DNA of 64,000 nucleotides, taken from Saprospiraceae bacterium (GTDB lineage: Bacteria > Bacteroidota > Bacteroidia > Chitinophagales > Saprospiraceae). Of the stretch, positions 1 through 64,000 are shown piece by piece. The position numbers were made by a program, and so were the translations under genes. How positions within the stretch are numbered: position 1 is the stretch's first letter; each line of letters starts with the position of its first letter. Below the pieces are notes generated by a model. The model did not search any database. It had not been told where the DNA came from and worked only from the letters and a program-made list of their open reading frames with translations. The stretch is from NCBI GenBank assembly GCA_015490715.1, contig WFXH01000029.1, forward strand, positions 1 through 64,000. The letters are read 5' to 3'.

Positions 1-443
1 ACCGAATGTATGCCGATGATGCCGTACAGGTAAATCTTCCGCCATGGATAAAACAGTGCATAGAGGGCAATGATTCCCGATACTCCTCCTGAGGCACCCA
101 CTGCCGAATACAAGGGACGTCGTCGGTACATGATCGCCGTAGGAATATTGGCTATAATAACCGTGAGAATAAACACTCCGAGAAAGAGCCATTGCCCGAG
201 AGGACCCTCCTGATGTACAAATTGCGCTTCGATGACACGGCCAAATTCCCACAAGACCCAGGCGTTGATGAGCAAATGGATCCAATCGACGTGGAAAAAG
301 CCCGCTGTCAACAGGCGATACCATTCACCGTACTTCCATTCGCGATAGGGATAGTGCTTCATCCTCCCGATAAGGCCTGAGCTATAAAATCCCGCAATGC
401 TCAACAGTACAATGCCACCCACAAGTATTTCCGTAGCCGTCAT
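1..443 (-). CDS. Rhomboid family intramembrane serine protease (3' part missing)
   Basis: The frame opens at the ATG whose complement is at 441-443 and runs off the left edge, so only about 147 N-terminal residues are visible. The visible part has several hydrophobic segments, an HLLIN motif in an early loop/helix typical of the rhomboid HxxxN site, and GASGGVSG, which matches the GxSG motif carrying the catalytic serine of rhomboid proteases. The catalytic histidine in the last helix lies outside the window. Rhomboids cleave transmembrane substrates inside the bilayer. The gene ends its upstream side only 3 bases from rlmH, and both run on the minus strand, so they are probably co-transcribed. 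Substrate unknown. Confidence 0.85.
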   Translation of the reverse strand, partial: MTATEILVGGIVLLSIAGFYSSGLIGRMKHYPYREWKYGEWYRLLTAGFFHVDWIHLLINAWVLWEFGRVIEAQFVHQEGPLGQWLFLGVFILTVIIANIPTAIMYRRRPLYSAVGASGGVSGIIALYALFYPWRKIYLYGIIGIHS

Positions 444-446
444 GGT

Positions 447-920
447 CTATACGTTGTGATACGGATGATGATGCAAGATAGCAAATGCCCTGTAAAGCTG
501 CTCGGCAAATACCAGACGAGCTAATTCGTGTGAGAAGGTCATGCGCGAGAGGCTGAGCTGTTCATCGGCACGCCCTCTAATCTTCGGCCCCACACCGTAA
601 GCCCCGCCGATGAGGAAAATACACCTCTTCGACGAAGACCTCATCCAGTACTGCAATCGGCCGGCAAACTCCACAGAGCTGTATTGCTTTCCTCGCTCGT
701 CGAGTAAGATGAGATAATCGCTCCCGTGTATTTCGGGTAAAATTTGACGTTCTTCCCGTTCGATAATGCGCTGCGCATGGGGCTCACTCAAGCCCTTTAC
801 TCCTTTAAACGTGCGCACTTGTAGGGGGTGAAACCGCGCGATGCGCTGGAGATACATTTCAACTAACGCATCGAGATGCGGATTTTGGGTTTTACCTATA
901 AGCCATAGATGAAATTTCAT
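447..920 (-). CDS. rlmH: 23S rRNA (pseudouridine1915-N3)-methyltransferase RlmH
   Basis: A 157-residue protein, the usual length for RlmH, a SPOUT-class methyltransferase that methylates pseudouridine 1915 in helix 69 of 23S rRNA using S-adenosylmethionine. It shows the family signatures: LLDERGKQ in the middle, the knotted SAM-binding stretch FLIGGAYGVGP, and the C-terminal block beginning LSLSRMTFSHELARL and ending in HPYHN. The start ATG gives MKFHLWLIGKT, as in homologues. It lies just upstream of the rhomboid gene on the same strand and downstream of a tRNA-Leu gene, which is typical housekeeping company. Confidence 0.96.
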   Translation of the reverse strand: MKFHLWLIGKTQNPHLDALVEMYLQRIARFHPLQVRTFKGVKGLSEPHAQRIIEREERQILPEIHGSDYLILLDERGKQYSSVEFAGRLQYWMRSSSKRCIFLIGGAYGVGPKIRGRADEQLSLSRMTFSHELARLVFAEQLYRAFAILHHHPYHNV

Positions 921-953
921 GGGACGAGGGAGGACGGGGATTCACTGCCTAAG

Positions 954-1037
954 TGCCGCAGGAGGGATTCGAACCCTCACGCCCTCTCGGGCACACGCCC
1001 CTGAAACGTGCGTGTCTACCAGTTCCACCACTGCGGC
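954..1037 (-). tRNA. tRNA-Leu (anticodon CAG)
   Basis: Reading the minus strand, a 7-bp acceptor stem GCCGCAG/CTGCGGC closes an 84-nt molecule. The D-loop holds the GGTAGA stretch, the anticodon loop is TTCAGGG with anticodon CAG on a 5-bp stem (CACGT/GCGTG), a long variable arm (GCCCGAGAGGGC) marks it as class II, and the T arm contains GGTTCGAATCC. The discriminator base is A and the 3' CCA is not encoded, so it must be added after transcription. A CCA-adding-type nucleotidyltransferase gene is present further along at 17.8-19.3 kb. Confidence 0.97.
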
Positions 1038-1078
1038 GGGCCTTTCGGAAGTGCAAATATACGCCGTTTTGTGCGATC

Positions 1079-1579
1079 TCAAATAGCTTGACCTACTCCG
1101 ATAAAACGGCGCGCCCAATGGTCTTTAAACGGCAGCAACCACTGATGGTCGAATTCCTCACGGGTTTGCACCACCGTATTGAAGAACAAGGTGTTATCAT
1201 CGATCTCCCCACACTGGTAGAGCTTATTGAGCTCGTCCTTGTCGACCATGTGGACGTGGTTGTCCTTGAAGTAGAACAATTTCATGCGATCGAAAAAGTC
1301 TACCTTGAGCTGCGCACCGAGGTTTTTCATCCACAGCACACTCTTGTCGATTGCACAACCATCCACCCGGCCGTTGGGATTTTTGGCGAAAAGGACGACA
1401 AACCTGCGATGCAGTACATCGCCGCTTGCGCGTAAGGGCACGCCGTGGTCTTCCCAGCTGCGCAAAAAGTCATCCATCTGGCGGCGGATTTCAGCTATTT
1501 CTTCATCCGTCAATTCGCGTGTAGCAGCATAGACCCACGCACGCTCTATAGACGGAAATCCCGGTCCTTGATGTATCAT
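1079..1579 (-). CDS. Conserved Bacteroidota protein of unknown function (166 aa)
   Basis: No signal peptide or membrane helix is visible. The overall pattern resembles a family of about 160 residues, restricted as far as I know to Bacteroidota, that databases often mislabel as ABC transporter ATPase: an early aromatic Y/W plus acidic helix (ELTDEEIAEI), the block RFVVLFAKNPNGRVDGCAIDKSV, and a C-terminal WLLPFKDHWARRF. There is no Walker A motif, so the ATPase name is not justified. It runs divergently from the peptidase gene at 1713, with a palindromic operator candidate between them, and a TATGAATAAAATCGTGC leader motif ends just before its ATG. Confidence 0.7.
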   Translation of the reverse strand: MIHQGPGFPSIERAWVYAATRELTDEEIAEIRRQMDDFLRSWEDHGVPLRASGDVLHRRFVVLFAKNPNGRVDGCAIDKSVLWMKNLGAQLKVDFFDRMKLFYFKDNHVHMVDKDELNKLYQCGEIDDNTLFFNTVVQTREEFDHQWLLPFKDHWARRFIGVGQAI

Positions 1580-1611
1580 CTCGCACGATTTTATTCATAC
1601 ATATTACGCAA

Positions 1612-1629
1612 GAACAAATTTTTTTGTTC
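1612..1629. promoter_or_regulatory. Perfect 7-bp inverted repeat in a divergent intergenic gap
   Basis: GAACAAA-TTTT-TTTGTTC forms a perfect palindrome of two 7-base arms with a 4-base centre. It lies 33-50 bases upstream of the start codon at 1579 (minus) and about 84 bases before the start at 1713 (plus). It is AT-rich and lacks a GC stem with a T-tract on either side, so an operator is more likely than a terminator. Confidence 0.4.
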
Positions 1630-1712
1630 ATTCCACGTGGTTCGACCTCCGCACACCTCTCACATTTGGAAATTTTAACGAAATTCGCTGCACGCATAAC
1701 AACCATCCGATC

Positions 1713-3401
1713 ATGAAGACAATTCGAACATGTAGGCCCCATCGCAGTATACCACACTGGTTGTGGCTACTTTTTCTTGTGGGATTATTGATGAGCTGTC
1801 AGCGCTCAGACCAGCGACAAGATCACCTACAAGTGCGACAGGGCGTTGATCTAAAAAAGCGCATGCAGCAATACGTGCGCGTGCCACTGACAAGCACTGT
1901 GGTGCCCATGCTCAGCGACTCACAAAAACAAGTTCTTCGCATCCTGCTCCAAGCAGCAACTTGGATGGACACGATTTTCTGGCATCAGGCCTTTGGCGAT
2001 CCCGATAGTCTCTTTGGGCGCATACATCCCGATTCGACGGCCTTAAGGGAATACATCGCTATCAATTACGGTCCCTGGGATCGGCTTCAAAACGATTCGC
2101 CCTTCGTAGAGGGATTTGGCCCCAAACCCCTCGGCGCGAATTTTTATCCAACCGATATGCGTGTCGAGGAATTTGAAAAGAGCACCGCGAAAGACAAAGC
2201 ATCCCTCTATACGATGATACGCAGAGATGATGAGGGCAATCTCATCGCCATCCCCTATCACGAGTACTTCCAGGAAGCCACTGAGAAGACGGCTGCCCTT
2301 CTTCGCCAGGCGGCCGCATGGGCTACTACGCCCGCATTGCGCCATTATCTCGAACTGCGCAGTCGTGCCCTCCTCACCGATGACTACCGCGAAAGCGACC
2401 GCGCATGGCTCGACATGAAAGACAATATCATCGACGTCGTCATCGGGCCCATTGAGACATACGAAGACCGGCTCTTCGGATACAAAGCTGCTCACGAATG
2501 CTATATCTTGCTGAAAGACACCGTATGGTCGTCTCGCCTGAAGCGCTTTGCCCAGTATCTACCCAAGTTGCAAAGAAATCTCCCCGTACCTCCGGCATAC
2601 AAGCGCGAAACGCCGGGGCGTGATGTCGAACTCAACGCCTACGATGTGATCTATTACGCTGGCCATTGCAATGCTGGACCCAAAACCATCGCCATCAACC
2701 TGCCCAACGACGAAGCCGTACAGCTCGAAAAGGGCACGCGTCGATTGCAGCTCAAAAACGTGATGAAGTACAAATTCGACAGCATCCTGGTTCCAATTGC
2801 ACATCAACTCTTCGACACTTCCTTGTTGCGTTGGCTCGATTTTGATGCCTTCTTCGCCAACACGATGTTTCACGAAGTGGCGCACGGATTAGGTATCAAA
2901 TACACGCTCGACGGCAAGAGCACCGTGCGGGAAGCCCTCCGCCAGCACGCCTCGGCCATCGAAGAAGGCAAGGCCGACATCCTCGGCATCTACATGATCA
3001 AACAGCTCCACGACAAGGGCGAGCTTTCGCTGGACCTGCGATCGTACTATACCACCTTTATCGCCAGTATCTTTCGCAGCATTCGTTTTGGCGCGACCAG
3101 TGCACACGGCATTGCCAATACGGTACGCTTTAATTTCTTCGTCGAAAAGGGCGTCATCCAATTCGACCGTGCGTGTAATTGCTATCGCATCGACTTTTCG
3201 ACCTTTGAGGATGCCGTACGCGAGCTCAGCCAGCGCATCCTCCTCATCCAGGGAGATGGCGATGCCGAAGCTGCGGGGCAGCTCATCCAACGATACGGGA
3301 AAATCCCACCGCAATTGCAGACCCAACTCCAACAACTCTCCGAGCAAGGTATCCCCGTCGACCTCATCTTTGACCAGGGTGCCGATGTTTTGGGGCTTTG
3401 A
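1713..3401 (+). CDS. Short DPP III-like zinc peptidase (family M49), lipoprotein
   Basis: A 562-residue protein starting with a signal peptide ending in a lipobox (LLMSC), so it should be anchored in a periplasm-facing or surface membrane. Near residues 387-391 it has the zinc motif HEVAH followed by GLG, and near 417-422 EEGKAD, which supplies the third zinc ligand in dipeptidyl-peptidase III enzymes. Classical DPP III has a six-residue HExxGH and about 700 residues. The shorter five-residue HExxH type is known from a thermophilic bacterium (Caldithrix), and this protein matches that form in both length and motif. DPP III removes dipeptides from peptide N-termini. It stands alone on the plus strand and ends 5 bases from the convergent HhH-barrel gene. 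Confidence 0.8.
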   Translation: MKTIRTCRPHRSIPHWLWLLFLVGLLMSCQRSDQRQDHLQVRQGVDLKKRMQQYVRVPLTSTVVPMLSDSQKQVLRILLQAATWMDTIFWHQAFGDPDSLFGRIHPDSTALREYIAINYGPWDRLQNDSPFVEGFGPKPLGANFYPTDMRVEEFEKSTAKDKASLYTMIRRDDEGNLIAIPYHEYFQEATEKTAALLRQAAAWATTPALRHYLELRSRALLTDDYRESDRAWLDMKDNIIDVVIGPIETYEDRLFGYKAAHECYILLKDTVWSSRLKRFAQYLPKLQRNLPVPPAYKRETPGRDVELNAYDVIYYAGHCNAGPKTIAINLPNDEAVQLEKGTRRLQLKNVMKYKFDSILVPIAHQLFDTSLLRWLDFDAFFANTMFHEVAHGLGIKYTLDGKSTVREALRQHASAIEEGKADILGIYMIKQLHDKGELSLDLRSYYTTFIASIFRSIRFGATSAHGIANTVRFNFFVEKGVIQFDRACNCYRIDFSTFEDAVRELSQRILLIQGDGDAEAAGQLIQRYGKIPPQLQTQLQQLSEQGIPVDLIFDQGADVLGL

Positions 3402-3405
3402 GGCT

Positions 3406-5325
3406 TTACCACCGATGTGTCCAGGCGAGTTGCCAGCTGAATTGCCTCCGCTCCACGCCGAGATAGGTAGACACCGACCAGCGCACAAGGCACTCTACCT
3501 GGTGCTCGCGCGGTAATTTTAGCACAAGTCGATGGAGAATGTGTCCGCCGTTGCCGTAAAACGCTGCAAATCGACCGATACCTAAACTGCCCGGCACATA
3601 GAGGTACATTCGCTGTCCAAAATCCGCAATCTCGAAGAGAGCTACTTGCCCCCTCCAGCGCCAGCGCCCTTTTCGACTCGTGTACTGCCAATTTTGGGCT
3701 ACCATCCATGCCGTGATCTGAGGCACCCCCCTCTGGGCAGTATTCAATCCATAGTGCATCGACCATCGATACTCCCACTGGCCAACCCATTGATGTCGTC
3801 CCTCGATGCGTAAAATGTGCATTGGTCGATATTGGATCACTTCATATCGCCCATTCAACACTTCGCGTCGCAACTGTCTCTGGCGGATGTCGAGAGACCA
3901 CTGATGATGGCGGCTCATCTTATAGACGAAAGACAATCGCCATATCGGGACATATCCCACCGACGTTCCCTTAAAACGCGCCAAATCCACAAATGCATGG
4001 AGCCTTGATCGCCTTGCCAGCTGCCACTCCACACCCAGATACCATCCGCGTTCACCTGCTGGATAGCTTCCTCTCATGATCGGTGCAACCCACAACATGG
4101 GATAACGAGCACTCATATACCGATACTGCACGGACAGGTGTACATCCCTACCAATTGCCAACGCCAGCCCCTGAACGAAGCCGCGCGCAGCTGTTGACCA
4201 CCATGCCCCCTCACCGTACCACAACACACCGTGCATGTGCCAACGATGTGCAATACTCCCCCCTGCCAACCAAGAGAGCGGCAAAGACGTGCGGCTGAAG
4301 CGATGCAACACCACGCTGGCCTCCATCGACCCGCGTTCTCCCGAATAACTGGTGTGGACTATCCCAGTGGCCACATCTAGTCGTCGATCAAACATTTTAT
4401 ACGGCTCATAACGAGGCTCCCCCACTACCCAATACGATTGCTTTGCCCGACTCCAAAACCAGCGCATGTTTCTCAACGATGCTGCAAAGTGGAGCTTCCA
4501 CCGTGGATGAAGGGACCATTCGAAGCCTATGCCGCGCATAAAGCCGTAGTTGGACCGACTTCGATACGGACGAATCACTCGTGACCTTCCCTTGACGATG
4601 GAGAGCACATGCATGCTCTGTCCAAGGTGAAAGCCCTGATAGCACAACAACCCTTCGCCCAGTCGTATGGTAAAATCACCAGCGTAAAAGCGCAACATCG
4701 TCCCTTTTGGCTGCCATAGGCTAAAGACGCGGAGGTGCAAGGGCAGCCATCGGCGCCATTCTTCCCACGGCTGTGGTCGATGGGGCCAATAGATTCCCAG
4801 ATGCCCGAAGATTCGACTGCTCAAAGCACCATCCCATTGCAAGCGACTTCCTTCGACCGAAAACCTCCCATCCAGTACTTCACCTGTATGTAAAGTGCGC
4901 ACCACTACCCCGTTCTTCCTCGCCCCCAAAGGACCTCCACCTACCACCTGCACAACATAGCGCAAGAGGCGACACTGCTCTGGCCCCAATCCGCGCACGG
5001 CATTCAGCTCCCACACCGATTCAAACGGCCCAAAGCGACGCCGATATTCCAAAATTGCCTCAATGGCCTCCCAATCTAAAAAGGGTATCTGCTCAAAATC
5101 CGATCGCTCCGCACGGTTTAAGTCGATCGGCTGATCGACCAATTGCCGCAACACGTGCCGGACATCTTCTTCGTAAACCAGTGCCCTCTCCACTCCATCC
5201 TCTTCCATCGCGCGCACATACGCCTCCCAAAACTCTTCAAACGCCCCCTGGGCATTCACCCAGCTCACCAGCAGTACACCAGCCACGAGTACTCCAGCCC
5301 TATATAATACCGCCCCAACAGCCAT
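3406..5325 (-). CDS. Helix-hairpin-helix plus outer-membrane beta-barrel protein
   Basis: The product of about 639 residues starts at the ATG at 5325 (a TTG 24 bases upstream is also possible), with a signal peptide ending VNAQG. After it comes a region with two helix-hairpin-helix units like ComEA: IDLNRAERSDFEQIPFLD, then a second unit around FESVWELNAVRGLGPEQC. The remaining 500 residues are rich in alternating aromatic/polar strands (many W, Y, R) and end in a strand-like WQLAWTHRW, as expected of an outer-membrane barrel. Proteins with this layout are widespread in Bacteroidota and have no established function. A role in handling DNA at the cell surface is only a guess from the HhH unit. 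Confidence 0.75.
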   Translation of the reverse strand: MAVGAVLYRAGVLVAGVLLVSWVNAQGAFEEFWEAYVRAMEEDGVERALVYEEDVRHVLRQLVDQPIDLNRAERSDFEQIPFLDWEAIEAILEYRRRFGPFESVWELNAVRGLGPEQCRLLRYVVQVVGGGPLGARKNGVVVRTLHTGEVLDGRFSVEGSRLQWDGALSSRIFGHLGIYWPHRPQPWEEWRRWLPLHLRVFSLWQPKGTMLRFYAGDFTIRLGEGLLCYQGFHLGQSMHVLSIVKGRSRVIRPYRSRSNYGFMRGIGFEWSLHPRWKLHFAASLRNMRWFWSRAKQSYWVVGEPRYEPYKMFDRRLDVATGIVHTSYSGERGSMEASVVLHRFSRTSLPLSWLAGGSIAHRWHMHGVLWYGEGAWWSTAARGFVQGLALAIGRDVHLSVQYRYMSARYPMLWVAPIMRGSYPAGERGWYLGVEWQLARRSRLHAFVDLARFKGTSVGYVPIWRLSFVYKMSRHHQWSLDIRQRQLRREVLNGRYEVIQYRPMHILRIEGRHQWVGQWEYRWSMHYGLNTAQRGVPQITAWMVAQNWQYTSRKGRWRWRGQVALFEIADFGQRMYLYVPGSLGIGRFAAFYGNGGHILHRLVLKLPREHQVECLVRWSVSTYLGVERRQFSWQLAWTHRW

Positions 5326-5546
5326 CAACAAGCGTGTTTTCGGTGTCAAGTGCGAAGCGTGCCCTCTAAACTCTCACAAAAGCCTCTCAGCGATTCAACT
5401 CTAAGATACGAGTTTTCTCAAAATTCGTGTATGAAATCGTGCATGCTCGGCATCGCTGTCCTCCGTGCCAAAGAGTGCACTATTTTATAACGACAACAAT
5501 AGAAAGCACTAACTTAGCCCGCGGACATTTCTCATGTGCTTGCTCC

Positions 5547-7136
5547 ATGACTGTAGTCTTACACACCATCCCTTATACGTCGTATCCCTCACCTCGCCCT
5601 AATGACTTGCAATACATGTTGGGTGAAGGACCGTGGTGGAAGCCCCTACCATATGCTCCTACTTTAGAAGGCCTCCAGGGGGCCGCTAAGTCCATAGCTT
5701 TTCCACCCACCGTGCGGGAGGTGTTGTGGCAAGCACTACAACAACAATACCTACGGCTCGGCCTTGACGACAGTAAACTTTTGCCGCTCAAAGATGCCCA
5801 AACGCTCACCGTAGCGACGGCACACCAGCCCATCCTCTATGGCGGTCCCCTCTTCGTCCTTGTCAAGATTGCAGCCACCATACATCTGGCCAGATACCTC
5901 AGCCAAATACTTCACCGATCCATTATCCCCGTATACGTCTTGGGCAGTGAAGACCACGACCACGAAGAGGTGTTTTCCCTTCAGTTAGGCGGTCAACGTA
6001 GGCGTTTTCCCGTAGACAAGCCCTATACCCCCGTAGGACGTGTACCAACGACAGGTATGGCCGCCTTCTTGCAACACCTCCTCACTGAACTCGGTGTGTC
6101 CACTCAAACCCCCTACCTTGCACATCTCTTCGAATCCCTTCACAGATTTGACACCTATGGCCCTGCATTTCAATACTTCATTGCCAGGATCTTTGAACAG
6201 ACCGAACTGGTAGTCGTCGATCCCGACGATGGTGCACTCAAACAGCTCTTCATCGACGTCTTCGAAAGAGAAATCGCCACCCACGCCAGCCGTGACCACA
6301 TCGAACGCATGCGCCAAAAGTGGACACAGCTCGGCATCGAAATCCATCAAATACGATCGCCCTACCTGCCCGTATTTTACATGGGAGCAGGTGTGCGCGA
6401 GCGCATCGAACGCCATGGCGACACATGGAAGACAACGCTTACGCAAACACAGTTTAACCATACCGCACTTATCGATACCCTACACCGATATCCACAACAT
6501 TTCAGCCCTGGAGTAGCCCTGCGTCCATTGTACCAACAGCGCATACTCCCTAACATCGCCTTCGTGGCAGGCCCTTCCGAGCTCCTCTACTGGCTCGAGT
6601 TGGGCGAATTATTTGCCCACTACGGCGTATTCTATCCCACACTATTGCGCCGCAACAGCATTTTCTTCCTGAAGGACGATATGTATGAAATCGTGCGCCA
6701 GTTCGGACTCCTCGACCACTTTTTCCAGCCCTACCATCAATGGCAAGATTTCATACTGACTCACCACCTCGGTTTGAGCCATCCCCTACCGTTCGTACGC
6801 AAAAAAGTCGAAGCACTTACCCAGCTGTTGACAGATTTCAACAACCTCCACGATCTGAAAATGGACAGTTACGTCGAAGCGCAGGCCACCCGAATGCGCA
6901 ACCGCGCCGAAGAGACGGCTCAAAAGCTCTGGAAAGCCCTCCGCAAAAAACACAAGGCGCTCTTCACACCTGTATCCCAGGCGTATCGCACAGCCTTCCC
7001 ACAGCCCAATGTCTGGCAAGAGCGCTATACGAGTAGTCTCGAATGCAGCTTATACACCCAAGAGCCGTGGTGGCTGGATTTAGCGGAGCTTCTCCACCCT
7101 TTGGAACACACTTTTTACCTCTTGCGCATGCCCTAA
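5547..7136 (+). CDS. bshC: Putative cysteine ligase BshC (bacillithiol biosynthesis)
   Basis: The 529-residue product matches the usual BshC length of about 530 when started at the ATG at 5547; an upstream GTG at 5427 would add 40 residues with no family match. Recognisable blocks are TVATAHQPILYGGPLFVLVKIA, the VLGSEDHDHEEV stretch with the HxxxE-type active-site region, RPLYQQRILPNIAFVAGPSELLYWLEL and a C-terminal coiled-coil segment. BshC is thought to add cysteine to glucosamine-malate in the last step of making bacillithiol, a thiol used in Bacteroidota and Firmicutes instead of glutathione. The other bsh genes are not in this window. A TAACTTAG box at 5510-5517 is one base off the -7 consensus. 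Confidence 0.93.
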   Translation: MTVVLHTIPYTSYPSPRPNDLQYMLGEGPWWKPLPYAPTLEGLQGAAKSIAFPPTVREVLWQALQQQYLRLGLDDSKLLPLKDAQTLTVATAHQPILYGGPLFVLVKIAATIHLARYLSQILHRSIIPVYVLGSEDHDHEEVFSLQLGGQRRRFPVDKPYTPVGRVPTTGMAAFLQHLLTELGVSTQTPYLAHLFESLHRFDTYGPAFQYFIARIFEQTELVVVDPDDGALKQLFIDVFEREIATHASRDHIERMRQKWTQLGIEIHQIRSPYLPVFYMGAGVRERIERHGDTWKTTLTQTQFNHTALIDTLHRYPQHFSPGVALRPLYQQRILPNIAFVAGPSELLYWLELGELFAHYGVFYPTLLRRNSIFFLKDDMYEIVRQFGLLDHFFQPYHQWQDFILTHHLGLSHPLPFVRKKVEALTQLLTDFNNLHDLKMDSYVEAQATRMRNRAEETAQKLWKALRKKHKALFTPVSQAYRTAFPQPNVWQERYTSSLECSLYTQEPWWLDLAELLHPLEHTFYLLRMP

Positions 7137-7152
7137 TGCCATTGCCAATGCG

Positions 7153-7160
7153 TAACTTTG
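7153..7160 (+). promoter_or_regulatory. Bacteroidota -7 box (TAACTTTG) for the S46 peptidase gene
   Basis: TAACTTTG is an exact match to the TAnnTTTG element of the primary sigma factor of Bacteroidota. It lies 43 bases before the start codon at 7204. A clear -33 TTG at the usual distance was not found. Confidence 0.7.
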
Positions 7161-7203
7161 CGCGTCCGTTACATTTTATACCATACGCTTAAAATCCTAT
7201 CGT

Positions 7204-9315
7204 ATGAAAAGACTGCTCAGTTGGGTTTTGCTCTTTTGGTGGAGCATCCTGCATATTGGATCCCTTTACGGCCAACAGCCCCTCCGCGTTCCCAATCGCT
7301 TTGATTTCGGCAAGATGTGGACGTTTGAGCATCCACCCGTGAAATACTTCGAACAGACTTACGGCTATCGACTCGATACGGCCTGGTTTAACCGAGCCCG
7401 ATTGGGGGCATTGCGCTTTGCACGCTGGTGTTCGGCTTCGTTTGTCTCTCCCGATGGTCTCATCATGACCAATCACCACTGCTCACGCAGCTTGATGGGA
7501 GACCTCATGCGTGAAGGAGAAAACTTCGACAGTACAGGATTTTATGCCCGTACGCGAGCGGAAGAACGCAAAAAAGAAGGCCTCTACGTCGAACAACTCG
7601 TCAAGATCGAAGACATTACCGACCGCGTACTTCATGCCGTCAAAGACATCGACGATCCCACCGAACGCCAAAACCGCATCCGCCAGACTCTCCAACTAAT
7701 CAAAGAGGAATACGCCCAGCGCAACGACTGGAAAGACCTTCGCCTACAGACTGTGACCTACTACAGCGGTGGTAAGTTTTCCCTATACGGCTATAAGCGC
7801 TACGACGACATCCGGTTGGTAATGATTCCAGAGCTATCGGTGGCGTACTTCGGTGGCGACGACGACAATTTTACCTATCCGCGTTACAACCTCGACGTGA
7901 CCTTCTGGCGCGCCTACGACAAAGAGGGCAAACCCCTCAACACATCCGACTTCTACTTCCCCTTCAATCCCAACGGCATTACCGAAGGCACCCCTGTATT
8001 CGTCATAGGCAATCCCGCCAGAACGGAACGCTACCGTAGCTATGCCCAACTGCTCTTCGATCGCGACTACCGCTATCCCATGCAATTGACCTTCCTGCGC
8101 AACCGTCACAAACTCCTCGCCGAACAACACGCCAAACATCCCTCCCACGCCCTTCAAGAAATGCTCTTCTCCATCGCCAACAGCATCAAAGCCATCAACG
8201 GCATACTCAATGGCCTGAAAAACGACACCTTGCTCCAGCGCAAATACCACATGGAACAGTACATACGCTCCCATACCCCCAAAGACCAACAGTACATCTG
8301 GGAGGAATTGGCCAAATACTACCGAGAACTCGCCCCCTACGCCATGGCCGCCAATATTATGGGCCCCAACCAACTGCGCGGCAAAGCCGTCAACATCGCC
8401 TTCAACCTCTATCGGTACTACAAAGAACTCGAAAAGGACACCCCCGACCAGGCCACACTCGTCGCATTAAAAGAAGAAATCCTCCAGCTCAGCGATAGCC
8501 TCTATACCGAAAGCGAATGGAAATACCTCAAGACCTATCTCGATGAAATCCAGCGCTTCGACCATCCGCAGCATCCCATCGCCCCCGACATCTTGAAGGG
8601 GAAGAACACCAACTTCGTCGCACATCAAATCCTCAAAAATACCAATTTGAAAGATCCCGAGGGGGCAACGGAATTTCTCAACATGCCCTTAAAAAAGTGG
8701 AAATCGAGCAAAGACCCGCTATGGAAACTGGCTCAAGTTATCGCCCCTGCCCACGAAGAAGCACTCGACAAGTTTAGCTCCACCAGTCCCAGGCGCAAAC
8801 AACTCGAACAACAAATCGCCTTGGCCGTATTTGAAGTGCTCGGCGATGATCTCCCACCCGATGCGACTTTTACCCTGCGCATTGCCGATGGCGTGGTCAA
8901 GGGCTACCATTATAACGGTACACGCGCCCCCTACAAGACGACCTACTACGGCATGTACGACCGCCATTACTCCTTCGACGGCCAGTTTCCATGGGACTTG
9001 CCTGCACGATGGCACAATCCCCCGTACGAACTCCTCCAATCACCCCTCAACTTCGTCTCCACCAACGACATCATCGGAGGTAATTCAGGCAGCCCCATCA
9101 TCAACGTACATCACCAGGTCATTGGACTCGTCTTCGACGGCAATATCGAATCCCTGCCGGGCAATTTCATCTTCGACGAAACCTACAATCGCACCGTCGC
9201 CGTGCACGCTGGCGGCATCATCGCCGCATTGAAATACATCTATCGTGCCGACGCCCTCGTCAACGAACTCCTGCAAGACTACTATAAGTCGTACCAGAAA
9301 AATCACCAAAAATGA
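7204..9315 (+). CDS. S46 family dipeptidyl-peptidase (DPP7/DPP11 type)
   Basis: The 703 residues begin with a signal peptide ending LYGQQ. Near residue 90 is TNHHC, holding the catalytic histidine; near 626-631 is GNSGSP, with the likely nucleophile Ser628. Both are S46 signatures, and the length fits (about 700-720). S46 enzymes act in the periplasm, removing dipeptides from the N-terminus of oligopeptides in asaccharolytic Bacteroidota. The segment AVHAGGIIAAL falls where DPP11 carries the arginine that selects acidic residues; here there is a glycine, so DPP7-like hydrophobic specificity is more likely (inference). Its stop codon overlaps the start of the next gene, implying translational coupling with a small lipoprotein. 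Confidence 0.93.
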   Translation: MKRLLSWVLLFWWSILHIGSLYGQQPLRVPNRFDFGKMWTFEHPPVKYFEQTYGYRLDTAWFNRARLGALRFARWCSASFVSPDGLIMTNHHCSRSLMGDLMREGENFDSTGFYARTRAEERKKEGLYVEQLVKIEDITDRVLHAVKDIDDPTERQNRIRQTLQLIKEEYAQRNDWKDLRLQTVTYYSGGKFSLYGYKRYDDIRLVMIPELSVAYFGGDDDNFTYPRYNLDVTFWRAYDKEGKPLNTSDFYFPFNPNGITEGTPVFVIGNPARTERYRSYAQLLFDRDYRYPMQLTFLRNRHKLLAEQHAKHPSHALQEMLFSIANSIKAINGILNGLKNDTLLQRKYHMEQYIRSHTPKDQQYIWEELAKYYRELAPYAMAANIMGPNQLRGKAVNIAFNLYRYYKELEKDTPDQATLVALKEEILQLSDSLYTESEWKYLKTYLDEIQRFDHPQHPIAPDILKGKNTNFVAHQILKNTNLKDPEGATEFLNMPLKKWKSSKDPLWKLAQVIAPAHEEALDKFSSTSPRRKQLEQQIALAVFEVLGDDLPPDATFTLRIADGVVKGYHYNGTRAPYKTTYYGMYDRHYSFDGQFPWDLPARWHNPPYELLQSPLNFVSTNDIIGGNSGSPIINVHHQVIGLVFDGNIESLPGNFIFDETYNRTVAVHAGGIIAALKYIYRADALVNELLQDYYKSYQKNHQK

Positions 9316-9746
9316 TGCGCAACGCAGCTCTCTTCACCAGGCTTTTGTTGCCCGCACTCACTGCTCTTCTCCTGCTCAGCTCCTGCGAAGAGCGCTACTC
9401 CTGGACCGAATTGCACGACATCCCCGGCTGCACCGGTCCGTGCTACAAGCGCATGCCCTGCGAAGGCAAAGAAGTCAAAGTCGAAGTACCCATACTCGAC
9501 CGAAACCTCCTCCGCGGCGAAAACGATTACAAATTTTACTTCCGCGACCCCGAAACTAATCGCTCCATTGTGGTAGAGTTTACCGAAAACATCCCCATGG
9601 AAGCACTCGACGAAATACAACAATCAAAGGGAAAAACCCTCTACATCAAAGGTGTCCTCACAGGTATCGATATCATCGGTAGGGATTACTGTCAGCGCAT
9701 CCCCAAAGTGGTCGTCCAAAAGAAAGGCGATTTCTACTTGCGCTAA
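9312..9746 (+). CDS. Small lipoprotein coupled to the S46 peptidase (unknown function)
   Basis: A 144-residue product whose ATG overlaps the last codons of the S46 peptidase gene by 4 bases. It opens with a signal peptide and lipobox LLLLSSC and has a further cluster of cysteines (GCTGPCYKRMPC) shortly after. The rest is a beta-rich stretch of short alternating strands (VKVEVPILD, YKFYFRD, SIVVEFTE, TLYIKGVLTGI) that could be a small OB-like fold. I do not recognise the family. The overlap with the peptidase suggests the two are made together, possibly as a partner or membrane anchor. Confidence 0.75.
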   Translation: MMRNAALFTRLLLPALTALLLLSSCEERYSWTELHDIPGCTGPCYKRMPCEGKEVKVEVPILDRNLLRGENDYKFYFRDPETNRSIVVEFTENIPMEALDEIQQSKGKTLYIKGVLTGIDIIGRDYCQRIPKVVVQKKGDFYLR

Positions 9747-9751
9747 ACCCT

Positions 9752-10531
9752 CTACGAAGAGAGACGCTTGGCCAGCGAAGTATAAAATCGCTCCACCAGC
9801 GCAATATATTCGACGGGCAATCGATTAAGAGCCTCATCGATCATGTACACCGGTATATCGTCGTAATAGGCCTCCGCAATGGCCCCAGCCATGCATGCAA
9901 TAGTATCGCTATCCCATCCAATATGGATCCCCTTGTATACCGCATCTTCAAAGTCCGCCGAATCCAAAAAAGCCAGAATGGCCAAGGGCACCGTACCCTG
10001 ACATGTCTCATCCCATTTTCGATCGATTTGTCGTTTATCGATGTGCCGATCGAGATCATAGCCAAAGTGCGATGCAAGGGTGGATCTCATCACTTCCTTG
10101 TCTTTGACGGTGCGCGCTAAAAAGATCGCTCCTGCAATGGCCTGTGCCCCTTTGATACCTTCGGGATGATTGTGCGTCACCTCTGCAGATCGCTCGGCCT
10201 CGGCAAGTACCTCCTCCCATGTGTCAAAATACCATCCCACAGGCGAAACCCGCATGCCCGCGCCATTACCGTAACTCCCATAGGGGGCTGGTCGATTCGA
10301 TTGCAGCCACATTCGAAAACGTCCTCCGTACCCCTTGTGTGGATTTTGCCGGCCCCAGCGATGATAGGCCTCCCCGTAATCCCCACCGTCCAGTAGTACC
10401 TCCATCGTGGCAAGAGTCAAGATCGTATCGTCCGTAGGAAAATGATCCGGTCCAAAAAATCCCTCAAAGCGTACGGTCCTCCTTCCTTCGTAGATACTAC
10501 CCGCAATATCGCCAATAATCGCGCCAATCAT
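9752..10531 (-). CDS. ADP-ribosylglycohydrolase family protein
   Basis: About 259 residues from the ATG at 10531 (a TTG three codons upstream is in frame). It starts MIGAIIGDIAGSIYE, the classical opening of ADP-ribosylglycohydrolases, followed by PTDDTILT, carrying the Thr-Asp-Asp magnesium ligands, and near the C-terminus GWDSDTIACMAGAIAEAYY, which supplies the second metal site. These enzymes remove ADP-ribose from proteins, nucleic acids or small molecules. No ADP-ribosyltransferase gene is adjacent, so this is probably a stand-alone hydrolase rather than part of a DraG/DraT or toxin/antitoxin pair. It is convergent with the lipoprotein gene, 5 bases away. Confidence 0.92.
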   Translation of the reverse strand: MIGAIIGDIAGSIYEGRRTVRFEGFFGPDHFPTDDTILTLATMEVLLDGGDYGEAYHRWGRQNPHKGYGGRFRMWLQSNRPAPYGSYGNGAGMRVSPVGWYFDTWEEVLAEAERSAEVTHNHPEGIKGAQAIAGAIFLARTVKDKEVMRSTLASHFGYDLDRHIDKRQIDRKWDETCQGTVPLAILAFLDSADFEDAVYKGIHIGWDSDTIACMAGAIAEAYYDDIPVYMIDEALNRLPVEYIALVERFYTSLAKRLSS

Positions 10532-10756
10532 GTACTTCAATTTTTGCTCCTACCTATACAACATCTATAGCCCACATTTTTATGCCCATAATCCCCGATT
10601 TTTTTGTGCAGACCACTTCCCCACAACGCGACGCACATGCCGGTAGTGTCTTATCGAAATCATCCTCCAGACCAAATACCTATCTATTACCCACACTCTG
10701 CGCCCCACTGCTGCAGAATTGCTCGAGGGTGTACACGCCTGCAGGCCTTCGACTAA

Positions 10757-13273
10757 TCACGGATGATACACTCGAAACGACTTCGTCGTCTGGCCCACAG
10801 TTAGCGTAAAGTACAGCCATCCTGAAGGAAGTGGTACCCCTCTTAAATCGATGTCGATCACAGCCGTTCCCTCTTGACAGCTACCTGTCCAAACACCATA
10901 CCTCCTACCCAGCGCATCGTAACAGCTGACCAAATACGACGTAGCCCGGGGAATATCGACGCATTGGATGTGCAAATGCCCTCGGTCTTCAGTCGTCACT
11001 ACGGCACAATCCATTTGTGCCTTACCACCGCGAAGAGCAATAGAGCCCTTTTCTCCATGTATGAAATCGTAGTACGTACCCTCCATTAGGATTTTACCCT
11101 GTCGCAGCAATCGATCCAACTCGTGCTGCTGCACTTCAGGCACCTCGATACCAACGACCAGCGGTGAAGTCGATGACATCTTCGGGTATTGCACCAACCA
11201 CCGACCGTCTGCAAGACGCTGCACTTCCACTCCAGGTTGTATCGCATAAAGCGATAGTTCGATAGGAGCTACCCGAGCAAGGACCATGCCCATCGGCCTG
11301 CTCGGATCCAACTGGATGGTGTATCGATGCCCATCACTACGCGTATTGGGATCTGCTGCAACATACAACTCTCGCTTCGGACCGACCGACTCCCTAAAAA
11401 AGGGCAGCAAACTCGGAAGAATATCGCCCTTGACGATGAGATGATAACGGATTCCAACGGTAGTATCGATGAGCTCTCCAAGCGATAATACTCCCATTTG
11501 CGCATTGTCCCATGGTGGGGAAATCCCCTTGAGATTGTCCGACGGAACTACACATACATTACGTATACTTCGCGAAGTACTGCGACCAAAGATGATCAGC
11601 TCCTTCACCAAACGCTGATAATCCAGCTCATCAACCCTACCATCGTTGTTGACATCGGCTGCGATGAACTGCTCTGGAGCAAGTGTCACTTGTCCCCAAA
11701 GGTATTGCCGCAAGTACAGGGCGTCGACGACATCCGCGCGCATGGCCATGGGTTTGGTATAGATACCAAACGTGTTCCATCGCCTTCCACCGGGCAAACT
11801 ATCTACCGAAAAAAGCCCCTTCTGATCCACTGCCAACCAGAGCGTATCCCAGCGAAAGGCCGTATCGCTGCGCACGACCACCGTCGTATCCCACCAGCGA
11901 CGCACATAGACAGTACCACTCCGCCCGACAAAGGTATCGCGATGTTCGACGATGACCGTATCCGTACTCGTCTGTACAAGGTGGTGCCTCGAATCCAGAT
12001 CGACCATCGCCACGCGCACCCGAGATAGATCCGCCTTGCTGTATGGTACGATCCTGCCGACAACGCCCACCCTGCGCAGCGAATCCGGCCGACAGTTGGC
12101 AATGCGCGCTTGATTGTTTTGAATGATCACCTTCGTGCGACAAAAACTCTGATTGCCATGCACATCGGTCACCCATATCTCAACATCGTTTTCCCCCACG
12201 TGATCACAAGTAAATGTGCGTACCATATCGGTCGTATCCGACGAAAACGAAAATCGCAAGGGCCCATTGCCACACGACGGACTGCTCTTCTTGTCTAAAT
12301 CCTTGGCCCACACATCGACCATCCCCACGTCGTTGATACCGTCGCGGTTGGTATCAATGCCCATCAACACCGCAATGATTCCCTTCTTACAAAAGACGAG
12401 TGGAGGAATGGAGTTTTTGACCACCACGCGTACCTTGAGCTTGAGCTCCTTGCCACATCCGTACTCTACGATGTAGTAAAACACCGTCTCGCCAATGGGG
12501 TAAAAACCCGACGCATCCGGGCCCGTAGTGTCTGCATACGGAGAAGTATGGCGTACTTCTAAAACATGACCACAGGTATCCACAGCTACGACCGTGTCCA
12601 TGTCGATATACGCTCCATCGCAGTTTTGTGCATCGACAACCCACTCGCGCTGCCACCCCTCAATGTGCGGCGTGTCCTTTTGTGCGAGCTTGATAATCTG
12701 ATACTTTGTCCAGATACCCCCACTCTGCGGATCACTGGGATCCCAGGTGCACCAATCGACCACCTTCCACTTGCGCACAATCTTGGTGCATCCTGGCCCA
12801 AAGGTCAAGCGAAATTCCCTGTACGAATACCCCGGCTTACTGCAGGGCTTGCGCCGAAAACGCGGCCGCGCATACTTATCCGGAAGATCCTTCGGTGCCA
12901 GCGATATCCGACAACCCATCGTATCAAAAGACTCGGGCCATATGATGTCGTCTTCGGTAAAGGTCTCCACCTGTTGCACCTCAATGACCTGTACACACTG
13001 ATGCCATTGACCGTGCGCATCCATAGCCTTCCAGATACGCCGAATCTCCCCTACCCCACATATGTTGAGATCCCGTTCGACACGATCCGGAGGACCCGCA
13101 TCGCGCCACCGATAATGCTCGTAAATCTTCGCATTGCCAAACCTCGACAAGTCCCACAAATCCTCCGTACAATCGACCACCGTATCCGACGGACAGACAA
13201 GGCGAAATCCTCCCCCTGCCCAAGCACTACCCACCAAAACTCCAAAGACAAACAAGAACACCGTAATCTTCAT
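10757..13273 (-). CDS. Large secreted T9SS cargo protein with EF-hand/dockerin-like segment
   Basis: The 838-residue product has a signal peptide (ending SAWAG) followed by cysteine-containing, beta-rich repeats about 90-130 residues long with recurring patterns like CTKIVRKWKVVDWCTWDP and VVKNSIPPLVFC, typical of HYR/Ig-like extracellular repeats in Saprospiria. Around residue 550 is FIAADVNNDGRVDELDYQRL, a calcium-binding DxNxDGxxD loop as in dockerins. The end (YDALGRRYGVW..., LPSGWLYFTLTVGQTTKSFRVYHP) matches a type A T9SS C-terminal domain, so it is expected to be exported by the Por/Gld machinery encoded at 28-34 kb. The function of the repeats is unknown. Confidence 0.75.
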   Translation of the reverse strand: MKITVFLFVFGVLVGSAWAGGGFRLVCPSDTVVDCTEDLWDLSRFGNAKIYEHYRWRDAGPPDRVERDLNICGVGEIRRIWKAMDAHGQWHQCVQVIEVQQVETFTEDDIIWPESFDTMGCRISLAPKDLPDKYARPRFRRKPCSKPGYSYREFRLTFGPGCTKIVRKWKVVDWCTWDPSDPQSGGIWTKYQIIKLAQKDTPHIEGWQREWVVDAQNCDGAYIDMDTVVAVDTCGHVLEVRHTSPYADTTGPDASGFYPIGETVFYYIVEYGCGKELKLKVRVVVKNSIPPLVFCKKGIIAVLMGIDTNRDGINDVGMVDVWAKDLDKKSSPSCGNGPLRFSFSSDTTDMVRTFTCDHVGENDVEIWVTDVHGNQSFCRTKVIIQNNQARIANCRPDSLRRVGVVGRIVPYSKADLSRVRVAMVDLDSRHHLVQTSTDTVIVEHRDTFVGRSGTVYVRRWWDTTVVVRSDTAFRWDTLWLAVDQKGLFSVDSLPGGRRWNTFGIYTKPMAMRADVVDALYLRQYLWGQVTLAPEQFIAADVNNDGRVDELDYQRLVKELIIFGRSTSRSIRNVCVVPSDNLKGISPPWDNAQMGVLSLGELIDTTVGIRYHLIVKGDILPSLLPFFRESVGPKRELYVAADPNTRSDGHRYTIQLDPSRPMGMVLARVAPIELSLYAIQPGVEVQRLADGRWLVQYPKMSSTSPLVVGIEVPEVQQHELDRLLRQGKILMEGTYYDFIHGEKGSIALRGGKAQMDCAVVTTEDRGHLHIQCVDIPRATSYLVSCYDALGRRYGVWTGSCQEGTAVIDIDLRGVPLPSGWLYFTLTVGQTTKSFRVYHP

Positions 13274-13777
13274 ATCTCAAACCCTTTGAATACCAACAAA
13301 CATATTAAAATCAATGCAAATATATAACATTTTTGATTTAAGGAGGATATGCATTAAAATTTTTTACAATACGTATGTTCTTTACACTCTTTGCTTAATT
13401 TCTATCACGATTTTGCTTATATCCTATGTCCTCATGGGGCGTATCAGCCACAGTAACGGCAATCCCCTCGGTGATTTTTGATCGTAATTACAAGCGATGG
13501 GCAATCGGCATTCTACCTGTCTACCTGCTTATACTTCGCATCATAATGGGCAATAGTGTTCAACTGTGTATAAAATGTGTATAAAATCGTGCTTTATGAG
13601 CTCTCCGTGGTTGCGAATAGCTAAAACCGCATTCCACACTTTGCGATGAGAACACTCCTTCATCCTAAAAAGCCTGCGTATGAAATGGCCATCTGCTGCC
13701 CAGGGATTTATTAAGAGGCGACTCCACAAATGTCGCATGCACAATTTTATACCAATGAAAATGAAGACACCCAAGCT
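13274..13777. other. Long non-coding gap with four copies of the TATRAAAT motif
   Basis: About 500 bases without a convincing gene. Next to the minus-strand gene is a TATATTTG -7 box. The middle is featureless AT-rich sequence. The far end contains TATAAAAT at 13569-13576 and 13580-13587 (tandem, plus orientation), TATGAAAT at 13679-13686 (plus), and the reverse form ATTTTATA at 13744-13751. The second and last copies, with their GTGC/GCAC flanks, form a long-range inverted pair. Confidence 0.5.
13317..13324 (-). promoter_or_regulatory. Bacteroidota -7 box (TATATTTG) for the T9SS cargo gene
   Basis: On the minus strand TATATTTG fits TAnnTTTG exactly and lies 43 bases before the ATG at 13273, in an otherwise AT-rich upstream region. 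Confidence 0.55.
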
Positions 13778-13910
13778 TCATGAAGCATCGAAGTAGAGAA
13801 AGACGAAGAAGGGGTAGGTGTTGGACACAGAGCACTCTTCCCCTTGAAGAGCTCTTAATACCCGGGCCGTATTTCCCTTTACGATGGCCTCATCGGAATG
13901 GTACGCAGGA

Positions 13911-14603
13911 TCAACGCGCCTCGAGAAGAGTCGAATCGCAGCGCAATGTTTGGGTGTGTTTGGGATCCCAGATGCAGTTGAGGATTTTCCACTTCCGCGT
14001 CTTTTGGTCGGGGTGGATGGCGCGAAAGCGGCAGTAGACCACCGCATCGGTAGAGTCGGTACAGCAGTATCCGGAAAATCTCCATCCCGGCTTGAAGGAA
14101 TGTAACTCGGTGCCGAGTTTTTCACTCAATTGGAGGCGATTCAAATTGTTGAAGAAGGCGATATGTCCTCCATATATTTTCTGCTTTTCTTTTAAGGTTG
14201 TGATTTCTTCAAAGGGTTGGATAAACCGACTGTGGCCGAAGACCCAGCCCGTGCGCTTGTCTTTGATCCTTTGTACGTGTAGCCAAGGAGCACTGTACTT
14301 TCCCACTTGATCCTCAAAGTCGGTCTGCTCTTCTAAGTAATGTACGATTTCATTATAGCTCAATGCGCTTTGGATACCGCTGCGACGATCGGGATATTTT
14401 CGCAGGCGCAGCTTGTCTTCGTTGACGATGTACAGGCTATGGAGCTCTGGTGCATGCGTCGAATCCCTTAATGCCGAGTGGCTCCGCGATGTCTTGTCAC
14501 CCGTGTGATTGAAGGTGCAGCTCACGGCAAGGCAAGTAACCAGGGCCCATCTATACCACCTCCAAACACGCGCTGAGACGTCTCGTCGAGGGGCCTCAAT
14601 CAT
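13911..14603 (-). CDS. SH3-like lipoprotein, C-terminus possibly frameshifted
   Basis: The 230-residue frame begins at ATG 14603, overlapping the stop of the Omp28-like gene by 4 bases (translational coupling). It has a hydrophobic segment with a likely lipobox (LAVSC), then a bacterial SH3-like stretch (LYIVNEDKLRLRKYPD ... GWVFGHSRFIQ). It ends abruptly with STLLEAR. In another frame the same strand continues without a stop to 13778 (DPAYHSDEAIVKGNTARVL and onwards to FFVFLYFDAS), which reads like a natural C-terminus of about 45 more residues. A single-base indel near 13911-13930 would join them. Function unknown. Confidence 0.6.
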   Translation of the reverse strand: MIEAPRRDVSARVWRWYRWALVTCLAVSCTFNHTGDKTSRSHSALRDSTHAPELHSLYIVNEDKLRLRKYPDRRSGIQSALSYNEIVHYLEEQTDFEDQVGKYSAPWLHVQRIKDKRTGWVFGHSRFIQPFEEITTLKEKQKIYGGHIAFFNNLNRLQLSEKLGTELHSFKPGWRFSGYCCTDSTDAVVYCRFRAIHPDQKTRKWKILNCIWDPKHTQTLRCDSTLLEAR

Positions 14604-15658
14604 CGGACAATTACTGGCAGGACTGATTGTACTCCCTTACTGATGAGTTGAACGTACAGAATACCTTTGAATGAGCGATCGGCGTGCGAACGGAGATCCC
14701 ATTGGTGGTGGCCCTCAGCGAGCATGCCCCGATAGAGGAGAAGCAGGGGGCGTCCTTGTAGGTCGACGAGGCGCACGGTGTAGTGACCGCTTTTGGCCAC
14801 ATACGCATGGACTATCTTCCTTTCTGGGTCGAAGCGCAGCTGCACCTTGTGCATGTCGCCTTCAACATCCGCGGAGGTGATCTGGGTGGTCATGTCGATC
14901 TTCAGAGGTTTGGATCCGTTTTGGAAGTAGTACGTATCGCCTTGCTTATCCCAAATGATGGCGGTGAGATAGAGGCTATCGATCTCCCATTCGTTGGGCA
15001 GGTCTTTGTTAAACTGGAAGGTATATTCACTACCAGAAGCGATGACGGTATCGTCGGTGATGCGCACGCCAAAGGAAGAATCGTGCATATTGCCGCGCAG
15101 CACATAGGGATGCGATACATTATTTCCTCGCCCAGCTTGATCGTTGATCACGCCGTTTTCGATGATGTAGACGGACACGTAAAAATGTCCCGTGTCGTTT
15201 TGGAAAAAGACGACACGCGTATCGCAGCTGAGGTTTCTACCCGATACGTTGCAGCGCAGGCCTGCGTTGACTTGCGGAGACTTTTGGAAGTTGTCGTCCA
15301 CTTCGTCGCGAATCTGTTGGCGTTTGGTCGCTGTATTCGAGCTTGTCACATTTTTATCGTCGTTGTTGACATAGAAGCGGGGTTGGCCAAATCCTCCGAG
15401 GTTGGAGGTGATGTCTTCACTCACACTATTGACGAGATCCCCGCTGTGGTGGGCAGCCCAGAGGATGGCTTTCTCCTTGTTGTCGGAGATGAGGCTTTTA
15501 AAGAAGTTCCATCCCCAACCTCCGCAGAGCGGACACCAGGTGGCCGTACGCTTCGTGATGAGGCTGTACTGTTTTTCCTCAACTTGCTGTGCAGCGACTG
15601 GGCTTGCAGTAGTTAGTATCGATGCGAGTAGAAGAGATACAATGAGATAATTTTTCAT
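14600..15658 (-). CDS. Omp28-like protein: thioredoxin-fold plus T9SS C-terminal domain
   Basis: Starting at ATG 15658 (MKNYLIVSLLLASILTT, signal peptide ending VAAQQ) gives about 352 residues; upstream in-frame codons precede a good promoter and are unlikely to be translated. Early in the mature part is TATWCPLCGGWGW, a CxxC thioredoxin-like site as in Omp28/thiol-interchange proteins. The last 80 residues (GHYTVRLVDLQGRPLL..., GILYVQLISKGVQSVLPVIVR) fit a type A T9SS sorting domain. The likely place is the outer membrane or cell surface. It is the first gene of a two-gene operon with the SH3-like lipoprotein. Confidence 0.75.
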   Translation of the reverse strand: MKNYLIVSLLLASILTTASPVAAQQVEEKQYSLITKRTATWCPLCGGWGWNFFKSLISDNKEKAILWAAHHSGDLVNSVSEDITSNLGGFGQPRFYVNNDDKNVTSSNTATKRQQIRDEVDDNFQKSPQVNAGLRCNVSGRNLSCDTRVVFFQNDTGHFYVSVYIIENGVINDQAGRGNNVSHPYVLRGNMHDSSFGVRITDDTVIASGSEYTFQFNKDLPNEWEIDSLYLTAIIWDKQGDTYYFQNGSKPLKIDMTTQITSADVEGDMHKVQLRFDPERKIVHAYVAKSGHYTVRLVDLQGRPLLLLYRGMLAEGHHQWDLRSHADRSFKGILYVQLISKGVQSVLPVIVR

Positions 15659-15695
15659 GGCATAGCTGATTTTAGATGCGGTGTACAATTTCATA

Positions 15696-15703
15696 CAAAG
15701 ATA
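15696..15703 (-). promoter_or_regulatory. -7 box (TATCTTTG) followed directly by the TATGAAAT motif
   Basis: On the minus strand TATCTTTG is followed at once by TATGAAATTGTAC, so the predicted transcription start falls inside the recurring TATRAAAT motif. The ATG of the Omp28-like gene follows about 38 bases later. Confidence 0.65.
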
Positions 15704-15799
15704 CACAATACCTCTTTTATGGCTTTGGAGAATCCCACACTGGCGGGAGGGTTGGGTCAGCGGTGATGTGTCTACCACTATGCTCTTCGACTCTTCGGA

Positions 15800-16000
15800 T
15801 CAGCTCTTACAGGTGTTGACGCCGATGAGTCGGTACAGCGGACAAAAGCCCGTAAAGCTCGTCACAGCCAGGATCAAGGCCACGATGAGCAAGACGATGG
15901 CTGTGGTACCCGTGATCTTACCGAGGTAGTACAACACCAGGATCACAATGGCCACGAGTAGGCGGATGAGCTTGTCCGTCTTTCCTACATTCTTCATCAT
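15800..16000 (-). CDS. DUF2892 (YgaP-type) inner-membrane protein
   Basis: A 66-residue protein with the family opening N-V-G-x-x-D-x-x-I-R (NVGKTDKLIRLL) and two closely spaced hydrophobic helices ending FTGFCPLYRLIGVNTC, all typical of DUF2892. The cytoplasmic rhodanese domain found in YgaP is not fused here. Two adjacent ATGs make either 66 or 65 residues possible. It lies between the Omp28-like and CBS genes on the same strand. The biochemical role of the family is not established. Confidence 0.85.
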   Translation of the reverse strand: MMKNVGKTDKLIRLLVAIVILVLYYLGKITGTTAIVLLIVALILAVTSFTGFCPLYRLIGVNTCKS

Positions 16001-16041
16001 GATTTGGAGATTTTAGGTTTTGCACTTGTCGGTATTGTCCT

Positions 16042-16470
16042 TCACACGGAATCCTGATAGGCGTATCGGATCAGGTCATGGGAGGTAACAATGCCCACGA
16101 CGCGGTTTTGATCGTCGACGACAGGCAGGGCATGAAACTTATTGGCCATGATGATGACGGCAGCCAGGCCGACGGAGTCGTCGGGGGAGATTTTTACTAC
16201 ATTGGTCGACATAAAATCGCGCACCTTAATGCGTCCGAATTCCTTGTCGGTAAACTCGTTGCGTACGGAGATGAGGCGCAAGATGTCTTCCTTTGAGATG
16301 ATACCCACGATTTTGCCTTGGGAATTGAGAATGGGAATGTGATGGAAACTGTGCTTTTCGAATGTCTTATCTACTAAGCGCAGAGTATCGTCTTCGTGGA
16401 GGGTGATGACGGGTGAAGTCATGATTTCGCTGACGGGGATGGTCGTATCCATAGCACGGGAATTTTTCAT
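16042..16470 (-). CDS. CBS-domain pair protein
   Basis: The 142 residues are almost entirely two CBS motifs: VSEIMTSPVITLHEDDTL ... HHIPILNSQGKIVGIISKEDIL and VRDFMSTNVVKISPDDSV ... ALPVVDDQNRVVGIVTSHDLI. Tandem CBS pairs bind adenosyl nucleotides and act as energy or ligand sensors; stand-alone ones regulate a partner that is not identifiable here. An ATG six codons in is an alternative start. A TATATTCG box one base off the -7 consensus precedes it on the minus strand. Confidence 0.9.
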   Translation of the reverse strand: MKNSRAMDTTIPVSEIMTSPVITLHEDDTLRLVDKTFEKHSFHHIPILNSQGKIVGIISKEDILRLISVRNEFTDKEFGRIKVRDFMSTNVVKISPDDSVGLAAVIIMANKFHALPVVDDQNRVVGIVTSHDLIRYAYQDSV

Positions 16471-16583
16471 TGGCGAATATACACATTTTCCTTGATTAAT
16501 ACCACACTCAAAGGAGATTTATTGCACATCTTTGTAGATGCACATTAAAATGCTGTACCTTCACACCGTTAAAGCATCGCTGT

Positions 16584-17834
16584 ATGGACAAGGGCACTTA
16601 TCTCTCTGCATTGGAAGATCGCTTCAAGCGATATGCAGCCATCGACACGCAATCGGATCCGCGCAGCACGACCACTCCCTCTACGGCCAAGCAGCTGGAT
16701 TTGCAATACTTGCTTAAAGACGAGCTCAGTGCCTACGGGGCGGAGGACATCCAAGTGGATGAATACGGCTATCTCTATGCGACGATTCCCCCGAGTACGT
16801 CGAAAGATGTGCCGGTCGTGTGCTTTTGTGCGCATGTAGATACCAGCCCGGACGCTCCGGGGTCGGGCGTCAAGCCCATTGTGCACCGAAACTACGACGG
16901 TTCGCCCATCGTGCTTCCCGATGATCAAAGCGTAGTGATTACCCCAGAGGACTTTCCCCATCTGTTGCAATGCATAGGGCACGACATCATCACTGCGTCG
17001 GGTACGACGCTGCTCGGAGCCGACGACAAGGCGGGGGTAGCCATCATCATGCAGTTGGCGCAAATACTTCTTCAGCACCCAGAAATTCCTCACGGCAAGA
17101 TTCGCATTTTATTTACGCCCGACGAAGAGATCGGCAGAGGAGTCGACCATGTGCGTCTCGAGGTACTTCAGGCCGATTACGGCTATACCTTAGACGGTGG
17201 TGTGCCGGGGTCGCTTGAAGATGAGACGTTTTCGGCCGACAGTGCGGAAGTCGACATCCACGGTGTTGCCATCCATCCGGGCTACGCGAAGGACAAGATG
17301 GAAAATGCCATCAAGATAGCCTCGCGCATTATTGCCTCTCTACCAGTAAACACCCTCTGCCCCGAGCGCACCGAGGGGCGCCAGGGATTTATCCATCCCA
17401 CTGAAATCCATGGCAGCTTACAGAGTGCAAAGCTCTCCTTTATACTACGCGACTTTGACACGCCCAGGTTAAAAGACCACGCGGCGCTGCTCGAGAAAAT
17501 CGTCCAGGCCGTCTTAGTGGACTATCCCGGCTCGAGCTATACGATGACTACTCGCGAACAATATCGCAACATGAAAGAGGTGCTCGATCGCCATCCTCAG
17601 GTCATCGAATATGCCGAAGAGGCCATACGCCGCATTGGACTCGAGCCAGTAAAGGAGCCCATACGCGGAGGCACCGATGGGGCTCGGCTCTCTTTTATGG
17701 GGTTGCCCTGTCCCAATCTCTTTACGGGGATGCAAGGCATCCACTCCGTGCGCGAATGGGTGAGCCTACAAGATATGTGGTCGGCCGTAGAAATGCTTCT
17801 CCAGCTCGTACAGATTTGGGAGGAAAGATCCTGA
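16584..17834 (+). CDS. pepT: Peptidase T (tripeptide aminopeptidase)
   Basis: The 416 residues cover the full length of PepT, a cytoplasmic dizinc M20B enzyme releasing the N-terminal residue from tripeptides. Metal-binding motifs are all visible: CAHVDTSPDAPG, LGADDKAGVA (Asp bridging the metals), PDEEIGRGVDH (general base Glu), and RGGTDGARLSFMG near the end, with FTGMQGIHSVREWV carrying the last ligand. The start gives MDKGTYLSALEDRF. It is divergent from the CBS gene and convergent with the polymerase gene 3 bases away. It would finish degrading small peptides produced by periplasmic S46 and DPP III enzymes. Confidence 0.96.
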   Translation: MDKGTYLSALEDRFKRYAAIDTQSDPRSTTTPSTAKQLDLQYLLKDELSAYGAEDIQVDEYGYLYATIPPSTSKDVPVVCFCAHVDTSPDAPGSGVKPIVHRNYDGSPIVLPDDQSVVITPEDFPHLLQCIGHDIITASGTTLLGADDKAGVAIIMQLAQILLQHPEIPHGKIRILFTPDEEIGRGVDHVRLEVLQADYGYTLDGGVPGSLEDETFSADSAEVDIHGVAIHPGYAKDKMENAIKIASRIIASLPVNTLCPERTEGRQGFIHPTEIHGSLQSAKLSFILRDFDTPRLKDHAALLEKIVQAVLVDYPGSSYTMTTREQYRNMKEVLDRHPQVIEYAEEAIRRIGLEPVKEPIRGGTDGARLSFMGLPCPNLFTGMQGIHSVREWVSLQDMWSAVEMLLQLVQIWEERS

Positions 17835-17837
17835 AGC

Positions 17838-19343
17838 TCACTCTTCCTCAGTTACCGGCGTCAGTCCTAAGGAACGCCCTTTTTCGAGCATGAAGGCGCG
17901 CGCAGCCTCGTAGGTATTGGGTATCACTCCATCGAGTATGGCATCTTTGATGGCGTTTTTGATGATTCCCACGGGCTTGGAAGGTGGGATGCCAAAAGTG
18001 CGCATGATTTCCTCTCCGTCGATGGGGGGCTGCCAATTGCGAATGCGGTCTTTTTCTTCGACTTCCTTGATGCGCTGGCGCACGATGCGATAATTGTCGA
18101 GGTAGCGACGCACTTTATGGGGATTCTTCGAAGTGATATCGGCTTCACACAGGAGGAGCAAATCTTCCAGATCATCGCCCATGTCGAAAATCAACCGCCG
18201 TATAGCGGAGTCGGTGATATCCTCTTTGGTCAGCGATATGGGGCGAAGGTGGTGGCGAACGAGCTTTTGGACGTATTTGAAGCGACTGTCTAAGGGCAAT
18301 CGCAGCCGCTTGAAGACGGTTTTGACCATACGAGCACCGACGACTTCATGACCGTGGAAGGTCCATCCTTCCTTGGGGTGAAACCGCTTTGTCGGAGCTT
18401 TTCCGATATCGTGCAGCAGGGCGGCCCAGCGCAACCAGAGCTTTTTGTCCGGCTCGTTTTTTGTCCGGGCTGCTACGTTGTCGAGTACCTTCAGCGAGTG
18501 GTAGAAGTTGTCTTTATGGCCGATGCCCTCGCGCCATTCCACTCCCTTGAGCGCTTGCAGTTCGGGCAAGATGTACTGCAATAGTCCCAGTTCGTCCATC
18601 AACATAAACCCGCGCGAGGGTTTATCTGTGCGCATGATTTTTTGCAGCTCGTCACTGATACGCTCAGCAGAGACGATTTCGATGCGATGGGCGGACTGAA
18701 GGATACCCTCTTTGGTGCGCGGATGGATGGTAAAACCGAGCTGTACGGCAAAGCGGATGGCACGCAGCATGCGCAGCGGATCATCGCTAAACGTCCGGGC
18801 AGGATCCGTAGGGGTGCGAATGATCTTGAGCTCGATGTCGCGCATGCCGCCAAAGGGATCGATCAATTTCCCCTTATCGGGGCCGTTGAGCACGTAATAC
18901 AAGGCATTGATGGTAAAGTCTCTGCGCAGCTGGTCGTCTTCGAGAGTGCCTTGTTCGACCTGGGGTTTGCGGGAGTCGTGGCGATACGACTCCTTACGTG
19001 CCCCGACGAATTCGATTTCATAACCTTCCATGTAGATCCGCGCTGTCCCAAATTTTCGGTACACGACCAAGGAGCTGTCTTTTGCATACCACTTGCGCAC
19101 CGCCTCGGCGAGGGCTATGCCGCTTCCGACGGTGACGATATCGATATCCTTGAGCGGACGGCCGAGGACGACATCCCGCACAAAGCCCCCAACAGCATAG
19201 GCCACTAATCCCAGCCTGTCGGCCGCCTTCCCGATCTTATCGAGTACCCGGCGAGTACGACTATCCAATGCGTAAAAGTGCTCCACTTCCAACAATAGAG
19301 GCGTGAGTACCGTGGGTTGCTGTTGTTTGTCCTCCATCGACAT
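17838..19343 (-). CDS. tRNA nucleotidyltransferase/poly(A) polymerase family protein with HD domain
   Basis: Class II nucleotidyltransferase head: YAVGGFVRDVVLGRPLKDIDIV, with the G-G/S plus DxD catalytic motif near residue 50, then RRDFTINALYY and RMLRAIRFA. A C-terminal HD domain (LLHDIGKAPTKRF) is typical of bacterial CCA-adding enzymes and poly(A) polymerases. About 501 residues from ATG 19343; the longer upstream frame covers the promoter. Because the tRNA-Leu here lacks an encoded CCA, a CCA-adding role is plausible. Its promoter box overlaps the stop codon of the upstream dihydrouridine-synthase gene. Confidence 0.92.
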   Translation of the reverse strand: MSMEDKQQQPTVLTPLLLEVEHFYALDSRTRRVLDKIGKAADRLGLVAYAVGGFVRDVVLGRPLKDIDIVTVGSGIALAEAVRKWYAKDSSLVVYRKFGTARIYMEGYEIEFVGARKESYRHDSRKPQVEQGTLEDDQLRRDFTINALYYVLNGPDKGKLIDPFGGMRDIELKIIRTPTDPARTFSDDPLRMLRAIRFAVQLGFTIHPRTKEGILQSAHRIEIVSAERISDELQKIMRTDKPSRGFMLMDELGLLQYILPELQALKGVEWREGIGHKDNFYHSLKVLDNVAARTKNEPDKKLWLRWAALLHDIGKAPTKRFHPKEGWTFHGHEVVGARMVKTVFKRLRLPLDSRFKYVQKLVRHHLRPISLTKEDITDSAIRRLIFDMGDDLEDLLLLCEADITSKNPHKVRRYLDNYRIVRQRIKEVEEKDRIRNWQPPIDGEEIMRTFGIPPSKPVGIIKNAIKDAILDGVIPNTYEAARAFMLEKGRSLGLTPVTEEE

Positions 19344-19363
19344 GCACACAACGATTTTATACA

Positions 19364-19371
19364 CAAAATTA
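19364..19371 (-). promoter_or_regulatory. -7 box (TAATTTTG) inside the end of the dus gene
   Basis: On the minus strand TAATTTTG begins in the TAA stop codon of the dus gene and is followed immediately by TGTATAAAATCGTTG (recurrent motif), then 5 bases and the start ATG of the nucleotidyltransferase gene. The leader should be only about 15-18 bases. Confidence 0.65.
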
Positions 19372-20397
19372 TACCTCCGAGAGCGTTTTGTGTTTTTTGT
19401 TGGGTATGAAATCGCCGTAGTGGCGGCCAATAGCATCAAGTATGGATTCTACCTCGGCACTTTGCGTTGCTTGAAGCAACTGTAGGCGGAAGGGTTTAAA
19501 ATCTGGAATGCCCTTGAAATAGTTGGCATAGTGTCGTCGCAGTTCGAGTACGCCTCGTTTTTCGCCTTTCCATGCCACGGCGTGTTGGAGATGGCGTTTG
19601 ATGATTGGGATGCGCTCTTCGACGGTGGGATCGGGCAGCATCGTGCCTGTCTGGAAGTAGTGGCGAATTTGGCGGAATATCCACGGTCTGCCGATAGCTG
19701 CTCGGCCGATCATCATGCCATCGACGGGATAGCGTCGGCGATATTCGGCGGCCTTGAGGGGGCCATCGATGTCTCCGTTGCCGATGACGGGTATGTGGAT
19801 GCGCGGATTGGCTTTGATCACCTCAAACCACGACCAATCGGCCTGGCCCTTATACATCTGGGCGCGTGTTCGGGCGTGGATGGTAATGGCTTGGATACCC
19901 ACATCTTGGAGACGCTCGACCACCTCAGCTATGCGGATGGTATGGGCATCCCAGCCCAGTCGCGTCTTGACGGTGACTGGACGCGTGGCTTTGCGCACTA
20001 CCGCGCGGGTCAATTCTACCATCTTGGGAATATCGCGCAAGATGCCTGCACCACACATCTTGTGGACGACTTTGCGCACCGGGCAGCCGTAGTTGATGTC
20101 GATTACATCGGGCTGCATGTCTTCGACAATAGAGACGGCTTCCATCATGGAGTTGAGCTCGGCACCGAAGATCTGGATGCCGATGGGGCGTTCGTTGGGA
20201 TAAATGGTGATCTTGCGCAGGCTCTTGGGCACCTTGCGCACCAGGGCTTCGACAGAGACGAATTCCGTAAACACCATATCGGCTCCGAAATCCTTGCATA
20301 GGGCTCGAAAAGACGGATCCGTCACCCCTTCCATCGGCGCTAAAAAGAGGGGAAAATGCGCAAATCGCAGAGAGCCGATATGTACGATTTCACCCAT
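19369..20397 (-). CDS. dusB: tRNA-dihydrouridine synthase (DusB-like)
   Basis: The 342 residues match Dus flavoenzymes, which reduce uridines in the D-loop of tRNA with NADPH. FLAPMEGVTDPSFR is the FMN phosphate-binding start; IDINYGCPVRKVVHKMCGAGIL contains the catalytic cysteine; HARTRAQMYKGQADW and IPVIGNGDI...MIGRAAIGRPWIF complete the TIM barrel. DusB is chosen over other Dus paralogues on the strength of the NYGCPVRKVV motif and general similarity; the exact uridine modified cannot be read from sequence. The next gene on the same strand, at 17.8 kb, also acts on tRNA ends. Confidence 0.93.
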   Translation of the reverse strand: MGEIVHIGSLRFAHFPLFLAPMEGVTDPSFRALCKDFGADMVFTEFVSVEALVRKVPKSLRKITIYPNERPIGIQIFGAELNSMMEAVSIVEDMQPDVIDINYGCPVRKVVHKMCGAGILRDIPKMVELTRAVVRKATRPVTVKTRLGWDAHTIRIAEVVERLQDVGIQAITIHARTRAQMYKGQADWSWFEVIKANPRIHIPVIGNGDIDGPLKAAEYRRRYPVDGMMIGRAAIGRPWIFRQIRHYFQTGTMLPDPTVEERIPIIKRHLQHAVAWKGEKRGVLELRRHYANYFKGIPDFKPFRLQLLQATQSAEVESILDAIGRHYGDFIPNKKHKTLSEV

Positions 20398-20470
20398 GGA
20401 CGCCTCGATGGTATTCGTACCTCAAGCAATCTAACGTGACAACGACGTAGGCGGTTCGGATCGAAATATC

Positions 20471-20478
20471 TAATTTTG
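20471..20478 (+). promoter_or_regulatory. -7 box (TAATTTTG) for nhaD
   Basis: TAATTTTG matches TAnnTTTG exactly, with a leader of about 40 bases to the ATG at 20523 in a divergent gap. Confidence 0.6.
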
Positions 20479-20522
20479 CCATCTCAAACGCTTTTTTTGA
20501 AAATTTTGTAAACCAACTGTGG

Positions 20523-21896
20523 ATGGAGTGGACGCTTTTTCACATTGCGGCAATAGCGATTTTTGTCCTAGCATATATCCTCATTGTTTTCGAACACCCC
20601 TTGCGCCTCAACAAGACCGTCCCCGCACTCTTTGCTGCCTCGCTGGGTTGGGCAATTGTCTCTTTCGGGTTTCAATTGGGTAGCGTAGACATTATCGACC
20701 ATCACGGTCATCTCTTTAATACGGGCGTCAACAACTCCGAAGCCCAGACGGGTTTTACCGATGTCTTACTCCACCACTTAGGTAAGACCTCTGAAATACT
20801 GATCTTCCTCATCGGTGCCATGACCATCGTCGAACTTATCGACCTCCACAGGGGTTTTGACATCATCCAGCGCTGGATACGCACGCGTAAGAAGACACAT
20901 CTATTGTGGATCATTGGTTTTTTGGCCTTTTTTCTTTCCGCGGTGATCGACAACCTCACGACGACCATTGTCCTCATCACCCTCCTGCGGCGCATTATCC
21001 ACTCGCGCAAGGAAAAGCTCTGGTTTGCTTCGCTCATCGTCATTGCGGCTAACGCAGGCGGGGCGTGGTCTCCTATCGGCGATGTGACGACTACGATGCT
21101 GTGGATTGCCCACAAGACCACCACGCTCAAGCTCATCGAAAGCCTCATTTTGCCCTCTCTGGTGTGCTTTATCATTCCCGCCTTTGCCCTCAGTAAGCTC
21201 CCCATCATGAAGGGCAATGTCTACATCCCTGAAGATGCCGCTGTCGAGCGGGATACCCTATTGAGCAGCCGCGTGATGCTCTTTACTGGATTGGGAGGTA
21301 TACTGTCCGTTCCGTTTTTTAAGGGCATTACGCATTTACCACCGTATTTGGGAATGACATTGGCTTTGGGAGTCGTATGGATGCTCTCAGAGTACATCCA
21401 TCCCGAAGAAGAGTTTACGGAGGAGAGGCGTCATCTGTACTCCGCCCATCGTGCCCTTTCGCGCATTGAGATGAGCAGCATTCTCTTTTTCTTCGGCATA
21501 CTCATGGCGGTGGCTTCTTTAGAGACCATTGCCGTGCATAAGGTCAGCGTACTCGAATACGCTGCCGAACAGCTCGACGTGTTGGTGCCCAACCGCTATG
21601 TGGTCTTCACCCTGCTGGGATTCTTTTCGGCCATCATCGACAACGTTCCTCTGGTCGCCGCTGCCATGGGCATGTACGACTTTCCTACGGATCACCACCT
21701 CTGGCATTATTTGGCCTATACAGCGGGTACGGGCGGCAGCATGCTCATCATTGGCTCCGCAGCTGGTGTGGCTGCCATGGGACTGGAAAAAATCGAATTT
21801 ATCTGGTATCTCAAGCGCATCGGATGGTTGGCCCTCATCGGCTTTTTGGCTGGTGCCGCCGTGTTTATCCTCATGAGCTCTTTCCATTTCACATAA
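20523..21896 (+). CDS. nhaD: NhaD-type Na+/H+ antiporter
   Basis: A 457-residue inner-membrane protein with about 12 hydrophobic segments and the features of the NhaD family within the ion-transporter superfamily: FEHPLRLNKTVPALFAASLGWA near the N-terminus, FLSAVIDNLTTTIVL, NAGGAWSPIGDVTTTMLW, and in the second half SAIIDNVPLVAAAMGMYD and GTGGSMLIIGSAAGVAAMGLE. These inverted-repeat motifs line the transport path. NhaD exports sodium (or lithium) in exchange for protons. The gene stands alone with its own promoter and is followed by a TolB-like lipoprotein 12 bases on. Confidence 0.94.
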   Translation: MEWTLFHIAAIAIFVLAYILIVFEHPLRLNKTVPALFAASLGWAIVSFGFQLGSVDIIDHHGHLFNTGVNNSEAQTGFTDVLLHHLGKTSEILIFLIGAMTIVELIDLHRGFDIIQRWIRTRKKTHLLWIIGFLAFFLSAVIDNLTTTIVLITLLRRIIHSRKEKLWFASLIVIAANAGGAWSPIGDVTTTMLWIAHKTTTLKLIESLILPSLVCFIIPAFALSKLPIMKGNVYIPEDAAVERDTLLSSRVMLFTGLGGILSVPFFKGITHLPPYLGMTLALGVVWMLSEYIHPEEEFTEERRHLYSAHRALSRIEMSSILFFFGILMAVASLETIAVHKVSVLEYAAEQLDVLVPNRYVVFTLLGFFSAIIDNVPLVAAAMGMYDFPTDHHLWHYLAYTAGTGGSMLIIGSAAGVAAMGLEKIEFIWYLKRIGWLALIGFLAGAAVFILMSSFHFT

Positions 21897-21908
21897 ATTA
21901 TTTCAACC

Positions 21909-23024
21909 ATGCAGAAGACGACATACTTCTATTTTGTCACCATCATCGGATGGATGGTCACCGTCGCAAGTTGTAAACAAATCGCAAAAAACAACAATGC
22001 CAATTCAGCACAGGAAACAATAACCCAAGACAGCCTCCGCTATCCCGGCGAAAAGCACTTGCGCAATATCCGCCAGCTCACCTTTGGCGGCAACAACGCA
22101 GAGGCATACTTCAGCTTCGACAATTCCAAACTCGTCTTCCAATCCGACTACAAAAAATGGGGCGTCGAGTGCGACCAAATTTTCGTCATGGGCATCTTCG
22201 ACGACACGAGACGCAATCGCCCGCAGATGATCAGCACGGGCAAGGGGCGCACCACCTGTGCCTTTTTCCTACCAGGGGATACGCTCATCCTCTATGCATC
22301 GACCCACGAGGGCGGAGATGCATGTCCTCCCGTCCCAGAACGCCCCGAGGGGAAATACGTCTGGCCCATCTACGAGGATTACGACATCTACGTAGCTGAT
22401 CTCCAAGGGCGCATCGTCAAAAAGCTCACCGACACACCCGGCTACGACGCCGAAGCCACCGTTTCACCCCAAGGAGACAAAATCGTCTTCACCTCCATGC
22501 GCACAGGGGATCTCGAACTCTTCATCATGGACATCGACGGCAACAATGTCCGCCAACTCACCAACACCCTCGGGTACGACGGAGGCGCCTTTTTCTCACC
22601 CGACGGCAAGCAAATCGTCTTCCGCGCCTCCCGCCCTTCCACACCCGAAGAAATCGACGAATACAAAGGACTCCTCGCACAAGGCCTCGTCCAGCCCACC
22701 GAAATGGAAATCTTCGTCATCAATACCGACGGCACGGGCCTCCGTCAAGTGACCAATCTCGGCAAAGCCAACTGGGCACCCTATTTCCATCCCGACGGCA
22801 AACGCATCCTCTTTTCCTCCAACCACGCCTCTAAGAGGGGATTTCAGTTTAACATCTACATGATCAACGTCGACGGCACGGGCCTCGAACAAATCACCTT
22901 CGACTCCGTCTTCGATGCCTTTCCGATGTTCTCCTGGGACGGGAAATACCTCGTGTTCTCCTCCAACCGCCACAACAACGGCACCTACGATACCAACGTC
23001 TTCATCGCCGAATGGGTCGAATAG
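21909..23024 (+). CDS. TolB-like beta-propeller lipoprotein
   Basis: The 371 residues open with a signal peptide and likely lipobox (VTVASC). The mature part contains at least five repeats of a WD40-like/PD40 unit: DAEATVSPQGDKIVFTSMR, DGGAFFSPDGKQIVFRASR, WAPYFHPDGKRILFSSN, AFPMFSWDGKYLVFSSN, each ending in (D)LE(L)F(I)xD-type strands such as DLELFIMDIDGNNVRQLT. This is the beta-propeller of the TolB C-terminal domain, without the TolB N-terminal domain. It should lie in the periplasm or on the surface. Function is not established. It may be co-transcribed with nhaD, the gap being 12 bases. Confidence 0.85.
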   Translation: MQKTTYFYFVTIIGWMVTVASCKQIAKNNNANSAQETITQDSLRYPGEKHLRNIRQLTFGGNNAEAYFSFDNSKLVFQSDYKKWGVECDQIFVMGIFDDTRRNRPQMISTGKGRTTCAFFLPGDTLILYASTHEGGDACPPVPERPEGKYVWPIYEDYDIYVADLQGRIVKKLTDTPGYDAEATVSPQGDKIVFTSMRTGDLELFIMDIDGNNVRQLTNTLGYDGGAFFSPDGKQIVFRASRPSTPEEIDEYKGLLAQGLVQPTEMEIFVINTDGTGLRQVTNLGKANWAPYFHPDGKRILFSSNHASKRGFQFNIYMINVDGTGLEQITFDSVFDAFPMFSWDGKYLVFSSNRHNNGTYDTNVFIAEWVE

Positions 23025-23033
23025 CGCTCTCCC

Positions 23034-23375
23034 TCAATTGAGATAATCCTTATAAAAGAGCAAGCCCTCACGGGCATCGTAATCGGCTCGGCCCAGGGCC
23101 TCGTACAAATCCTTTTTATACGGATATTTCTTTGCATCGATGATATAGACCTTACAGCCAATTGCCCGCGAAAGCTCCCGATGCTTGTTGCGCCATTCAT
23201 AGGCGAGCTCTAATGCCGTCTGCTTGTATCCTTTATTCCAGCGCGGACCAAAGATGACCTCTATGGTAAAGATCCCATTTCTGTACGACAATAGGCGCGA
23301 AGACAATCCGAAATGGACCCGATAGACAATGTCGGATTTCAACAAATGCCGCTTATTGATCTCCTCGATATTCAT
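23034..23375 (-). CDS. Hypothetical protein (113 aa)
   Basis: Started at ATG 23375 (MNIEEINKRHLLKSDIVYRV); a TTG six codons upstream also lies in frame. No signal peptide or membrane helix. Rich in Y, R and K, with the pattern YKKDLYEALGRADYDARE near the end. I do not recognise a family. It is convergent with the TolB-like gene and its upstream region is the motif-rich gap before the E1 gene. Confidence 0.55.
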   Translation of the reverse strand: MNIEEINKRHLLKSDIVYRVHFGLSSRLLSYRNGIFTIEVIFGPRWNKGYKQTALELAYEWRNKHRELSRAIGCKVYIIDAKKYPYKKDLYEALGRADYDAREGLLFYKDYLN

Positions 23376-23393
23376 CGCACCACTTTTGCCCAA

Positions 23394-23748
23394 TCGATTG
23401 CATAAATCATGCCATTATCCCATCCATTTAATCTTTTAATCTCAGCAATAATCCGTATAAAATGGTGCACCGATACGATAGTCGTCACCTGCCATTTCCA
23501 TTACAAGCAAATGCAGGCACCACTCCTCTCATCGAAGGGATAACTGCCGATGCCATACTTTAAATGCCCACGATTTTATACGTACTGTATGAAATGGTTG
23601 GACAAAAAGCCATTGGGTGCATAAAATCATTGGCATTGGAGGGAGGCTGATGCAGCGAAAACGCGGAATATTGAATGGATTTTCCTATATTTATCGTAAC
23701 TTTGCTGGCCGATGTGCGATTAGACAAACCGCAAAAATTTTGAAAACG
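23394..23748. other. Non-coding gap rich in TATRAAAT motif copies
   Basis: The gap holds TATAAAAT at 23456-23463 (plus), ATTTTATA at 23573-23580 (minus), TATGAAAT at 23588-23595 (plus) and CATAAAAT at 23620-23627 (plus). The copies at 23573 and 23588 face each other across 7 bases, giving a hairpin (ATTTTATAC-GTACT-GTATGAAAT). A good promoter for the E1 gene follows at 23697-23704. I see no gene in it. Confidence 0.5.
23697..23704 (+). promoter_or_regulatory. Promoter of the E1 gene (-7 TAACTTTG, -33 TTG at 23671)
   Basis: TAACTTTG is an exact -7 match, with TTG at 23671-23673, 23 bases upstream, as a possible -33 element. The predicted start of transcription near 23709-23711 excludes in-frame ATG/TTG codons before it and supports the start codon at 23749. 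Confidence 0.65.
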
Positions 23749-26193
23749 ATGGTAACAAGGGCAGAACCACTCGCTAAATTTTTATATCCCGAAGACAAGG
23801 CAGAAAATCGATATAAAAACGAGGTCATACGCGACTTCTGGGTATGTGTAGTCTCGAGAGAGTGCAGTATCCTCGCGCGTCGTGAAGTGTTGACGGGCAA
23901 GGCAAACTTTGCCATCACCGGTGAGGGCAAGGAAGTGCCGCAAGTCGTCTTGGCTCGATACTTCCAGAAGGGCGATTTTAGAGCGGGCTATTACCGCGAC
24001 CAGGCGTGGATGTTTGCGCTGGGCATCTGCGATGTGCAAGATTTCTTTGCCCACCTCTACGGTGATCCCGAACACGATCCCTTTTCAGGGGGGCGTCAGT
24101 TTAACAATCACTTCGCCACGCCCTTTATCGATGCGGACGGCAATTGGCTTCCCCTTGCCGAGCGCTACAACATCTCGTCCGATGTCAGTTGCATCGCAGG
24201 CCAGATGGGCCGAGGGCTGGGATTTGCCCTGGCATCGAAAAAGTTTCGAAACTGCCCAGAGTTACATCAATTTTCTGAGCTGTCCAACAACGGAAATGAA
24301 GTATCCTTTATCACGTCGGGCGATGCCGGCTTAGCCGAAGGAGCCTTTTGGGAGACGCTCAACGCCGCCTGCGTCATGCAAGTGCCCGCCGCCTTTAGCA
24401 TTTGGGACGACGGCTACGGCATCTCCGTGCCCATCGAATACCAAATTGCCAAAGCCGATATTTCCAAAATCACCCAAGGCTTTAAAGCCACCAAAACAGA
24501 AAAAGGTCTGTACATCTACACGGCTTATGCATGGGATTATCCCGGCCTGATCAAGACCTACGAAAAGGGTATCGCTCTCGTGCGCAAAGAACACGCCCCT
24601 GCCCTCTTCCACATCAAAGAGTGCACCCAGCCTCTTGGTCATTCCACATCGGGATCTCACGAGCGCTACAAATCGCCCGAGCGCCTCAAATGGGAAGAAG
24701 AAAAAGACGGCATCCGCCACATGGGCGCATGGATGGTCCAGACAGGCATACTCACAGAGGAGCAAATCGAGGCCCTGCGCGAAGAGGCAAAAACCTACGT
24801 GCGCAGCGAAAAAGACAAAGCTTGGAAGCGGTACATCCGATACGGAAAAGACTTGAAAGATCAACTCGCCTCCATCTACAGCGATATCCTATCGAGACAC
24901 GGCAGCGATAGCTACATTCAGGAGCTTGCAGCAAAGCTCCGAAGCCTCAATCCTCCTTTCTGGTACGAAGTGCTGAGCAATGCGCGCCGCTTGGCCTATG
25001 CGATAAAAGATCTCGACGACGAAGCGAGTGCGCGCCTCGACGCATTGATCAACCAATCCATCGACCGAGGTAAGAAAAGCTACAATACCTATCTCTACAG
25101 CGAATCGCCTAAATCACCACTTCATGTTCAGGCCGTTCCTGCCCAGTACGCCCCCGATGCCGAAGAGGTGCCGGGCTATCAAATACTCAACGCCTTTTTC
25201 AAAATAGCCTTTGAAAGGGATCCGAAGCTCTTTGCCTTTGGCGAAGACGTCGGCAAAATAGGCGATGTCAACCAGGGAATGGCGGGATTGCAACAGCTCT
25301 TTGGTGAAGAGCGCGTATTCGATACGGGCATTCGCGAGTGGACGATCGTCGGCCAGGGCCAGGGGATGGCTATGCGCGGCTTACGGCCCATTGCAGAAAT
25401 CCAGTACCTCGATTACTTGCCCTATGCCTTTTCGCCCCTTACCGACGATGTAGCCACCTTGCGTTGGCGATCGCGCAATCAACAGCAGACGCCCGTCATC
25501 ATACGAACGCGCGGACATCGACTTGTGGGCATCTGGCACGCCGGCTCGCCCATCGGCATGCTGGCCAACTCCATGCGCGGCATACACGTCTGCGTACCGC
25601 GCAACTGTACCCAAGCAGCGGGTATGTACAACACCCTCCTTCAAGGCGACGACCCCGCCATAGTGGTCGAAGTGCTCAACGGCTATCGCGTGCGCGAAAA
25701 AATGCCGTCCAATCTCGGCGAATTTACCGTGCCCCTCGGCGTGCCCGAAGTGCTGCGACCGGGCACCGACATCACCCTCGTCACCTATGGAGCTATGGTG
25801 CGCATTTGCCAAGAGGCCTGCCAGCTACTCGAACGCATGGGCATCGACGTCGAGCTTATCGACATACAGACCATTCTGCCCTTCGACATTCACGGTGTCA
25901 TCCTCGAATCGCTCAAAAAGACGGGGAAAATACTCTTTGCCGACGAAGATGTTCCGGGAGGGGCCACTGCCTTTATGATGCAACAGGTCATCGAGCGCCA
26001 GGGCGGATTCGAGTGGCTGGACTACCCCCCACAAACGCTCACCGCCCAACCACATCGCCCCGCCTACTCCAAAGACGGCGAATACTTCAGCAAACCCTCT
26101 GTCGAAGACGTCGTCGAAAAGGTCTACAGCATCGTCCACGAAAAGCCCTGGAGCGCCAAACCCGACTATAGCTTCGAACACAGCCTAAACTGA
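23749..26193 (+). CDS. 2-oxoacid dehydrogenase E1, alpha and beta subunits fused
   Basis: About 814 residues from ATG 23749. The N-terminal half resembles E1 alpha, with TTP-cofactor stretch GDAGLAEGAFWETLNAA and SIWDDGYGISV and the phosphorylation-loop-like HSTSGSHERYKSPERL. The C-terminal half is E1 beta: FGEDVGKIGDVNQGMAGLQ, FDTGIREWTIVGQGQGMA, IDIQTILPFD. Fused E1 of this kind is common in Bacteroidota and feeds acyl groups to a lipoyl E2. Substrate (pyruvate or branched-chain oxoacid) cannot be decided from sequence alone. No E2 or E3 gene is nearby. Confidence 0.88.
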   Translation: MVTRAEPLAKFLYPEDKAENRYKNEVIRDFWVCVVSRECSILARREVLTGKANFAITGEGKEVPQVVLARYFQKGDFRAGYYRDQAWMFALGICDVQDFFAHLYGDPEHDPFSGGRQFNNHFATPFIDADGNWLPLAERYNISSDVSCIAGQMGRGLGFALASKKFRNCPELHQFSELSNNGNEVSFITSGDAGLAEGAFWETLNAACVMQVPAAFSIWDDGYGISVPIEYQIAKADISKITQGFKATKTEKGLYIYTAYAWDYPGLIKTYEKGIALVRKEHAPALFHIKECTQPLGHSTSGSHERYKSPERLKWEEEKDGIRHMGAWMVQTGILTEEQIEALREEAKTYVRSEKDKAWKRYIRYGKDLKDQLASIYSDILSRHGSDSYIQELAAKLRSLNPPFWYEVLSNARRLAYAIKDLDDEASARLDALINQSIDRGKKSYNTYLYSESPKSPLHVQAVPAQYAPDAEEVPGYQILNAFFKIAFERDPKLFAFGEDVGKIGDVNQGMAGLQQLFGEERVFDTGIREWTIVGQGQGMAMRGLRPIAEIQYLDYLPYAFSPLTDDVATLRWRSRNQQQTPVIIRTRGHRLVGIWHAGSPIGMLANSMRGIHVCVPRNCTQAAGMYNTLLQGDDPAIVVEVLNGYRVREKMPSNLGEFTVPLGVPEVLRPGTDITLVTYGAMVRICQEACQLLERMGIDVELIDIQTILPFDIHGVILESLKKTGKILFADEDVPGGATAFMMQQVIERQGGFEWLDYPPQTLTAQPHRPAYSKDGEYFSKPSVEDVVEKVYSIVHEKPWSAKPDYSFEHSLN

Positions 26194-26200
26194 GCCATTG

Positions 26201-26971
26201 GTGTCGGAAAACCTCGTCATCATCCCCACCTACAACGAAAGCGAAAACATCGCACGGCTCATTCCCACGATTATGGGCCTTGAACCGCGCTTTGATGTAC
26301 TTGTCGTCGATGATCACTCCCCCGATGGTACCGCTCAAATTGTGCGCGACCTGCAGCGACAATACCCCGAAAGGCTTCACTTGATCGAGCGCAAGGGCAA
26401 GCTCGGACTCGGTACCGCCTATATCGAGGGTTTTCGCTTCGGCCTGGCGCGTCCCTATCATTTCATCTACGAAATGGATGCCGACTTTTCCCACGACCCG
26501 GCGGATCTACCGCGGCTGCTGCATCACGCGCGCAACGATAGCGACCTCGTCATAGGCTCCCGTTATATTCGCGGAGGGGGCGTCGAAAATTGGCCCACCA
26601 ATCGCCTGCTCCTCTCGCGCGGCGCATCGATCTACGTGCGCCTCATCACCGGCATGCCCATCAAAGATCCCACAGCTGGCTTTGTGTGCTTCCGCCGAAA
26701 AGTGCTCGAAACGATCGACCTCGAAAAAATCCAATTCATCGGCTATGCCTTCCAAATCGAAATGAAATACGCCGCCTACAGCCTGGGCTTCCGCCTCATG
26801 GAAATCCCCATCATCTTTCGCGACCGCATCGAAGGCTCTTCCAAGATGAGCAAAAAAATCATCCGCGAAGCTATCACCGGTGTACTCAAAATCAAACTCA
26901 ACAGCTTTAAACGCCATTACTACCGCAAACCCACCCTCACCGCCCCACAGCCCAAAGCCTCTCAACCATGA
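26201..26971 (+). CDS. Polyprenol-phosphate mannosyltransferase-like GT2 (DPM1 type)
   Basis: GTG at 26201 (TTG one codon before it is equally possible) gives about 256 residues. GT2 fold: VIIPTYNESENIARLI, VLVVDDHSPDGTA, then DADFSHDP (DxD-like), GSRYIRGGGVENWP and the PFAM DPM1 pattern DPTAGFVCFRR; the C-terminal EIPIIFRDRIEGSSKMSKKI matches dolichol/polyprenol monophosphomannose synthases. These make lipid-linked mannose at the cytoplasmic face of the membrane. The gene ends with a 4-base overlap with the next gene. Confidence 0.9.
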   Translation: MSENLVIIPTYNESENIARLIPTIMGLEPRFDVLVVDDHSPDGTAQIVRDLQRQYPERLHLIERKGKLGLGTAYIEGFRFGLARPYHFIYEMDADFSHDPADLPRLLHHARNDSDLVIGSRYIRGGGVENWPTNRLLLSRGASIYVRLITGMPIKDPTAGFVCFRRKVLETIDLEKIQFIGYAFQIEMKYAAYSLGFRLMEIPIIFRDRIEGSSKMSKKIIREAITGVLKIKLNSFKRHYYRKPTLTAPQPKASQP

Positions 26972-27246
26972 AAAAAAAGGCCCACGCAACGCTCAAACAA
27001 CTCGAACACATCGTGCGACAGGCCGGTTTCGCTATCCGTTACGAAAAGGGACACTTCCAATCCGGCTGGTGTCGCGTCAAAGACCGCAACATCATCCTCA
27101 TCAATCGATTTTATCCCCCCGAGGTGCGCCTGCACATCCTATTGAATATCATCGACACCCTTGACCTTGCGTCACAAATTACAGATCCGCAAGACCTCGA
27201 TTTCATTCAATCGTTACGAAGACATCAAAAGAGCTCATCTACCTGA
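26968..27246 (+). CDS. Small conserved Bacteroidota protein (92 aa)
   Basis: The ATG overlaps the previous gene by 4 bases, so the two are translationally coupled. The sequence (YEKGHFQSGWCRVKDRNIILINRFYPPEVRLHILLNI) resembles a short family widespread in Bacteroidota with the pattern GxFxSGxC-x(n)-xVVxINKxF, of unknown function. No signal peptide. It sits between a mannosyltransferase and an MBL hydrolase. Confidence 0.75.
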   Translation: MKKKAHATLKQLEHIVRQAGFAIRYEKGHFQSGWCRVKDRNIILINRFYPPEVRLHILLNIIDTLDLASQITDPQDLDFIQSLRRHQKSSST

Positions 27247-27249
27247 GGC

Positions 27250-28029
27250 ATGCCCGCATTGCAGGTCACACTCCTCGGCACTGGTACTTCACAGGGCATC
27301 CCCGTCATTGGATGCACCTGCGCCACTTGCCGGAGTCCGGACCCACGCGACAAGCGCTTGCGCTCTTCCCTACGTATCTCCTCTGAGCAGACCCATATTG
27401 TCATCGACACCGGGCCCGACTTCCGCCAGCAAATGCTGCAATGGGGACCACCGCAGCTCGACGCTGTCGTCTTTACCCACGAACACAACGACCACATCGC
27501 AGGGTTGGACGACATTCGCCCGTACTACTTTCGACAAAGACGACCTATCCCTCTGTACGGCTTGCCTCGCGTGCTCGACAACATCCAAAAGCGCTTCGAT
27601 TATCTCTTTTCCAACACCTCCTATCCAGGCATCCCTTCCGTACATCTACACGAACTCACTCCCTATACGCCCCTCTACATTGGGGACATCACCCTCCTGC
27701 CGCTTACCGTCTATCACGGCCAACTCCTCATCCTGGGATTCAAAATAGGCAATCTGGCGTATCTCACCGATGTCAAAACCATCCCCGACGAAACCCTTGC
27801 ACATCTTCACGGTTTAGACACGCTCATCCTCAACGCCCTCCAGCCAACGCCTCATCACTCCCATTTAAGCCTTGGAGAAGCCTTACAATGGATCGATGAT
27901 CTCAAACCACGTCGGGCATTCCTCACCCATTTGTCCCATCACTTAGGGCCCCATCGATCATTGGTTGATCAATTGCCCCCCCACGTCACACCTGCCTACG
28001 ACGGACTGACAATCGAGGTAAAGTGTTGA
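27250..28029 (+). CDS. Metallo-beta-lactamase fold hydrolase (PhnP-like)
   Basis: A 259-residue protein with the MBL motif FTHEHNDHIAGLDDI (HxHxDH) and IDTGPDFRQQML, as well as a zinc-binding-like CTCATC near the N-terminus and LTHLSHHLGPH near the C-terminus. This combination fits PhnP/RNase-Z-like phosphodiesterases of the MBL superfamily (GTGTSQGIPVIGC is close to the PhnP opening). A cyclic phosphate or nucleotide substrate is likely but not shown. It begins 4 bases after the small 92-residue gene. Confidence 0.85.
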   Translation: MPALQVTLLGTGTSQGIPVIGCTCATCRSPDPRDKRLRSSLRISSEQTHIVIDTGPDFRQQMLQWGPPQLDAVVFTHEHNDHIAGLDDIRPYYFRQRRPIPLYGLPRVLDNIQKRFDYLFSNTSYPGIPSVHLHELTPYTPLYIGDITLLPLTVYHGQLLILGFKIGNLAYLTDVKTIPDETLAHLHGLDTLILNALQPTPHHSHLSLGEALQWIDDLKPRRAFLTHLSHHLGPHRSLVDQLPPHVTPAYDGLTIEVKC

Positions 28030-28189
28030 TGGCGCACAATTTTATACCCTCTGTACCCAGCGTTCGACCATTTTACACCACAGAGTGCATCATTTAATAA
28101 TGTACGACTTCGGCGCGTTTTATTGGTATGAAATGGTTGGTCAAATAGTTGATGAAAACTCTGCATAGGAGGTACATTTACGGTTGAAC

Positions 28190-29176
28190 ATGCATCCAGC
28201 AAATCGATATCGAAAGTGGATAGCCATCTTCGCTTTTATCCTTTGGATGGTCTTCCCCACAAGGGGGCAGATCTACACATTGAACAACCTTTGGACGATG
28301 CCCCTGTCTTCGGACAACGCGGCCATGAGTTCGCTGGACGACCACACCCATTTTACGGTCTACTACAAGAGCCTGTGGGTCGACTTTGAGGGAGCACCAA
28401 AGGTGTTTTATTTCAGCTTCCAGAGGCCGAGCAACTACTGGTTTGGGAGTTATGGAGTCGACATGCGCAAGGAGCAAGCGGGCTTAGATCGCAAAGAGCG
28501 CTGGAGTGCGTGGCTCGCCGTCGAAGTGCCTTTGCGACAGGGCAGACTGGCTTTGGCCATTCGCAGTGGCCTGTACCAATGGCGCCTCAGTGGAAGTCAG
28601 GTGCGCACTCCCGAAGGATTTTACCAGGGGCTCATCGCCCATGCCGACCCCATCTTGCCTCAAAGTACCTATCAGGCCAATACGGGCTTTGTCAATCTCT
28701 CCCTGGCCATGCGCTTGTGGGCAGTCGAGTGGCAGATGAGCCTCATCCATTTATTGATTGCTCCCTGGCGCGCCCTATCGTATGGTCGATATGCACCCTC
28801 CCCGGTGATCACCACGACACTGCGCTACCGTTATAATCTTTCATATGGCTTGCGGATAAATAGTTATGTGCGCGCTGCTGTGGAACACAACCGATGGCAT
28901 GCCCAGAGTGGGGTGACGGTGAGCGGAGGACGCTTCTACCGCGGCGGAGTGGGATTACTGTGGGTAAAGCCTTTGCGCATAAGCAGTATCCTGTTGAATG
29001 CAGGCTTTCAGATCCAGCCGCAATTGTACATGGACCTCGCCTACACTCTACCCTTGGGAGATGTGCGCAGACTCACGTCCTCAGAAGGCTTTGAAATCGC
29101 GCTGCAATACAGCATCCTCTCGAGGCGAAAATTGCCCAAACGACACATTATTATCCACAATCCCGTCATGTTCTAA
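28190..29176 (+). CDS. PorP/SprF family type IX secretion system outer-membrane protein
   Basis: About 328 residues from ATG 28190 (a TTG two codons upstream is in frame). A signal peptide (ending FPTRGQ) is followed by a barrel with the family features: the opening QIYTLNNLWTMPLSSDNAAMS, SGLYQWRL, then alternating strands ending GFEIALQYSIL. PorP/SprF proteins assist T9SS and are usually placed just before gldK/porK, as here. A TACATTTA box one base off the -7 consensus is at 28173-28180, and a strong copy of the TATGAAATGG motif lies 50 bases before the start. Confidence 0.88.
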   Translation: MHPANRYRKWIAIFAFILWMVFPTRGQIYTLNNLWTMPLSSDNAAMSSLDDHTHFTVYYKSLWVDFEGAPKVFYFSFQRPSNYWFGSYGVDMRKEQAGLDRKERWSAWLAVEVPLRQGRLALAIRSGLYQWRLSGSQVRTPEGFYQGLIAHADPILPQSTYQANTGFVNLSLAMRLWAVEWQMSLIHLLIAPWRALSYGRYAPSPVITTTLRYRYNLSYGLRINSYVRAAVEHNRWHAQSGVTVSGGRFYRGGVGLLWVKPLRISSILLNAGFQIQPQLYMDLAYTLPLGDVRRLTSSEGFEIALQYSILSRRKLPKRHIIIHNPVMF

Positions 29177-29292
29177 AATTAATGGATATATTTGCATCTT
29201 CGAGTGGTGCAGGTTGGCCCGTTGGAAGATCTGGGTTGAGGAAAAATTTGGTATTGAATTTGGATTTTCTTGGTTTGTTATAATTAACCGTA

Positions 29293-29300
29293 TAACTTTG
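29293..29300 (+). promoter_or_regulatory. Promoter of gldK (-7 TAACTTTG, -33 TTG at 29270-29272)
   Basis: TAACTTTG is preceded at 20 bases by TTG (29270-29272), a textbook Bacteroidota spacing. It implies the T9SS core can be transcribed separately from porP. Confidence 0.7.
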
Positions 29301-29353
29301 CGTTTGTGTTTTATCGCAAAACGGCTTACTGGGTGTTGAAAAATGTACGGCGA

Positions 29354-30592
29354 ATGAACAACAAAAGGTGTCCGGCCGGGTGGGCTGTATTGATTGCAGC
29401 GATGGTCATATCGAGCTGTGGCACGCAGCAAACGGGCGAATTGATTGGCGTGCCCAACAGGCCAAAGTGGAAGGGAATACAGCCGTATGGTATGGTCTAC
29501 GTTCCCTCCGGTGTCACGCAAATTGGCCAGTCGGATGAAGACATTTTCCACCTGAGGATCAACCGCCCAAAGACCATCTCCATTCAGGGATTCTTCATGG
29601 ACGACACGGAAATCACCAATAACGAATATCGCCAGTTTGTCTATTGGGTACGTGACTCGATCGCACATACCATCTTGGGCGACTTCATCGAAGACGAAGA
29701 CGGTAACACGTACATCGACTGGGATGTAGAAATCGATTGGGAAGACGAGCTCTTGGATGAAATGTACTATCAGGGCGATATGGCACTGCCCGGCAAGCGC
29801 GAGCTCAATGTCGAGCTCTTCGAATACGAGTACACCTGGATCGACTGGCAAAAAGCCGCACGCGATAAAAACGCGCGACGTACCGAACTGGTCAAACGCG
29901 AAAAAGTCAACATCTATCCCGATACCCTGGTATGGATACGCGACTTTGTATACAGCTACAACGAACCACTGACGCGAAATTACTTCTCCCATCCCGCTTA
30001 TGACGATTATCCCGTCGTAGGTGTCAATTGGAAGCAGGCCAAAGCCTTTTGCCACTGGCGCACCCAACTGTGGAACAAGTACAAAGACGATCCCTTCAAT
30101 ACCGAAGACTTTCGACTACCCACCGAATTTGAATGGGAATACGCTGCGCGCGGAGGTCATTTGAGTGCTCCATATCCTTGGGGAGGCTACTATCTGCGCA
30201 ACAAAAAGGGATGCCTGCTGGCCAACTTCAAGCCCGGCCGCGGCAATTATCCCGAAGATGGCGGCCTACAGACTGTCAAAGCCGATGCGTATTTCCCCAA
30301 CGACTACGGACTGTACAACATGGCCGGCAACGTAGCAGAATGGACAGAAAGCGCTTACTTCGACAATGCCTTCAACTACATCCACGACCTCAATCCCAAT
30401 ATCAAATACGACGCAGCGAACGACGATCCCGAAGTCTACAAGCGCAAAGTCATCCGCGGAGGATCGTGGAAGGATATCGGCTACTACCTCCAAACTGGTA
30501 CGCGCCACTGGGAGTATCAAGACTCCGCAAAATCCTATATCGGCTTCCGCTGTGTCTTAACCTTTATGGGACGATCCATCCATGACTTTTAA
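29354..30592 (+). CDS. gldK: GldK/PorK lipoprotein of the type IX secretion system
   Basis: About 412 residues from ATG 29354 (MNNKRCPAGWAVLIAAM...VISSCG, lipobox). The rest has the sulfatase-modifying-factor-like fold that GldK shares with FGE: DDTEITNNEYRQFVYWV, FRLPTEFEWEYAARGG, NDYGLYNMAGNVAEWTES, VIRGGSWKDIGYY and GFRCVL. GldK forms, with GldN, the periplasmic ring bound to the outer membrane in T9SS. An earlier in-frame ATG belongs to the promoter region. The gene starts the gldKLMN cluster. Confidence 0.95.
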   Translation: MNNKRCPAGWAVLIAAMVISSCGTQQTGELIGVPNRPKWKGIQPYGMVYVPSGVTQIGQSDEDIFHLRINRPKTISIQGFFMDDTEITNNEYRQFVYWVRDSIAHTILGDFIEDEDGNTYIDWDVEIDWEDELLDEMYYQGDMALPGKRELNVELFEYEYTWIDWQKAARDKNARRTELVKREKVNIYPDTLVWIRDFVYSYNEPLTRNYFSHPAYDDYPVVGVNWKQAKAFCHWRTQLWNKYKDDPFNTEDFRLPTEFEWEYAARGGHLSAPYPWGGYYLRNKKGCLLANFKPGRGNYPEDGGLQTVKADAYFPNDYGLYNMAGNVAEWTESAYFDNAFNYIHDLNPNIKYDAANDDPEVYKRKVIRGGSWKDIGYYLQTGTRHWEYQDSAKSYIGFRCVLTFMGRSIHDF

Positions 30593-30723
30593 TGTGGAAA
30601 ATTGTTCTGCGTGCTTACTCTGGCCCAATTCAATGAGTGCATAGTACGCATTGAAATGACGTATGTAAACGAGGAGTAGTGGCAAAATCACTTTGAAATA
30701 CGTAACCAAAAACTTGTATAACA

Positions 30724-31302
30724 ATGGCGTTTTACAAAAGCAAGAAGTTTAAGTACATTAAGAATCTGCTCATCGGTATTGGCGCATCGATCGTGATGCT
30801 CGGTGCATTGGGCAAGATCAATGCGTATCCATGGGGCAGCATGGCCATTACCGCGGGTCTCACGACCGAGGCCATTATCTTTTTCATTCTGGGTATTCTC
30901 CCCCCAGAGGAGACGTATTATTGGGAAAAACTCTATCCCGGGCTCAACGACTACCATGCACAAATTTCCCCACTTACCGCAGGGCCGGGGCAGGGTTTGG
31001 ATCCCAATTTCGTCCAAAACAGCTTGCAGGAGATGCTCAAAGAACTGCAGACCATGTCTCGCAGTCTTGCTTCCCTGAAGGCCCTTCAAGAAGTGGACTT
31101 CAGCAAGACCAAAGACCACCTCAAAGCCGTGGATGATTTCTATGCCAAGGTAGTCGAGACGATGCAAGTGATCAGCGAAACGGCGGAAGACACCAAGCAA
31201 TACCGCGAAGCACTCAGTGCGTTAAATCGCAATCTCGCCGCACTCAACTCCGTCTACGGCAATGTGCTGTCTGCCTTCCGCAGTGGATTGGCCAATGTGT
31301 GA
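30724..31302 (+). CDS. gldL: GldL/PorL inner-membrane motor subunit of T9SS
   Basis: 192 residues with the GldL N-terminus: MAFYKSKKFKYIKNLLIGIGASIVMLGALGK and, after a short loop, AITAGLTTEAIIFFILGI, the two transmembrane helices that form the proton-powered motor with GldM. A conserved glutamate in the second helix (TTEAIIF) is thought to take part in proton flow. The rest is a cytoplasmic helical tail. It follows gldK by about 130 bases. Confidence 0.95.
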   Translation: MAFYKSKKFKYIKNLLIGIGASIVMLGALGKINAYPWGSMAITAGLTTEAIIFFILGILPPEETYYWEKLYPGLNDYHAQISPLTAGPGQGLDPNFVQNSLQEMLKELQTMSRSLASLKALQEVDFSKTKDHLKAVDDFYAKVVETMQVISETAEDTKQYREALSALNRNLAALNSVYGNVLSAFRSGLANV

Positions 31303-31346
31303 TTAAAACAGTGATTAATATTAAGCTCAAATAAACTTCAATAGCG

Positions 31347-32912
31347 ATGTCCATCCCGAAGGAACCGCGCCAGATCATGATCAACATCATGTACTTGGTG
31401 TTGACCGCCCTACTGGCTCTCAACGTATCGGCCGAAATCTTCAACGCCTTTAAGATGATCGATCGCGGCCTCAACAGTGCAGCCAAATCTCTCGACGACA
31501 AAAACGCCAAAATGGCCGAGACGATCATCAAAAATGCCGAAGCCAACAAGCGGTACGAAAAGTACAAAGAGCGCGTCCCCCTTGCTCAGCAATATTCCCG
31601 AGAATTGACGCAGTACATCGACTCCATCATCACCTATCTGATCGACCAAACCGGCAACAAAAACGGCGTGATCGACGAAGGGGACAAGCGCTACGACGGA
31701 GAGTGGAAGGGTATTCGCGATAAGGATATCACCACACGATACCTCGTCGATCAAGGCAAAGGCGAAGAGCTCAAAAGGAAAATCCTCGAATACCGAGAAA
31801 AGTTTCTCGCCCTGGCCGACAGCGGCGATATCCATAAGTTGGAACCAGAGATCCCGCTCGTCATCGACGATACTTCGTGGAAAAAATCGCGTACGCGACG
31901 CCGCAACTGGGCAGACTTCGTCTTCAACCACATGCCCGTAGGGGCGACTATACCGATCCTCACGAAGTTTAAAACCGACGCCAAAAACGCCGAATCGGCA
32001 GTGCTCAGCTATCTCTTCGACAAAGTGGGTGGTGGTAAGCTTGAGCTGGAAAATTTCTTTCCCCTCTCGTCACCTAAAAAGTCGTATGTTGTGGTCGGCG
32101 AGCCGTACGAAACGGAAATCAGCTTAGGAGCTTCCGCCGGTGAATCGTCCAAAGCCAAGATTGAAATCTTTGTCAACGGCCAAAAGCTCCCAACTCAAGA
32201 CGGCGTAGCAAAGTGGCGCGTGGTACCCAAATCCGTAGGCGTCAAAAAGTACAAGGTCACCATCCGATTGACCAACCCGGTGACCAAAGAGGTCAAGGAA
32301 TTTTCGAAGACCTTCGAATACGAGGTTGGACAGCGTTCGGTGAGTATCTCCCTGGATAAAATGAACGTCTTTTACATCGGCGTCGACAATCCCATTACGG
32401 TATCCGCATCGGGCGTGTCGACCAATGCGCTCCAAGTCAAGGGCGAAGGCATCACCATCACGCGCGATCCCAATGGCGGAGCAGGTGACTACATCGTGCG
32501 CGCGAACAAACCCGGCAAAGCCAAAATCATCCTCACCGCCAACGGTCAGCACCTCGGCACGTTCGAGTACCGCGTCAAGCGTATACCCGATCCCACACCC
32601 ATGTTGGGCAAGTACAAGGGAGGCGTCATCGGCAATGGTACCTTTAAAGCCTTTAATGCCCTGCGCGCCGCGCTTCCAGGCTTTGATTTCGACGCCAAAT
32701 GTAGAATAGTAGGCTTCCGCATGGTGCGCCTACCCAAGCGAAAAGATCCACAAATCGCAGACAACAAGGGAGGAAAATACGGAAGCGAAGCCCTCCGTCT
32801 GCGCAACCTCGCCAAGCCGGGAGACAAGTTTTTCTTCGAAAACATCAAGGCCAAGTGCCCCGGCGACAAAGCGGCACGTACCTTGTCACAGATGGTCTTT
32901 AACATTCGCTAA
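31347..32912 (+). CDS. gldM: GldM/PorM motor/periplasmic shaft of T9SS
   Basis: 521 residues, the usual GldM size. A single N-terminal transmembrane helix (IMINIMYLVLTALLALNVSAEIFNAF) with the start SIPKEPRQ... is followed by a helical and several beta-rich periplasmic domains (D1-D4), e.g. GDYIVRANKPGKAKIILTANG. GldM pairs with GldL in the motor and reaches across the periplasm to the GldK/GldN ring. Confidence 0.95.
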   Translation: MSIPKEPRQIMINIMYLVLTALLALNVSAEIFNAFKMIDRGLNSAAKSLDDKNAKMAETIIKNAEANKRYEKYKERVPLAQQYSRELTQYIDSIITYLIDQTGNKNGVIDEGDKRYDGEWKGIRDKDITTRYLVDQGKGEELKRKILEYREKFLALADSGDIHKLEPEIPLVIDDTSWKKSRTRRRNWADFVFNHMPVGATIPILTKFKTDAKNAESAVLSYLFDKVGGGKLELENFFPLSSPKKSYVVVGEPYETEISLGASAGESSKAKIEIFVNGQKLPTQDGVAKWRVVPKSVGVKKYKVTIRLTNPVTKEVKEFSKTFEYEVGQRSVSISLDKMNVFYIGVDNPITVSASGVSTNALQVKGEGITITRDPNGGAGDYIVRANKPGKAKIILTANGQHLGTFEYRVKRIPDPTPMLGKYKGGVIGNGTFKAFNALRAALPGFDFDAKCRIVGFRMVRLPKRKDPQIADNKGGKYGSEALRLRNLAKPGDKFFFENIKAKCPGDKAARTLSQMVFNIR

Positions 32913-32930
32913 TTACCAAAAGATAGGGTC

Positions 32931-33845
32931 ATGAAATTGTCGGCATGGAAATATCTCGGGATATTTGCTCTCTTCGCCCTCATCACATCAGTTGCTGCCT
33001 ACGGCCAAATACTCGAGAGCGACGAAGGGCTCAAAGAAGCGGATGAAGAACCCCGCGTCGAATTCGACACTTCCAAATACGTCGACGGCATCGTCGAGCG
33101 TACCATTATCCAAAACACGCGGGTATTGCCGTACGAGCCCGTTCGTGAAGCGGACATCCCCTGGGAAAAACGGGTCTGGCGCATCCTCGACGTGCGCGAA
33201 AAGATGAATCTGCCCTTTGTCTACCCCAATCGCCCGTTTTTCCAGATCCTCGCCGAATTGGCTCTCGATGGTAAGATCTTAGTCTTCAAAGACGACAATT
33301 TCCGCTCCCCCCTATCCCGTGAAGGCATCGAAAAGCTCCTCTATCGCGTCGATACTGTCACAGATATTGACGAAGAGACCTACGAGGAAAGAATCACCAT
33401 CGTCCACAACGAAATCAACTACGAAGACATCAAGAAGTACCGCATTAAAGAGGTGTGGTTTTTCGACGAAGAGGCCTCGCGCGTGATGGTGCGCATCCTC
33501 GGCATAGCCCCCATCCTGGACGTATACGATCCCGAGACGGGAGATTTCAAGTACTCCCTTCCGATGTTTTGGGTCTACTTTCCCGAGGCCAGAAAATACC
33601 TCGCACATGAGCCTATCTTCGTCGATTACAACGATGTCTCGCCCATGACTTGGCAAGACCTCTTTGAGGGGCGGTATTTTTCGAGCTACATATATAAAAT
33701 CACCAACCCACTGGACTTGCGCATCGAAGACTATATCCGCACTCCCGTCGATGATCCATTGCAAGAGGGTATCGACCGCCTTCTGGAATCGGAGCAATTT
33801 AAAAACTACCTGCTCGACTTTGAGCAGGATTTATGGTCCTATTGA
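32931..33845 (+). CDS. gldN: GldN/PorN periplasmic ring protein of T9SS
   Basis: 304 residues beginning with a signal peptide (ending AAYGQ). The core YVDGIVERTIIQNTRVLPYEPVREADIPWEKRVWRILDVREKMN is a GldN hallmark, followed by RIKEVWFFDEEASRVMVRILGIAPI and FWVYFPEARKYL. GldN binds GldK to form the ring that faces the outer membrane. It closes the operon, followed by a strong terminator at 33874-33906. Confidence 0.95.
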   Translation: MKLSAWKYLGIFALFALITSVAAYGQILESDEGLKEADEEPRVEFDTSKYVDGIVERTIIQNTRVLPYEPVREADIPWEKRVWRILDVREKMNLPFVYPNRPFFQILAELALDGKILVFKDDNFRSPLSREGIEKLLYRVDTVTDIDEETYEERITIVHNEINYEDIKKYRIKEVWFFDEEASRVMVRILGIAPILDVYDPETGDFKYSLPMFWVYFPEARKYLAHEPIFVDYNDVSPMTWQDLFEGRYFSSYIYKITNPLDLRIEDYIRTPVDDPLQEGIDRLLESEQFKNYLLDFEQDLWSY

Positions 33846-33873
33846 TAAGGGAATCGGACGAAGAAACCCTGAG

Positions 33874-33906
33874 GGGAGTCGTCATCACGGCTCCCTTTTT
33901 TATTTT
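33874..33906 (+). terminator. Rho-independent terminator of the porP-gldKLMN operon
   Basis: GGGAGTCG (33874-33881) pairs with CGGCTCCC (33888-33895) over 8 bp (one G-T pair), with a 6-base loop TCATCA, followed at once by TTTTTTTATTTTT. This is a classic intrinsic terminator 29 bases after the gldN stop codon. Confidence 0.9.
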
Positions 33907-33908
33907 TG
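33901..33908 (+). promoter_or_regulatory. -7 box (TATTTTTG) inside the terminator T-tract
   Basis: TATTTTTG matches TAnnTTTG, yet lies in the T-tract of the previous operon's terminator and ends 3 bases before the ATG at 33912. Transcription would begin close to or at the start codon, so the mRNA is likely to have almost no leader. Confidence 0.5.
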
Positions 33909-33911
33909 TGC

Positions 33912-35660
33912 ATGATGAATAGCGACAGCCAAATACTCTGGCGCATCGTCCAGCTCGCGATCCCCTATCGGCGCATCCTGTACGCGGTACTGATCCTCGC
34001 CGTCTTGCTCGCTCCCTTGCGGCTGTCGTCTCCCTATTTGATTAACCTCATCGTCGACCATTACATACAGCGAAGCCCTTACTCCCTCATTGCACTGTAC
34101 TCTGCTCTCTTCATCCTCATGCTTCTACTGCAGACCGCAGCAGAATACGGTTTTGTCTATCTATCGGAAAAGCTCGGTCAAGAGATCATCTTGACCCTGC
34201 GCACGAAGTTGTACAACCGCATCATGGACTTTCGGCTCCAGTACTTCGACCGTACGCCTATTGGTAAACTCACTACGCGTTGTGTCAACGATATCGAGAC
34301 ACTTGGGGTCGTGTTTACCCGCCAGGGACTTCCGATGATCATTGCAGACTTTTTGTCGATCATCGCCATACTCATCTTAATGTTGATCTTAAGCGTTAAG
34401 ATGACCTTGATCTTTTTGTTGACCATGCCCCTGATGCTGATCGCCACTTACATCTTCAAGGAAAAGGTCAAGCGTTCGTTTCAACGCGTACGCCAGCGGC
34501 TCGCTGAGATGAATGCCTTTATGCAAGAGCGCATCAGCGGCATCCAGACGGTGCATGTATTGGATGCGCAACAGACTGAAATGCGTCATTTTGACCGCAT
34601 CAATGCTGCCTACACTAAAGCGCATCTCGACACTGTACTGTACTATTCCGTGTTTTTTCCCGTGGTAGATTGGATATCTTCGCTGGCTTTAGCGCTCATG
34701 GTATGGTGGGGTGCGGTGGAAGTATTGCATGCAGAGGTGACAATCGGTACCTTAGTAGCCTTTCCCATCTACATTCAGCGCATTTTTCGCCCTATACGAT
34801 TTCTCGCCGATAAATTCAACAATATCCAGATGGCCATGGTGGCGTCGCACCGCGTGTTTCGATTGATGGATGATCCTACTCTACCTGAAGACGATACCGG
34901 CAAGGTCCTCTCCGAGGTCGAAGGTGCCATTCGCTTGAAGGGCCTGTATTTTGGCTATGACCCCAACCATTTCATACTCAAAGACATCCACTTATACATT
35001 CCATCACGCAGTACCTGTGCATTGGTAGGGGCCACAGGATCGGGCAAGACGTCGATTGCCAACATCATATGCAAACTCTACGACTATCAAAAGGGGCACG
35101 CCTACCTTGACGGTGAAGAGATTCGCTCGATTCAGCGCCACAGTCTCCGCAAACATACAGGCGTGGTCCTACAAGATGTGTTTCTCTTTACCGATACGAT
35201 TTTAGAAAACATACGTCTGCGCGATTCGTCGATCAGTCGGGATCAAGTCGTTCGGGCGGCACGTCAGATTGGAGTACACGAGCTCATCTGTCAATTTCCG
35301 GATGGATACGATTATATGTTGCAAGAACGCGGAGCCAATTTAAGTGTGGGGCAGCGTCAACTCATTGCCTTTGTTCGGGTGCTCGTGCTCAATCCTCGCA
35401 TATTAATACTCGACGAGCCGACTTCTTCTATCGACGTACTCACGGAAAAGCTCATCCAGGATGCCCTACCCATCATCACGAAAAATCGCACGACGATCAT
35501 CATTGCGCACCGGCTGTCGACCATTCGCAATGCCGATAAGATCGTCGTTATGGAAGACGGCCGCATCGTCGAAGAGGGCGATTTTGAAAGCCTGCTTCAT
35601 AAAGGCGGGTATTTTAAAAACCTCTACCAACGACAATCGCAACAGACGCATATTTGTTAA
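33912..35660 (+). CDS. ABC exporter (fused membrane and ATPase domains)
   Basis: About 582 residues (ATG at 33912 or 33915). Six hydrophobic segments occur in the first 300 residues. The ATPase part has Walker A GATGSGKTS near residue 374, the ABC signature LSVGQRQLIAF, and Walker B RILILDEPTSS with the D-loop and switch IAHRLSTIRNADKI. It resembles the MsbA/multidrug half-exporters that work as homodimers. The substrate cannot be told from the sequence. The fifth signature residue varies (LSVGQ instead of LSGGQ), which is common in these exporters. Confidence 0.92.
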   Translation: MMNSDSQILWRIVQLAIPYRRILYAVLILAVLLAPLRLSSPYLINLIVDHYIQRSPYSLIALYSALFILMLLLQTAAEYGFVYLSEKLGQEIILTLRTKLYNRIMDFRLQYFDRTPIGKLTTRCVNDIETLGVVFTRQGLPMIIADFLSIIAILILMLILSVKMTLIFLLTMPLMLIATYIFKEKVKRSFQRVRQRLAEMNAFMQERISGIQTVHVLDAQQTEMRHFDRINAAYTKAHLDTVLYYSVFFPVVDWISSLALALMVWWGAVEVLHAEVTIGTLVAFPIYIQRIFRPIRFLADKFNNIQMAMVASHRVFRLMDDPTLPEDDTGKVLSEVEGAIRLKGLYFGYDPNHFILKDIHLYIPSRSTCALVGATGSGKTSIANIICKLYDYQKGHAYLDGEEIRSIQRHSLRKHTGVVLQDVFLFTDTILENIRLRDSSISRDQVVRAARQIGVHELICQFPDGYDYMLQERGANLSVGQRQLIAFVRVLVLNPRILILDEPTSSIDVLTEKLIQDALPIITKNRTTIIIAHRLSTIRNADKIVVMEDGRIVEEGDFESLLHKGGYFKNLYQRQSQQTHIC

Positions 35661-35689
35661 TATAGTAAACCGACACGATTGACTGAGCC

Positions 35690-36115
35690 ATGCAAGATAG
35701 CCGCGACTATTTCTGGATCTTTGTCGTTTTAGCCATCGCCCTTGTGCTTTTGATCATTGTAGTAGTCGTACGTGGGCTGCTCTTTTTGTTAAAATGGCTG
35801 GCTCCTGTCTTACTCATTGCTGCGCTCATCATACGGTATCAGACGGTACTCAACTTTTTTAGGTGGATGGGATACCAATACCGGCAATCGGTCGTCCGTG
35901 GCCTAGCCCTGACCATTTTGGCCCTGGTGATGTACCCCTTAGTGGCAGCCCTTTTATTGGTAGCTGCCATCGCCGATAGGAAGTCCCAAAAGTGGTTGAA
36001 TCCACCGTTTTACGAGGAAGACACTCGTTATGAGGATACCGATTACATCATACTCGATGTCGATGAGGACTGGCCGACTGATACAGGCCGACGCCGTCTA
36101 TTTGAGGACGATTAG
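35690..36115 (+). CDS. Small membrane protein (141 aa), unknown family
   Basis: Two to three hydrophobic segments (WIFVVLAIALVLLIIVVVVRGLLFLL, APVLLIAALII, GLALTILALVMYPLVAALLLVAA) and a charged C-terminal tail with a cluster of acidic residues (YEEDTRYEDTDYIILDVDEDW). I do not recognise it. It lies between an ABC exporter and a glycosyltransferase on the same strand and ends 3 bases before the latter, so they may be co-transcribed. Confidence 0.6.
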   Translation: MQDSRDYFWIFVVLAIALVLLIIVVVVRGLLFLLKWLAPVLLIAALIIRYQTVLNFFRWMGYQYRQSVVRGLALTILALVMYPLVAALLLVAAIADRKSQKWLNPPFYEEDTRYEDTDYIILDVDEDWPTDTGRRRLFEDD

Positions 36116-36118
36116 GCG

Positions 36119-37255
36119 ATGGGCGTTGTAGAGATTGTCTATGGTGTATGGGGGACACTTTTCATCAGTTATTGCGCACTGCTCGCCTACATTGCCAGAG
36201 CTGCGCGCCGCGTGCTCAATGGAAGTACACCCTCTAAATGTGTGCAGGATCTGCCATCGGTAAGTCTTCTCATCCCTTTTCACAACGAAGCGCATCACAT
36301 CGCCGCGACGATTGAGAGTCTGAAAAGGCTTCACCTGTCCGTAACGTGGGAAGTACTCTTTATCGACGATCACTCGACAGATAGCACGCCGGAGTTGCTT
36401 CACTGGATTGCTCAGGGGTTGCCTCATCGCGTCCTGCAGAGCCCAAGGAGAGGAAAAAAGCACGCGTTGCTCCACGGGGTGCGCCACGCGCAATACGACC
36501 TCATCGTTGCTACCGATGCCGATGTGCAATTGGAGCGTGATTGGATTGTTAAAATCCTTACGTCTCATGTCAAAGAGGAGTGGGTCTTTGGCACCGGTCC
36601 GGTATTTACAAGGAGGACCGGCAGCTGGTTGTGTGACTTCCAGTACATGGAGTATTTGGGTCTGGCGCTGTTGACTGCTGCGGGGATAGCCACGGGCCGT
36701 TGGGCTCTTGCCAATGGCGCCAACATGGCATGGAAGCGCTCGGTGATCGAGGCGTTAAAGCCCTGGGAAGACAATATGGATCTTCCCACGGGCGATGACG
36801 TGTTTTTGGCACGGGCCGTACAGCGCTATATGCCTGATGGTACAGGCTATTGGCCGCAGGCTCCTGTGTATACTCGTGCGGTGGGGTCACTCAGGAGCTT
36901 GGTCGCTCAGCGACGCCGCTGGGCATCAAAGCTGCCGCTCGTCTCCACGCGGACTTTCACTGCTGTGCTTTTCATCATCGGGGGCATCCACTGGTGCTGT
37001 GTGTGGCTTCCTGTATTGTTTTTCTATGGAGGAGTAGGGTACTCAGGGGCCATCACGGGCCTAATACTGGGTAAGATATTGGCCGATTATGGCTACTTGC
37101 GCTATAGTGCTCGATTTTTTCATCAGAGGTGGCCGGGCACAGTAGTTTTTCTTCGCGCGTGGCTGGTCAATGTGTTCTTTTACGGTGTGATAAGCCCAAT
37201 ACTCTATATCTGGAGTTATGTGCACACTTATCGGACGAGAGTGACATCCCCCTGA
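36119..37255 (+). CDS. GT2 family membrane glycosyltransferase
   Basis: 378 residues: an N-terminal hydrophobic segment, a GT-A domain with VSLLIPFHNEAHHI, VLFIDDHSTDSTP, the DxD metal site in VATDADVQLERDW, and the Q(R)RRW acceptor-site motif (AQRRRWASKL), then C-terminal helices. The signature is that of processive or cell-envelope GT2 enzymes. The last 28 bases overlap, on the opposite strand, with the end of the type B T9SS cargo gene. Confidence 0.88.
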   Translation: MGVVEIVYGVWGTLFISYCALLAYIARAARRVLNGSTPSKCVQDLPSVSLLIPFHNEAHHIAATIESLKRLHLSVTWEVLFIDDHSTDSTPELLHWIAQGLPHRVLQSPRRGKKHALLHGVRHAQYDLIVATDADVQLERDWIVKILTSHVKEEWVFGTGPVFTRRTGSWLCDFQYMEYLGLALLTAAGIATGRWALANGANMAWKRSVIEALKPWEDNMDLPTGDDVFLARAVQRYMPDGTGYWPQAPVYTRAVGSLRSLVAQRRRWASKLPLVSTRTFTAVLFIIGGIHWCCVWLPVLFFYGGVGYSGAITGLILGKILADYGYLRYSARFFHQRWPGTVVFLRAWLVNVFFYGVISPILYIWSYVHTYRTRVTSP

Positions 37256-39105
37256 CGGGTAAAGCGTACGATACATCGCCGGTCGTTTCTGCCACGAGCC
37301 TTAATGGCGTAGACGTAGACACCTGCCGGCGCGGGTTTGCCACGGAAGGTGCCGTCCCACTTTTGATTGAGGTCTGCGGTTTCAAACACCTTTTCGCCCC
37401 AACGGTTGAAAATCACCAAATGGTACTCCTCGATGAAGGTATTGAGCGTATCGCCGAGTGTCATACCAAAATAGTCGTTCAATCCATCGCCATTAGGTGT
37501 AAAGGCTTTGGGTACAAATACATTAAGTTGAACATCGGGCACGAAAGTGTAAATCCACTTGTACTGCACGGGTTGTTGGCACCACACAAAGTTCAACTCT
37601 ATGATCGTATCGCGGAAGATGGTCAACACGCGACGGGGATTGTTGGGATCTTGCACTATGAGGGTATCTCCCTGGCAGGTGATGTTTTCGTTTTCCTGGT
37701 CTTCGGGGTAGAAGACGCACACATTTTGAGAGCTGATGCCTTCACCATCAATGGGGGTGATGCGTTGCGACGCGTGCATCGTGTCCCCCAGTGCATCGGG
37801 AAGGGTTAAACTGGTATCTACAGCTATGGGCAACGAACTATTTTCGTACGAACCAAAGTATTCAGAGGCCTGGCAGGGTTGGCCGGCAAAAAACTCGGCG
37901 CCTTCTGATTTGACTAAGTATTGGTAATAGGCCTTATACACTGTATCGTAATACAGCTGGGTATACAGGATAAAATTTTGGGCCGATGATGTCCCCAATC
38001 CCGGAGTGTAGGCATCTACCTGGGGCAGATGTGTCGAGAGCAACAGGGAGTCGGGCAAGTCATCCCAGACGTATTTCTTTGCTATTCGCCCATCTCTGGT
38101 CAGATGGATTCCCGTCATCAGAATTTGCGTGTCGTTGGGCAATTGCGTGTACCCGGTATAGCTCACGTCTATGCCCACATCTCCAATCAATGTTCCCATC
38201 TTAGGGCCTATCCAATTCCACCACTGACCGGAATACAACAGCTTGCCCGAAGTGTTGAGCACCAATACATGTCCCTTTTGTTCATAGTTGATGCTGTCCC
38301 AATAGGCGCCCCACCCTACGCCGACATAGTAGAGCTGGTCAAAGCCCAACGTGAGATTAGTCCACTGTCCCAATACCACGCTGTCCGGCAAGGTGGTGTC
38401 GACGTACACCTTTGCCCAGTCGACCATATCCCTTTGATCGAGCTTCATAAAAGCGAGTGTATCGTACCCACCTTTAAAGCCGTAGAGCACGACGCGGTGG
38501 CCTTCGACCTCATCGAGGCGCAAGGTTTTATACCCTTCGATGAGGTAACGCCTATATTGAACGACGTTGGGTAGCACCCCCACATCATAGCGCACCAACA
38601 AGTGGCGCATGCTGTCCTTTTGACGAACAAGGGCGTAGATGCGGTTGTCGGAAGTGACGAGTACATCTTCGATGGTATGGTGTACCGTATCTTCGAAGAG
38701 CTTTTCCTCAAAGGCGTCAATTTCTGCGGTTGCGATGTGATAACGGTACAACAATAGCCGACGTTCCGTTGAGTCAAGGTCTAAACCTATGGCTACCACC
38801 CAGATGCTCTGATCGATGGGCAAGGTGAAAGTGTAGTAGTCGTAGAGCGCCACATAATGGGTATCGCGATAGAGGTACTGCCACTGGAGCATACCACAGG
38901 AGTCGTAGTACTGTAGGCGAAAGCTCAAGGTGTCCTCATTAAGTCCTGTCAATACGGCAATGCCTTGATCGTATGCTTTGGTGAGCCGTGCTTCACGGGC
39001 ATTGTAAATTTCTTTCCATTCTTTTTTGTATAAAAACTGCGCTTGCAAACTCGGTAGGATGGACACTAAAAAGATGCAAGTGGTAGCATATCGATTGAAG
39101 CTCAT
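37228..39105 (-). CDS. T9SS type B cargo protein (gliding motility-associated C-terminal domain)
   Basis: About 625 residues from ATG 39105 (ATG 39117 also possible), with a signal peptide (ending SLQAQ). Most of the protein is a repetitive beta-rich region with short acidic/aromatic strands and numbers of W/Y, without a recognised family. The end, NVFVPKAFTPNGDGLNDYF, then VIFNRWGEKVFETAD, KWDGTFRGKPAPAGVYVYAI, is a textbook type B T9SS C-terminal domain. Such proteins are usually exported and attached at or near the surface with the help of PorP/SprF partners; one such gene is at 28.2 kb. Confidence 0.9.
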   Translation of the reverse strand: MSFNRYATTCIFLVSILPSLQAQFLYKKEWKEIYNAREARLTKAYDQGIAVLTGLNEDTLSFRLQYYDSCGMLQWQYLYRDTHYVALYDYYTFTLPIDQSIWVVAIGLDLDSTERRLLLYRYHIATAEIDAFEEKLFEDTVHHTIEDVLVTSDNRIYALVRQKDSMRHLLVRYDVGVLPNVVQYRRYLIEGYKTLRLDEVEGHRVVLYGFKGGYDTLAFMKLDQRDMVDWAKVYVDTTLPDSVVLGQWTNLTLGFDQLYYVGVGWGAYWDSINYEQKGHVLVLNTSGKLLYSGQWWNWIGPKMGTLIGDVGIDVSYTGYTQLPNDTQILMTGIHLTRDGRIAKKYVWDDLPDSLLLSTHLPQVDAYTPGLGTSSAQNFILYTQLYYDTVYKAYYQYLVKSEGAEFFAGQPCQASEYFGSYENSSLPIAVDTSLTLPDALGDTMHASQRITPIDGEGISSQNVCVFYPEDQENENITCQGDTLIVQDPNNPRRVLTIFRDTIIELNFVWCQQPVQYKWIYTFVPDVQLNVFVPKAFTPNGDGLNDYFGMTLGDTLNTFIEEYHLVIFNRWGEKVFETADLNQKWDGTFRGKPAPAGVYVYAIKARGRNDRRCIVRFTRQGDVTLVR

Positions 39106-39154
39106 AAGCGATAGCATTTCATCATTTCAAGGTAAACGTCTAAAGTACGAATAC

Positions 39155-40087
39155 TTACAAGGGATTAACGAAGTAGCGCAATCCCATGTTATACGTGGCT
39201 TGATAGAGGCCATGGGACGTGCTATAAAAGCGGGTCCAAAGCCATTCGACGAGCCAGCGCTTTCCGATGGTCCACTTATAGCCCAGTCCATATTGATTGT
39301 AGGTATTGTACACGGCATCTCGTACGCGTCCATCCCGAATTACGGTGACGTACCACTGGGGTGCTGCGTTGACGAGTACATATAGGCCGTGACGCTCCCA
39401 GGGATACCAGCTCATGATGAGATTGATCGGCGTGGACAGTTGATATGCACCGTTGGCAACACCTATGGCCGCAGGTCCAATATTTTCTACGACGGCCGCA
39501 AATTCAACAAAGAGGTACACAGATTCCGCAATCGCCTCATCGTAATACAAACGCGTATACAACGAAAGTCCAGACCAATCGAGAAACCCCGTCTCCTCGT
39601 TGCCCTCCAAATCCAATGCCGTTGGGAAGTAGAGTGTCTGGTGCAAGATGAGATTGTCGATAAAGCTCCACGGCCTCCATTTCCACTGAATTCCTACGGC
39701 CGATAATCCTGAGCGAAAATATCCCTCTGCGTCCGTAGTGCGAAAATAACCCGAGTTTCGCCAATAGAGGGCATGAAAAGGGCTTATCTTTGGAGAGGAT
39801 TCCCGTGCCACAGAGCGCAATTTGAGATCCAGGCCGATATTCCACGACTCTTTCCAGCCGTACAAAAATTGGCAGTATACGGTATAAAAGCTGTATCGAA
39901 ATTGACGTCGGTCGTCCAGAATACGAGAAGCCGTGTAGTAGTTTTGGAAGATGTGGATTTCGTAGCCGCCGGGGGCATAGAGCTTAGATGGGAAGAAGGG
40001 ATCGATATATTGGCCGGGTAAAGCACCAGGGAGGTACAGGGCTATCCAGAGCCAAGCAATATATGTGATGCGCGTATATCGATGCAT
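39155..40087 (-). CDS. Outer-membrane beta-barrel protein, unknown
   Basis: A 310-residue protein with signal peptide (ending LPGQY). The rest alternates aromatic and polar residues in short strands (FRYSFYTVYCQFLYGW, NIGLDLKLRS, SLYTRLYYDEAIAESVYLFVEF) and ends in LGLRYFVNPL-type strands, as in barrels of about 300 residues. No conserved catalytic motif is visible. It lies just upstream of the type B cargo gene on the same strand, so they may act together. Confidence 0.7.
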   Translation of the reverse strand: MHRYTRITYIAWLWIALYLPGALPGQYIDPFFPSKLYAPGGYEIHIFQNYYTASRILDDRRQFRYSFYTVYCQFLYGWKESWNIGLDLKLRSVARESSPKISPFHALYWRNSGYFRTTDAEGYFRSGLSAVGIQWKWRPWSFIDNLILHQTLYFPTALDLEGNEETGFLDWSGLSLYTRLYYDEAIAESVYLFVEFAAVVENIGPAAIGVANGAYQLSTPINLIMSWYPWERHGLYVLVNAAPQWYVTVIRDGRVRDAVYNTYNQYGLGYKWTIGKRWLVEWLWTRFYSTSHGLYQATYNMGLRYFVNPL

Positions 40088-40128
40088 AAATGGCCGTTGA
40101 CGATTAAAAGTAGACTATGGTCGAGTCC

Positions 40129-41364
40129 TTATCCCGTCACGAAGATATCCATATTTTGCACGACGGCACGGGCAAATTCCGAGCATTTTACTTCTGTAGC
40201 GCCATCCATCAGTCGAGCAAAGTCATAGGTGACCACCTTACTACTGATGGTCTTCTCGAGTGCCCTTTCGACGAGCTCTGCCGCGTCGGTCCATTTTATG
40301 TAATCGAGCATCATTACGCCTGAGAGGATCAGCGAGCTTGGATTGACCTTGTCGAGCCCTGCATACTTGGGTGCCGTACCGTGAGTAGCTTCAAACAGCG
40401 CTATTCCCGTCTGGTAGTTGATGTTGGCGCCTGGGGCGATGCCGATACCGCCCACTTGAGCAGCCAGGGCATCGGAAATGTAATCGCCGTTGAGGTTGAG
40501 AGTGGCGATGACGTCATAGGCGGCTGGACGGAGGAGGATTTGCTGGAGGAAGTTGTCGGCGATGACGTCTTTGACGATGAGTTCACCGCCTTGGTGTCGG
40601 ATGACCTGCCATGGTCCGCCTTCGTAATCGACAGCTCCAAAGGTGCGTCGCACGTAGTCGTAGCCCCAATCGCGGAATTTTCCCTCGGTGTATTTCATGA
40701 TGTTGCCCTTGTGGACGAGGGTGACGCTCTTGCGATTTTTTTCGAGAGCATAGCGCACAGCAGCATCGACCAGGCGCTCCGTACCTTCACGCGAGACGGG
40801 TTTGACCCCTAAGGACACGGTATCGGGAAATCGAATGCTCGTCACCCCCATTTCCTCGATGAGGAAGTCGCGCAGGCGCTTGCACTCCTCCGTGCCGGCC
40901 AGGTACTCAATACCGGCGTAAATATCCTCTGTATTTTCCCGAAAGATGACCATGTCGACCAATTCGGGCCGACACACCGGCGAAGGCACGCCCTCATACC
41001 ATCGCACGGGACGCACACAGGCAAAGAGGTCCAGCTGCTGGCGCAAAGCCACGTTGAGCGAGCGGATACCCCCTCCTACTGGCGTAGTCAGCGGCCCTTT
41101 GATCGCAACTAAATACGTGCGGATGGTGTCGACAGTTTGCTGCGGTAGCCATTCCCCCGTCTGATGGTAAGCCTTCTCCCCAGCAAGGACCTCCTTCCAT
41201 TCGATGCGTCGCTGGCCATCGTACGCCTTTTCCACTGCTGCATCGAGCACCGTTTTTGTCGCACGCCACACGTCGGGCCCAATGCCATCTCCTTCAATAA
41301 AGGGTATGATGGGATGGTCAGGCACCTGGAGTTTTCCCTCGATCATCTGGATCTTCTCAGCCAT
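40129..41364 (-). CDS. icd: NADP-dependent isocitrate dehydrogenase
   Basis: About 411 residues from ATG 41364 ([18 protein letters not shown]). The family signatures are clear: [63 protein letters not shown] (substrate and metal site), [15 protein letters not shown], and [28 protein letters not shown] near the C-terminus. It catalyses the oxidation of isocitrate to 2-oxoglutarate in the TCA cycle. It is the NADP type by its general match to the bacterial Icd. Divergent from ruvB. Confidence 0.96.
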
Positions 41365-41421
41365 AATCCATTTGTTTTCTGAATGTTGTGCATTAAAGAA
41401 AAACCTTATGTAAAAAACCCC

Positions 41422-41429
41422 TATCTTTG
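41422..41429 (+). promoter_or_regulatory. -7 box (TATCTTTG) upstream of ruvB
   Basis: Exact TAnnTTTG match about 95 bases before the ruvB ATG. A copy of the TATAAAATGG motif is at 41505-41512, in the predicted leader near the start codon, separate from this box. Confidence 0.5.
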
Positions 41430-41523
41430 TAGTGCCAAAGGTAGGAAAATATGTGTGAAATGCGATGGAGGGCGAATGCTCCAGTAGGTTGATGGCGTGG
41501 GGCGTATAAAATGGTTGACGACA

Positions 41524-42558
41524 ATGCACAATCCAATACTCGACCCCACTGGACAGGGAATGACGGCTGATGAGCGCGTCGTGGAGCGCGCGCTTCGCCC
41601 TCTGCGCTTAGAGGATTTTGCCGGCCAAGAACGCGTTAAGGAAAACCTACGCGTATTTATCGAGGCTGCCCGCATGCGCGGCGAAGCCTTGGATCACGTA
41701 CTATTGCATGGGCCGCCGGGTTTGGGCAAGACGACGCTTGCTCACATCATCGCCAACGAGCTCGGCGTATCAATACGCACCACTTCGGGGCCAGTGATCG
41801 AAAAGCCGGGCGACCTGGCCGGGCTATTGACCAACTTGCAGGAGGGCGATGTACTCTTCATCGACGAAATACACCGACTGTCGAACACCATTGAGGAGTA
41901 CCTCTATTCCGCCATGGAAGACTACCGCATCGACATCATGATCGACAGCGGCCCCAATGCACGCACCATTCAGCTTCAGATAGCGCCTTTTACTTTGATC
42001 GGAGCCACGACGCGCATGGGGCTGCTCACTCCCCCGATGCGCGCGCGCTTTGGCATCCAGTGTCATTTGGATTACTACGATGTCGCCACGCTGATGCACA
42101 TCGTGCGACGAAGCGCACGCCTTTTGGACATAGTCATCGACGACGAGGGCGCTGAAGAGATTGCCCGACGCAGTCGTGGCACTCCACGCATCGCCAATGC
42201 ACTGCTTCGCCGCGTACGCGACTTCGCTCAAGTCAAAGGAGACGGCCACATCGATCGGGCTATTGCCCACTATGCCTTAGACGCCCTACAGGTCGATGAG
42301 CACGGATTAGACGAAATGGACAACCGCATTTTATACACCATCATCAAAAAATTCAACGGCGGGCCCGTGGGCATTCAGACCATCGCTACCGCCGTAGGAG
42401 AAGATGCCGGCACGATCGAAGAGGTGCACGAGCCCTTTCTCATCATGGAGGGATACATCCAGCGCACACCACGCGGTCGGGTAGCCACACCCAAGGCCTT
42501 CCGTCATCTCGGCATGACACCGAGGCAAACCGATAGCCCATCCCTCTTTGATGGATAA
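41524..42558 (+). CDS. ruvB: Holliday junction branch migration helicase RuvB
   Basis: About 344 residues from ATG 41524 ([20 protein letters not shown]). AAA+ features: Walker [10 protein letters not shown] at residues 63-71, Walker [12 protein letters not shown], sensor 1 [21 protein letters not shown] and the winged-helix C-terminus ending FRHLGM. RuvB motors drive branch migration of Holliday junctions with RuvA. ruvA and ruvC are not in this window. An upstream GTG at 41497 would add a short extension without homology. Confidence 0.97.
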
Positions 42559-42576
42559 TGCCGTTGCACATACGGC

Positions 42577-43728
42577 TCATATCGAAATCTGAAAGCGCAG
42601 CTGGTGGTAATAGACCGTCAATCGTTCGTCTCCTCGTGCGCGAAGGGCGTCAAACACGCCCACGTTGTACATCACACGCATGTACTCATAAGGGTACCAA
42701 TTGAGCGCCAGGGTCCACTCATCGGCCTTTCTGAACTTGCGCATCCCGTTGTAGCGCAAAGCGATTTGAAAAGCGCCGTATTGTCTTTTCTTCCAGTCTA
42801 AGGGTTTGGTAGGACGCACCTTGCCGAAGCTCTTGCGCGCATCGATAAAATTGCGCCGGTCATTGGTGAGCATCACATCGATCTGGGCATAATACATGGC
42901 TCCCCGAGAGACCCCCTTAAGAGTATACACGCGGATGGGCGTCCACTCCGCCTGTAGGCCCAAGCGTTTGAACAAGAGAAGTTGCTCAAAATTAAAACTC
43001 AATGCGCTATCCCATCTTTGATAGGCCCGCGTGGTGGAATAATCTAAGAAATAACTCGACGGAGCAGCTGTAAAGGCGATGAGATCGTCACCTCTATGAT
43101 GGTCCCAATGGATCAGGTGTGCCCCAAAGCCCGAATACCAGACAATAGAACGCTCCCTCGAACGATAGGTAAAGGCGACCTTCCCAACATACCTCTTCGG
43201 ACGCGTCGAACGCCCTACTCCACTTGCGCTGGTATACAGATAAGCGAGCTGAAGGCTCAATGCGGGCACAAAAGCCAGACGAGGTACATAATAACCAAAA
43301 CCAAAATTGCGCTTGTGGAAATTACCGACCAAGAAGGGCCCCTCCATGAAGAGCCGATACTTCGAGCTGGTGTTTTGCACCAGGCTAATGGGGTTCAGCT
43401 GATTGCCAACGAAGAGGTATCCGCCGATGGTGGGCACCTTCCATCGCAGGTAGAGATCCTTAAAGCGTACGCGCTCCTTGGCCAGCTCTACTTGAACCTT
43501 GTAATCCACCTTTGGCGCTACACTTCCCTTCATATAAAATCGAAGGCGCCGTACTCCGATAAACGAATGAAATCCGGCACCGGTTAAGCTGCCCGAGCTG
43601 TAATCCAACATCAAGCGCCCGCCGAACTTCCACGTCGGATAACTTAGCCCATCTGCTTTTTGGGCAAATGTCGTTAAAGTTACCATCAGCAACGCCACTA
43701 CACTGAAAATCCATCTTCCTACGTCCAT
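42577..43728 (-). CDS. Phosphate-selective-porin-like outer-membrane protein
   Basis: About 383 residues from ATG 43728 (MDVGRWIFSVVALLMVTLTT...FAQK, signal peptide); the frame extends further upstream but through a non-coding palindrome. The beginning LSYPTWKFGGRLMLDYSSGSLTGAG and the recurring strands (FHSFIGVRRLRFYMKGS, VDYKVQVELAKERVRFKDLYLRWK) fit the OprO/OprP porin family. The barrel ends VYYHQLRFQISI, with the typical terminal aromatic/hydrophobic strand. Substrate selectivity cannot be inferred. Confidence 0.82.
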   Translation of the reverse strand: MDVGRWIFSVVALLMVTLTTFAQKADGLSYPTWKFGGRLMLDYSSGSLTGAGFHSFIGVRRLRFYMKGSVAPKVDYKVQVELAKERVRFKDLYLRWKVPTIGGYLFVGNQLNPISLVQNTSSKYRLFMEGPFLVGNFHKRNFGFGYYVPRLAFVPALSLQLAYLYTSASGVGRSTRPKRYVGKVAFTYRSRERSIVWYSGFGAHLIHWDHHRGDDLIAFTAAPSSYFLDYSTTRAYQRWDSALSFNFEQLLLFKRLGLQAEWTPIRVYTLKGVSRGAMYYAQIDVMLTNDRRNFIDARKSFGKVRPTKPLDWKKRQYGAFQIALRYNGMRKFRKADEWTLALNWYPYEYMRVMYNVGVFDALRARGDERLTVYYHQLRFQISI

Positions 43729-43763
43729 CGCTATTGCCCTTTTGCATCCAATCTCTGTAGAAA

Positions 43764-43783
43764 AATGCCTATATTTAGGCATT
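43764..43783. promoter_or_regulatory. Perfect 8-bp inverted repeat before the porin gene
   Basis: AATGCCTA-TATT-TAGGCATT, two perfect 8-base arms around a 4-base centre, 36-55 bases before the ATG at 43728. Its location and symmetry suit a dimeric regulator binding site over the porin promoter. Confidence 0.5.
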
Positions 43784-43943
43784 AAATCTGGCGCAAATGT
43801 ACGAGGGATAATCTGGAAGCATTCAAAAAGTATTTTAATCTTTTCATAAAATTCTGTTAACTCCATCACACAACACAACGGCAGGATTCCAGTACTTTGC
43901 AGCCGTATTATAGTTAATAATCCACAATAAAAATCACCGTATT

Positions 43944-44414
43944 ATGGAAAGGAGCAGGATAGTAGCCATCTTGATCGGACTGGTTGTCTTAGGGGCATGC
44001 AGTACAAAGTCTCAGAGCACTTCTGCACAGAAGGTAAAAAGTCCACAAGCGGCGACTACAAGAGTACAGACGCCTTCCGCTACAACTCAAATCGAAGAGA
44101 TGTCGGCGGAGAAGTTTTATGAGCGCATCAAGCAGGGCAATGTGGTCGTCATCGACGTACGCACTCCACGCGAATACGCAGAGGGACACATTCCCGGAGC
44201 CGTCAACATCGATTTCTACGCACCCGATTTTGAAAGCAAGATTGCCGCTTTAGACAAGGACAAGGAGTACTTGGTACACTGTCGATCGGGCAATCGCAGT
44301 AGAAGGTCTCTGCAAGTCTTCAAAAAGCACGGCTTCAAAAAGATCGGCCACCTGACGCACGGCATCAATGAGTGGTACCAAAAGGGACTGCCCATCGAAA
44401 AGGGAAATCAATAG
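43944..44414 (+). CDS. Rhodanese-domain lipoprotein
   Basis: 156 residues: signal peptide with lipobox (VLGACS), a Ser/Thr-rich linker, then a rhodanese domain with VVIDVRTPREYAEGHIPGAVNIDFY and the active-site loop VHCRSGNRSRRS, where the cysteine accepts a sulfane sulfur. It ends HLTHGINEWYQKGLP. The lipid anchor places it in the periplasm or on the outer membrane. Role probably sulfur transfer or redox; no adjacent partner. Confidence 0.92.
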   Translation: MERSRIVAILIGLVVLGACSTKSQSTSAQKVKSPQAATTRVQTPSATTQIEEMSAEKFYERIKQGNVVVIDVRTPREYAEGHIPGAVNIDFYAPDFESKIAALDKDKEYLVHCRSGNRSRRSLQVFKKHGFKKIGHLTHGINEWYQKGLPIEKGNQ

Positions 44415-44463
44415 CCTCAAGGGCATACAGCCCCTACACTGACCGATGGATTCGCGTAATCCC

Positions 44464-44886
44464 TCACTCGAAGCGCTCGAGTTGGGAGAAAAAGAAGTCG
44501 GCTTCGATGCGTGCGTTTTCGTCGCTATCGGAGCCGTGGATGGCATTTTGTCCGACGTCAGTGCCGTACTTTGCGCGGATCGTGCCGAGTTCGGCCTTAG
44601 ACGGGTCGGTAGCTCCGATGAGCTTGCGAAAGTCTTCGACGGCGTTGTCCTTTTTCAGGATGGCGGCGACGATGGGGCCCGACGACATAAAGGCCACCAA
44701 TTCGTCAAAAAACGGGCGTTGGCGGTGAACGGCGTAAAATTTCTCGGCCTGCGCACGCGTCAATTGCGTGTATTTCATCGCTACAATTTGAAAGCCCGCC
44801 TCCCCGATTTGCTGCAAAATAGCGCCGATGTGCCCGGCTTTGACCGCATCAGGCTTGATCATTGTGAGGGTGATATTGCCTGCCAT
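44464..44886 (-). CDS. ndk: Nucleoside diphosphate kinase
   Basis: About 140 residues from ATG 44886 ([21 protein letters not shown]). It contains the family signature [12 protein letters not shown] with the catalytic histidine, and [19 protein letters not shown]. The enzyme phosphorylates NDPs at the expense of ATP. The longer frame upstream covers the promoter. Convergent with the rhodanese gene. Confidence 0.96.
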
Positions 44887-44927
44887 AAGTATAAAATTTT
44901 TGACCAGGTATCTGTACAAAACGGCGG

Positions 44928-44935
44928 CAAATATA
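44928..44935 (-). promoter_or_regulatory. -7 box (TATATTTG) for ndk
   Basis: TATATTTG on the minus strand, exact TAnnTTTG, with a leader of about 35 bases to the ATG at 44886. It lies just beyond the stop of the DinB-like gene. Confidence 0.55.
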
Positions 44936-44942
44936 GCGAATC

Positions 44943-45458
44943 TCACTGTGGTGGGGGGTCGGCTTCAAGGGCCTGGTCGTCGTAAAATCGCAGGTCGATG
45001 TTGCGCAATTGTTTGGTGCGGTAGATGATTTGACCTGCGTGATGGCTCATGTGTTCGATCACATGGATTACGATTTCATACCCACTCATCTCATAGCATT
45101 GCACGCGATAGGTCTTCTGAAGCTTCTGGCGGTCGAGTCTCTCGATGACTTCACGCAATTGCCTTTCGAGTTCGACGAGGCGTTCGATGAGTTCGAGCCT
45201 GGTGCAGGGATGCAGTGGAGCAAACTCCCTGCTTCGCTGACGCTCATAGGGCAGCCCCCCCAATGTCTTGAGCATATACTGGGAGGCATTGCCGATGAGG
45301 TGAAGCACCAACACGCCAATGCTGTTGCATCGCTCGCAGGGTGAGGCCCATATTTGTTCGTGCCAAAGCTCATTGAGACAACGGCGTATGCGGAGCAGGG
45401 ATTCGTCGAACACATGCCGGCGAAAGGATTTTTTGAGCGCTTCGACGTCGTCGATCAT
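44943..45458 (-). CDS. DinB-like metal-dependent family protein
   Basis: 171 residues in a four-helix-bundle pattern: [19 protein letters not shown] and [20 protein letters not shown] hold the three histidines (HL near 52, H near 135 and 139) that ligate a metal in DinB proteins. The family includes thiol transferases that use bacillithiol or mycothiol; a bacillithiol enzyme gene is in this window, but a link is not shown. No SOS box was recognised. It is upstream of ndk on the same strand. Confidence 0.8.
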
Positions 45459-45492
45459 GCAGGAGAGGCGTTTTGCACTACCATTTTACACA

Positions 45493-45500
45493 CAAAAATA
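45493..45500 (-). promoter_or_regulatory. -7 box (TATTTTTG) followed by the recurrent motif
   Basis: On the minus strand TATTTTTG is followed at once by TGTGTAAAATGGTAGTGC, another copy of the TATRAAAT-type motif (variant), at the predicted transcription start. Gene start (45458) is about 35 bases on. Confidence 0.65.
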
Positions 45501-45541
45501 CGATACCCCTCTCATGATACCTCTGCCTACCGAGCTCTCTA

Positions 45542-46135
45542 TTAGAAGTCGCGAAGCAAGCGCAGGCGAAGCGTGCCGTCGTGGAGCGCTGCATATCCCG
45601 GGTCATCCTCTAAGAAGAAGTACCGCGAAAGGGATACTTCAACAGCTGCTGAAAACTTGCCAAGACGCAATAGCTTTAGACCACTTCCGAGTTCGAGCTG
45701 CATCAATCGGTGGTATCCATTGCCACAAAATACAAGCCGAAATTGATGTGTGGCACCTACCGCATAGAAGAGATAGAGCGCACGGCGGAGGTCCCAGGAC
45801 TTTCCGCCGAAACTCGGGCAGTTACAGCCTTCTTTCCACAATAGAGGATAGGCGTCTAACCGAAAAAAATACGACCACCTCCAGCTGTACGGTAGAATGG
45901 AGTAATCATCGACGTACCATCCACTGCGCAAGCCAATACTGGCATACATCGGATAGCGGCCCAAGGGCATGCCCACGGTCAGCTCTAAGGGGACGACATA
46001 GTCCATAGCGGGCCTGCGCGATTCGTACAATGGAGTAGTACGCACCATCGTGCCACCTATACCAAAGCCCACTTGTGCAAGGGCCGGGCCGGCAAAGACA
46101 CTCATCAGCAGTAGAAAGAAATAACGCGTTTTCAT
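45542..46135 (-). CDS. Small outer-membrane barrel-like protein (197 aa)
   Basis: Signal peptide (ending ALAQ) and a series of aromatic-rich strands (YFFRLDAYPLL, LYLFYAVGATHQFRLVF, KFSAAVEVSLSRYFF), consistent with an 8-strand barrel. Its start codon overlaps the last bases of engB (4 bases), which suggests co-translation, though the functional connection is unclear. There is a CNCPSFGG stretch in a loop. Family not recognised. Confidence 0.7.
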   Translation of the reverse strand: MKTRYFFLLLMSVFAGPALAQVGFGIGGTMVRTTPLYESRRPAMDYVVPLELTVGMPLGRYPMYASIGLRSGWYVDDYSILPYSWRWSYFFRLDAYPLLWKEGCNCPSFGGKSWDLRRALYLFYAVGATHQFRLVFCGNGYHRLMQLELGSGLKLLRLGKFSAAVEVSLSRYFFLEDDPGYAALHDGTLRLRLLRDF

Positions 46136-46752
46136 GGCATGCTGGTTTGAAGATAGGCTTGGCTATTTGCAACAATCGAATTGATGTATTGTCGTAGCTG
46201 GTCGATGCCGCGATTTTTGAGTGCAGATATTTGAAATTGTGGAGGGAGCTCTTCCCAATGTTGTTGCATTTTTTCGCGGAAGTTACGAATATTTCGCTGG
46301 ATGTCTTTGGTAGATGCCTTGTCTATTTTGGTGAAGACAAGGCAAAAGGGCACGCCGTACTCGCCCAAATTGTTGATAAAATTGAGGTCAATAGTCTGCG
46401 GGGGAATGCTCGCATCGATCAGTACAAACACACAGGCAAGCTGTGGCCTGTTCGTCAAGTAATTATACACCATCTGCAGCCATTGATGGCGTTGGGCTTT
46501 TGAGGTTTTGGCGTAGCCATATCCCGGCAGATCGACGTAATAGCGGTCCTGGCCGAGGGAAAAGAAGTTGATCGTACGCGTCTTGCCCGGTTGGGATGAG
46601 GTATGAGCGAGGTTTTTACGGCCGAGCAGTCGATTGATGAGCGTCGACTTGCCGACGTTCGACCGTCCGATGAAGGCAAATTCCGGCAGATTGGTTTGTG
46701 GTAGCTCCTCGATCTTGACGTAACTCCCAATGTATTGTGCCTCTTGGGACAT
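46132..46752 (-). CDS. engB: Ribosome biogenesis GTPase EngB (YsxC)
   Basis: About 206 residues from ATG 46752 (MSQEAQYIGSYVKIEELPQ). All G motifs are visible: G1 GRSNVGKSTLINRLL, G3 DLPGYGYAKTS, G4 TKIDKAS and G5-like SALKNRG. EngB assists 50S subunit maturation and is essential in many bacteria. The next gene overlaps its end by 4 bases. Confidence 0.96.
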   Translation of the reverse strand: MSQEAQYIGSYVKIEELPQTNLPEFAFIGRSNVGKSTLINRLLGRKNLAHTSSQPGKTRTINFFSLGQDRYYVDLPGYGYAKTSKAQRHQWLQMVYNYLTNRPQLACVFVLIDASIPPQTIDLNFINNLGEYGVPFCLVFTKIDKASTKDIQRNIRNFREKMQQHWEELPPQFQISALKNRGIDQLRQYINSIVANSQAYLQTSMP

Positions 46753-46838
46753 ACGTATTAAAATTTCTGGCAAAGTATTTGCGTTGTTTTTTCAGGCTGT
46801 TTTACTATTTTAAACGAGACAACAAAAGAGATGTTTTT

Positions 46839-47486
46839 ATGCGTACCTCAAGGGGGATTGGCTTCGGTCTTGTATGTATATTGCTCATCGCATCTCTTAC
46901 TGGAGCGAATGCACAGTTCAAGAGCGGTATTCATTTTGGGGTCCACACGCCGTATTTTCTACAACCTGATTTGATATTTACGACGGAAGAAGGAGCTAAG
47001 TACCATCTGGAAGTGCTCCGAGGACCAAAGGGTCTACAATTGGGAGTGTGGTTGCGCCTCCAATTCGCGAGTATTTACTTGCAAGGGCAAGGGACACTCA
47101 ACAATACCCGATATCGGTACCTGCTAACTGATGTCAACGGCCAGCTCTTCGAAAAGTACTTCGAAGAGGAGTATCAGCACTTCAGTATACCGATCAAGCT
47201 CGGATGGGATTGGGGATGGTTGTCTACCTATGTGGGTGTGACGGGCAATTATCTGCTCAATCACCTCAGCGATTTGCGCGAGCTACCCTTTTTCGACGAG
47301 GAGTGGAAGGAATTTCAATGGGCGCTCAATGGAGGCTGCATGGTGGAAATCTGGCGTTTGAAGCTCGAAATTGGCGTCGAACAGGGACTTGGAGCCTGGA
47401 AGGAGCACGTAATCATCGACGGTCAGCCGTATAAGCTACTCGATCGCCCAGGGAGAGTGATCGCCAGTCTCTATATAGTACTTTGA
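46839..47486 (+). CDS. Outer-membrane beta-barrel protein, unknown
   Basis: About 215 residues from ATG 46839 (MRTSRGIGFGLVCILLIAS), signal peptide ending GANAQ. The mature part consists of barrel-like strands (GIHFGVHTPYF, LGVWLRLQFASIYLQGQG, FSIPIKLGWDWGWLSTYVGVTGNYLL), resembling the PorT/outer membrane barrel families common in Bacteroidota. Divergent from engB; its 3' end is 4 bases from the convergent smc. Confidence 0.72.
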   Translation: MRTSRGIGFGLVCILLIASLTGANAQFKSGIHFGVHTPYFLQPDLIFTTEEGAKYHLEVLRGPKGLQLGVWLRLQFASIYLQGQGTLNNTRYRYLLTDVNGQLFEKYFEEEYQHFSIPIKLGWDWGWLSTYVGVTGNYLLNHLSDLRELPFFDEEWKEFQWALNGGCMVEIWRLKLEIGVEQGLGAWKEHVIIDGQPYKLLDRPGRVIASLYIVL

Positions 47487-47490
47487 CCTC

Positions 47491-50400
47491 TTAGGATGTG
47501 AGTGCTTCGATATTTTGAGGTAGGTCTTTAAAGGACACCTCTGCCACTCCCGATACTCCACTTTCTTGCATGAACACGCCGTACAGTCGGTCGATTTCGG
47601 CCATGGTCAGCTTGTTGTGTGTGACGACGATAAACTGCGACTGCTGGGAAAACTCGCGGATGATTTGATTGAATTTCATGACGTTGGTGTCGTCGAGAGG
47701 GGCATCGACCTCGTCGAAAATGCAAAACGGTGCGGGCTTAAGCAGATAGAGGGAAAAGAGCAATGCGATGGCGGTGAGTGTCTTCTCCCCTCCCGACAGC
47801 TGACGCAATGTGCGGGGGCGCTTCCCCTTGGGTTTAGCCACAATTTCAATCGGCGAATGGAGCGGGTCGTCGGGATGCAATAAGACGAGATCACAGTCGT
47901 CTCCCTCATGGAAGAGTCGGCGAAAGACTTCCTTAAAATTGGCTCGTACGCGCTCGAAGGCATTCATATAGAGTTCGACGGCCTGGCTCTCGATTTCGTC
48001 CATCGTCTTTTCGAGGGAGTCTCGTGCTTTTAATATGTCGTCGCGCTGGGTGACAATGTGATCGTATCGCTCCTGGAGCTGGACATAGGCCTCTTGTGCT
48101 AAGGGATTGACGGCTCCCATGGAGTCGATGCGTTGTTGAATTTTGCGGAGTTTTTCTTCTAATTTCTCGGGGGTGAGGTCATCGGGAAGCTCTGGGGGCG
48201 ACTGAAAGATGTCGTCCAGCTCGATATCAAATTGGACTTTCATGCGTTCGGCGAGCTCGGTGCGCTTCATTTCTAAATGGTGTTCTTCACTTTGCCATTG
48301 GTCGAGCTTTTCGCGCAGGGTTTCGATGTCTTTGCGCAATTGTGCAAGGTGTTTTTCTTCCTCGAGAAGGGCGTTCTTCTCTTTGTACAGCGCTTCTTCT
48401 TCTCTTTGGAGCGTCGACTGCAACTCGGACTTCTTTTGATGCAACACATCGAGCTCGGCATGCAGTTGTTTTAATCGGTTGCGTAGTTGATCGAGATCAC
48501 GTTGGGATTGTTGACGCTGCTTCGCCTCGGCTTCGAGCTTCTCCAATAGGTTATGGCGTTGTTTTTTGAGCTGTTGGGCTTCGCGTTCGGCCGCTTGCAA
48601 GCGATGCTGCAATTCGACGAGGGTGATTTGCGCTTGCTGTCGCTTTTCAGACCATTGTAGGAGTTGTTGTTGTAAGGCCTGGAGAGCTTCGCTATCTGGG
48701 GATTGGGTATCCTGCAAAAGCTGATGTAGCGCTTTGTCGATGGCGTCGCGTTTTTCGATCGATTGCGTTAATAGCTGCTGCCATTCCTGTTGCTTGCGGA
48801 CGATTGCCGTGTGTTGCTGACGAATGTCGTCGATCTGGGTCTGCAACCACTGCTGCTGAGAGAGCAACTGCTTCGTACGTTGGTCCAAGACAGCGATGCG
48901 TTCGCGTAAGCCCTCGATGTTCAATTGTTGGATGTCTTGTTCGAGCTGATGCCGTTTTAGCTGCAAGGCCTGGAGGCGATCTTGCGTACGCTGTACTGTT
49001 TCATGCAGCTCTTGAACTTTGTCCTTAAGCTTTTCGAGCTGCAACTTCCGTCCGAGCTTTTTTCCCACAAAGAGGTCTAATGCTCCTCCTCCCATGGCGT
49101 ATTTGCTCTTCCAAACTCCCGTCTCGGGATGAAGGAGTACGGCCTCCTCAGTAGGCAATGGCTGCTGCAAATCACTCGACAAGTAGACGTGCCCCAGTAA
49201 ATGGCTGATGACGGGCAGATATTTTTCTTCGGTCTGCACGATATGCATAGCGGGAGTGAGCTCCGGTGGCGGCGAAGTGGTCGAGGGCGGCGTGTTTGAA
49301 AACTGCTCCAGCACGAAAAACGAAGCCATGCCCTTTTGTCCTGTGCGGAGCCAATCGATGGCCTGACGGGCCTGCTCGGCAGTGTCGACGATGAAATAGT
49401 GGAGATAATGGCCCAGAAAAGTTTCGATAGCTGGTCGATACGGATCGGGCACATCGATAATATCGCTGAGGAGCGGCACCTTACCACTCCAATACTTATG
49501 TAGTTGACGCACGGACTCGGGATACCCTTCGAGCCTTTCGTGGACGCTTTTCAATAACTGGTATTCGTTTTGCGCGGCATCGAGCTGGCGCTCCTGTTGG
49601 CGCAGCTCTTTTTGGAGCTGTTGGATATCTCGCTGTAAGTGCTGGAGCTCCTGTTGTTTTTGGTTGTATTGTTTTGTCTTTTGATCGAGCTGTTGCTGGA
49701 CGCTTTGACGCTCGCGTTCGAGCTGTGCCTTTTGGGTTTGAAGTGCGCGGAGCTGCTCGTTGAGATCGTTTTCCTTTGTGTCGAGCTGTTGTAATTGATC
49801 CTTGAGTTGTTGGAGTTTGGCGGTGAGTACGGCAATCTCTCGCTCGTATTGGTTTTTTTGGCGCTGGTAATCTTTGAGGCGCTCCTCTTTGTTTTGTTGC
49901 TGAGCTTGGTGTTGTTCGTATTCCACTTTGACCTTTAGGTAATGCACCTCGCACTGCTCCTTGTGCTCTTGTGCTTCCTGTAGTTGTTGACGCAGCTCAT
50001 CGAGTTGTTGTCGTAGATGCTCGATGCGATGGTCGATTTCACGAAGTGTTGCGCGGTATTCACTTTTGCTTTGGTCGATACGGCGTATTTCGAACTGTAG
50101 GAATTCTTGTCGATGCTTTAGAGCGTCTCTTTCGGCTTCGAGTTTTTGGATTTGGTTGATCCAATCGCTGAGCGTACGTCTTTTGCTGTTGACGGAGAGC
50201 TCTTTATCGAGGTTTTGTTTTTTCTTTTGTTGAAGGGCAGATTCGTCACGAGCCAGTTGTGCTTTTTTATCGGCCAGCTGTTGGGACAAGCTCGCTACTT
50301 CAGCCCGTATGCGTTGGAGCGCACCGTCGATGTCTTTAGTACGGTGGTAAGCCAGGGCGATGCTGAGGTGTTTTCGCTGTTGTTGTAGTCGTTCGAGGCG

Positions 50401-51039
50401 CTGAGCCTTTTGGGCCTGTCGGCGAAGGGCTTGGAGCTGGCCTTCAAGCTCGTGGAGGAGATCCTCTACCCTATTGAGATCTTCCTGGGTACTCTTCAGT
50501 TTGAGTTGGGTTTCGTGCTTACGCTTCTTGAATTTGGCTACGCCTGCGGCTTGTTCAAACATTTTACGGCGGGCATTGTCCTTGTCGGCCAGGATTTCCT
50601 CTACCATGCCCAACTCGATGATGGCGTAGGTATTGGAGCCGATACCCGTATCGATGAGCAAGTCGGTGATGTCTTTACGGCGGCATCGGACGTCGTTGAG
50701 GCGGTATTCGCTGTCGCCACTGCGAAAGAGCGTGCGGGAAATGCTGACCGTCTGGTACTCCGTGGGGAGAAGGCCTTTGTCGTTTTCAAATTCGATGGTG
50801 ACACGGGCGTAGGGAGCTGGTTTGCGCCGCTCGGAGCCGTTAAAGAGCACGTCGGACATATTGCTCAGGCGTAGTTCGGTACTCTTTTGCTCACCGAGCA
50901 CCCAGCGTATCGCATCGACGATATTGGACTTGCCCGACCCGTTAGGACCTACAATGCCCGTAATGCCACGATCAAAGTGAATGAGGGTTTCGTCGGCAAA
51001 GCTCTTAAACCCCTTTATGCGTAGGCTCTTCAATTTCAT
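47491..51039 (-). CDS. smc: Chromosome segregation ATPase SMC
   Basis: 1182 residues: N-terminal Walker A (GIVGPNGSGKSN, around residues 30-40), a long coiled coil full of Q, L, E and R, the hinge region around residues 500-680 (GYPESVRQLHKYWSGKVPLLSDIIDV...), a second coiled coil, and a C-terminal head with RQLSGGEKTLTAIALLFSLY and the Walker B FCIFDEVDAPLDDTN. SMC complexes with ScpA and ScpB condense and segregate chromosomes. scpA/B are not adjacent. An exact -7 box ends 4 bases before its ATG. Confidence 0.97.
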   Translation of the reverse strand: MKLKSLRIKGFKSFADETLIHFDRGITGIVGPNGSGKSNIVDAIRWVLGEQKSTELRLSNMSDVLFNGSERRKPAPYARVTIEFENDKGLLPTEYQTVSISRTLFRSGDSEYRLNDVRCRRKDITDLLIDTGIGSNTYAIIELGMVEEILADKDNARRKMFEQAAGVAKFKKRKHETQLKLKSTQEDLNRVEDLLHELEGQLQALRRQAQKAQRLERLQQQRKHLSIALAYHRTKDIDGALQRIRAEVASLSQQLADKKAQLARDESALQQKKKQNLDKELSVNSKRRTLSDWINQIQKLEAERDALKHRQEFLQFEIRRIDQSKSEYRATLREIDHRIEHLRQQLDELRQQLQEAQEHKEQCEVHYLKVKVEYEQHQAQQQNKEERLKDYQRQKNQYEREIAVLTAKLQQLKDQLQQLDTKENDLNEQLRALQTQKAQLERERQSVQQQLDQKTKQYNQKQQELQHLQRDIQQLQKELRQQERQLDAAQNEYQLLKSVHERLEGYPESVRQLHKYWSGKVPLLSDIIDVPDPYRPAIETFLGHYLHYFIVDTAEQARQAIDWLRTGQKGMASFFVLEQFSNTPPSTTSPPPELTPAMHIVQTEEKYLPVISHLLGHVYLSSDLQQPLPTEEAVLLHPETGVWKSKYAMGGGALDLFVGKKLGRKLQLEKLKDKVQELHETVQRTQDRLQALQLKRHQLEQDIQQLNIEGLRERIAVLDQRTKQLLSQQQWLQTQIDDIRQQHTAIVRKQQEWQQLLTQSIEKRDAIDKALHQLLQDTQSPDSEALQALQQQLLQWSEKRQQAQITLVELQHRLQAAEREAQQLKKQRHNLLEKLEAEAKQRQQSQRDLDQLRNRLKQLHAELDVLHQKKSELQSTLQREEEALYKEKNALLEEEKHLAQLRKDIETLREKLDQWQSEEHHLEMKRTELAERMKVQFDIELDDIFQSPPELPDDLTPEKLEEKLRKIQQRIDSMGAVNPLAQEAYVQLQERYDHIVTQRDDILKARDSLEKTMDEIESQAVELYMNAFERVRANFKEVFRRLFHEGDDCDLVLLHPDDPLHSPIEIVAKPKGKRPRTLRQLSGGEKTLTAIALLFSLYLLKPAPFCIFDEVDAPLDDTNVMKFNQIIREFSQQSQFIVVTHNKLTMAEIDRLYGVFMQESGVSGVAEVSFKDLPQNIEALTS

Positions 51040-51043
51040 GGGT

Positions 51044-51051
51044 CAAAGATA
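51044..51051 (-). promoter_or_regulatory. -7 box (TATCTTTG) 4 bases before the smc start codon
   Basis: On the minus strand TATCTTTG is followed by ACCC and the ATG. By the spacing known for TAnnTTTG promoters, transcription should start at or within a base or two of the ATG, giving a leaderless message. Confidence 0.55.
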
Positions 51052-51210
51052 GCGAACTTTTATGCGATAGTTCACACATATTGCTTTATTGCATGCGTAA
51101 TGCACTGGTATCTAACATTTCATACATACAAAAAGGATACATACATACTCACTGAGCCGGTAAGCTCGGCAACTACCATTTCATACCAGCAAAAAAGTCG
51201 CACAATGCTG

Positions 51211-51921
51211 TCAAGCGGGAGCGAGCTGCCACCGCTGCTGGAGATAGTAAAACAGCTTATAGAGGATGTAGATGTGTATAAAACCGAAGATCTCGAAGCC
51301 TATGAGGTACCAGGGCCATTCGCCAATCACGAGGGGATTGGCCGCAAGAGGGCGATGGCACAAGTACATGTAGTTGGCGTTGAGCAGGTAATTGATCGTT
51401 CCGACGGTGAGCATGATGACATTGCCCAAAATGAAGGCATAGAGCCAGCTGCGCGGACGTATCGGGCGCTTTTTGGCAAAGAAGAAGTACAGGGGATAGA
51501 CCACGATCGTTCCGTGTCCGAGATAGTAATCAATGACGTAATTGAGACCCTGGCCATCGGTGAGTTCGGGGGTGAGCAGGGCATGTATACCGCCCGGCAT
51601 GCCGAGGAGGAGGAGAAATTCGTAGACATTTTGGTTGAAGCGCAACAAGAGCCACATCAGTGCAAAGCGCGAAATGTCGCACATGTGCAGTGGCAGGGAA
51701 TGGCTTTCCGTCCAGCTGTGATTGGTGATATCGAGGTATTGGACGTAGACTTCGCGCAGTACGAGCAAGACAAATACCGTATAGTGGATAAAGCGCACTT
51801 TAGACGGCGCTTTTTTTTCGACTGTAAAGAGGAGTATTCCAAATAGGATGACGCTGATCAATCCCCAGGTCCATGTTTCACCGAGGATGGGGATGGGCAC
51901 ATGTCTGGACATTTCTTCCAT
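51211..51921 (-). CDS. YwaF/TIGR02206-like membrane protein
   Basis: About 236 residues from ATG 51921 (MEEMSRHVPIPILGETWTWG); an earlier in-frame start would overlap miaE. Seven or so hydrophobic segments. The conserved HSLPLHMCDISRFALMWL and ITNHSW stretches, and YYLGHGTIVVYPLYFF and NYLLNANYMYLC, match the TIGR02206/YwaF family of membrane proteins (TMEM164-like), whose role in bacteria is unknown. It is immediately downstream of miaE on the minus strand, separated by 11 bases. Confidence 0.8.
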   Translation of the reverse strand: MEEMSRHVPIPILGETWTWGLISVILFGILLFTVEKKAPSKVRFIHYTVFVLLVLREVYVQYLDITNHSWTESHSLPLHMCDISRFALMWLLLRFNQNVYEFLLLLGMPGGIHALLTPELTDGQGLNYVIDYYLGHGTIVVYPLYFFFAKKRPIRPRSWLYAFILGNVIMLTVGTINYLLNANYMYLCHRPLAANPLVIGEWPWYLIGFEIFGFIHIYILYKLFYYLQQRWQLAPA

Positions 51922-51932
51922 AACAGCAGAGA

Positions 51933-52532
51933 TTAATGTACGCGTGGGCGTGGCGGTAGAGCATCGATGATACGAGCTTCTTCTTCGATCCACCATTGGA
52001 GGCGCTTGCGAATGGCCTCGTCGTCAAAGTAATGGCGCAAGAGTTCGAGGAAGATCACTCCGTGATTTTGCTCTTCCCGCCAGAGTTTTTCGTAATATTT
52101 TTTGAGCTCTTCATCCTGGAGGTGTTCGGCGAGTTTTTTAAATCTCTCCACGCCACGCATTTCGACCAGGCTACAGATGATCATTAGGTCCATAAAGCGT
52201 TGGTCGCGACCGTGTCGGCAGCGCTGGTGGAGTTGTTGCATATAGGGATCCTTTTCGATCGTTGGGGGCAAGCGTATCCCACGCCGCTGTAGGAGCTCGA
52301 AGACGCTCTGAAAGTGCTCGAGCTCTTCGATCGCCGTCTCGACGAGCTCGGGAATGATCTCTACGCGGTCGGAAAACTTAGCTACAAGGCCCATCATCAT
52401 CCCTGCCGCCTTGCGCTCGCAATTGGCGTGATCGATTAAGAAGGCATCCAGATCAGCGAGCACCGCATCCACCCATTCGTCCTTCGTAGGACGCAAATCC
52501 TCTACCTTGAGCCAGTTGTTTTGCTCCGCCAT
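51933..52532 (-). CDS. miaE: tRNA 2-methylthio-N6-isopentenyladenosine hydroxylase MiaE
   Basis: 199 residues in a ferritin-like di-iron helix bundle. Carboxylate and histidine ligands are visible in CERKAAGMM, ETAIEELEHFQ, and REEQNHGVIF. MiaE hydroxylates ms2i6A at position 37 of tRNAs and requires oxygen, so the organism is likely to face oxygen. miaA/miaB are not in this window. Confidence 0.92.
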   Translation of the reverse strand: MAEQNNWLKVEDLRPTKDEWVDAVLADLDAFLIDHANCERKAAGMMMGLVAKFSDRVEIIPELVETAIEELEHFQSVFELLQRRGIRLPPTIEKDPYMQQLHQRCRHGRDQRFMDLMIICSLVEMRGVERFKKLAEHLQDEELKKYYEKLWREEQNHGVIFLELLRHYFDDEAIRKRLQWWIEEEARIIDALPPRPRVH

Positions 52533-52544
52533 AGCACAAGACTT

Positions 52545-52676
52545 TTATCCCCGCACAAAGACCCACCAGATAAAGAGCAGCAATAGGATCGTGATGATGA
52601 TGAGTATTTTAAAAAACTGGCGTTCCTGCTTGCGCAGTGCTTTTTCCCTTTGTGCTTTTTTCTTCTTGAGGCGCAT
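52545..52676 (-). CDS. Small membrane protein of 43 residues
   Basis: ATG 52676 starts a 43-codon frame ending TAA at 52545-52547. The product begins MRLKKKKAQREKALRKQER, strongly basic, followed by one hydrophobic helix (ILIIITILLLLFIWWVFV) and a short tail RG. This positive-inside layout, in the gap between miaE and the EEP lipoprotein gene, strongly suggests a translated membrane peptide. No family is recognised; small basic single-helix proteins are known in Bacteroidota but poorly studied. Confidence 0.65.
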   Translation of the reverse strand: MRLKKKKAQREKALRKQERQFFKILIIITILLLLFIWWVFVRG

Positions 52677-52761
52677 GTGCTTAGGCTTTATTCGGCGCTT
52701 AAGTTAGGAATTTTTGCCGAAAAGGGCAGCTACATGGTACATCTACTGTTTTATCCCTCCC

Positions 52762-53835
52762 CTACTCTGGTCGTCGCACCACGATGTAAACGGGAAAGTG
52801 ATCGCTATAGCCTCCGAGATAGGTATCGCCCGCATACGTCCGAAGCGGGTATCCCTTGTATTGGCCATAAGGAGTAGTGCTATAGGTGGGGCGAAATATC
52901 TTAAATTCGACAAAACGCCATCCCTTATTTCCCTCCAACCAAGCACGCGATAGGATGATCTGATCAAACAAGCTCCACGCATCGCGATAGGCCAAGGAGC
53001 CCACTCCCTTTTGATAGAGGGAAACAGCGGGATTAAAGAGTGCTGACGGGACTTGATCGGTCGTATCTCCTTTAGCTTTTAACATCTCTGCGATACTCTT
53101 GTCGACGGGCTCGTCGTTGAAATCTCCCATGATGACGATACGTGCCGTGGGATGCAGCACGAAAATCGAATCGACCACCCTGCGCACGACCTGTGCCGCT
53201 TGGATGCGCTTCCATTCCGAAGCTTCCCGCCCTCCTCTTCGTGACGGCCAGTGGTTGACCATCACAAAGATGGTATCGCCATCGAGCACCCCTTTGACTT
53301 CCATGATGTCTCGCGTCGGTCGCACTGTTTCCCCTTCACGCGATAGAGCCACGCGATGCATACGCACATCCAAAGGCTGGAAGTGACCGGGATGATACAA
53401 AAGTGCCACATCCACTCCGCGCTGATCCGGCGAGTTGCGGTGTATAAAACGGTACTGCAGCTTCTTGTCGGAAAGGCCCCTGATCAGGTCGCGCAAGACC
53501 TCCCGATTTTCCACTTCCGCCACTCCGAGCAAAGCCAGAGGCCCCCTACCCCGCTTTGCCATATCGGCGATGACGCGCACAAGATGGGCTACTTTTTGCT
53601 CGTAGACATCGCCATCGTATCGCTTTTCCCCCGCTGGGGTAAACTCCTCGTCAAAGACCTCGGGATCGTCAATGGTATCAAAGAGGTTTTCCACATTGTA
53701 AAAACCTATGGAGACATAGCTGTACGCTCTATTCCTCGAATCATCCTGCAAATACTCTCGATGTCGCGGATCACAGGCAATGAGCATTCCCACAAGGACA
53801 ACGACAAGCCCACACCACCGCGCCGCTATTTCCAT
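52762..53835 (-). CDS. Endonuclease/exonuclease/phosphatase-family lipoprotein
   Basis: 357 residues with a signal peptide and lipobox (GMLIAC). The EEP signature blocks are GFYNVENLFD (Glu metal ligand), VMVNHWPSR, IVIMGDFNDEP, and GYSDHFPVYIVV at the C-terminus, with the catalytic SDH. Homologues are annotated as exported nucleases or phosphatases. The lipid anchor implies action outside the cytoplasm, for instance on extracellular DNA or phosphoesters; substrate unknown. Confidence 0.9.
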   Translation of the reverse strand: MEIAARWCGLVVVLVGMLIACDPRHREYLQDDSRNRAYSYVSIGFYNVENLFDTIDDPEVFDEEFTPAGEKRYDGDVYEQKVAHLVRVIADMAKRGRGPLALLGVAEVENREVLRDLIRGLSDKKLQYRFIHRNSPDQRGVDVALLYHPGHFQPLDVRMHRVALSREGETVRPTRDIMEVKGVLDGDTIFVMVNHWPSRRGGREASEWKRIQAAQVVRRVVDSIFVLHPTARIVIMGDFNDEPVDKSIAEMLKAKGDTTDQVPSALFNPAVSLYQKGVGSLAYRDAWSLFDQIILSRAWLEGNKGWRFVEFKIFRPTYSTTPYGQYKGYPLRTYAGDTYLGGYSDHFPVYIVVRRPE

Positions 53836-53851
53836 ATACCTCGATGCGCTT

Positions 53852-56359
53852 TTACCATTTCACAAATTTAAGAACTCCCGAAGTATTGTCATTCGTATGA
53901 AATTGTACGACATACGCCCCTGCGGGAAGGGAGGACACCGAAACAGGCGCATTGGCCATACTGGTCCCTTTCATCACGAGGTCACCGTGCTGGTTGTAGA
54001 TCCCATATACGATCGGTTGTGATAGAGGAGATGTACCCTCAGGCAAACGGAAAAGGAATACATCCCGTACGGGGTTGGGGAAAAGTTGAATCTGTAGCAT
54101 TCTACGCCCCCTTTGATCGGCGACGGCAGTTGCTGTCGAAATCTGTCCTGTCCACACTCCTCGACCATGTGTAAAGGCGTACAAGCGACTGTCGGTGGGC
54201 CGTATTTTTACCGTAAAGACGGGTACTCTCGGGACAGTTGGATCCTTATGCCATACCTCCCCTTCGTCGTACGAGAGGAAAAGACCGTAATCCGTACCCA
54301 GGGCAATGAGCTCAGGGTACTGAGGAGCCACTGCTATGGAATTGATCGGCAGATACTTCGGCAGGTTGGACGAGATGTCTATCCACTCTGCATGATCCGA
54401 CCAGATGTTTTCCACCCGCCAGATGCGTGAGTCATTGTCGTAGTTGGACATCCCCACATACAACACGTCGGGGTTGGTGGGATGCTGGACGATCGTGCGT
54501 ATGAAATCGTTCTTGAGGTGCTCGGGCGCCTGTTCGTCAAGTGGGACATTCTCGATCACTGACGTACCGTCCCAGACCAGTCGCCGCAATTCCCCCTTCT
54601 TGCCTCCAATGAAAAATACGCGCCATTGCGGTACATCGGGATGTGGAAGGATGATCGCCGCATAGGGCTGTGTGAACTCCTCTGTCACGACTGTCCACTT
54701 CTGGCCGCGATTTTCAGTGTAGTAGACGCGATCCTTTTTCATGAGCAAAATGTGCCGAAAATCCTCGGGGTCGATGTAAAAGGGGGTGATAAAATAGTTT
54801 TTACCCTCCCCCTCAATGGTCTTTGCAATGCGCTGCGCTTGAGAAGTGTTCAGGTCTTTGACATAATAGAGCACGTTGCGCTGAATAGAGAGGTATAGCT
54901 CCCGATCGTTGTCTTTGTTGACATAGCAAAAGCCTCCATCTCCTCCCCATATTCTTCGAAAGACATCGTTATCCATCTTACCGAGTAAAGTGCCGTTGTC
55001 TTGTGTGCCACCGATGACTTGATCGGAGTACATGAAATAATCTCCCGTATAAAATTGTGTGATGTTGAGCCCATCACTAAAGGGGCCCAGATAGATGACG
55101 CTATCGTCTTCGATGATATATTCATAAATGCCCCCGTCATTCGTCAGATAAAACGCCTCAGGGTCGTGGGGATCGAAGAGGATGTAGTGTTGATCGACAT
55201 GCCCTATGCGCATTAGCTTCCAAGTGTTTCCTCCGTCGTTGGAATACGCAGCACCTATGCTTCCGACGACGACGAAGTCGGGATTGTCGGGATGGACCTG
55301 AATGCACATGGTGTACCAGGCGTACGCACTGGCCATGTGGGGTTTGGTGGTCTCCTTCCAGGTCTTGCCGCCATCGCGACTGGCAAAGACACCGTATATT
55401 CCCCTCTCTCCTGCCTTACGATCTTCGGCAATAGCGTACATCACCATGGGATTACTCTCACAGATCGACAGGTCAATGCGCCGAATCGGCAGGTCGGCCT
55501 CAGGTGCAAAGGGGAGAAATTCGGTAGCGTCCAAGTTGGACTCGTGCAGCCGATAGATGCCCTTGCCGCGGATGGCCACGTACACCAGTGAGTCGCGCGT
55601 CACCTCGATATCCGTACATTCGTCATAGAGAATCTTTTGAAAGGTCTCTCCCGCATCGTGCGAGACGTAAAGGCCGTTTTTAGAAGCTACGTACAGGGTA
55701 TGCGTATCGGTACGCGAGCACACGACGCGCCAGCAGAGGTAGAGATCATTGATCTGCGAGCCCGGCAGGAGCTCGAAGGTGCGTCCGCCATCGGTACTCT
55801 TTAAGATACCCTCACCTTCGATTCGGGCAGAGTTTCCCGTCACCTCTCCCGTGGCTGCGTACAACACCTCGGGCTGAAAGGGATTCTGGGCAAGGAAGCT
55901 CACCGCCGGCGTCTCGCCGTTATCGTCAATAGGTATCCATTGATGGACTACATAATCATAGCGCCATATGCCCCCCGAAATGCCGGCAGTGACGAAATTG
56001 TCGGGATCGGTCACATCGACGACCAATCCACGCACGCGACCATGAATATTCGACGGCCCCATTTCCTGTACGTCAACGAGTCGATACTCACTGCGCAATT
56101 CGATGTCGCGCATCCGCTCCTCCCACCTTCGAAAATACCTTCGTATGCCCATCGGCATATTGGGATCGCTGATGTATTTGAATGTCTTCAAGTCATCTTC
56201 CCAGCCGGGATGGTCACCCTGCGACTCGACGGCTTGCCAATCACTCTCGCCTCCCTCGGGGATATCTTCCCCGCATTGGGTCATCAAGAGCAAAGCCGTA
56301 ACCGACGAAAATACCAAGCCGAACAGGATAAAAACCAGATATCTATAGGACTTGCGCAT
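53852..56359 (-). CDS. T9SS cargo with BNR/sortilin-like beta-propeller
   Basis: 835 residues, starting with a hydrophobic segment (LVFILFGLVFSSVTALLLMTQC, possibly a lipobox). It contains many BNR/Asp-box-like repeats (STDGGRTFELL, SHDAGETFQKI, SRDGGKTWKE, SNDGGNTWKLM, YTENRGQKWTVV, SYDEGEVWHKD), as in sortilin/VPS10 and exosialidase-like propellers. The end (LQIQLFPNPVRDVFLFRLPE ... LPAGAYVVQFHTNDNTSGVLKFVKW) is a type A T9SS domain. It should be secreted through the Por/Gld system and may bind or cleave glycans or proteins. The lipobox-like cysteine is unusual for a cargo. Confidence 0.88.
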   Translation of the reverse strand: MRKSYRYLVFILFGLVFSSVTALLLMTQCGEDIPEGGESDWQAVESQGDHPGWEDDLKTFKYISDPNMPMGIRRYFRRWEERMRDIELRSEYRLVDVQEMGPSNIHGRVRGLVVDVTDPDNFVTAGISGGIWRYDYVVHQWIPIDDNGETPAVSFLAQNPFQPEVLYAATGEVTGNSARIEGEGILKSTDGGRTFELLPGSQINDLYLCWRVVCSRTDTHTLYVASKNGLYVSHDAGETFQKILYDECTDIEVTRDSLVYVAIRGKGIYRLHESNLDATEFLPFAPEADLPIRRIDLSICESNPMVMYAIAEDRKAGERGIYGVFASRDGGKTWKETTKPHMASAYAWYTMCIQVHPDNPDFVVVGSIGAAYSNDGGNTWKLMRIGHVDQHYILFDPHDPEAFYLTNDGGIYEYIIEDDSVIYLGPFSDGLNITQFYTGDYFMYSDQVIGGTQDNGTLLGKMDNDVFRRIWGGDGGFCYVNKDNDRELYLSIQRNVLYYVKDLNTSQAQRIAKTIEGEGKNYFITPFYIDPEDFRHILLMKKDRVYYTENRGQKWTVVTEEFTQPYAAIILPHPDVPQWRVFFIGGKKGELRRLVWDGTSVIENVPLDEQAPEHLKNDFIRTIVQHPTNPDVLYVGMSNYDNDSRIWRVENIWSDHAEWIDISSNLPKYLPINSIAVAPQYPELIALGTDYGLFLSYDEGEVWHKDPTVPRVPVFTVKIRPTDSRLYAFTHGRGVWTGQISTATAVADQRGRRMLQIQLFPNPVRDVFLFRLPEGTSPLSQPIVYGIYNQHGDLVMKGTSMANAPVSVSSLPAGAYVVQFHTNDNTSGVLKFVKW

Positions 56360-56374
56360 AACTCAACGATTTTA

Positions 56375-56866
56375 TTAGATGAGTTCAACACCAAAAGGTC
56401 TATCGAGCTGCACTTGAATGTGATCTTGGACAGTGGTAGCCAGCGATAGTCCCACATAATCGGGCTGGACGGGAAAGGACTTGTGTTTGCGATCGACCAA
56501 CACGGCCGTCTGTACCGATGCGGGGAGGGTCTCCATCAATGGTTTCATGGCGTAAAAGAGCGTCCGCCCCGTATTGGCCACATCGTCGATGACGACGATC
56601 GATCGGCCGCGCAGCTGGCTCGTCGCGATGCCTTCGATGCGAATAGGATCGACATCCGGCGCAGCGGGGTTTAATCGCAAGCGAAATAAACGAACCAACC
56701 ACGGAACAATGCGCTCTAATTCACCGAGCAAAAGCTCCGCAAAGCGATAGCCGTTGTTGTTGATACCCAGGAGGATCAACTCATCGACATCGTAATTGTG
56801 CTCGTAAATCTGATAAGCCATTCTGCGAATCTTCTGCTCTACGGCAGGGGCATCGAGTACCTTCAT
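56375..56866 (-). CDS. Phosphoribosyltransferase-domain protein
   Basis: About 163 residues from ATG 56866 (MKVLDAPAVEQKIRRMAYQIYEHN). The PRPP-binding loop RSIVVIDDVANTGRTLFYAM is a type I PRTase signature as in PyrR and Hpt, and LILLGINNNGYRFAELL is the typical early strand. Whether it is an enzyme for a base (Hpt/Upp-like) or a PyrR-like regulator cannot be decided. It is divergent from the Fe-S gene. Confidence 0.85.
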   Translation of the reverse strand: MKVLDAPAVEQKIRRMAYQIYEHNYDVDELILLGINNNGYRFAELLLGELERIVPWLVRLFRLRLNPAAPDVDPIRIEGIATSQLRGRSIVVIDDVANTGRTLFYAMKPLMETLPASVQTAVLVDRKHKSFPVQPDYVGLSLATTVQDHIQVQLDRPFGVELI

Positions 56867-56933
56867 GGATGAAAAAAATTTTAGTAAACTTGCATGGATT
56901 TCACACATCTCAGGTAAAGGTACAAAAACGCTT

Positions 56934-58241
56934 ATGATATCTGCATTCCTGCTTGAGCGCATCGTCTTCATCCTCCTCACCATAACGGTTAGTGTATTGG
57001 CCTACCGCCTTTACATACGTATTTTCCATGCTATACGGTTGGGCAAACCCTTGGGAAAAATAGACCGCAAAGACGATCGCTGGAAGCGGGTATTGCTCTA
57101 CGCCTTTGGCCAGCGCAAGATGTTTGATCGTCCCTTGGCGGGATTGATGCACTTGTTTATCTACACGGCTTTTTTACTCACCCAGGTTGAGCTCATTGAG
57201 ATGATGATCGATGGCATACTGGGTACGCATCGCATCTTGATGCCCTATACAGGTGTGTTTTATGTCTTTATTGTGGGCAGTGTGGAGCTGCTTTCGGTCT
57301 TGGCCTTGGTGGCGACGACAGTCTTTTTACTGCGGCGTAATGTGCTCAAATTGCCGCGTTTTGCACATGAAGATTTGCGCGGATGGCCTTTTCTCGATGC
57401 CAATCTCATCCTCGTCGGCGAGATATTGCTCATCATCGGCCTACTGATGATGAACGGGGCCGATAGCCTATACCTTAGCGACATGCCTTCGCTGCCTCTC
57501 TCCAGCTGGCTCGGGCCACTTTTATGGGGAGGGCTCTCGGAGAGTGGGCTACACATCGTGAGCAAGGCGGGTTGGTGGCTGCATATGCTCGTCGTCTACG
57601 GTTTTATACTGTACATCCCCTTTTCCAAGCACTTGCACATTTTCTTAGCCTTTCCCAATGCGTATTATGCGCCCCTTCCACCCAAGGCCAAGATGAGCCA
57701 CATGCCCGAGGTGACGCGTGAAATACGGGCAATGTTTGAGCCCACCGCTGCGGATCAAGCCGCAGTGTCGGAAGAGGAACTGCCCGAGTTTGGAGCCAAA
57801 GATGTCACCGACTTAGACCGAGGGAGCCTGCTCGCCGCCTTTACCTGCACGGAATGCGGACGCTGCACCGACTCTTGCCCTGCCAACATCACTGGCAAAA
57901 AACTCTCTCCGCGCAAGATAATGATGGCTGTACGCGACAGGGCCGAGGAAGTCATCCGCACTCAAAGCCTTGCTGAAAAAGGCCCCTCCGACGGCAAGAC
58001 GCTCTTTGACTACATCAGCGACGAGGAGATCTTTGCCTGCACCACCTGCATGGCATGCGTGGAGGCATGCCCTGTACTCATCCATCCGCTGAAGATCATC
58101 TACGAGCTGCGCCGTTACAAGATTTTGACACAGGCGCAAGGCCCCTCGGAATGGATACCGATGTTTACCAGCCTCGAAAACAGCGGCAGTGTCTGGCAGG
58201 TGCAGATGCGCCGTACCGACTGGACGGGTACGGGAAATTGA
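56934..58241 (+). CDS. Membrane-bound 4Fe-4S oxidoreductase (HdrE/D-like fusion)
   Basis: About 435 residues from ATG 56934 (MISAFLLERIVFILLTITV). The first half has five or six transmembrane segments with histidines suitable for b-type heme (NarI/HdrE-like), e.g. MHLFIYTAFLL and WWLHMLVVYGF. The second half has two 4Fe-4S binding motifs, CTECGRCTDSCP and CTTCMACVEACP. Such proteins pass electrons between quinone and a partner; usually a CCG-domain subunit is encoded next to it, but none is here. A TAAACTTG box (one base off) is at 56885-56892. Confidence 0.87.
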   Translation: MISAFLLERIVFILLTITVSVLAYRLYIRIFHAIRLGKPLGKIDRKDDRWKRVLLYAFGQRKMFDRPLAGLMHLFIYTAFLLTQVELIEMMIDGILGTHRILMPYTGVFYVFIVGSVELLSVLALVATTVFLLRRNVLKLPRFAHEDLRGWPFLDANLILVGEILLIIGLLMMNGADSLYLSDMPSLPLSSWLGPLLWGGLSESGLHIVSKAGWWLHMLVVYGFILYIPFSKHLHIFLAFPNAYYAPLPPKAKMSHMPEVTREIRAMFEPTAADQAAVSEEELPEFGAKDVTDLDRGSLLAAFTCTECGRCTDSCPANITGKKLSPRKIMMAVRDRAEEVIRTQSLAEKGPSDGKTLFDYISDEEIFACTTCMACVEACPVLIHPLKIIYELRRYKILTQAQGPSEWIPMFTSLENSGSVWQVQMRRTDWTGTGN

Positions 58242-58278
58242 GAGGGGCTTACCGGAGACTGGAGCATTCCCCCCTCTC
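58240..58278. terminator. Hairpin between convergent genes
   Basis: GAGAGGGG (58240-58247) is complementary to CCCCTCTC (58271-58278) over 8 bp, spanning the short gap between the stop codons of the Fe-S gene and the ZIP gene. There is no long T-tract, so termination efficiency is uncertain. Confidence 0.4.
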
Positions 58279-59098
58279 ACCCCAGTGCTACGTCGAGGAT
58301 CATCATGACCACAAAGCCTGCGATAAAGCCCAGCGTTGCCAGGTCCGTGTAGCGGTCTTGCTGTGTCTCTGGTACGACCTCTTCGATGACGACGTAGATC
58401 ATCGCTCCCGCGGCAAAGGCCAGGGCATAAGGCAGTACCGACACAAATTGCAGCACAAAAGCCGCCCCCAGCACCGCCGCCAACGGCTCCACAATGGCCG
58501 ACATTTGACCGTAATGGAAGGCCTTCCATCGCGATAAGCCAAAGCGGCGCAGAGGCATGGCTATAGCAATGCCCTCCGGCAAATTTTGCAAGCCTATACC
58601 AATAGCAAGCGCCACGGCTTGCCCCAAATTCGTCCCATCCAAATGGAGGGCAGCACCGCCAAACAACACCCCTACCGCCATCCCCTCAGGAATATTGTGT
58701 AAAGTGATGGCCAACACCAGCAAGACCGTCCGATGCAGGGAGGTCGGAATCCCCTCGGCCTGCTTGAAATTGATATGTATGTGTGGTAAAAACTTGTCTA
58801 ATACATAGATAAACAGCGCACCGAGGACGAAACCCACTGAGGCGGGCAACCACTTTGGTACATGTAGCTCCTCAGACATCGCGATCGCTGGCGCCAATAG
58901 CGACCAATAACTGGCCGCAATCATCACCCCTCCCGTAAACCCCAACATCATATCCAGCCACTTGCGGTGCAAATCTCGCACCAGGAAGACCAGCGACGCC
59001 CCAACCGCCGTCATCCCCCACGTAAATAGCGTGCCTACAAGCGCCTGTAACACCGGCGAGTCCAACGACTGAAAGAAGTCCATGATCACATTCAACAT
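58277..59098 (-). CDS. ZIP family metal transporter (GufA-like)
   Basis: About 273 residues from ATG 59098 (MLNVIMDFFQSLDSP); further ATGs upstream and at 59083 are possible. Eight hydrophobic segments. The metal-path motif LHNIPEGMAVG and, in the next helix, LQNLPEGIAIAMPL match ZIP transporters of the GufA branch, which take up zinc or other divalent cations. A recurring-motif copy (TTGTATAAAATGGTGCGC on the minus strand) ends directly before the start, preceded by TACCATTG, one base off the -7 consensus. A palindrome ACTTTAAAGT is at 59154-59163. Confidence 0.92.
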   Translation of the reverse strand: MLNVIMDFFQSLDSPVLQALVGTLFTWGMTAVGASLVFLVRDLHRKWLDMMLGFTGGVMIAASYWSLLAPAIAMSEELHVPKWLPASVGFVLGALFIYVLDKFLPHIHINFKQAEGIPTSLHRTVLLVLAITLHNIPEGMAVGVLFGGAALHLDGTNLGQAVALAIGIGLQNLPEGIAIAMPLRRFGLSRWKAFHYGQMSAIVEPLAAVLGAAFVLQFVSVLPYALAFAAGAMIYVVIEEVVPETQQDRYTDLATLGFIAGFVVMMILDVALG

Positions 59099-59184
59099 GC
59101 GCACCATTTTATACAATGGTAACAGCTCATCCTCAGTTTAGTTGAAAAATACTACTTTAAAGTCCAACCTTCGTGCGTGCGCTC

Positions 59185-61587
59185 CTACCTCTCTCGATGG
59201 GCACTTTGAAGGGCTTCGACTTCGGCTACGGTGTGTAAGGTCTTGAGCAAGGCATCGGGGTTGACACTGATGGAATCGATACCCTGGCGTACCAAAAACT
59301 CCGTAAAATCGGCGTAATCCGACGGAGCCTGCCCGCAGATACCCACCACCTTGCCCATGCGATGGGCTCCCTCGATGATAAGCTTGCAGGCAGTGCGTAC
59401 CGCTATATGTCGCTCATCAAACAAATGCGCAATCAGCCCCGAATCGCGGTCCACCCCCAAGACAAATTGCGTCAAATCGTTGGACCCGATGCTAAATCCA
59501 TCAAAAAACTTGGAAAATTCCTCTATCAACAGGACGTTGGACGGAATCTCCGCCATCATGAAGATTTCGAGGCCGCGCTCTCCCCTCTTTAGCCCACCAC
59601 GCTCAATGACCTCCAACACCCGCGCGGCCTCTTCGGGCGTGCGACAGAACGGCACCATCACCTGCAGATTGTCCAATCCCATTTCCTCACGCACCCGCCG
59701 CACTGCCTGCACCTCGAGGATAAAAGCCTCTCGATATTCGTCGGAGTAATAACGTGAAGCACCGCGCCAACCCAACATAGGATTTTCTTCGGAGGGCTCA
59801 AACCGCGTACCACCGATCAAGTGTGCGTATTCGTTCGACTTGAAGTCCGAAAACCGCAAGATCACCTTCCGCGGATAAAACGCCGCAGCAATGACCGCGA
59901 TGCCTTGCGAGAGCGTATCGACAAAGTACGAAGCCTTGTCTGCATACGACCAGGTGAGCGCATCGATCTGCTCTTTCAACGCTTCATCGAGCTCGTCATA
60001 ATGCAAGAGCGCAAGGGGATGAATCTTCATCCACGAGGCGAAGATGAATTCCATCCGCGCGAGCCCCACGCCATCGGCGGGCAGTTGTGCATTGCGGAAG
60101 GCCTCCTCGGGATTGCCGATATTGAGGTAGATCTTCGTCTGCGTCTTAGGCAATTTGGTCGTATCGACATCTTCTACTTCATAGCGCAACAGCCCGTCGT
60201 ACACCATCCCCGTTTCGCCCTCTGCCGTAGAGACAGTCACAGCCTGCCCCGTACGGAGCAGCTCGGTAGCATTCGATGTGCCCACCACTGCGGGGATGCC
60301 CAGCTCACGAGCTACGATCGCGGCATGCGAGGTTCTACCGCCCTGATTGGTGATGATTGCCGAGGCCTTTTGCATGATCGGCACCCAATCGGGATCCGTC
60401 ATCTCCGTGACGAGTACCTCCCCCTCTTCAAAGAAGATCATATCTTCTGCGCGGTGTAATATGCGCACCTTCCCTTGCGCAACGGCATTGCCTACAGCGA
60501 TGCCCTGCAATAGCGCCGGGCGTTGCTCCAACAAGCGATAGAGGCGCAGTAGCCCGCGGTCCTTTCTACTGTGCACAGTCTCCGGTCGAGCCTGCACGAT
60601 GTAGAGGTCTCCCGTTAAGCCGTCTTTTGCCCATTCGATATCCATGGGTGTAGGACGGCCGTGTTTTTTTGAATAGTGTTCTTCTATGGCAAGGGCCCAG
60701 GAGGCGAGTTGGAGGGCTTCCTCATCGCCAATACAAAAGCGCTTGCGATCCTCCTCGGGTACGTCTTCCACATACGGACGATGCCGACGGACATCGTAAA
60801 CCATGCGCCGCGCCTTTTCGCCCATGCGTCGCAAGATCAAACTGCGATATCCCCTGCGCAAAGTGGGCTTGTGGACGTAATACTCATCGGGCACGACATT
60901 GCCCTGCACCAATAGCTCGCCCAAACCCCAACTACCGTTGATCATCACCACGTCATCAAATCCACTTTCGGTGTCAAGCGTAAACATCACACCACTCGCG
61001 GCCAAGTCGCTGCGCACCATTTGTTGGATGCCGACCGATAGGGCCACCCCATCGTGTGTAAAACCGTGCTGATGGCGGTACACCATGGCGCGCGGCGTAA
61101 AGAGCGAAGCAAAGGCCTTCTTGACCGAATGCAGCAAATCCTCTGCCCCTCGCACCATGAGATATGTCTCTTGCTGGCCCGCAAAGGAGGCCTCCGGTAA
61201 ATCTTCCGACGTAGCCGACGAGCGAACCGCCACATAGGCCTCATCGACACCCACCTCCTTCGAAAGCATTTCATACGCCGAAACAATCGCCTCCCGCAAA
61301 GCGGGATCCCACCCTCCGCCAACAATCATCGCCTGTAGCTCCTCCGCGCGATGCACCACGTGATCTAAATCCTCCATGTCGACATCCGCCAACAACCGCC
61401 GTATGCGCTCCTCCAAGCCATTCGACCGCAAAAAATGCCGATAGGCCTCTACCGTCACCGCAAAACCATTAGGCACGCGAATGCCCAAACTCCCCAGCTC
61501 CCTCAACAACTCCCCCAAAGAGGCATTCTTGCCCCCGACCACACCAATATCGTCTACTCCAATGTCGCGAAACCATCGTATCCACAT
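59185..61587 (-). CDS. ppsA: Phosphoenolpyruvate synthase (pyruvate, water dikinase)
   Basis: About 800 residues from ATG 61587 (MWIRWFRDIGVDDIGVVGGKNASLGELL). The nucleotide-binding domain (VAVRSSATSEDLPEASFAGQQETYL), the mobile domain with the phosphorylated histidine (TNQGGRTSHAAIVAREL) and the C-terminal TIM barrel (FSIGSNDLTQFVLGVDRDSG, VGICGQAPSD) are all present. It makes PEP from pyruvate, ATP and water, supporting growth on peptides or pyruvate via gluconeogenesis. A TATATTTA box (one base off) precedes it. Confidence 0.96.
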   Translation of the reverse strand: MWIRWFRDIGVDDIGVVGGKNASLGELLRELGSLGIRVPNGFAVTVEAYRHFLRSNGLEERIRRLLADVDMEDLDHVVHRAEELQAMIVGGGWDPALREAIVSAYEMLSKEVGVDEAYVAVRSSATSEDLPEASFAGQQETYLMVRGAEDLLHSVKKAFASLFTPRAMVYRHQHGFTHDGVALSVGIQQMVRSDLAASGVMFTLDTESGFDDVVMINGSWGLGELLVQGNVVPDEYYVHKPTLRRGYRSLILRRMGEKARRMVYDVRRHRPYVEDVPEEDRKRFCIGDEEALQLASWALAIEEHYSKKHGRPTPMDIEWAKDGLTGDLYIVQARPETVHSRKDRGLLRLYRLLEQRPALLQGIAVGNAVAQGKVRILHRAEDMIFFEEGEVLVTEMTDPDWVPIMQKASAIITNQGGRTSHAAIVARELGIPAVVGTSNATELLRTGQAVTVSTAEGETGMVYDGLLRYEVEDVDTTKLPKTQTKIYLNIGNPEEAFRNAQLPADGVGLARMEFIFASWMKIHPLALLHYDELDEALKEQIDALTWSYADKASYFVDTLSQGIAVIAAAFYPRKVILRFSDFKSNEYAHLIGGTRFEPSEENPMLGWRGASRYYSDEYREAFILEVQAVRRVREEMGLDNLQVMVPFCRTPEEAARVLEVIERGGLKRGERGLEIFMMAEIPSNVLLIEEFSKFFDGFSIGSNDLTQFVLGVDRDSGLIAHLFDERHIAVRTACKLIIEGAHRMGKVVGICGQAPSDYADFTEFLVRQGIDSISVNPDALLKTLHTVAEVEALQSAHRER

Positions 61588-61707
61588 AGGTGTCCCAGTT
61601 TTTACCAATTTTTGACGGTTTAAATATATGAAATGTTTTTAATATAACTGCCACGTATGAAATGTTCGTATAGCGTCGTGCGTTGGAATGGCATAAAATT
61701 TTCCGAG

Positions 61708-62436
61708 ATGGAAAAATCCGTATCCGAAGCACTCCAATACAGAAGGGCTGTACGCCTCTTCGATCCCAACCGATCAATTGACCCAGAGGAGGTGCGCCAA
61801 TGCCTTCAGCTCGCCACCTTAGCGCCCAACAGCAGTAATCTACAGCTGTGGGAGTTCCATCACGTGTGCGACCCATCGCTGAAGGCGAAAATAGCCGAAT
61901 ACAGCTTCGGACAAAATGCAGCCAGGACGGCCGATCAATTTGTCGTCGTCGTGGTGCGAAAAGACCTATGGCGCAAGCGCGCCCAATGGAATATCAATGC
62001 AATTAAAGAGCTCCATCTCGACACGCCTCCTCATCTCTCCGATATCCGTCTCAAAGAAGTCATCAGTTATTACAATCGCCTTATCCCCTTTTTGTACTTC
62101 GATATTTTGGGGCTCCTGGGATGGATCAAATGGCTCTTCTTCGCGCTTGTGGGGCTCTTTCGTCCCGTCTACCGCGAAGTGACGGCTTGCGACATGCGCA
62201 TCGTAGCACACAAGAGCGCTGCCTTAGCTGCCCAGAGCTTCATGCTCCTGATGGCCGCCCGCGGCTACGACACCTGCCCCATGGAAGGCATCGACACGCG
62301 ACGCATTCGAAAGCTCCTCCGCCTGCCGCGCAGTGCAGAGATCAACATGGTCATCGCCTGCGGCATCCGCACGGACAAGGGTATCTACGGCCCACGCCTG
62401 CGCGTCCCCTTTTCGGAGGTCTACCGCCAGTGGTAA
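61708..62436 (+). CDS. Nitroreductase family protein
   Basis: About 242 residues from ATG 61708 (MEKSVSEALQYRRAVRLFDP); an upstream frame including a motif copy is unlikely to be translated. Nitroreductase hallmarks: QYRRAVRLFDPNRSIDPEEV, LATLAPNSSNLQLWEFHHV (FMN binding) and ALAAQSFMLLMAARGYDTCPMEGIDTRRI. It has an atypical hydrophobic insertion around residues 115-165 (LIPFLYFDILGLLGWIKWLFFALVGLF) that could bind a membrane. Such enzymes reduce quinones or nitro compounds using NAD(P)H; the physiological substrate is unknown. Confidence 0.88.
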   Translation: MEKSVSEALQYRRAVRLFDPNRSIDPEEVRQCLQLATLAPNSSNLQLWEFHHVCDPSLKAKIAEYSFGQNAARTADQFVVVVVRKDLWRKRAQWNINAIKELHLDTPPHLSDIRLKEVISYYNRLIPFLYFDILGLLGWIKWLFFALVGLFRPVYREVTACDMRIVAHKSAALAAQSFMLLMAARGYDTCPMEGIDTRRIRKLLRLPRSAEINMVIACGIRTDKGIYGPRLRVPFSEVYRQW

Positions 62437-62529
62437 GCCCTACAGGCGCACCATTTAATACCCATCGGTTAAACCTTTCCCACGTCACGGTATCCAAGGG
62501 GTACTGTCCTCACAGTCAAACTCCGCTGT

Positions 62530-64000
62530 ATGCAAACATCGACCCTTCAACACATTGGATGGATGTTGTTCTGTATGAAATGGTTGTCGTGGAGTCTGTA
62601 CTCCACCACCACACTCTTTGGACAGGACACGGTACATATCGCGATCCGTGCCACGGCATTGGGGCCTGAAATCGATGGCCGGATCTTTGGCACCAACCTC
62701 ACCAACGAATCGCGTACGGCGTATAAAACCGTACACGACTCGGCATTTGTCCGCGCTGCGACCTCCATGGGCATCAAAGTCGTCCGCTTTCCCGGCGGCA
62801 ACAACGCCGATGCCTACGACTGGAAAGCGCATGTGCGCATCCAGCCCGGGCGCCGGGTGTCCTGGGAGGGCGCGATCACACTAGCCGAAATAGCTGCTTT
62901 TTGCCAACGCATCGGCGCCGAGCTTTCCATCACGGTCAACTTTGGTACCGGTACAGCTCAAGATGCGGCAGACCTCGTCGAGTATCTCAACGGGCCGACC
63001 GATTCGCATTGGGGGGCATTGCGGGCAGCCCATGGTTTCGAAGAGCCACTCGATGTCCGATTTTTCGAAATCGGCAATGAAATCAACCAACCCCATCAGT
63101 GGTACCACTCCTGGACGGCCGAAAATCCATACAAGTACTACTTCGGCGGTTCAGAAGAGCGGCGCGGCAATTACCTCGCCTCCGCCAACCTCGACCCCAT
63201 CGGCAAAAAGGGCGATGCCTTCAAGGCCAACGGCCAAGCGCACCAACTCTACTACCTGCGCTTTCCACCCGTTCGCAATGTCCAAGTATACTGGGCCGCC
63301 TCCGAAGGCGACGCGCGCTCGGGAAAATTTTCCCTATGGACACCCGCGGCCTCCCTTGAGGACTACGGTCCTCTCGACAGCGTTTACCAACTCGATTCCC
63401 TCGAAGGCACCCTCCAGTTTGGCGACGGCATCCACGGCGCCATCCCACCTGTGGGCTCGTGGTTTGTCGTCGAATACACCACCTACGGCCACGAAGGCTT
63501 CTTAGATTTCGCCCGGGCCATGCGCCGCGCACCTTCGTCGGTCCCTATACAGATCGGTGCCGTGATGCTACCCTTCCACAACCGCAAGCCCATCGCGTCC
63601 GACGACACTATGCGGCAAATTCTCCAACAGATCGATTTTATCGTCAGCCACCAATACGGAGCAAGCATCCCCACCGACCGCTACTCTTACCGTCGTCAAA
63701 TCGCCCTCGAACGCACCGAAGGAACGAGCTACCAGCGCTATGCTCGCTTCCAGCAGTACGCCCGCCAACTCGGAGTGGACAAGAGCTACGGCATGGGCAT
63801 CACTGAGTGGAATATCTTCCTCGATGTCGATAGCTGGAAGCTCAACCGCACCCAAGAGGCCGCCGTTATCGCTGCAGAGTTTTTTATACGCCTCATCAAC
63901 GGCTTAGAGCGTTTTCCCGTATACATTGCTCACCAGTTTGCCCTCGGCGGCGTATGGCTCTCGCTGTATAACAACTGGACGAGCTACCAGATAGGCCCCA
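62530..64000 (+). CDS. GH51-like alpha-L-arabinofuranosidase-type glycosidase (3' part missing)
   Basis: The frame is open from ATG 62530 to the right edge (about 490 residues seen); ATGs at 62563 and 62575 are alternative starts. All leave a hydrophobic N-terminus ending LFGQD, probably a signal peptide. Family-like features are FGTNLTNESRTAY, VRFPGGNNADAYDW, FGTGTAQDAADLVEYLNG, FFEIGNEINQPHQWY (acid/base Glu) and GMGITEWNIFLD (candidate nucleophile Glu). This is the clan GH-A layout of family 51-like arabinofuranosidases. A T9SS sorting domain, if any, lies beyond the window. Confidence 0.75.
   Translation, partial: MQTSTLQHIGWMLFCMKWLSWSLYSTTTLFGQDTVHIAIRATALGPEIDGRIFGTNLTNESRTAYKTVHDSAFVRAATSMGIKVVRFPGGNNADAYDWKAHVRIQPGRRVSWEGAITLAEIAAFCQRIGAELSITVNFGTGTAQDAADLVEYLNGPTDSHWGALRAAHGFEEPLDVRFFEIGNEINQPHQWYHSWTAENPYKYYFGGSEERRGNYLASANLDPIGKKGDAFKANGQAHQLYYLRFPPVRNVQVYWAASEGDARSGKFSLWTPAASLEDYGPLDSVYQLDSLEGTLQFGDGIHGAIPPVGSWFVVEYTTYGHEGFLDFARAMRRAPSSVPIQIGAVMLPFHNRKPIASDDTMRQILQQIDFIVSHQYGASIPTDRYSYRRQIALERTEGTSYQRYARFQQYARQLGVDKSYGMGITEWNIFLDVDSWKLNRTQEAAVIAAEFFIRLINGLERFPVYIAHQFALGGVWLSLYNNWTSYQIGP

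Follow-up and report, generated by a model that had tools for sequence, protein, structure and literature searches.

A ComEA-type helix-hairpin-helix module on a predicted large outer-membrane barrel, a candidate component of DNA uptake in Bacteroidota

Introduction

Bacteroidota and green sulfur bacteria mostly have, to our knowledge, no secretin/pilus machine, and competence pili are absent from most Bacteroidota. Natural transformation of Chlorobaculum tepidum is described as routine (PMC3842273). Transformation of Porphyromonas gingivalis requires ComEA (PGN_0421) and ComEC, and the route of DNA into the periplasm is called unclear there (PMC11532111). Riemerella anatipestifer is competent, and RA0C_RS02645, described as a protein with three helix-hairpin-helix (HhH) domains, is essential for its transformation; the HhH protein named by a screen of 3000 mutants in this species was not the barrel protein described below (PMC8459023).

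We analysed a stretch of 64,000 nucleotides (the window) from a Saprospiraceae bacterium, assembly GCA_015490715.1, contig WFXH01000029.1, and in it a gene for an HhH module joined to a predicted large barrel, here called the HhH-barrel protein. Among openly licensed papers we found none on the family and no experiment on any member. For the passage of DNA across the outer membrane in Bacteroidota the family is a concrete candidate: it occurs in most of the phylum, gene order links it to comEC in one family (f22), it has a likely partner gene, and it has relatives in laboratory organisms that can already be transformed.

Gene and protein

A first-pass annotation, made from the DNA alone, had placed the gene at 3406-5325. 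It is a genuine open reading frame of the minus strand, in which 5325 is an in-frame ATG and the longest frame begins at the TTG at 5349. The features of the locus are:

3406..5349, minus strand: HhH-barrel gene, encoding 647 aa (start TTG 5349) or 639 aa (start ATG 5325); the coordinates include the stop codon
5248..5349, minus strand: putative signal peptide region, residues 1-34 (sequence; hydrophobic N-termini in relatives)
5137..5247, minus strand: acidic N-terminal helical stretch, residues 35-71 (sequence and model; N-domain pI 4.5)
4948..5136, minus strand: ComEA-type double HhH module, residues 72-134 (PF12836, E 3.3e-8; model blocks with pLDDT 83-93)
5074..5088, minus strand: hairpin of the first HhH motif, IPFLD at residues 88-92, which has no hairpin glycine (sequence, column counts)
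4984..4998, minus strand: hairpin of the second HhH motif, VRGLG at residues 118-122, which retains its glycines, unlike most of the family (sequence, column counts)
3409..4932, minus strand: predicted large outer-membrane beta-barrel, residues 140-647 (models, fold comparison; basic, pI about 11; aromatic last residue)
5350..5426, no strand: gap of 77 bp from TTG 5349 to the longest frame of the divergent bshC

The ortholog in a congener (G001) is 84 % identical and retains the frame and both start codons. With dN 0.084 and dS 0.46 (NG86; dN/dS about 0.2), the gene is under purifying selection in this comparison within the genus. The gene order around it is identical in the congener, and the convergent M49 peptidase gene ends 4 bp from its stop codon. 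In the window the gene appears to stand alone.

As read from the sequence, the N-terminus is hydrophobic, ends in ...AQ, resembles the N-termini of relatives and is probably a signal peptide. The HHH_3 family (PF12836) matches residues 73-126 with 33.9 bits, above its cut-off of 27, as a single unit of two HhH motifs and not a longer array. No further Pfam family was found in the protein at E<=0.1; a TonB-dependent receptor was accordingly rejected, as no plug or receptor family appeared at that threshold. The model of the window protein is of moderate confidence (pLDDT 67.8, pTM 0.64), and that of a relative from Algoriphagus kandeliae (L121) is good (pLDDT 85.8, pTM 0.83), and shows the HhH module and, after residue 140, 24 strands that are each 9 or more residues long. 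Both models contain the HhH module and the large barrel, which the first-pass annotation had proposed to check by fold prediction. With the signal peptide, the long antiparallel strands and the aromatic C-terminus, the protein is predicted to be an outer-membrane beta-barrel, so that the layout suggested earlier (ComEA-like HhH unit, signal peptide, big C-terminal barrel) holds, for the HhH part by the PF12836 match and for the barrel by prediction.

In a fold search the window model retrieved barrels of several kinds, porins, FadL and ushers among them, which superposed poorly. For the relative's model the first six hits by Z, with values from 14.9 down to 13.8 and rmsd of 3.9-5.4 over 332-381 residues, were the ushers FimD and PapC, headed by 9fy9_D (Z 14.9, rmsd 4.0, 381 residues). 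VDACs (rmsd about 7, poor) and TonB receptors followed within about 1-2 Z units, and Foldseek placed the barrel of the Mtr complex and TonB receptors first, with TM scores mostly of 0.3-0.4. The hits lie so close together that the likeness to ushers is not taken as kinship; the comparisons suggest a very large barrel in terms of size and strand count.

Several other genes of the window deserve mention. The type IX secretion core genes gldM and gldN lie at 31347-33845 on the plus strand, preceded by a gene with an FGE-sulfatase domain (29306-30592) that may encode a GldK/GldJ-like lipoprotein. Two minus-strand genes, at 37228-39117 and 53852-56359, encode likely type IX cargo proteins with CHU_C and Por_Secre_tail domains, and a protein of 838 aa (10757-13273, minus strand), which has a type I dockerin domain (E 4.6e-8), is probably secreted. 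The nuclease-like lipoprotein noted earlier at 52.8 kb does exist (Exo_endo_phos_3, E 2.9e-107; lipobox-like N-terminus, ...LIAC); as a functional companion of the HhH-barrel protein it was rejected, for it lies 47 kb away and no linkage was found.

Helix-hairpin-helix module

The glycines of an hGhG hairpin make the contact of an HhH motif with the DNA backbone. When the family profile was compared with the sequences in the PDB, the matches fell in the HhH part and included ComEA (8dss, E 1.2e-6; 8dfk, E 6.6e-4), EEPD1, a mitochondrial elongation factor and others. In the NCBIfam comE model the HhH-barrel protein scores 26.3 bits, far from the cut-off of 152.35. Column counts were made over 139 aligned members, that is 140 minus the congener (L101). 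At the two glycine positions of the first hairpin G occurs in 10 and 3 members, and at those of the second in 61 and 10, the last position being Asp in 96. The glycines expected for DNA contact of the ComEA type are thus mostly lost, and the window protein retains only the second pair. The HhH module has a median net charge of -2 (range -9 to +3; window -4), and the whole N-domain of the family is acidic, with a median net charge of -9 and a pI of 4.3.

The genome of the window also contains a standalone protein with modules of this kind. On another contig (C34, L206) comEC occupies 9973-12093, and directly behind it, with no gap, lies a gene at 9016-9972 for a protein of 318 aa that has a hydrophobic anchor at its N-terminus and comprises three HhH units, of which the middle one has LPGIG. 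This triple-HhH protein also stays below the comE cut-off, with 83.5 bits, and is likely to be the ComEA of the organism. Its outer two units likewise have no glycine pair. In standalone HhH proteins the charge of a single module is -2 to +8, which overlaps the -9 to +3 of the barrel proteins.

That HhH repeats normally bind DNA, as the first-pass annotation had argued, can therefore not be safely transferred to this family: with the hairpin glycines mostly lost and the N-domain acidic, direct binding of DNA by the HhH module of the barrel appears doubtful. The loss of the glycines is not conclusive against a role with DNA, because the outer units of the triple-HhH protein lack the pair too and the charges overlap. 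The barrel itself is basic in most members (median pI 9.6; above 8.5 in 128/140). As a pointer to DNA this charge is a hint only, because neither of the two green sulfur barrels examined is basic (pI 6.1 and 5.1), and a high pI (9.98) is also found in an unrelated porin of the window.

A domain between a signal peptide and a barrel is, as a general rule, expected in the periplasm, and by this rule the HhH module should be on the periplasmic side. Docking, plugging or a weak hand-off is a more plausible role for it than a grip on DNA at the surface.

Occurrence among Bacteroidota

The window protein has matches at E<=1e-3 in 50 of 60 genomes, its own and those of relatives, some of them in the HhH part only, and in a BLAST comparison at E<1e-4 it finds 54 out of 60 further members. 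With the family profile, 135 of the 148 genomes of a draw across the phylum match at E<=1e-3; 18 of these matches are weak (E 3e-11 or worse), which leaves 117, among them a 203-aa fragment (G172). Four genomes with weak matches were opened as barrel candidates, and three of them hold barrel frames (G076, G123, G154) and the fourth probably does (G158); six-frame profile matches understate the family. At the stricter E<=1e-20, 165 of the 197 genomes of a class draw match, and a scan of named genomes gave at least 583 relatives, of which the best 80 are mostly Cytophagales by title. The earlier description of such proteins as common in Bacteroidota but without function fits these numbers and the openly licensed papers, among which none on the family was found.

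The phylum draw includes 30 genomes of green sulfur bacteria (f34), recognized by the chlorosome protein CsmA (PF02043), which was found in 30/30 of them and in 0/6 others; the HhH-barrel gene is present in all 30. No barrel was detected in the 14 genomes of f24 and the two of f23, where the best weak match had E 2e-9. We take f22 to be Sphingobacteriaceae and f23/f24 to be Weeksellaceae/Flavobacteriaceae. Since six-frame matches understate the family, a diverged barrel could lie behind the weak f23/f24 matches (G070, G141, G175, G187, G191); the one that was opened, in G191, is a 296-aa HhH protein.

Gene neighbourhood

Flanks were compared for 61 loci, namely that of the window and 60 fetched ones (40 from the phylum draw, for family spread, and 20 from relatives). 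A gene for a PorV/PorQ-like protein lies directly upstream of the HhH-barrel gene in 33 of them, with weak cases in L094 and L098. A DUF4835/T9SS_PorD gene is found two genes upstream in 13 (12 divergent, one on the same strand), ComEC directly downstream in three, all of f22, and other neighbour clusters in at most 6 each. Of 80 named loci, some cut by contig ends, 52 have the PorV-like gene immediately in front of the barrel gene and 2 have it at position -2. The two genes overlap in 60 of 85 immediate pairs and lie within 50 bp in 79, the overlap being inflated by longest-frame starts. Four of these PorV-like proteins were tested and match PorV_fam (NF033709) with E 4e-18 to 7e-12, the best at 66 bits against a cut-off of 90. 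The partner profile matches 92/148 genomes of the phylum draw at E<=1e-10, a threshold that also lets in PorV-like paralogues, and at this threshold gave no match in the genome of the window.

Ten loci were chosen for a long partner frame of about 380-405 aa, and in nine of them, from families f45, f32 and f29, the C-terminus of the partner is a ComEA-type HhH module. These nine genes are not adjacent to a barrel gene; in the tenth locus (G076) the partner has no HhH and the barrel gene follows directly behind it. The HhH-ended PorV-like barrels belong to deep lineages of the phylum (L223, L224, L225, L227-L232). The PorV/PorQ-like barrel is likely the partner of the HhH-barrel protein in many relatives, and the recurrence of the same module on it is, in our view, the most telling sign that both barrels and the HhH module belong together.

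The link to comEC was surveyed in 101 f22 genomes of 22 genera, with presence taken as E<=1e-20. The barrel occurs in 85 genomes (20 genera) and ComEC in 97. In 73 of the 85 carriers, from 18 genera, comEC follows the barrel gene directly and in the same orientation, with a median of 724 bp between the end of the barrel and the PF03772 domain inside comEC. Among the remaining 12 carriers, five have the barrel 1.0-1.3 kb from the PF03772 domain, three of these because the barrel match stops early, two at about 1.9-2.0 kb, two at 16 and 40 kb, and three on another contig. Seven of the 12 belong to one genus (g141), where the pair is separated in 7/9 carriers. At four inspected f22 loci the distance from barrel to comEC is -10 to +3 bp, and in three a PorV-like gene stands in front; ComEC was identified by PF03772 and DUF4131 in three of the frames and by the position of the PF03772 match in the fourth. 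At locus L222 the frames of the PorV-like protein, the barrel and ComEC are consecutive, with an 11-bp overlap and then a 3-bp gap.

Among the f22 genomes the barrel never occurs without ComEC; ComEC alone is present in 12 and neither of the two in 4, which gives a hypergeometric probability of 4.5e-4 that ignores linkage and kinship; all four genomes without ComEC also lack the barrel, and one deletion could take out both. Ten of the 12 are the sampled members of genus g76, all of which keep ComEC with no barrel match and so form a natural loss set. Beyond f22, no adjacency to comEC was seen by eye in the phylum draw or among the class-draw matches listed. Observed in one family alone, the adjacency possibly reflects a single ancestral event. 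Joint presence of barrel and ComEC was set aside as evidence in the wider draws, because ComEC is nearly universal there (148/148 and 195/197) and its co-occurrence with the barrel carries little information. In two genomes, G349 and G413, the barrel is present and ComEC gave no match at E<=1e-20; these cases may be assembly gaps or true exceptions. In the genome of the window no comEC was found near the HhH-barrel gene.

Discussion

The reading that we favour, with confidence somewhat short of even, is that the HhH-barrel protein is the outer-membrane part of a DNA-uptake route and that its HhH part serves as a periplasmic docking or hand-off module. The ComEA-type module would face the periplasm, carried on a large, probably 24-stranded outer-membrane barrel, and with this barrel and the PorV/PorQ-like partner as a pair, Bacteroidota and green sulfur bacteria would take DNA across their outer membrane. 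The DNA would move through the barrel or along it, and the periplasmic HhH module would dock with, or hand DNA towards, the membrane-anchored ComEA-like HhH protein and ComEC. For the genome of the window such an assignment would be by homology, because neither comEC nor a PorV-like partner is linked to the gene there.

The main competitor is a pore or exporter of the envelope that has nothing to do with DNA, in which the HhH module would dock proteins, the PorV-like barrel would be its partner and the order of barrel and comEC in f22 would have been inherited without functional meaning. We regard this as quite possible, though by no means the expected outcome. It would accommodate the lost hairpin glycines and the acidic N-domain, a comEC adjacency observed in f22 alone, a partner of the PorV/PorQ kind, and a retention (165/197) broader than expected of a dispensable trait such as competence. 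It does not sit well with the tight order of barrel and comEC in 73/85 f22 carriers of 18 genera, nor with a module that is of the ComEA type and recurs on the partner barrel. A role in type IX secretion was considered on account of the PorV-like and PorD neighbours, that is the sub-threshold PorV_fam matches and the 13/61 loci with DUF4835/T9SS_PorD. The distribution of SprA (PF14349) opposes it: SprA gave no match in any of the 30 barrel-bearing green sulfur genomes or in the barrel-bearing G061, and it is present in all 16 f23/f24 genomes (14 of f24, 2 of f23), where the barrel was not detected. As the barrel thus occurs without SprA, and SprA without a detected barrel, we consider such a role very improbable.

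The first-pass annotation had spoken of a surface DNA receptor or uptake pore. The pore has gained from the f22 comEC linkage and the HhH-bearing partner. A receptor with its HhH module exposed outside the cell would explain the presence of a ComEA-type module, and we hold it to be highly unlikely, because a domain in front of the barrel is expected to be periplasmic and because the N-domain is acidic and has lost most of its hairpin glycines.

That the barrel serves DNA uptake universally is challenged most strongly by R. anatipestifer, which we assume to belong near f23/f24. If this placement is right, R. anatipestifer would have its competence without the barrel and would rely on something else, perhaps the outer-membrane proteins RA0C_RS04915 and RA0C_RS04920. 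A wider picture, and one that we put forward as rather doubtful, is a portal without secretin, made of the 24-stranded HhH-barrel protein, with the PorV-like barrel in many lineages, from which a chain of HhH modules would lead across the periplasm to ComEC: on the barrel, on the partner in some lineages, and on the ComEA-like protein of the inner membrane. In lineages with basic barrels the acidic N-domain may gate the barrel until it is displaced by DNA. If DNA uptake by the HhH-barrel protein is true, a major phylum would have a non-secretin route of DNA entry; if not, a defined architecture and a likely partner will still have been assigned to a large barrel that is very widespread and uncharacterised.

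Compared with known systems, the HhH-barrel protein resembles the ushers FimD and PapC, whose barrels have 24 strands, in strand count, but no sequence relation was found and Pfam gave no usher domains. Its partner is a small FadL-like barrel, as are the members of the PorV/PorQ family, but it falls under the family cut-off, is linked to the HhH-barrel gene and in deep lineages has a C-terminal HhH module. The triple-HhH protein of the window genome has the same kind of modules, but it has no barrel, is anchored by a transmembrane segment and is encoded by a separate gene; Riemerella RA0C_RS02645 resembles this protein, and not the barrel, going by its description. ComEA has a single HHH_3 double-HhH module, as has the HhH-barrel protein, which adds to it a very large barrel and is mostly without the hairpin glycines.

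Follow-up and report, generated by a model that had tools for sequence, protein, structure and literature searches.

The dehydrogenase E1 gene of this Saprospiraceae genome (E1_dh and transketolase domains) begins, by its conserved protein start, at position 23749 of the window, the whole 64-kb stretch of DNA analyzed here, and adjoins a region, 23456-23627, in which a preliminary description had noted four copies of a motif, some of them as inverted pairs. The four are indeed present: between 23455 and 23630 the 12-bp word GTATRAAATNGT occurs three times exactly and once with two mismatches. We compared these copies in the host genome (G000) with a second genome of the same genus (G001), to which its DNA is ~89% identical and its E1 protein 97% identical. 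The outermost copy, GTATAAAATGGT followed by GCA (23455..23466, plus strand), is conserved in G001, as is the second exact copy, GTATAAAATCGT (23570..23581, minus strand). At the third, GTATGAAATGGT (23587..23598, plus strand), G001 has GTATAAAATGGT, and the degenerate copy GCATAAAATCAT, with its 2 mismatches (23619..23630, plus strand), is identical in both genomes.

The second and third copies stand back to back with 5 bp between them and supply the left and right arms of a hairpin, ATTTTATAC-GTACT-GTATGAAAT (23573-23595), just as had been described. Folded as RNA, it reaches -13.3 kcal/mol (z -3.5), and the pair at 5420-5500 likewise gives a z of -4.2. Between G000 and G001 the 5-bp loop has diverged and the arms differ by a single change, GTATGAAAT to GTATAAAAT, at a degenerate purine (R) position and requiring no change in its partner. 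Because this position varies at 20-24% of exact copies, the change is no evidence of compensation, and we found no compensatory arm changes at the hairpin between the two genomes.

A TAACTTTG element lies ~45 bp before the E1 start, inside a block nearly identical between the two species, which places the motif copies 5' of what is plausibly a housekeeping promoter; the E1 promoter is probably this element, at about 23697. The words TATCTTTG, TAACTTTG and TACCTTTG are sense-enriched upstream of genes, including at 23690-23710 of the window, and represent the Bacteroidota TAnnTTTG promoter element. Regulation of E1 was considered as a role for the cluster and rejected, as the sister genus (g57) lacks it: the region upstream of E1 contains no copy in either G057 or G157.

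A 12-bp word dispersed through the genome

The inverted motif pairs before E1 are samples of a genome-wide, strand-symmetric, 12-bp repeat. Further copies do exist elsewhere: G000 (2.45 Mb, 115 contigs) contains 674 exact copies of the 12-mer, 350 on the plus and 324 on the minus strand, against 0 for the reversed control, and a 15-mer version allowing at most 1 mismatch gives 148 matches against 1. Unbiased word counting led to the same sequence, with the most over-represented G000 words at 7, 8, 10 and 12 bases all being parts of GTATRAAATNGT; in 1.01 Mb, ACCATTTCATAC was seen 73 times where 0.2 were expected. In that same 1.01 Mb, exact, one-mismatch and two-mismatch copies stand at 297:292:652, compared with 0:21:341 for the reversed control. 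Exact copies are thus as frequent as one-mismatch copies, which indicates that the word is maintained; with one-mismatch copies included, extrapolation gives ~1,400 copies in G000. Whole-genome counts throughout are pattern searches, and copy statistics cover 1.01 Mb (G000), 0.36 Mb (G001) and 0.64 Mb (G057). Aligned copies have a sharp core, in which position 5 is a purine and position 10 is unconstrained, and a weak D-S-R tail. In both genera a T-rich stretch lies only 5' of the core (40-44% T vs 15-23% A), and the aligned copies share nothing outside the 12-mer and this flank that would make up a longer unit.

The window itself holds 36 matches to the 15-mer at up to 3 mismatches, where 4.4 are expected and 0 of 100 shuffles reached that number. 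All of the inverted pairs previously listed exist. An exact intergenic copy at 5429..5440 (plus) is faced by a one-mismatch copy at 5479..5490 (minus); exact intergenic copies pair at 13579..13590 (plus) and 13741..13752 (minus), and again at 28036..28047 (minus) and 28126..28137 (plus); and a one-mismatch copy at 62450..62461 (minus), exact in G001, pairs with an exact copy at 62573..62584 (plus). Two more exact copies are intergenic (19351..19362 and 51175..51186, both minus), and one lies directly upstream of ruvB (41504..41515, plus). At gene starts, an exact copy overlaps that of a ZIP transporter gene (59103..59114, minus) and another is close by a start (15685..15696, minus). The remaining exact copies fall within coding sequence: in a BshC-like gene (6683..6694, plus), in sense orientation at 45070..45081 (minus), and antisense at 11059..11070, 53895..53906, 54499..54510 and 55047..55058 (all plus) and at 34966..34977 (minus). 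The window also contains, at 29306-33845, a gliding/type IX secretion cluster resembling gldK-gldL-gldM-gldN, as judged from translations inspected by eye.

Gene calls came from a simple custom codon-based caller, making the following fractions approximate: ~45% of exact copies lie wholly between genes, ~45% within them, and the remainder are at gene edges. Those within genes comprise 52 sense and 82 antisense copies in 1.01 Mb of G000. Per kb, exact copies number 1.13 in intergenic and 0.15 in intragenic DNA, a ~7.5x difference. By a looser score, convergent, divergent and tandem gaps are about equally dense, at 2.1-2.7 copies per kb, and there is a sense peak at start codons, 17 of 758 of which fall inside an exact copy; the ATGAAA contained in GTATGAAAT explains this peak at least partly. 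The longest copy-free gap (L042:1148-12044, 10.9 kb) encloses genes for two very large repeat-rich secreted-type proteins. We rejected the idea that it is imported DNA, its 10.9 kb being about the length expected by chance.

The claim that copies are arranged as inverted pairs held up only in a weaker, longer-range form. Pairs less than 70 bp apart are divergent (16), convergent (19) or same-strand (24), with spacings of 6-63 bp, and, with any orientation and any spacing represented, there is no hairpin architecture or other fixed arrangement of close pairs. A structural RNA or terminator was likewise rejected as an explanation for the hairpin, given these arbitrary close pairs, only 4/59 of which lie in convergent gaps; the single Rfam match in the window is a tRNA. 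Over longer distances, neighbors on opposite strands are in excess, an effect that is modest and was found during exploration: 166/258 among G000 exact copies, compared with 140.5 in strand shuffles (p 0.0006), and 145/231 compared with 122.1 among sister-genus copies with at most 1 mismatch (p 0.0012). In G000 the excess is seen within about 2 kb and fades beyond 2-4 kb, and this alternation gives the "inverted pairs" a weak, long-range basis. Like-oriented copies tend to avoid each other, as if each served the DNA on one side, and the alternating orientation hints at a word with a single reading direction.

The core of the word is strongly conserved within the genus. Between G000, and G001 with its 313/313 exact copies on the two strands, the fixed core positions are 99.0% identical at 21 intergenic exact copies and 99.3% identical at 30 coding ones, with flanks 77% (intergenic) and 88% (coding) identical. 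None of 2,000 random 12-mer samples reached this conservation. The R position, meanwhile, changes freely (76-80% identity). Core positions are kept against mutation and degenerate positions are free, as is characteristic of DUS/USS, the DNA uptake sequences of other bacteria.

Distribution and dialects

A screen with the 15-mer rose clearly above background in only two of 199 family genomes, both of the host genus. Following up weak 15-mer signals with the 12-mer uncovered g57, the genus whose E1 protein is closest (65-67% identity, the next being at 61%). Its genomes G057 and G157 carry 690 and 512 exact copies, with strands at 354/336 and 251/261, and reversed controls across the four genomes of the two genera number 0-14. 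Among 395 class genomes, a sample outside which g57 fell, only G000 stood out. In all, ~590 further genomes from the family and class do not rise above background, the remaining family genomes having been covered by the 15-mer screen alone, which could miss a genus whose tail differs from GTGCA. No comparable over-represented word was seen in 35-80 kb from each of five other family or order genomes.

The two genera use distinct dialects: in the host genus R is A or G and N is mostly C or G, and the sister genus has GGTATGAAATGGT. Their proteins are ~52% identical. Copies upstream of orthologues are shared between the genera with an odds ratio of 2.6 for exact copies (p 0.06) and 1.9 at up to 1 mismatch (p 0.14), a trend that may come from longer gaps before the same genes. 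Since the genera do not significantly share copy sites before orthologous genes, the word, rather than its places, appears to have been kept over the long term.

Other repeats were observed in these genomes. G057 (L206-L247) has the further over-represented word TGTAATACACAC and the tandem-like TGTGCTTTGTGC and ATGCGGTATGCG, and on G157 contig C12 (15417-15503) GTATGAAATGGT recurs 4 times with an exact 25-bp period. In an order-level relative, G025 (L168-L171), words around GAGTTATCGCCGAAA are repeated 5-6 times in 80 kb and may be another repeat family.

Candidate functions of the word

GTATRAAATNGT is abundant, strand-symmetric, conserved and divided into dialects, with no promoter or transposon traits. 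Several sequence features of DUS/USS are found here: a non-palindromic over-represented word, strand balance, no general orientation bias, and dialects. Because of its copy number, strand symmetry, presence in both genes and gaps, dialects, core maintenance and one-sided T-rich flank, the word matches this class as known from Neisseriaceae and Pasteurellaceae (PMC3630211, PMC2346458, PMC7811141, PMC12616744), and our analysis leads us to lean, if narrowly, towards GTATRAAATNGT as a candidate DNA-uptake-sequence (DUS/USS)-like repeat. In such a system, a sequence-specific surface receptor would bind free DNA at the word, favoring the uptake of DNA from the same lineage, which is dense in it. 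Copies would then be spread and maintained by repeated rounds of uptake and recombination at any site that the genome can tolerate, in intergenic gaps and on both strands of genes. We infer that the recognizing protein would be an uptake receptor and the bacterium naturally competent.

Known or proposed DUS/USS receptors are type IV minor pilins. For the motor ATPase of a type IV pilus or T2SS, only PF00437 matches below the Pfam cut-off were obtained, which counts against an uptake role. This pilus defines the known machinery but not the sequence class, and we therefore call the word DUS/USS-like rather than a member. ComEC was found in both host-genus genomes, and DprA in G000 and the other relatives searched with the exception of G001, in whose 95%-complete assembly it was not found; neither protein discriminates, because relatives without the motif carry them too. 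A possible variant, which we put forward tentatively and with some doubt, is that GTATRAAATNGT is a directional self-recognition uptake signal of Bacteroidota, independent of type IV pili and unrelated to DUS/USS, whose copies would alternate since each serves one side.

The main rival to an uptake role is that GTATRAAATNGT is the binding site of an abundant chromosomal protein, either nucleoid-structuring or a very global regulator, in the two genera. The ~7.5x intergenic density counts against uptake in that it would also be expected of such a site, and the sharp 12-bp specificity, the close pairs at arbitrary spacing and the core conservation are equally in keeping with one. The one-sided T-rich flank and alternating orientation could fit another directional DNA-binding protein, and the sharing of copies upstream of orthologues between genera is above zero (odds ratio 2.6, p 0.06). 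We nevertheless consider a chromosomal protein rather unlikely: many copies are intragenic, on both strands; convergent gaps are as dense as others; targets are not significantly common to orthologues of the two genera, with the E1 cluster unshared; and the number of exact copies is unusual for a regulator. Less probable again is a directional signal for recombination or chromosome processing, akin to Chi or KOPS. The over-representation and non-palindromic sequence of GTATRAAATNGT, and the avoidance of same-orientation neighbors within ~2 kb in both genera, are consistent with a signal of that kind. Chi and KOPS are, however, skewed with replication direction, whereas the strands of GTATRAAATNGT are about balanced on the large (fragmentary) contigs and in whole genomes, and the word is long, AT-rich and confined to two genera.

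Two further readings fare worse. A promoter element of the host lineage, with TATAAAAT as a -10-like box, is suggested by the resemblance to a -10 box, by copies directly before starts and by the 17/758 start codons within exact copies, yet we regard it as very improbable: convergent and divergent gaps are equally dense, there is no -35 partner, about half of the copies lie in genes, in either orientation, a separate element (TAnnTTTG) provides the sense-biased housekeeping signal, and the start-codon peak stems at least partly from the ATGAAA in GTATGAAAT. The preliminary description had itself doubted a pure promoter element, and the independence of copy density from gene context bears this out. 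It had proposed instead a REP-like palindrome or MITE remnant. Although the hairpin and inverted pairs exist, we attach almost no probability to that proposal, as G000 gave no RAYT/Y1_Tnp match, the copies have neither shared flanks, a longer unit, nor terminal inverted repeats with a target-site duplication, and no conserved palindromic intergenic unit of 20-40 bp was found. Copies also lie inside genes on both strands, close pairs are arbitrary in orientation and spacing, and no covarying arm changes were seen between G000 and G001.

We return, then, to the candidate uptake sequence. The literature searched, which excludes most subscription journals, contained no match to GTATRAAATNGT as a bacterial repeat and no description of a specific uptake sequence in Bacteroidota. 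As far as we know, the only established uptake sequences are those of Neisseriaceae and Pasteurellaceae, two proteobacterial families whose systems rely on pili. If the uptake reading is true, GTATRAAATNGT would be a third, independent case, would show that DNA self-recognition evolved convergently, and would imply a new receptor in a phylum where little of the transformation machinery has been identified. The word, its dialects and the contrast with the sister genus make the idea directly testable, and the lineage-restricted genes of the two genera offer a handle for a receptor search.

Comparison with known systems

Like GTATRAAATNGT, HIP1 of cyanobacteria (GCGATCGC) is a highly iterated short word; HIP1 is palindromic and tied to methyltransferases (PMC4390886), whereas GTATRAAATNGT is non-palindromic and longer. 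Within Bacteroidota, Riemerella is competent, and in R. anatipestifer the essential genes include ComEC, DprA, ComF and RecA along with others resembling no known uptake machinery (PMC8459023). R. columbina offers a precedent for self-DNA preference in the phylum; no specific word was identified there, and the repeat words listed are plain A/T-rich strings, in contrast to the specific, non-palindromic GTATRAAATNGT (PMC7965970).

The Pasteurellaceae USS (core AAGTGCGGT plus AT tracts) shares with our word the combination of a core and a one-sided AT-rich flank (PMC12616744), a spacing of ~1-2 kb, occurrence in both genes and intergenic DNA, and core conservation. The words themselves differ, and in GTATRAAATNGT as written the T-rich stretch precedes the core on its 5' side. 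The spacing within close inverted GTATRAAATNGT pairs is not fixed, whereas H. influenzae USS pairs have fixed offsets and usually lie at gene ends, as terminators (PMC7811141). H. influenzae has 1,465 USS cores and N. meningitidis 1,892 DUS (PMC7811141), and copy numbers in both of our genera are of this order, although at ~280 exact copies per Mb GTATRAAATNGT is below DUS. It is also unrelated to DUS (e.g. ATGCCGTCTGAA) in sequence and phylum, is AT-rich with a one-sided T-rich flank, and comes from a genome that gave no match to a type IV pilus motor above the Pfam cut-off and where its uptake role is putative. The likeness to the Neisseriaceae system is nonetheless extensive: both have a continuous 12-bp word on both strands in hundreds to thousands of copies, both have lineage dialects, which in Neisseriaceae are congruent with phylogeny (PMC3630211), and in both some genes start inside the word (PMC2346458).
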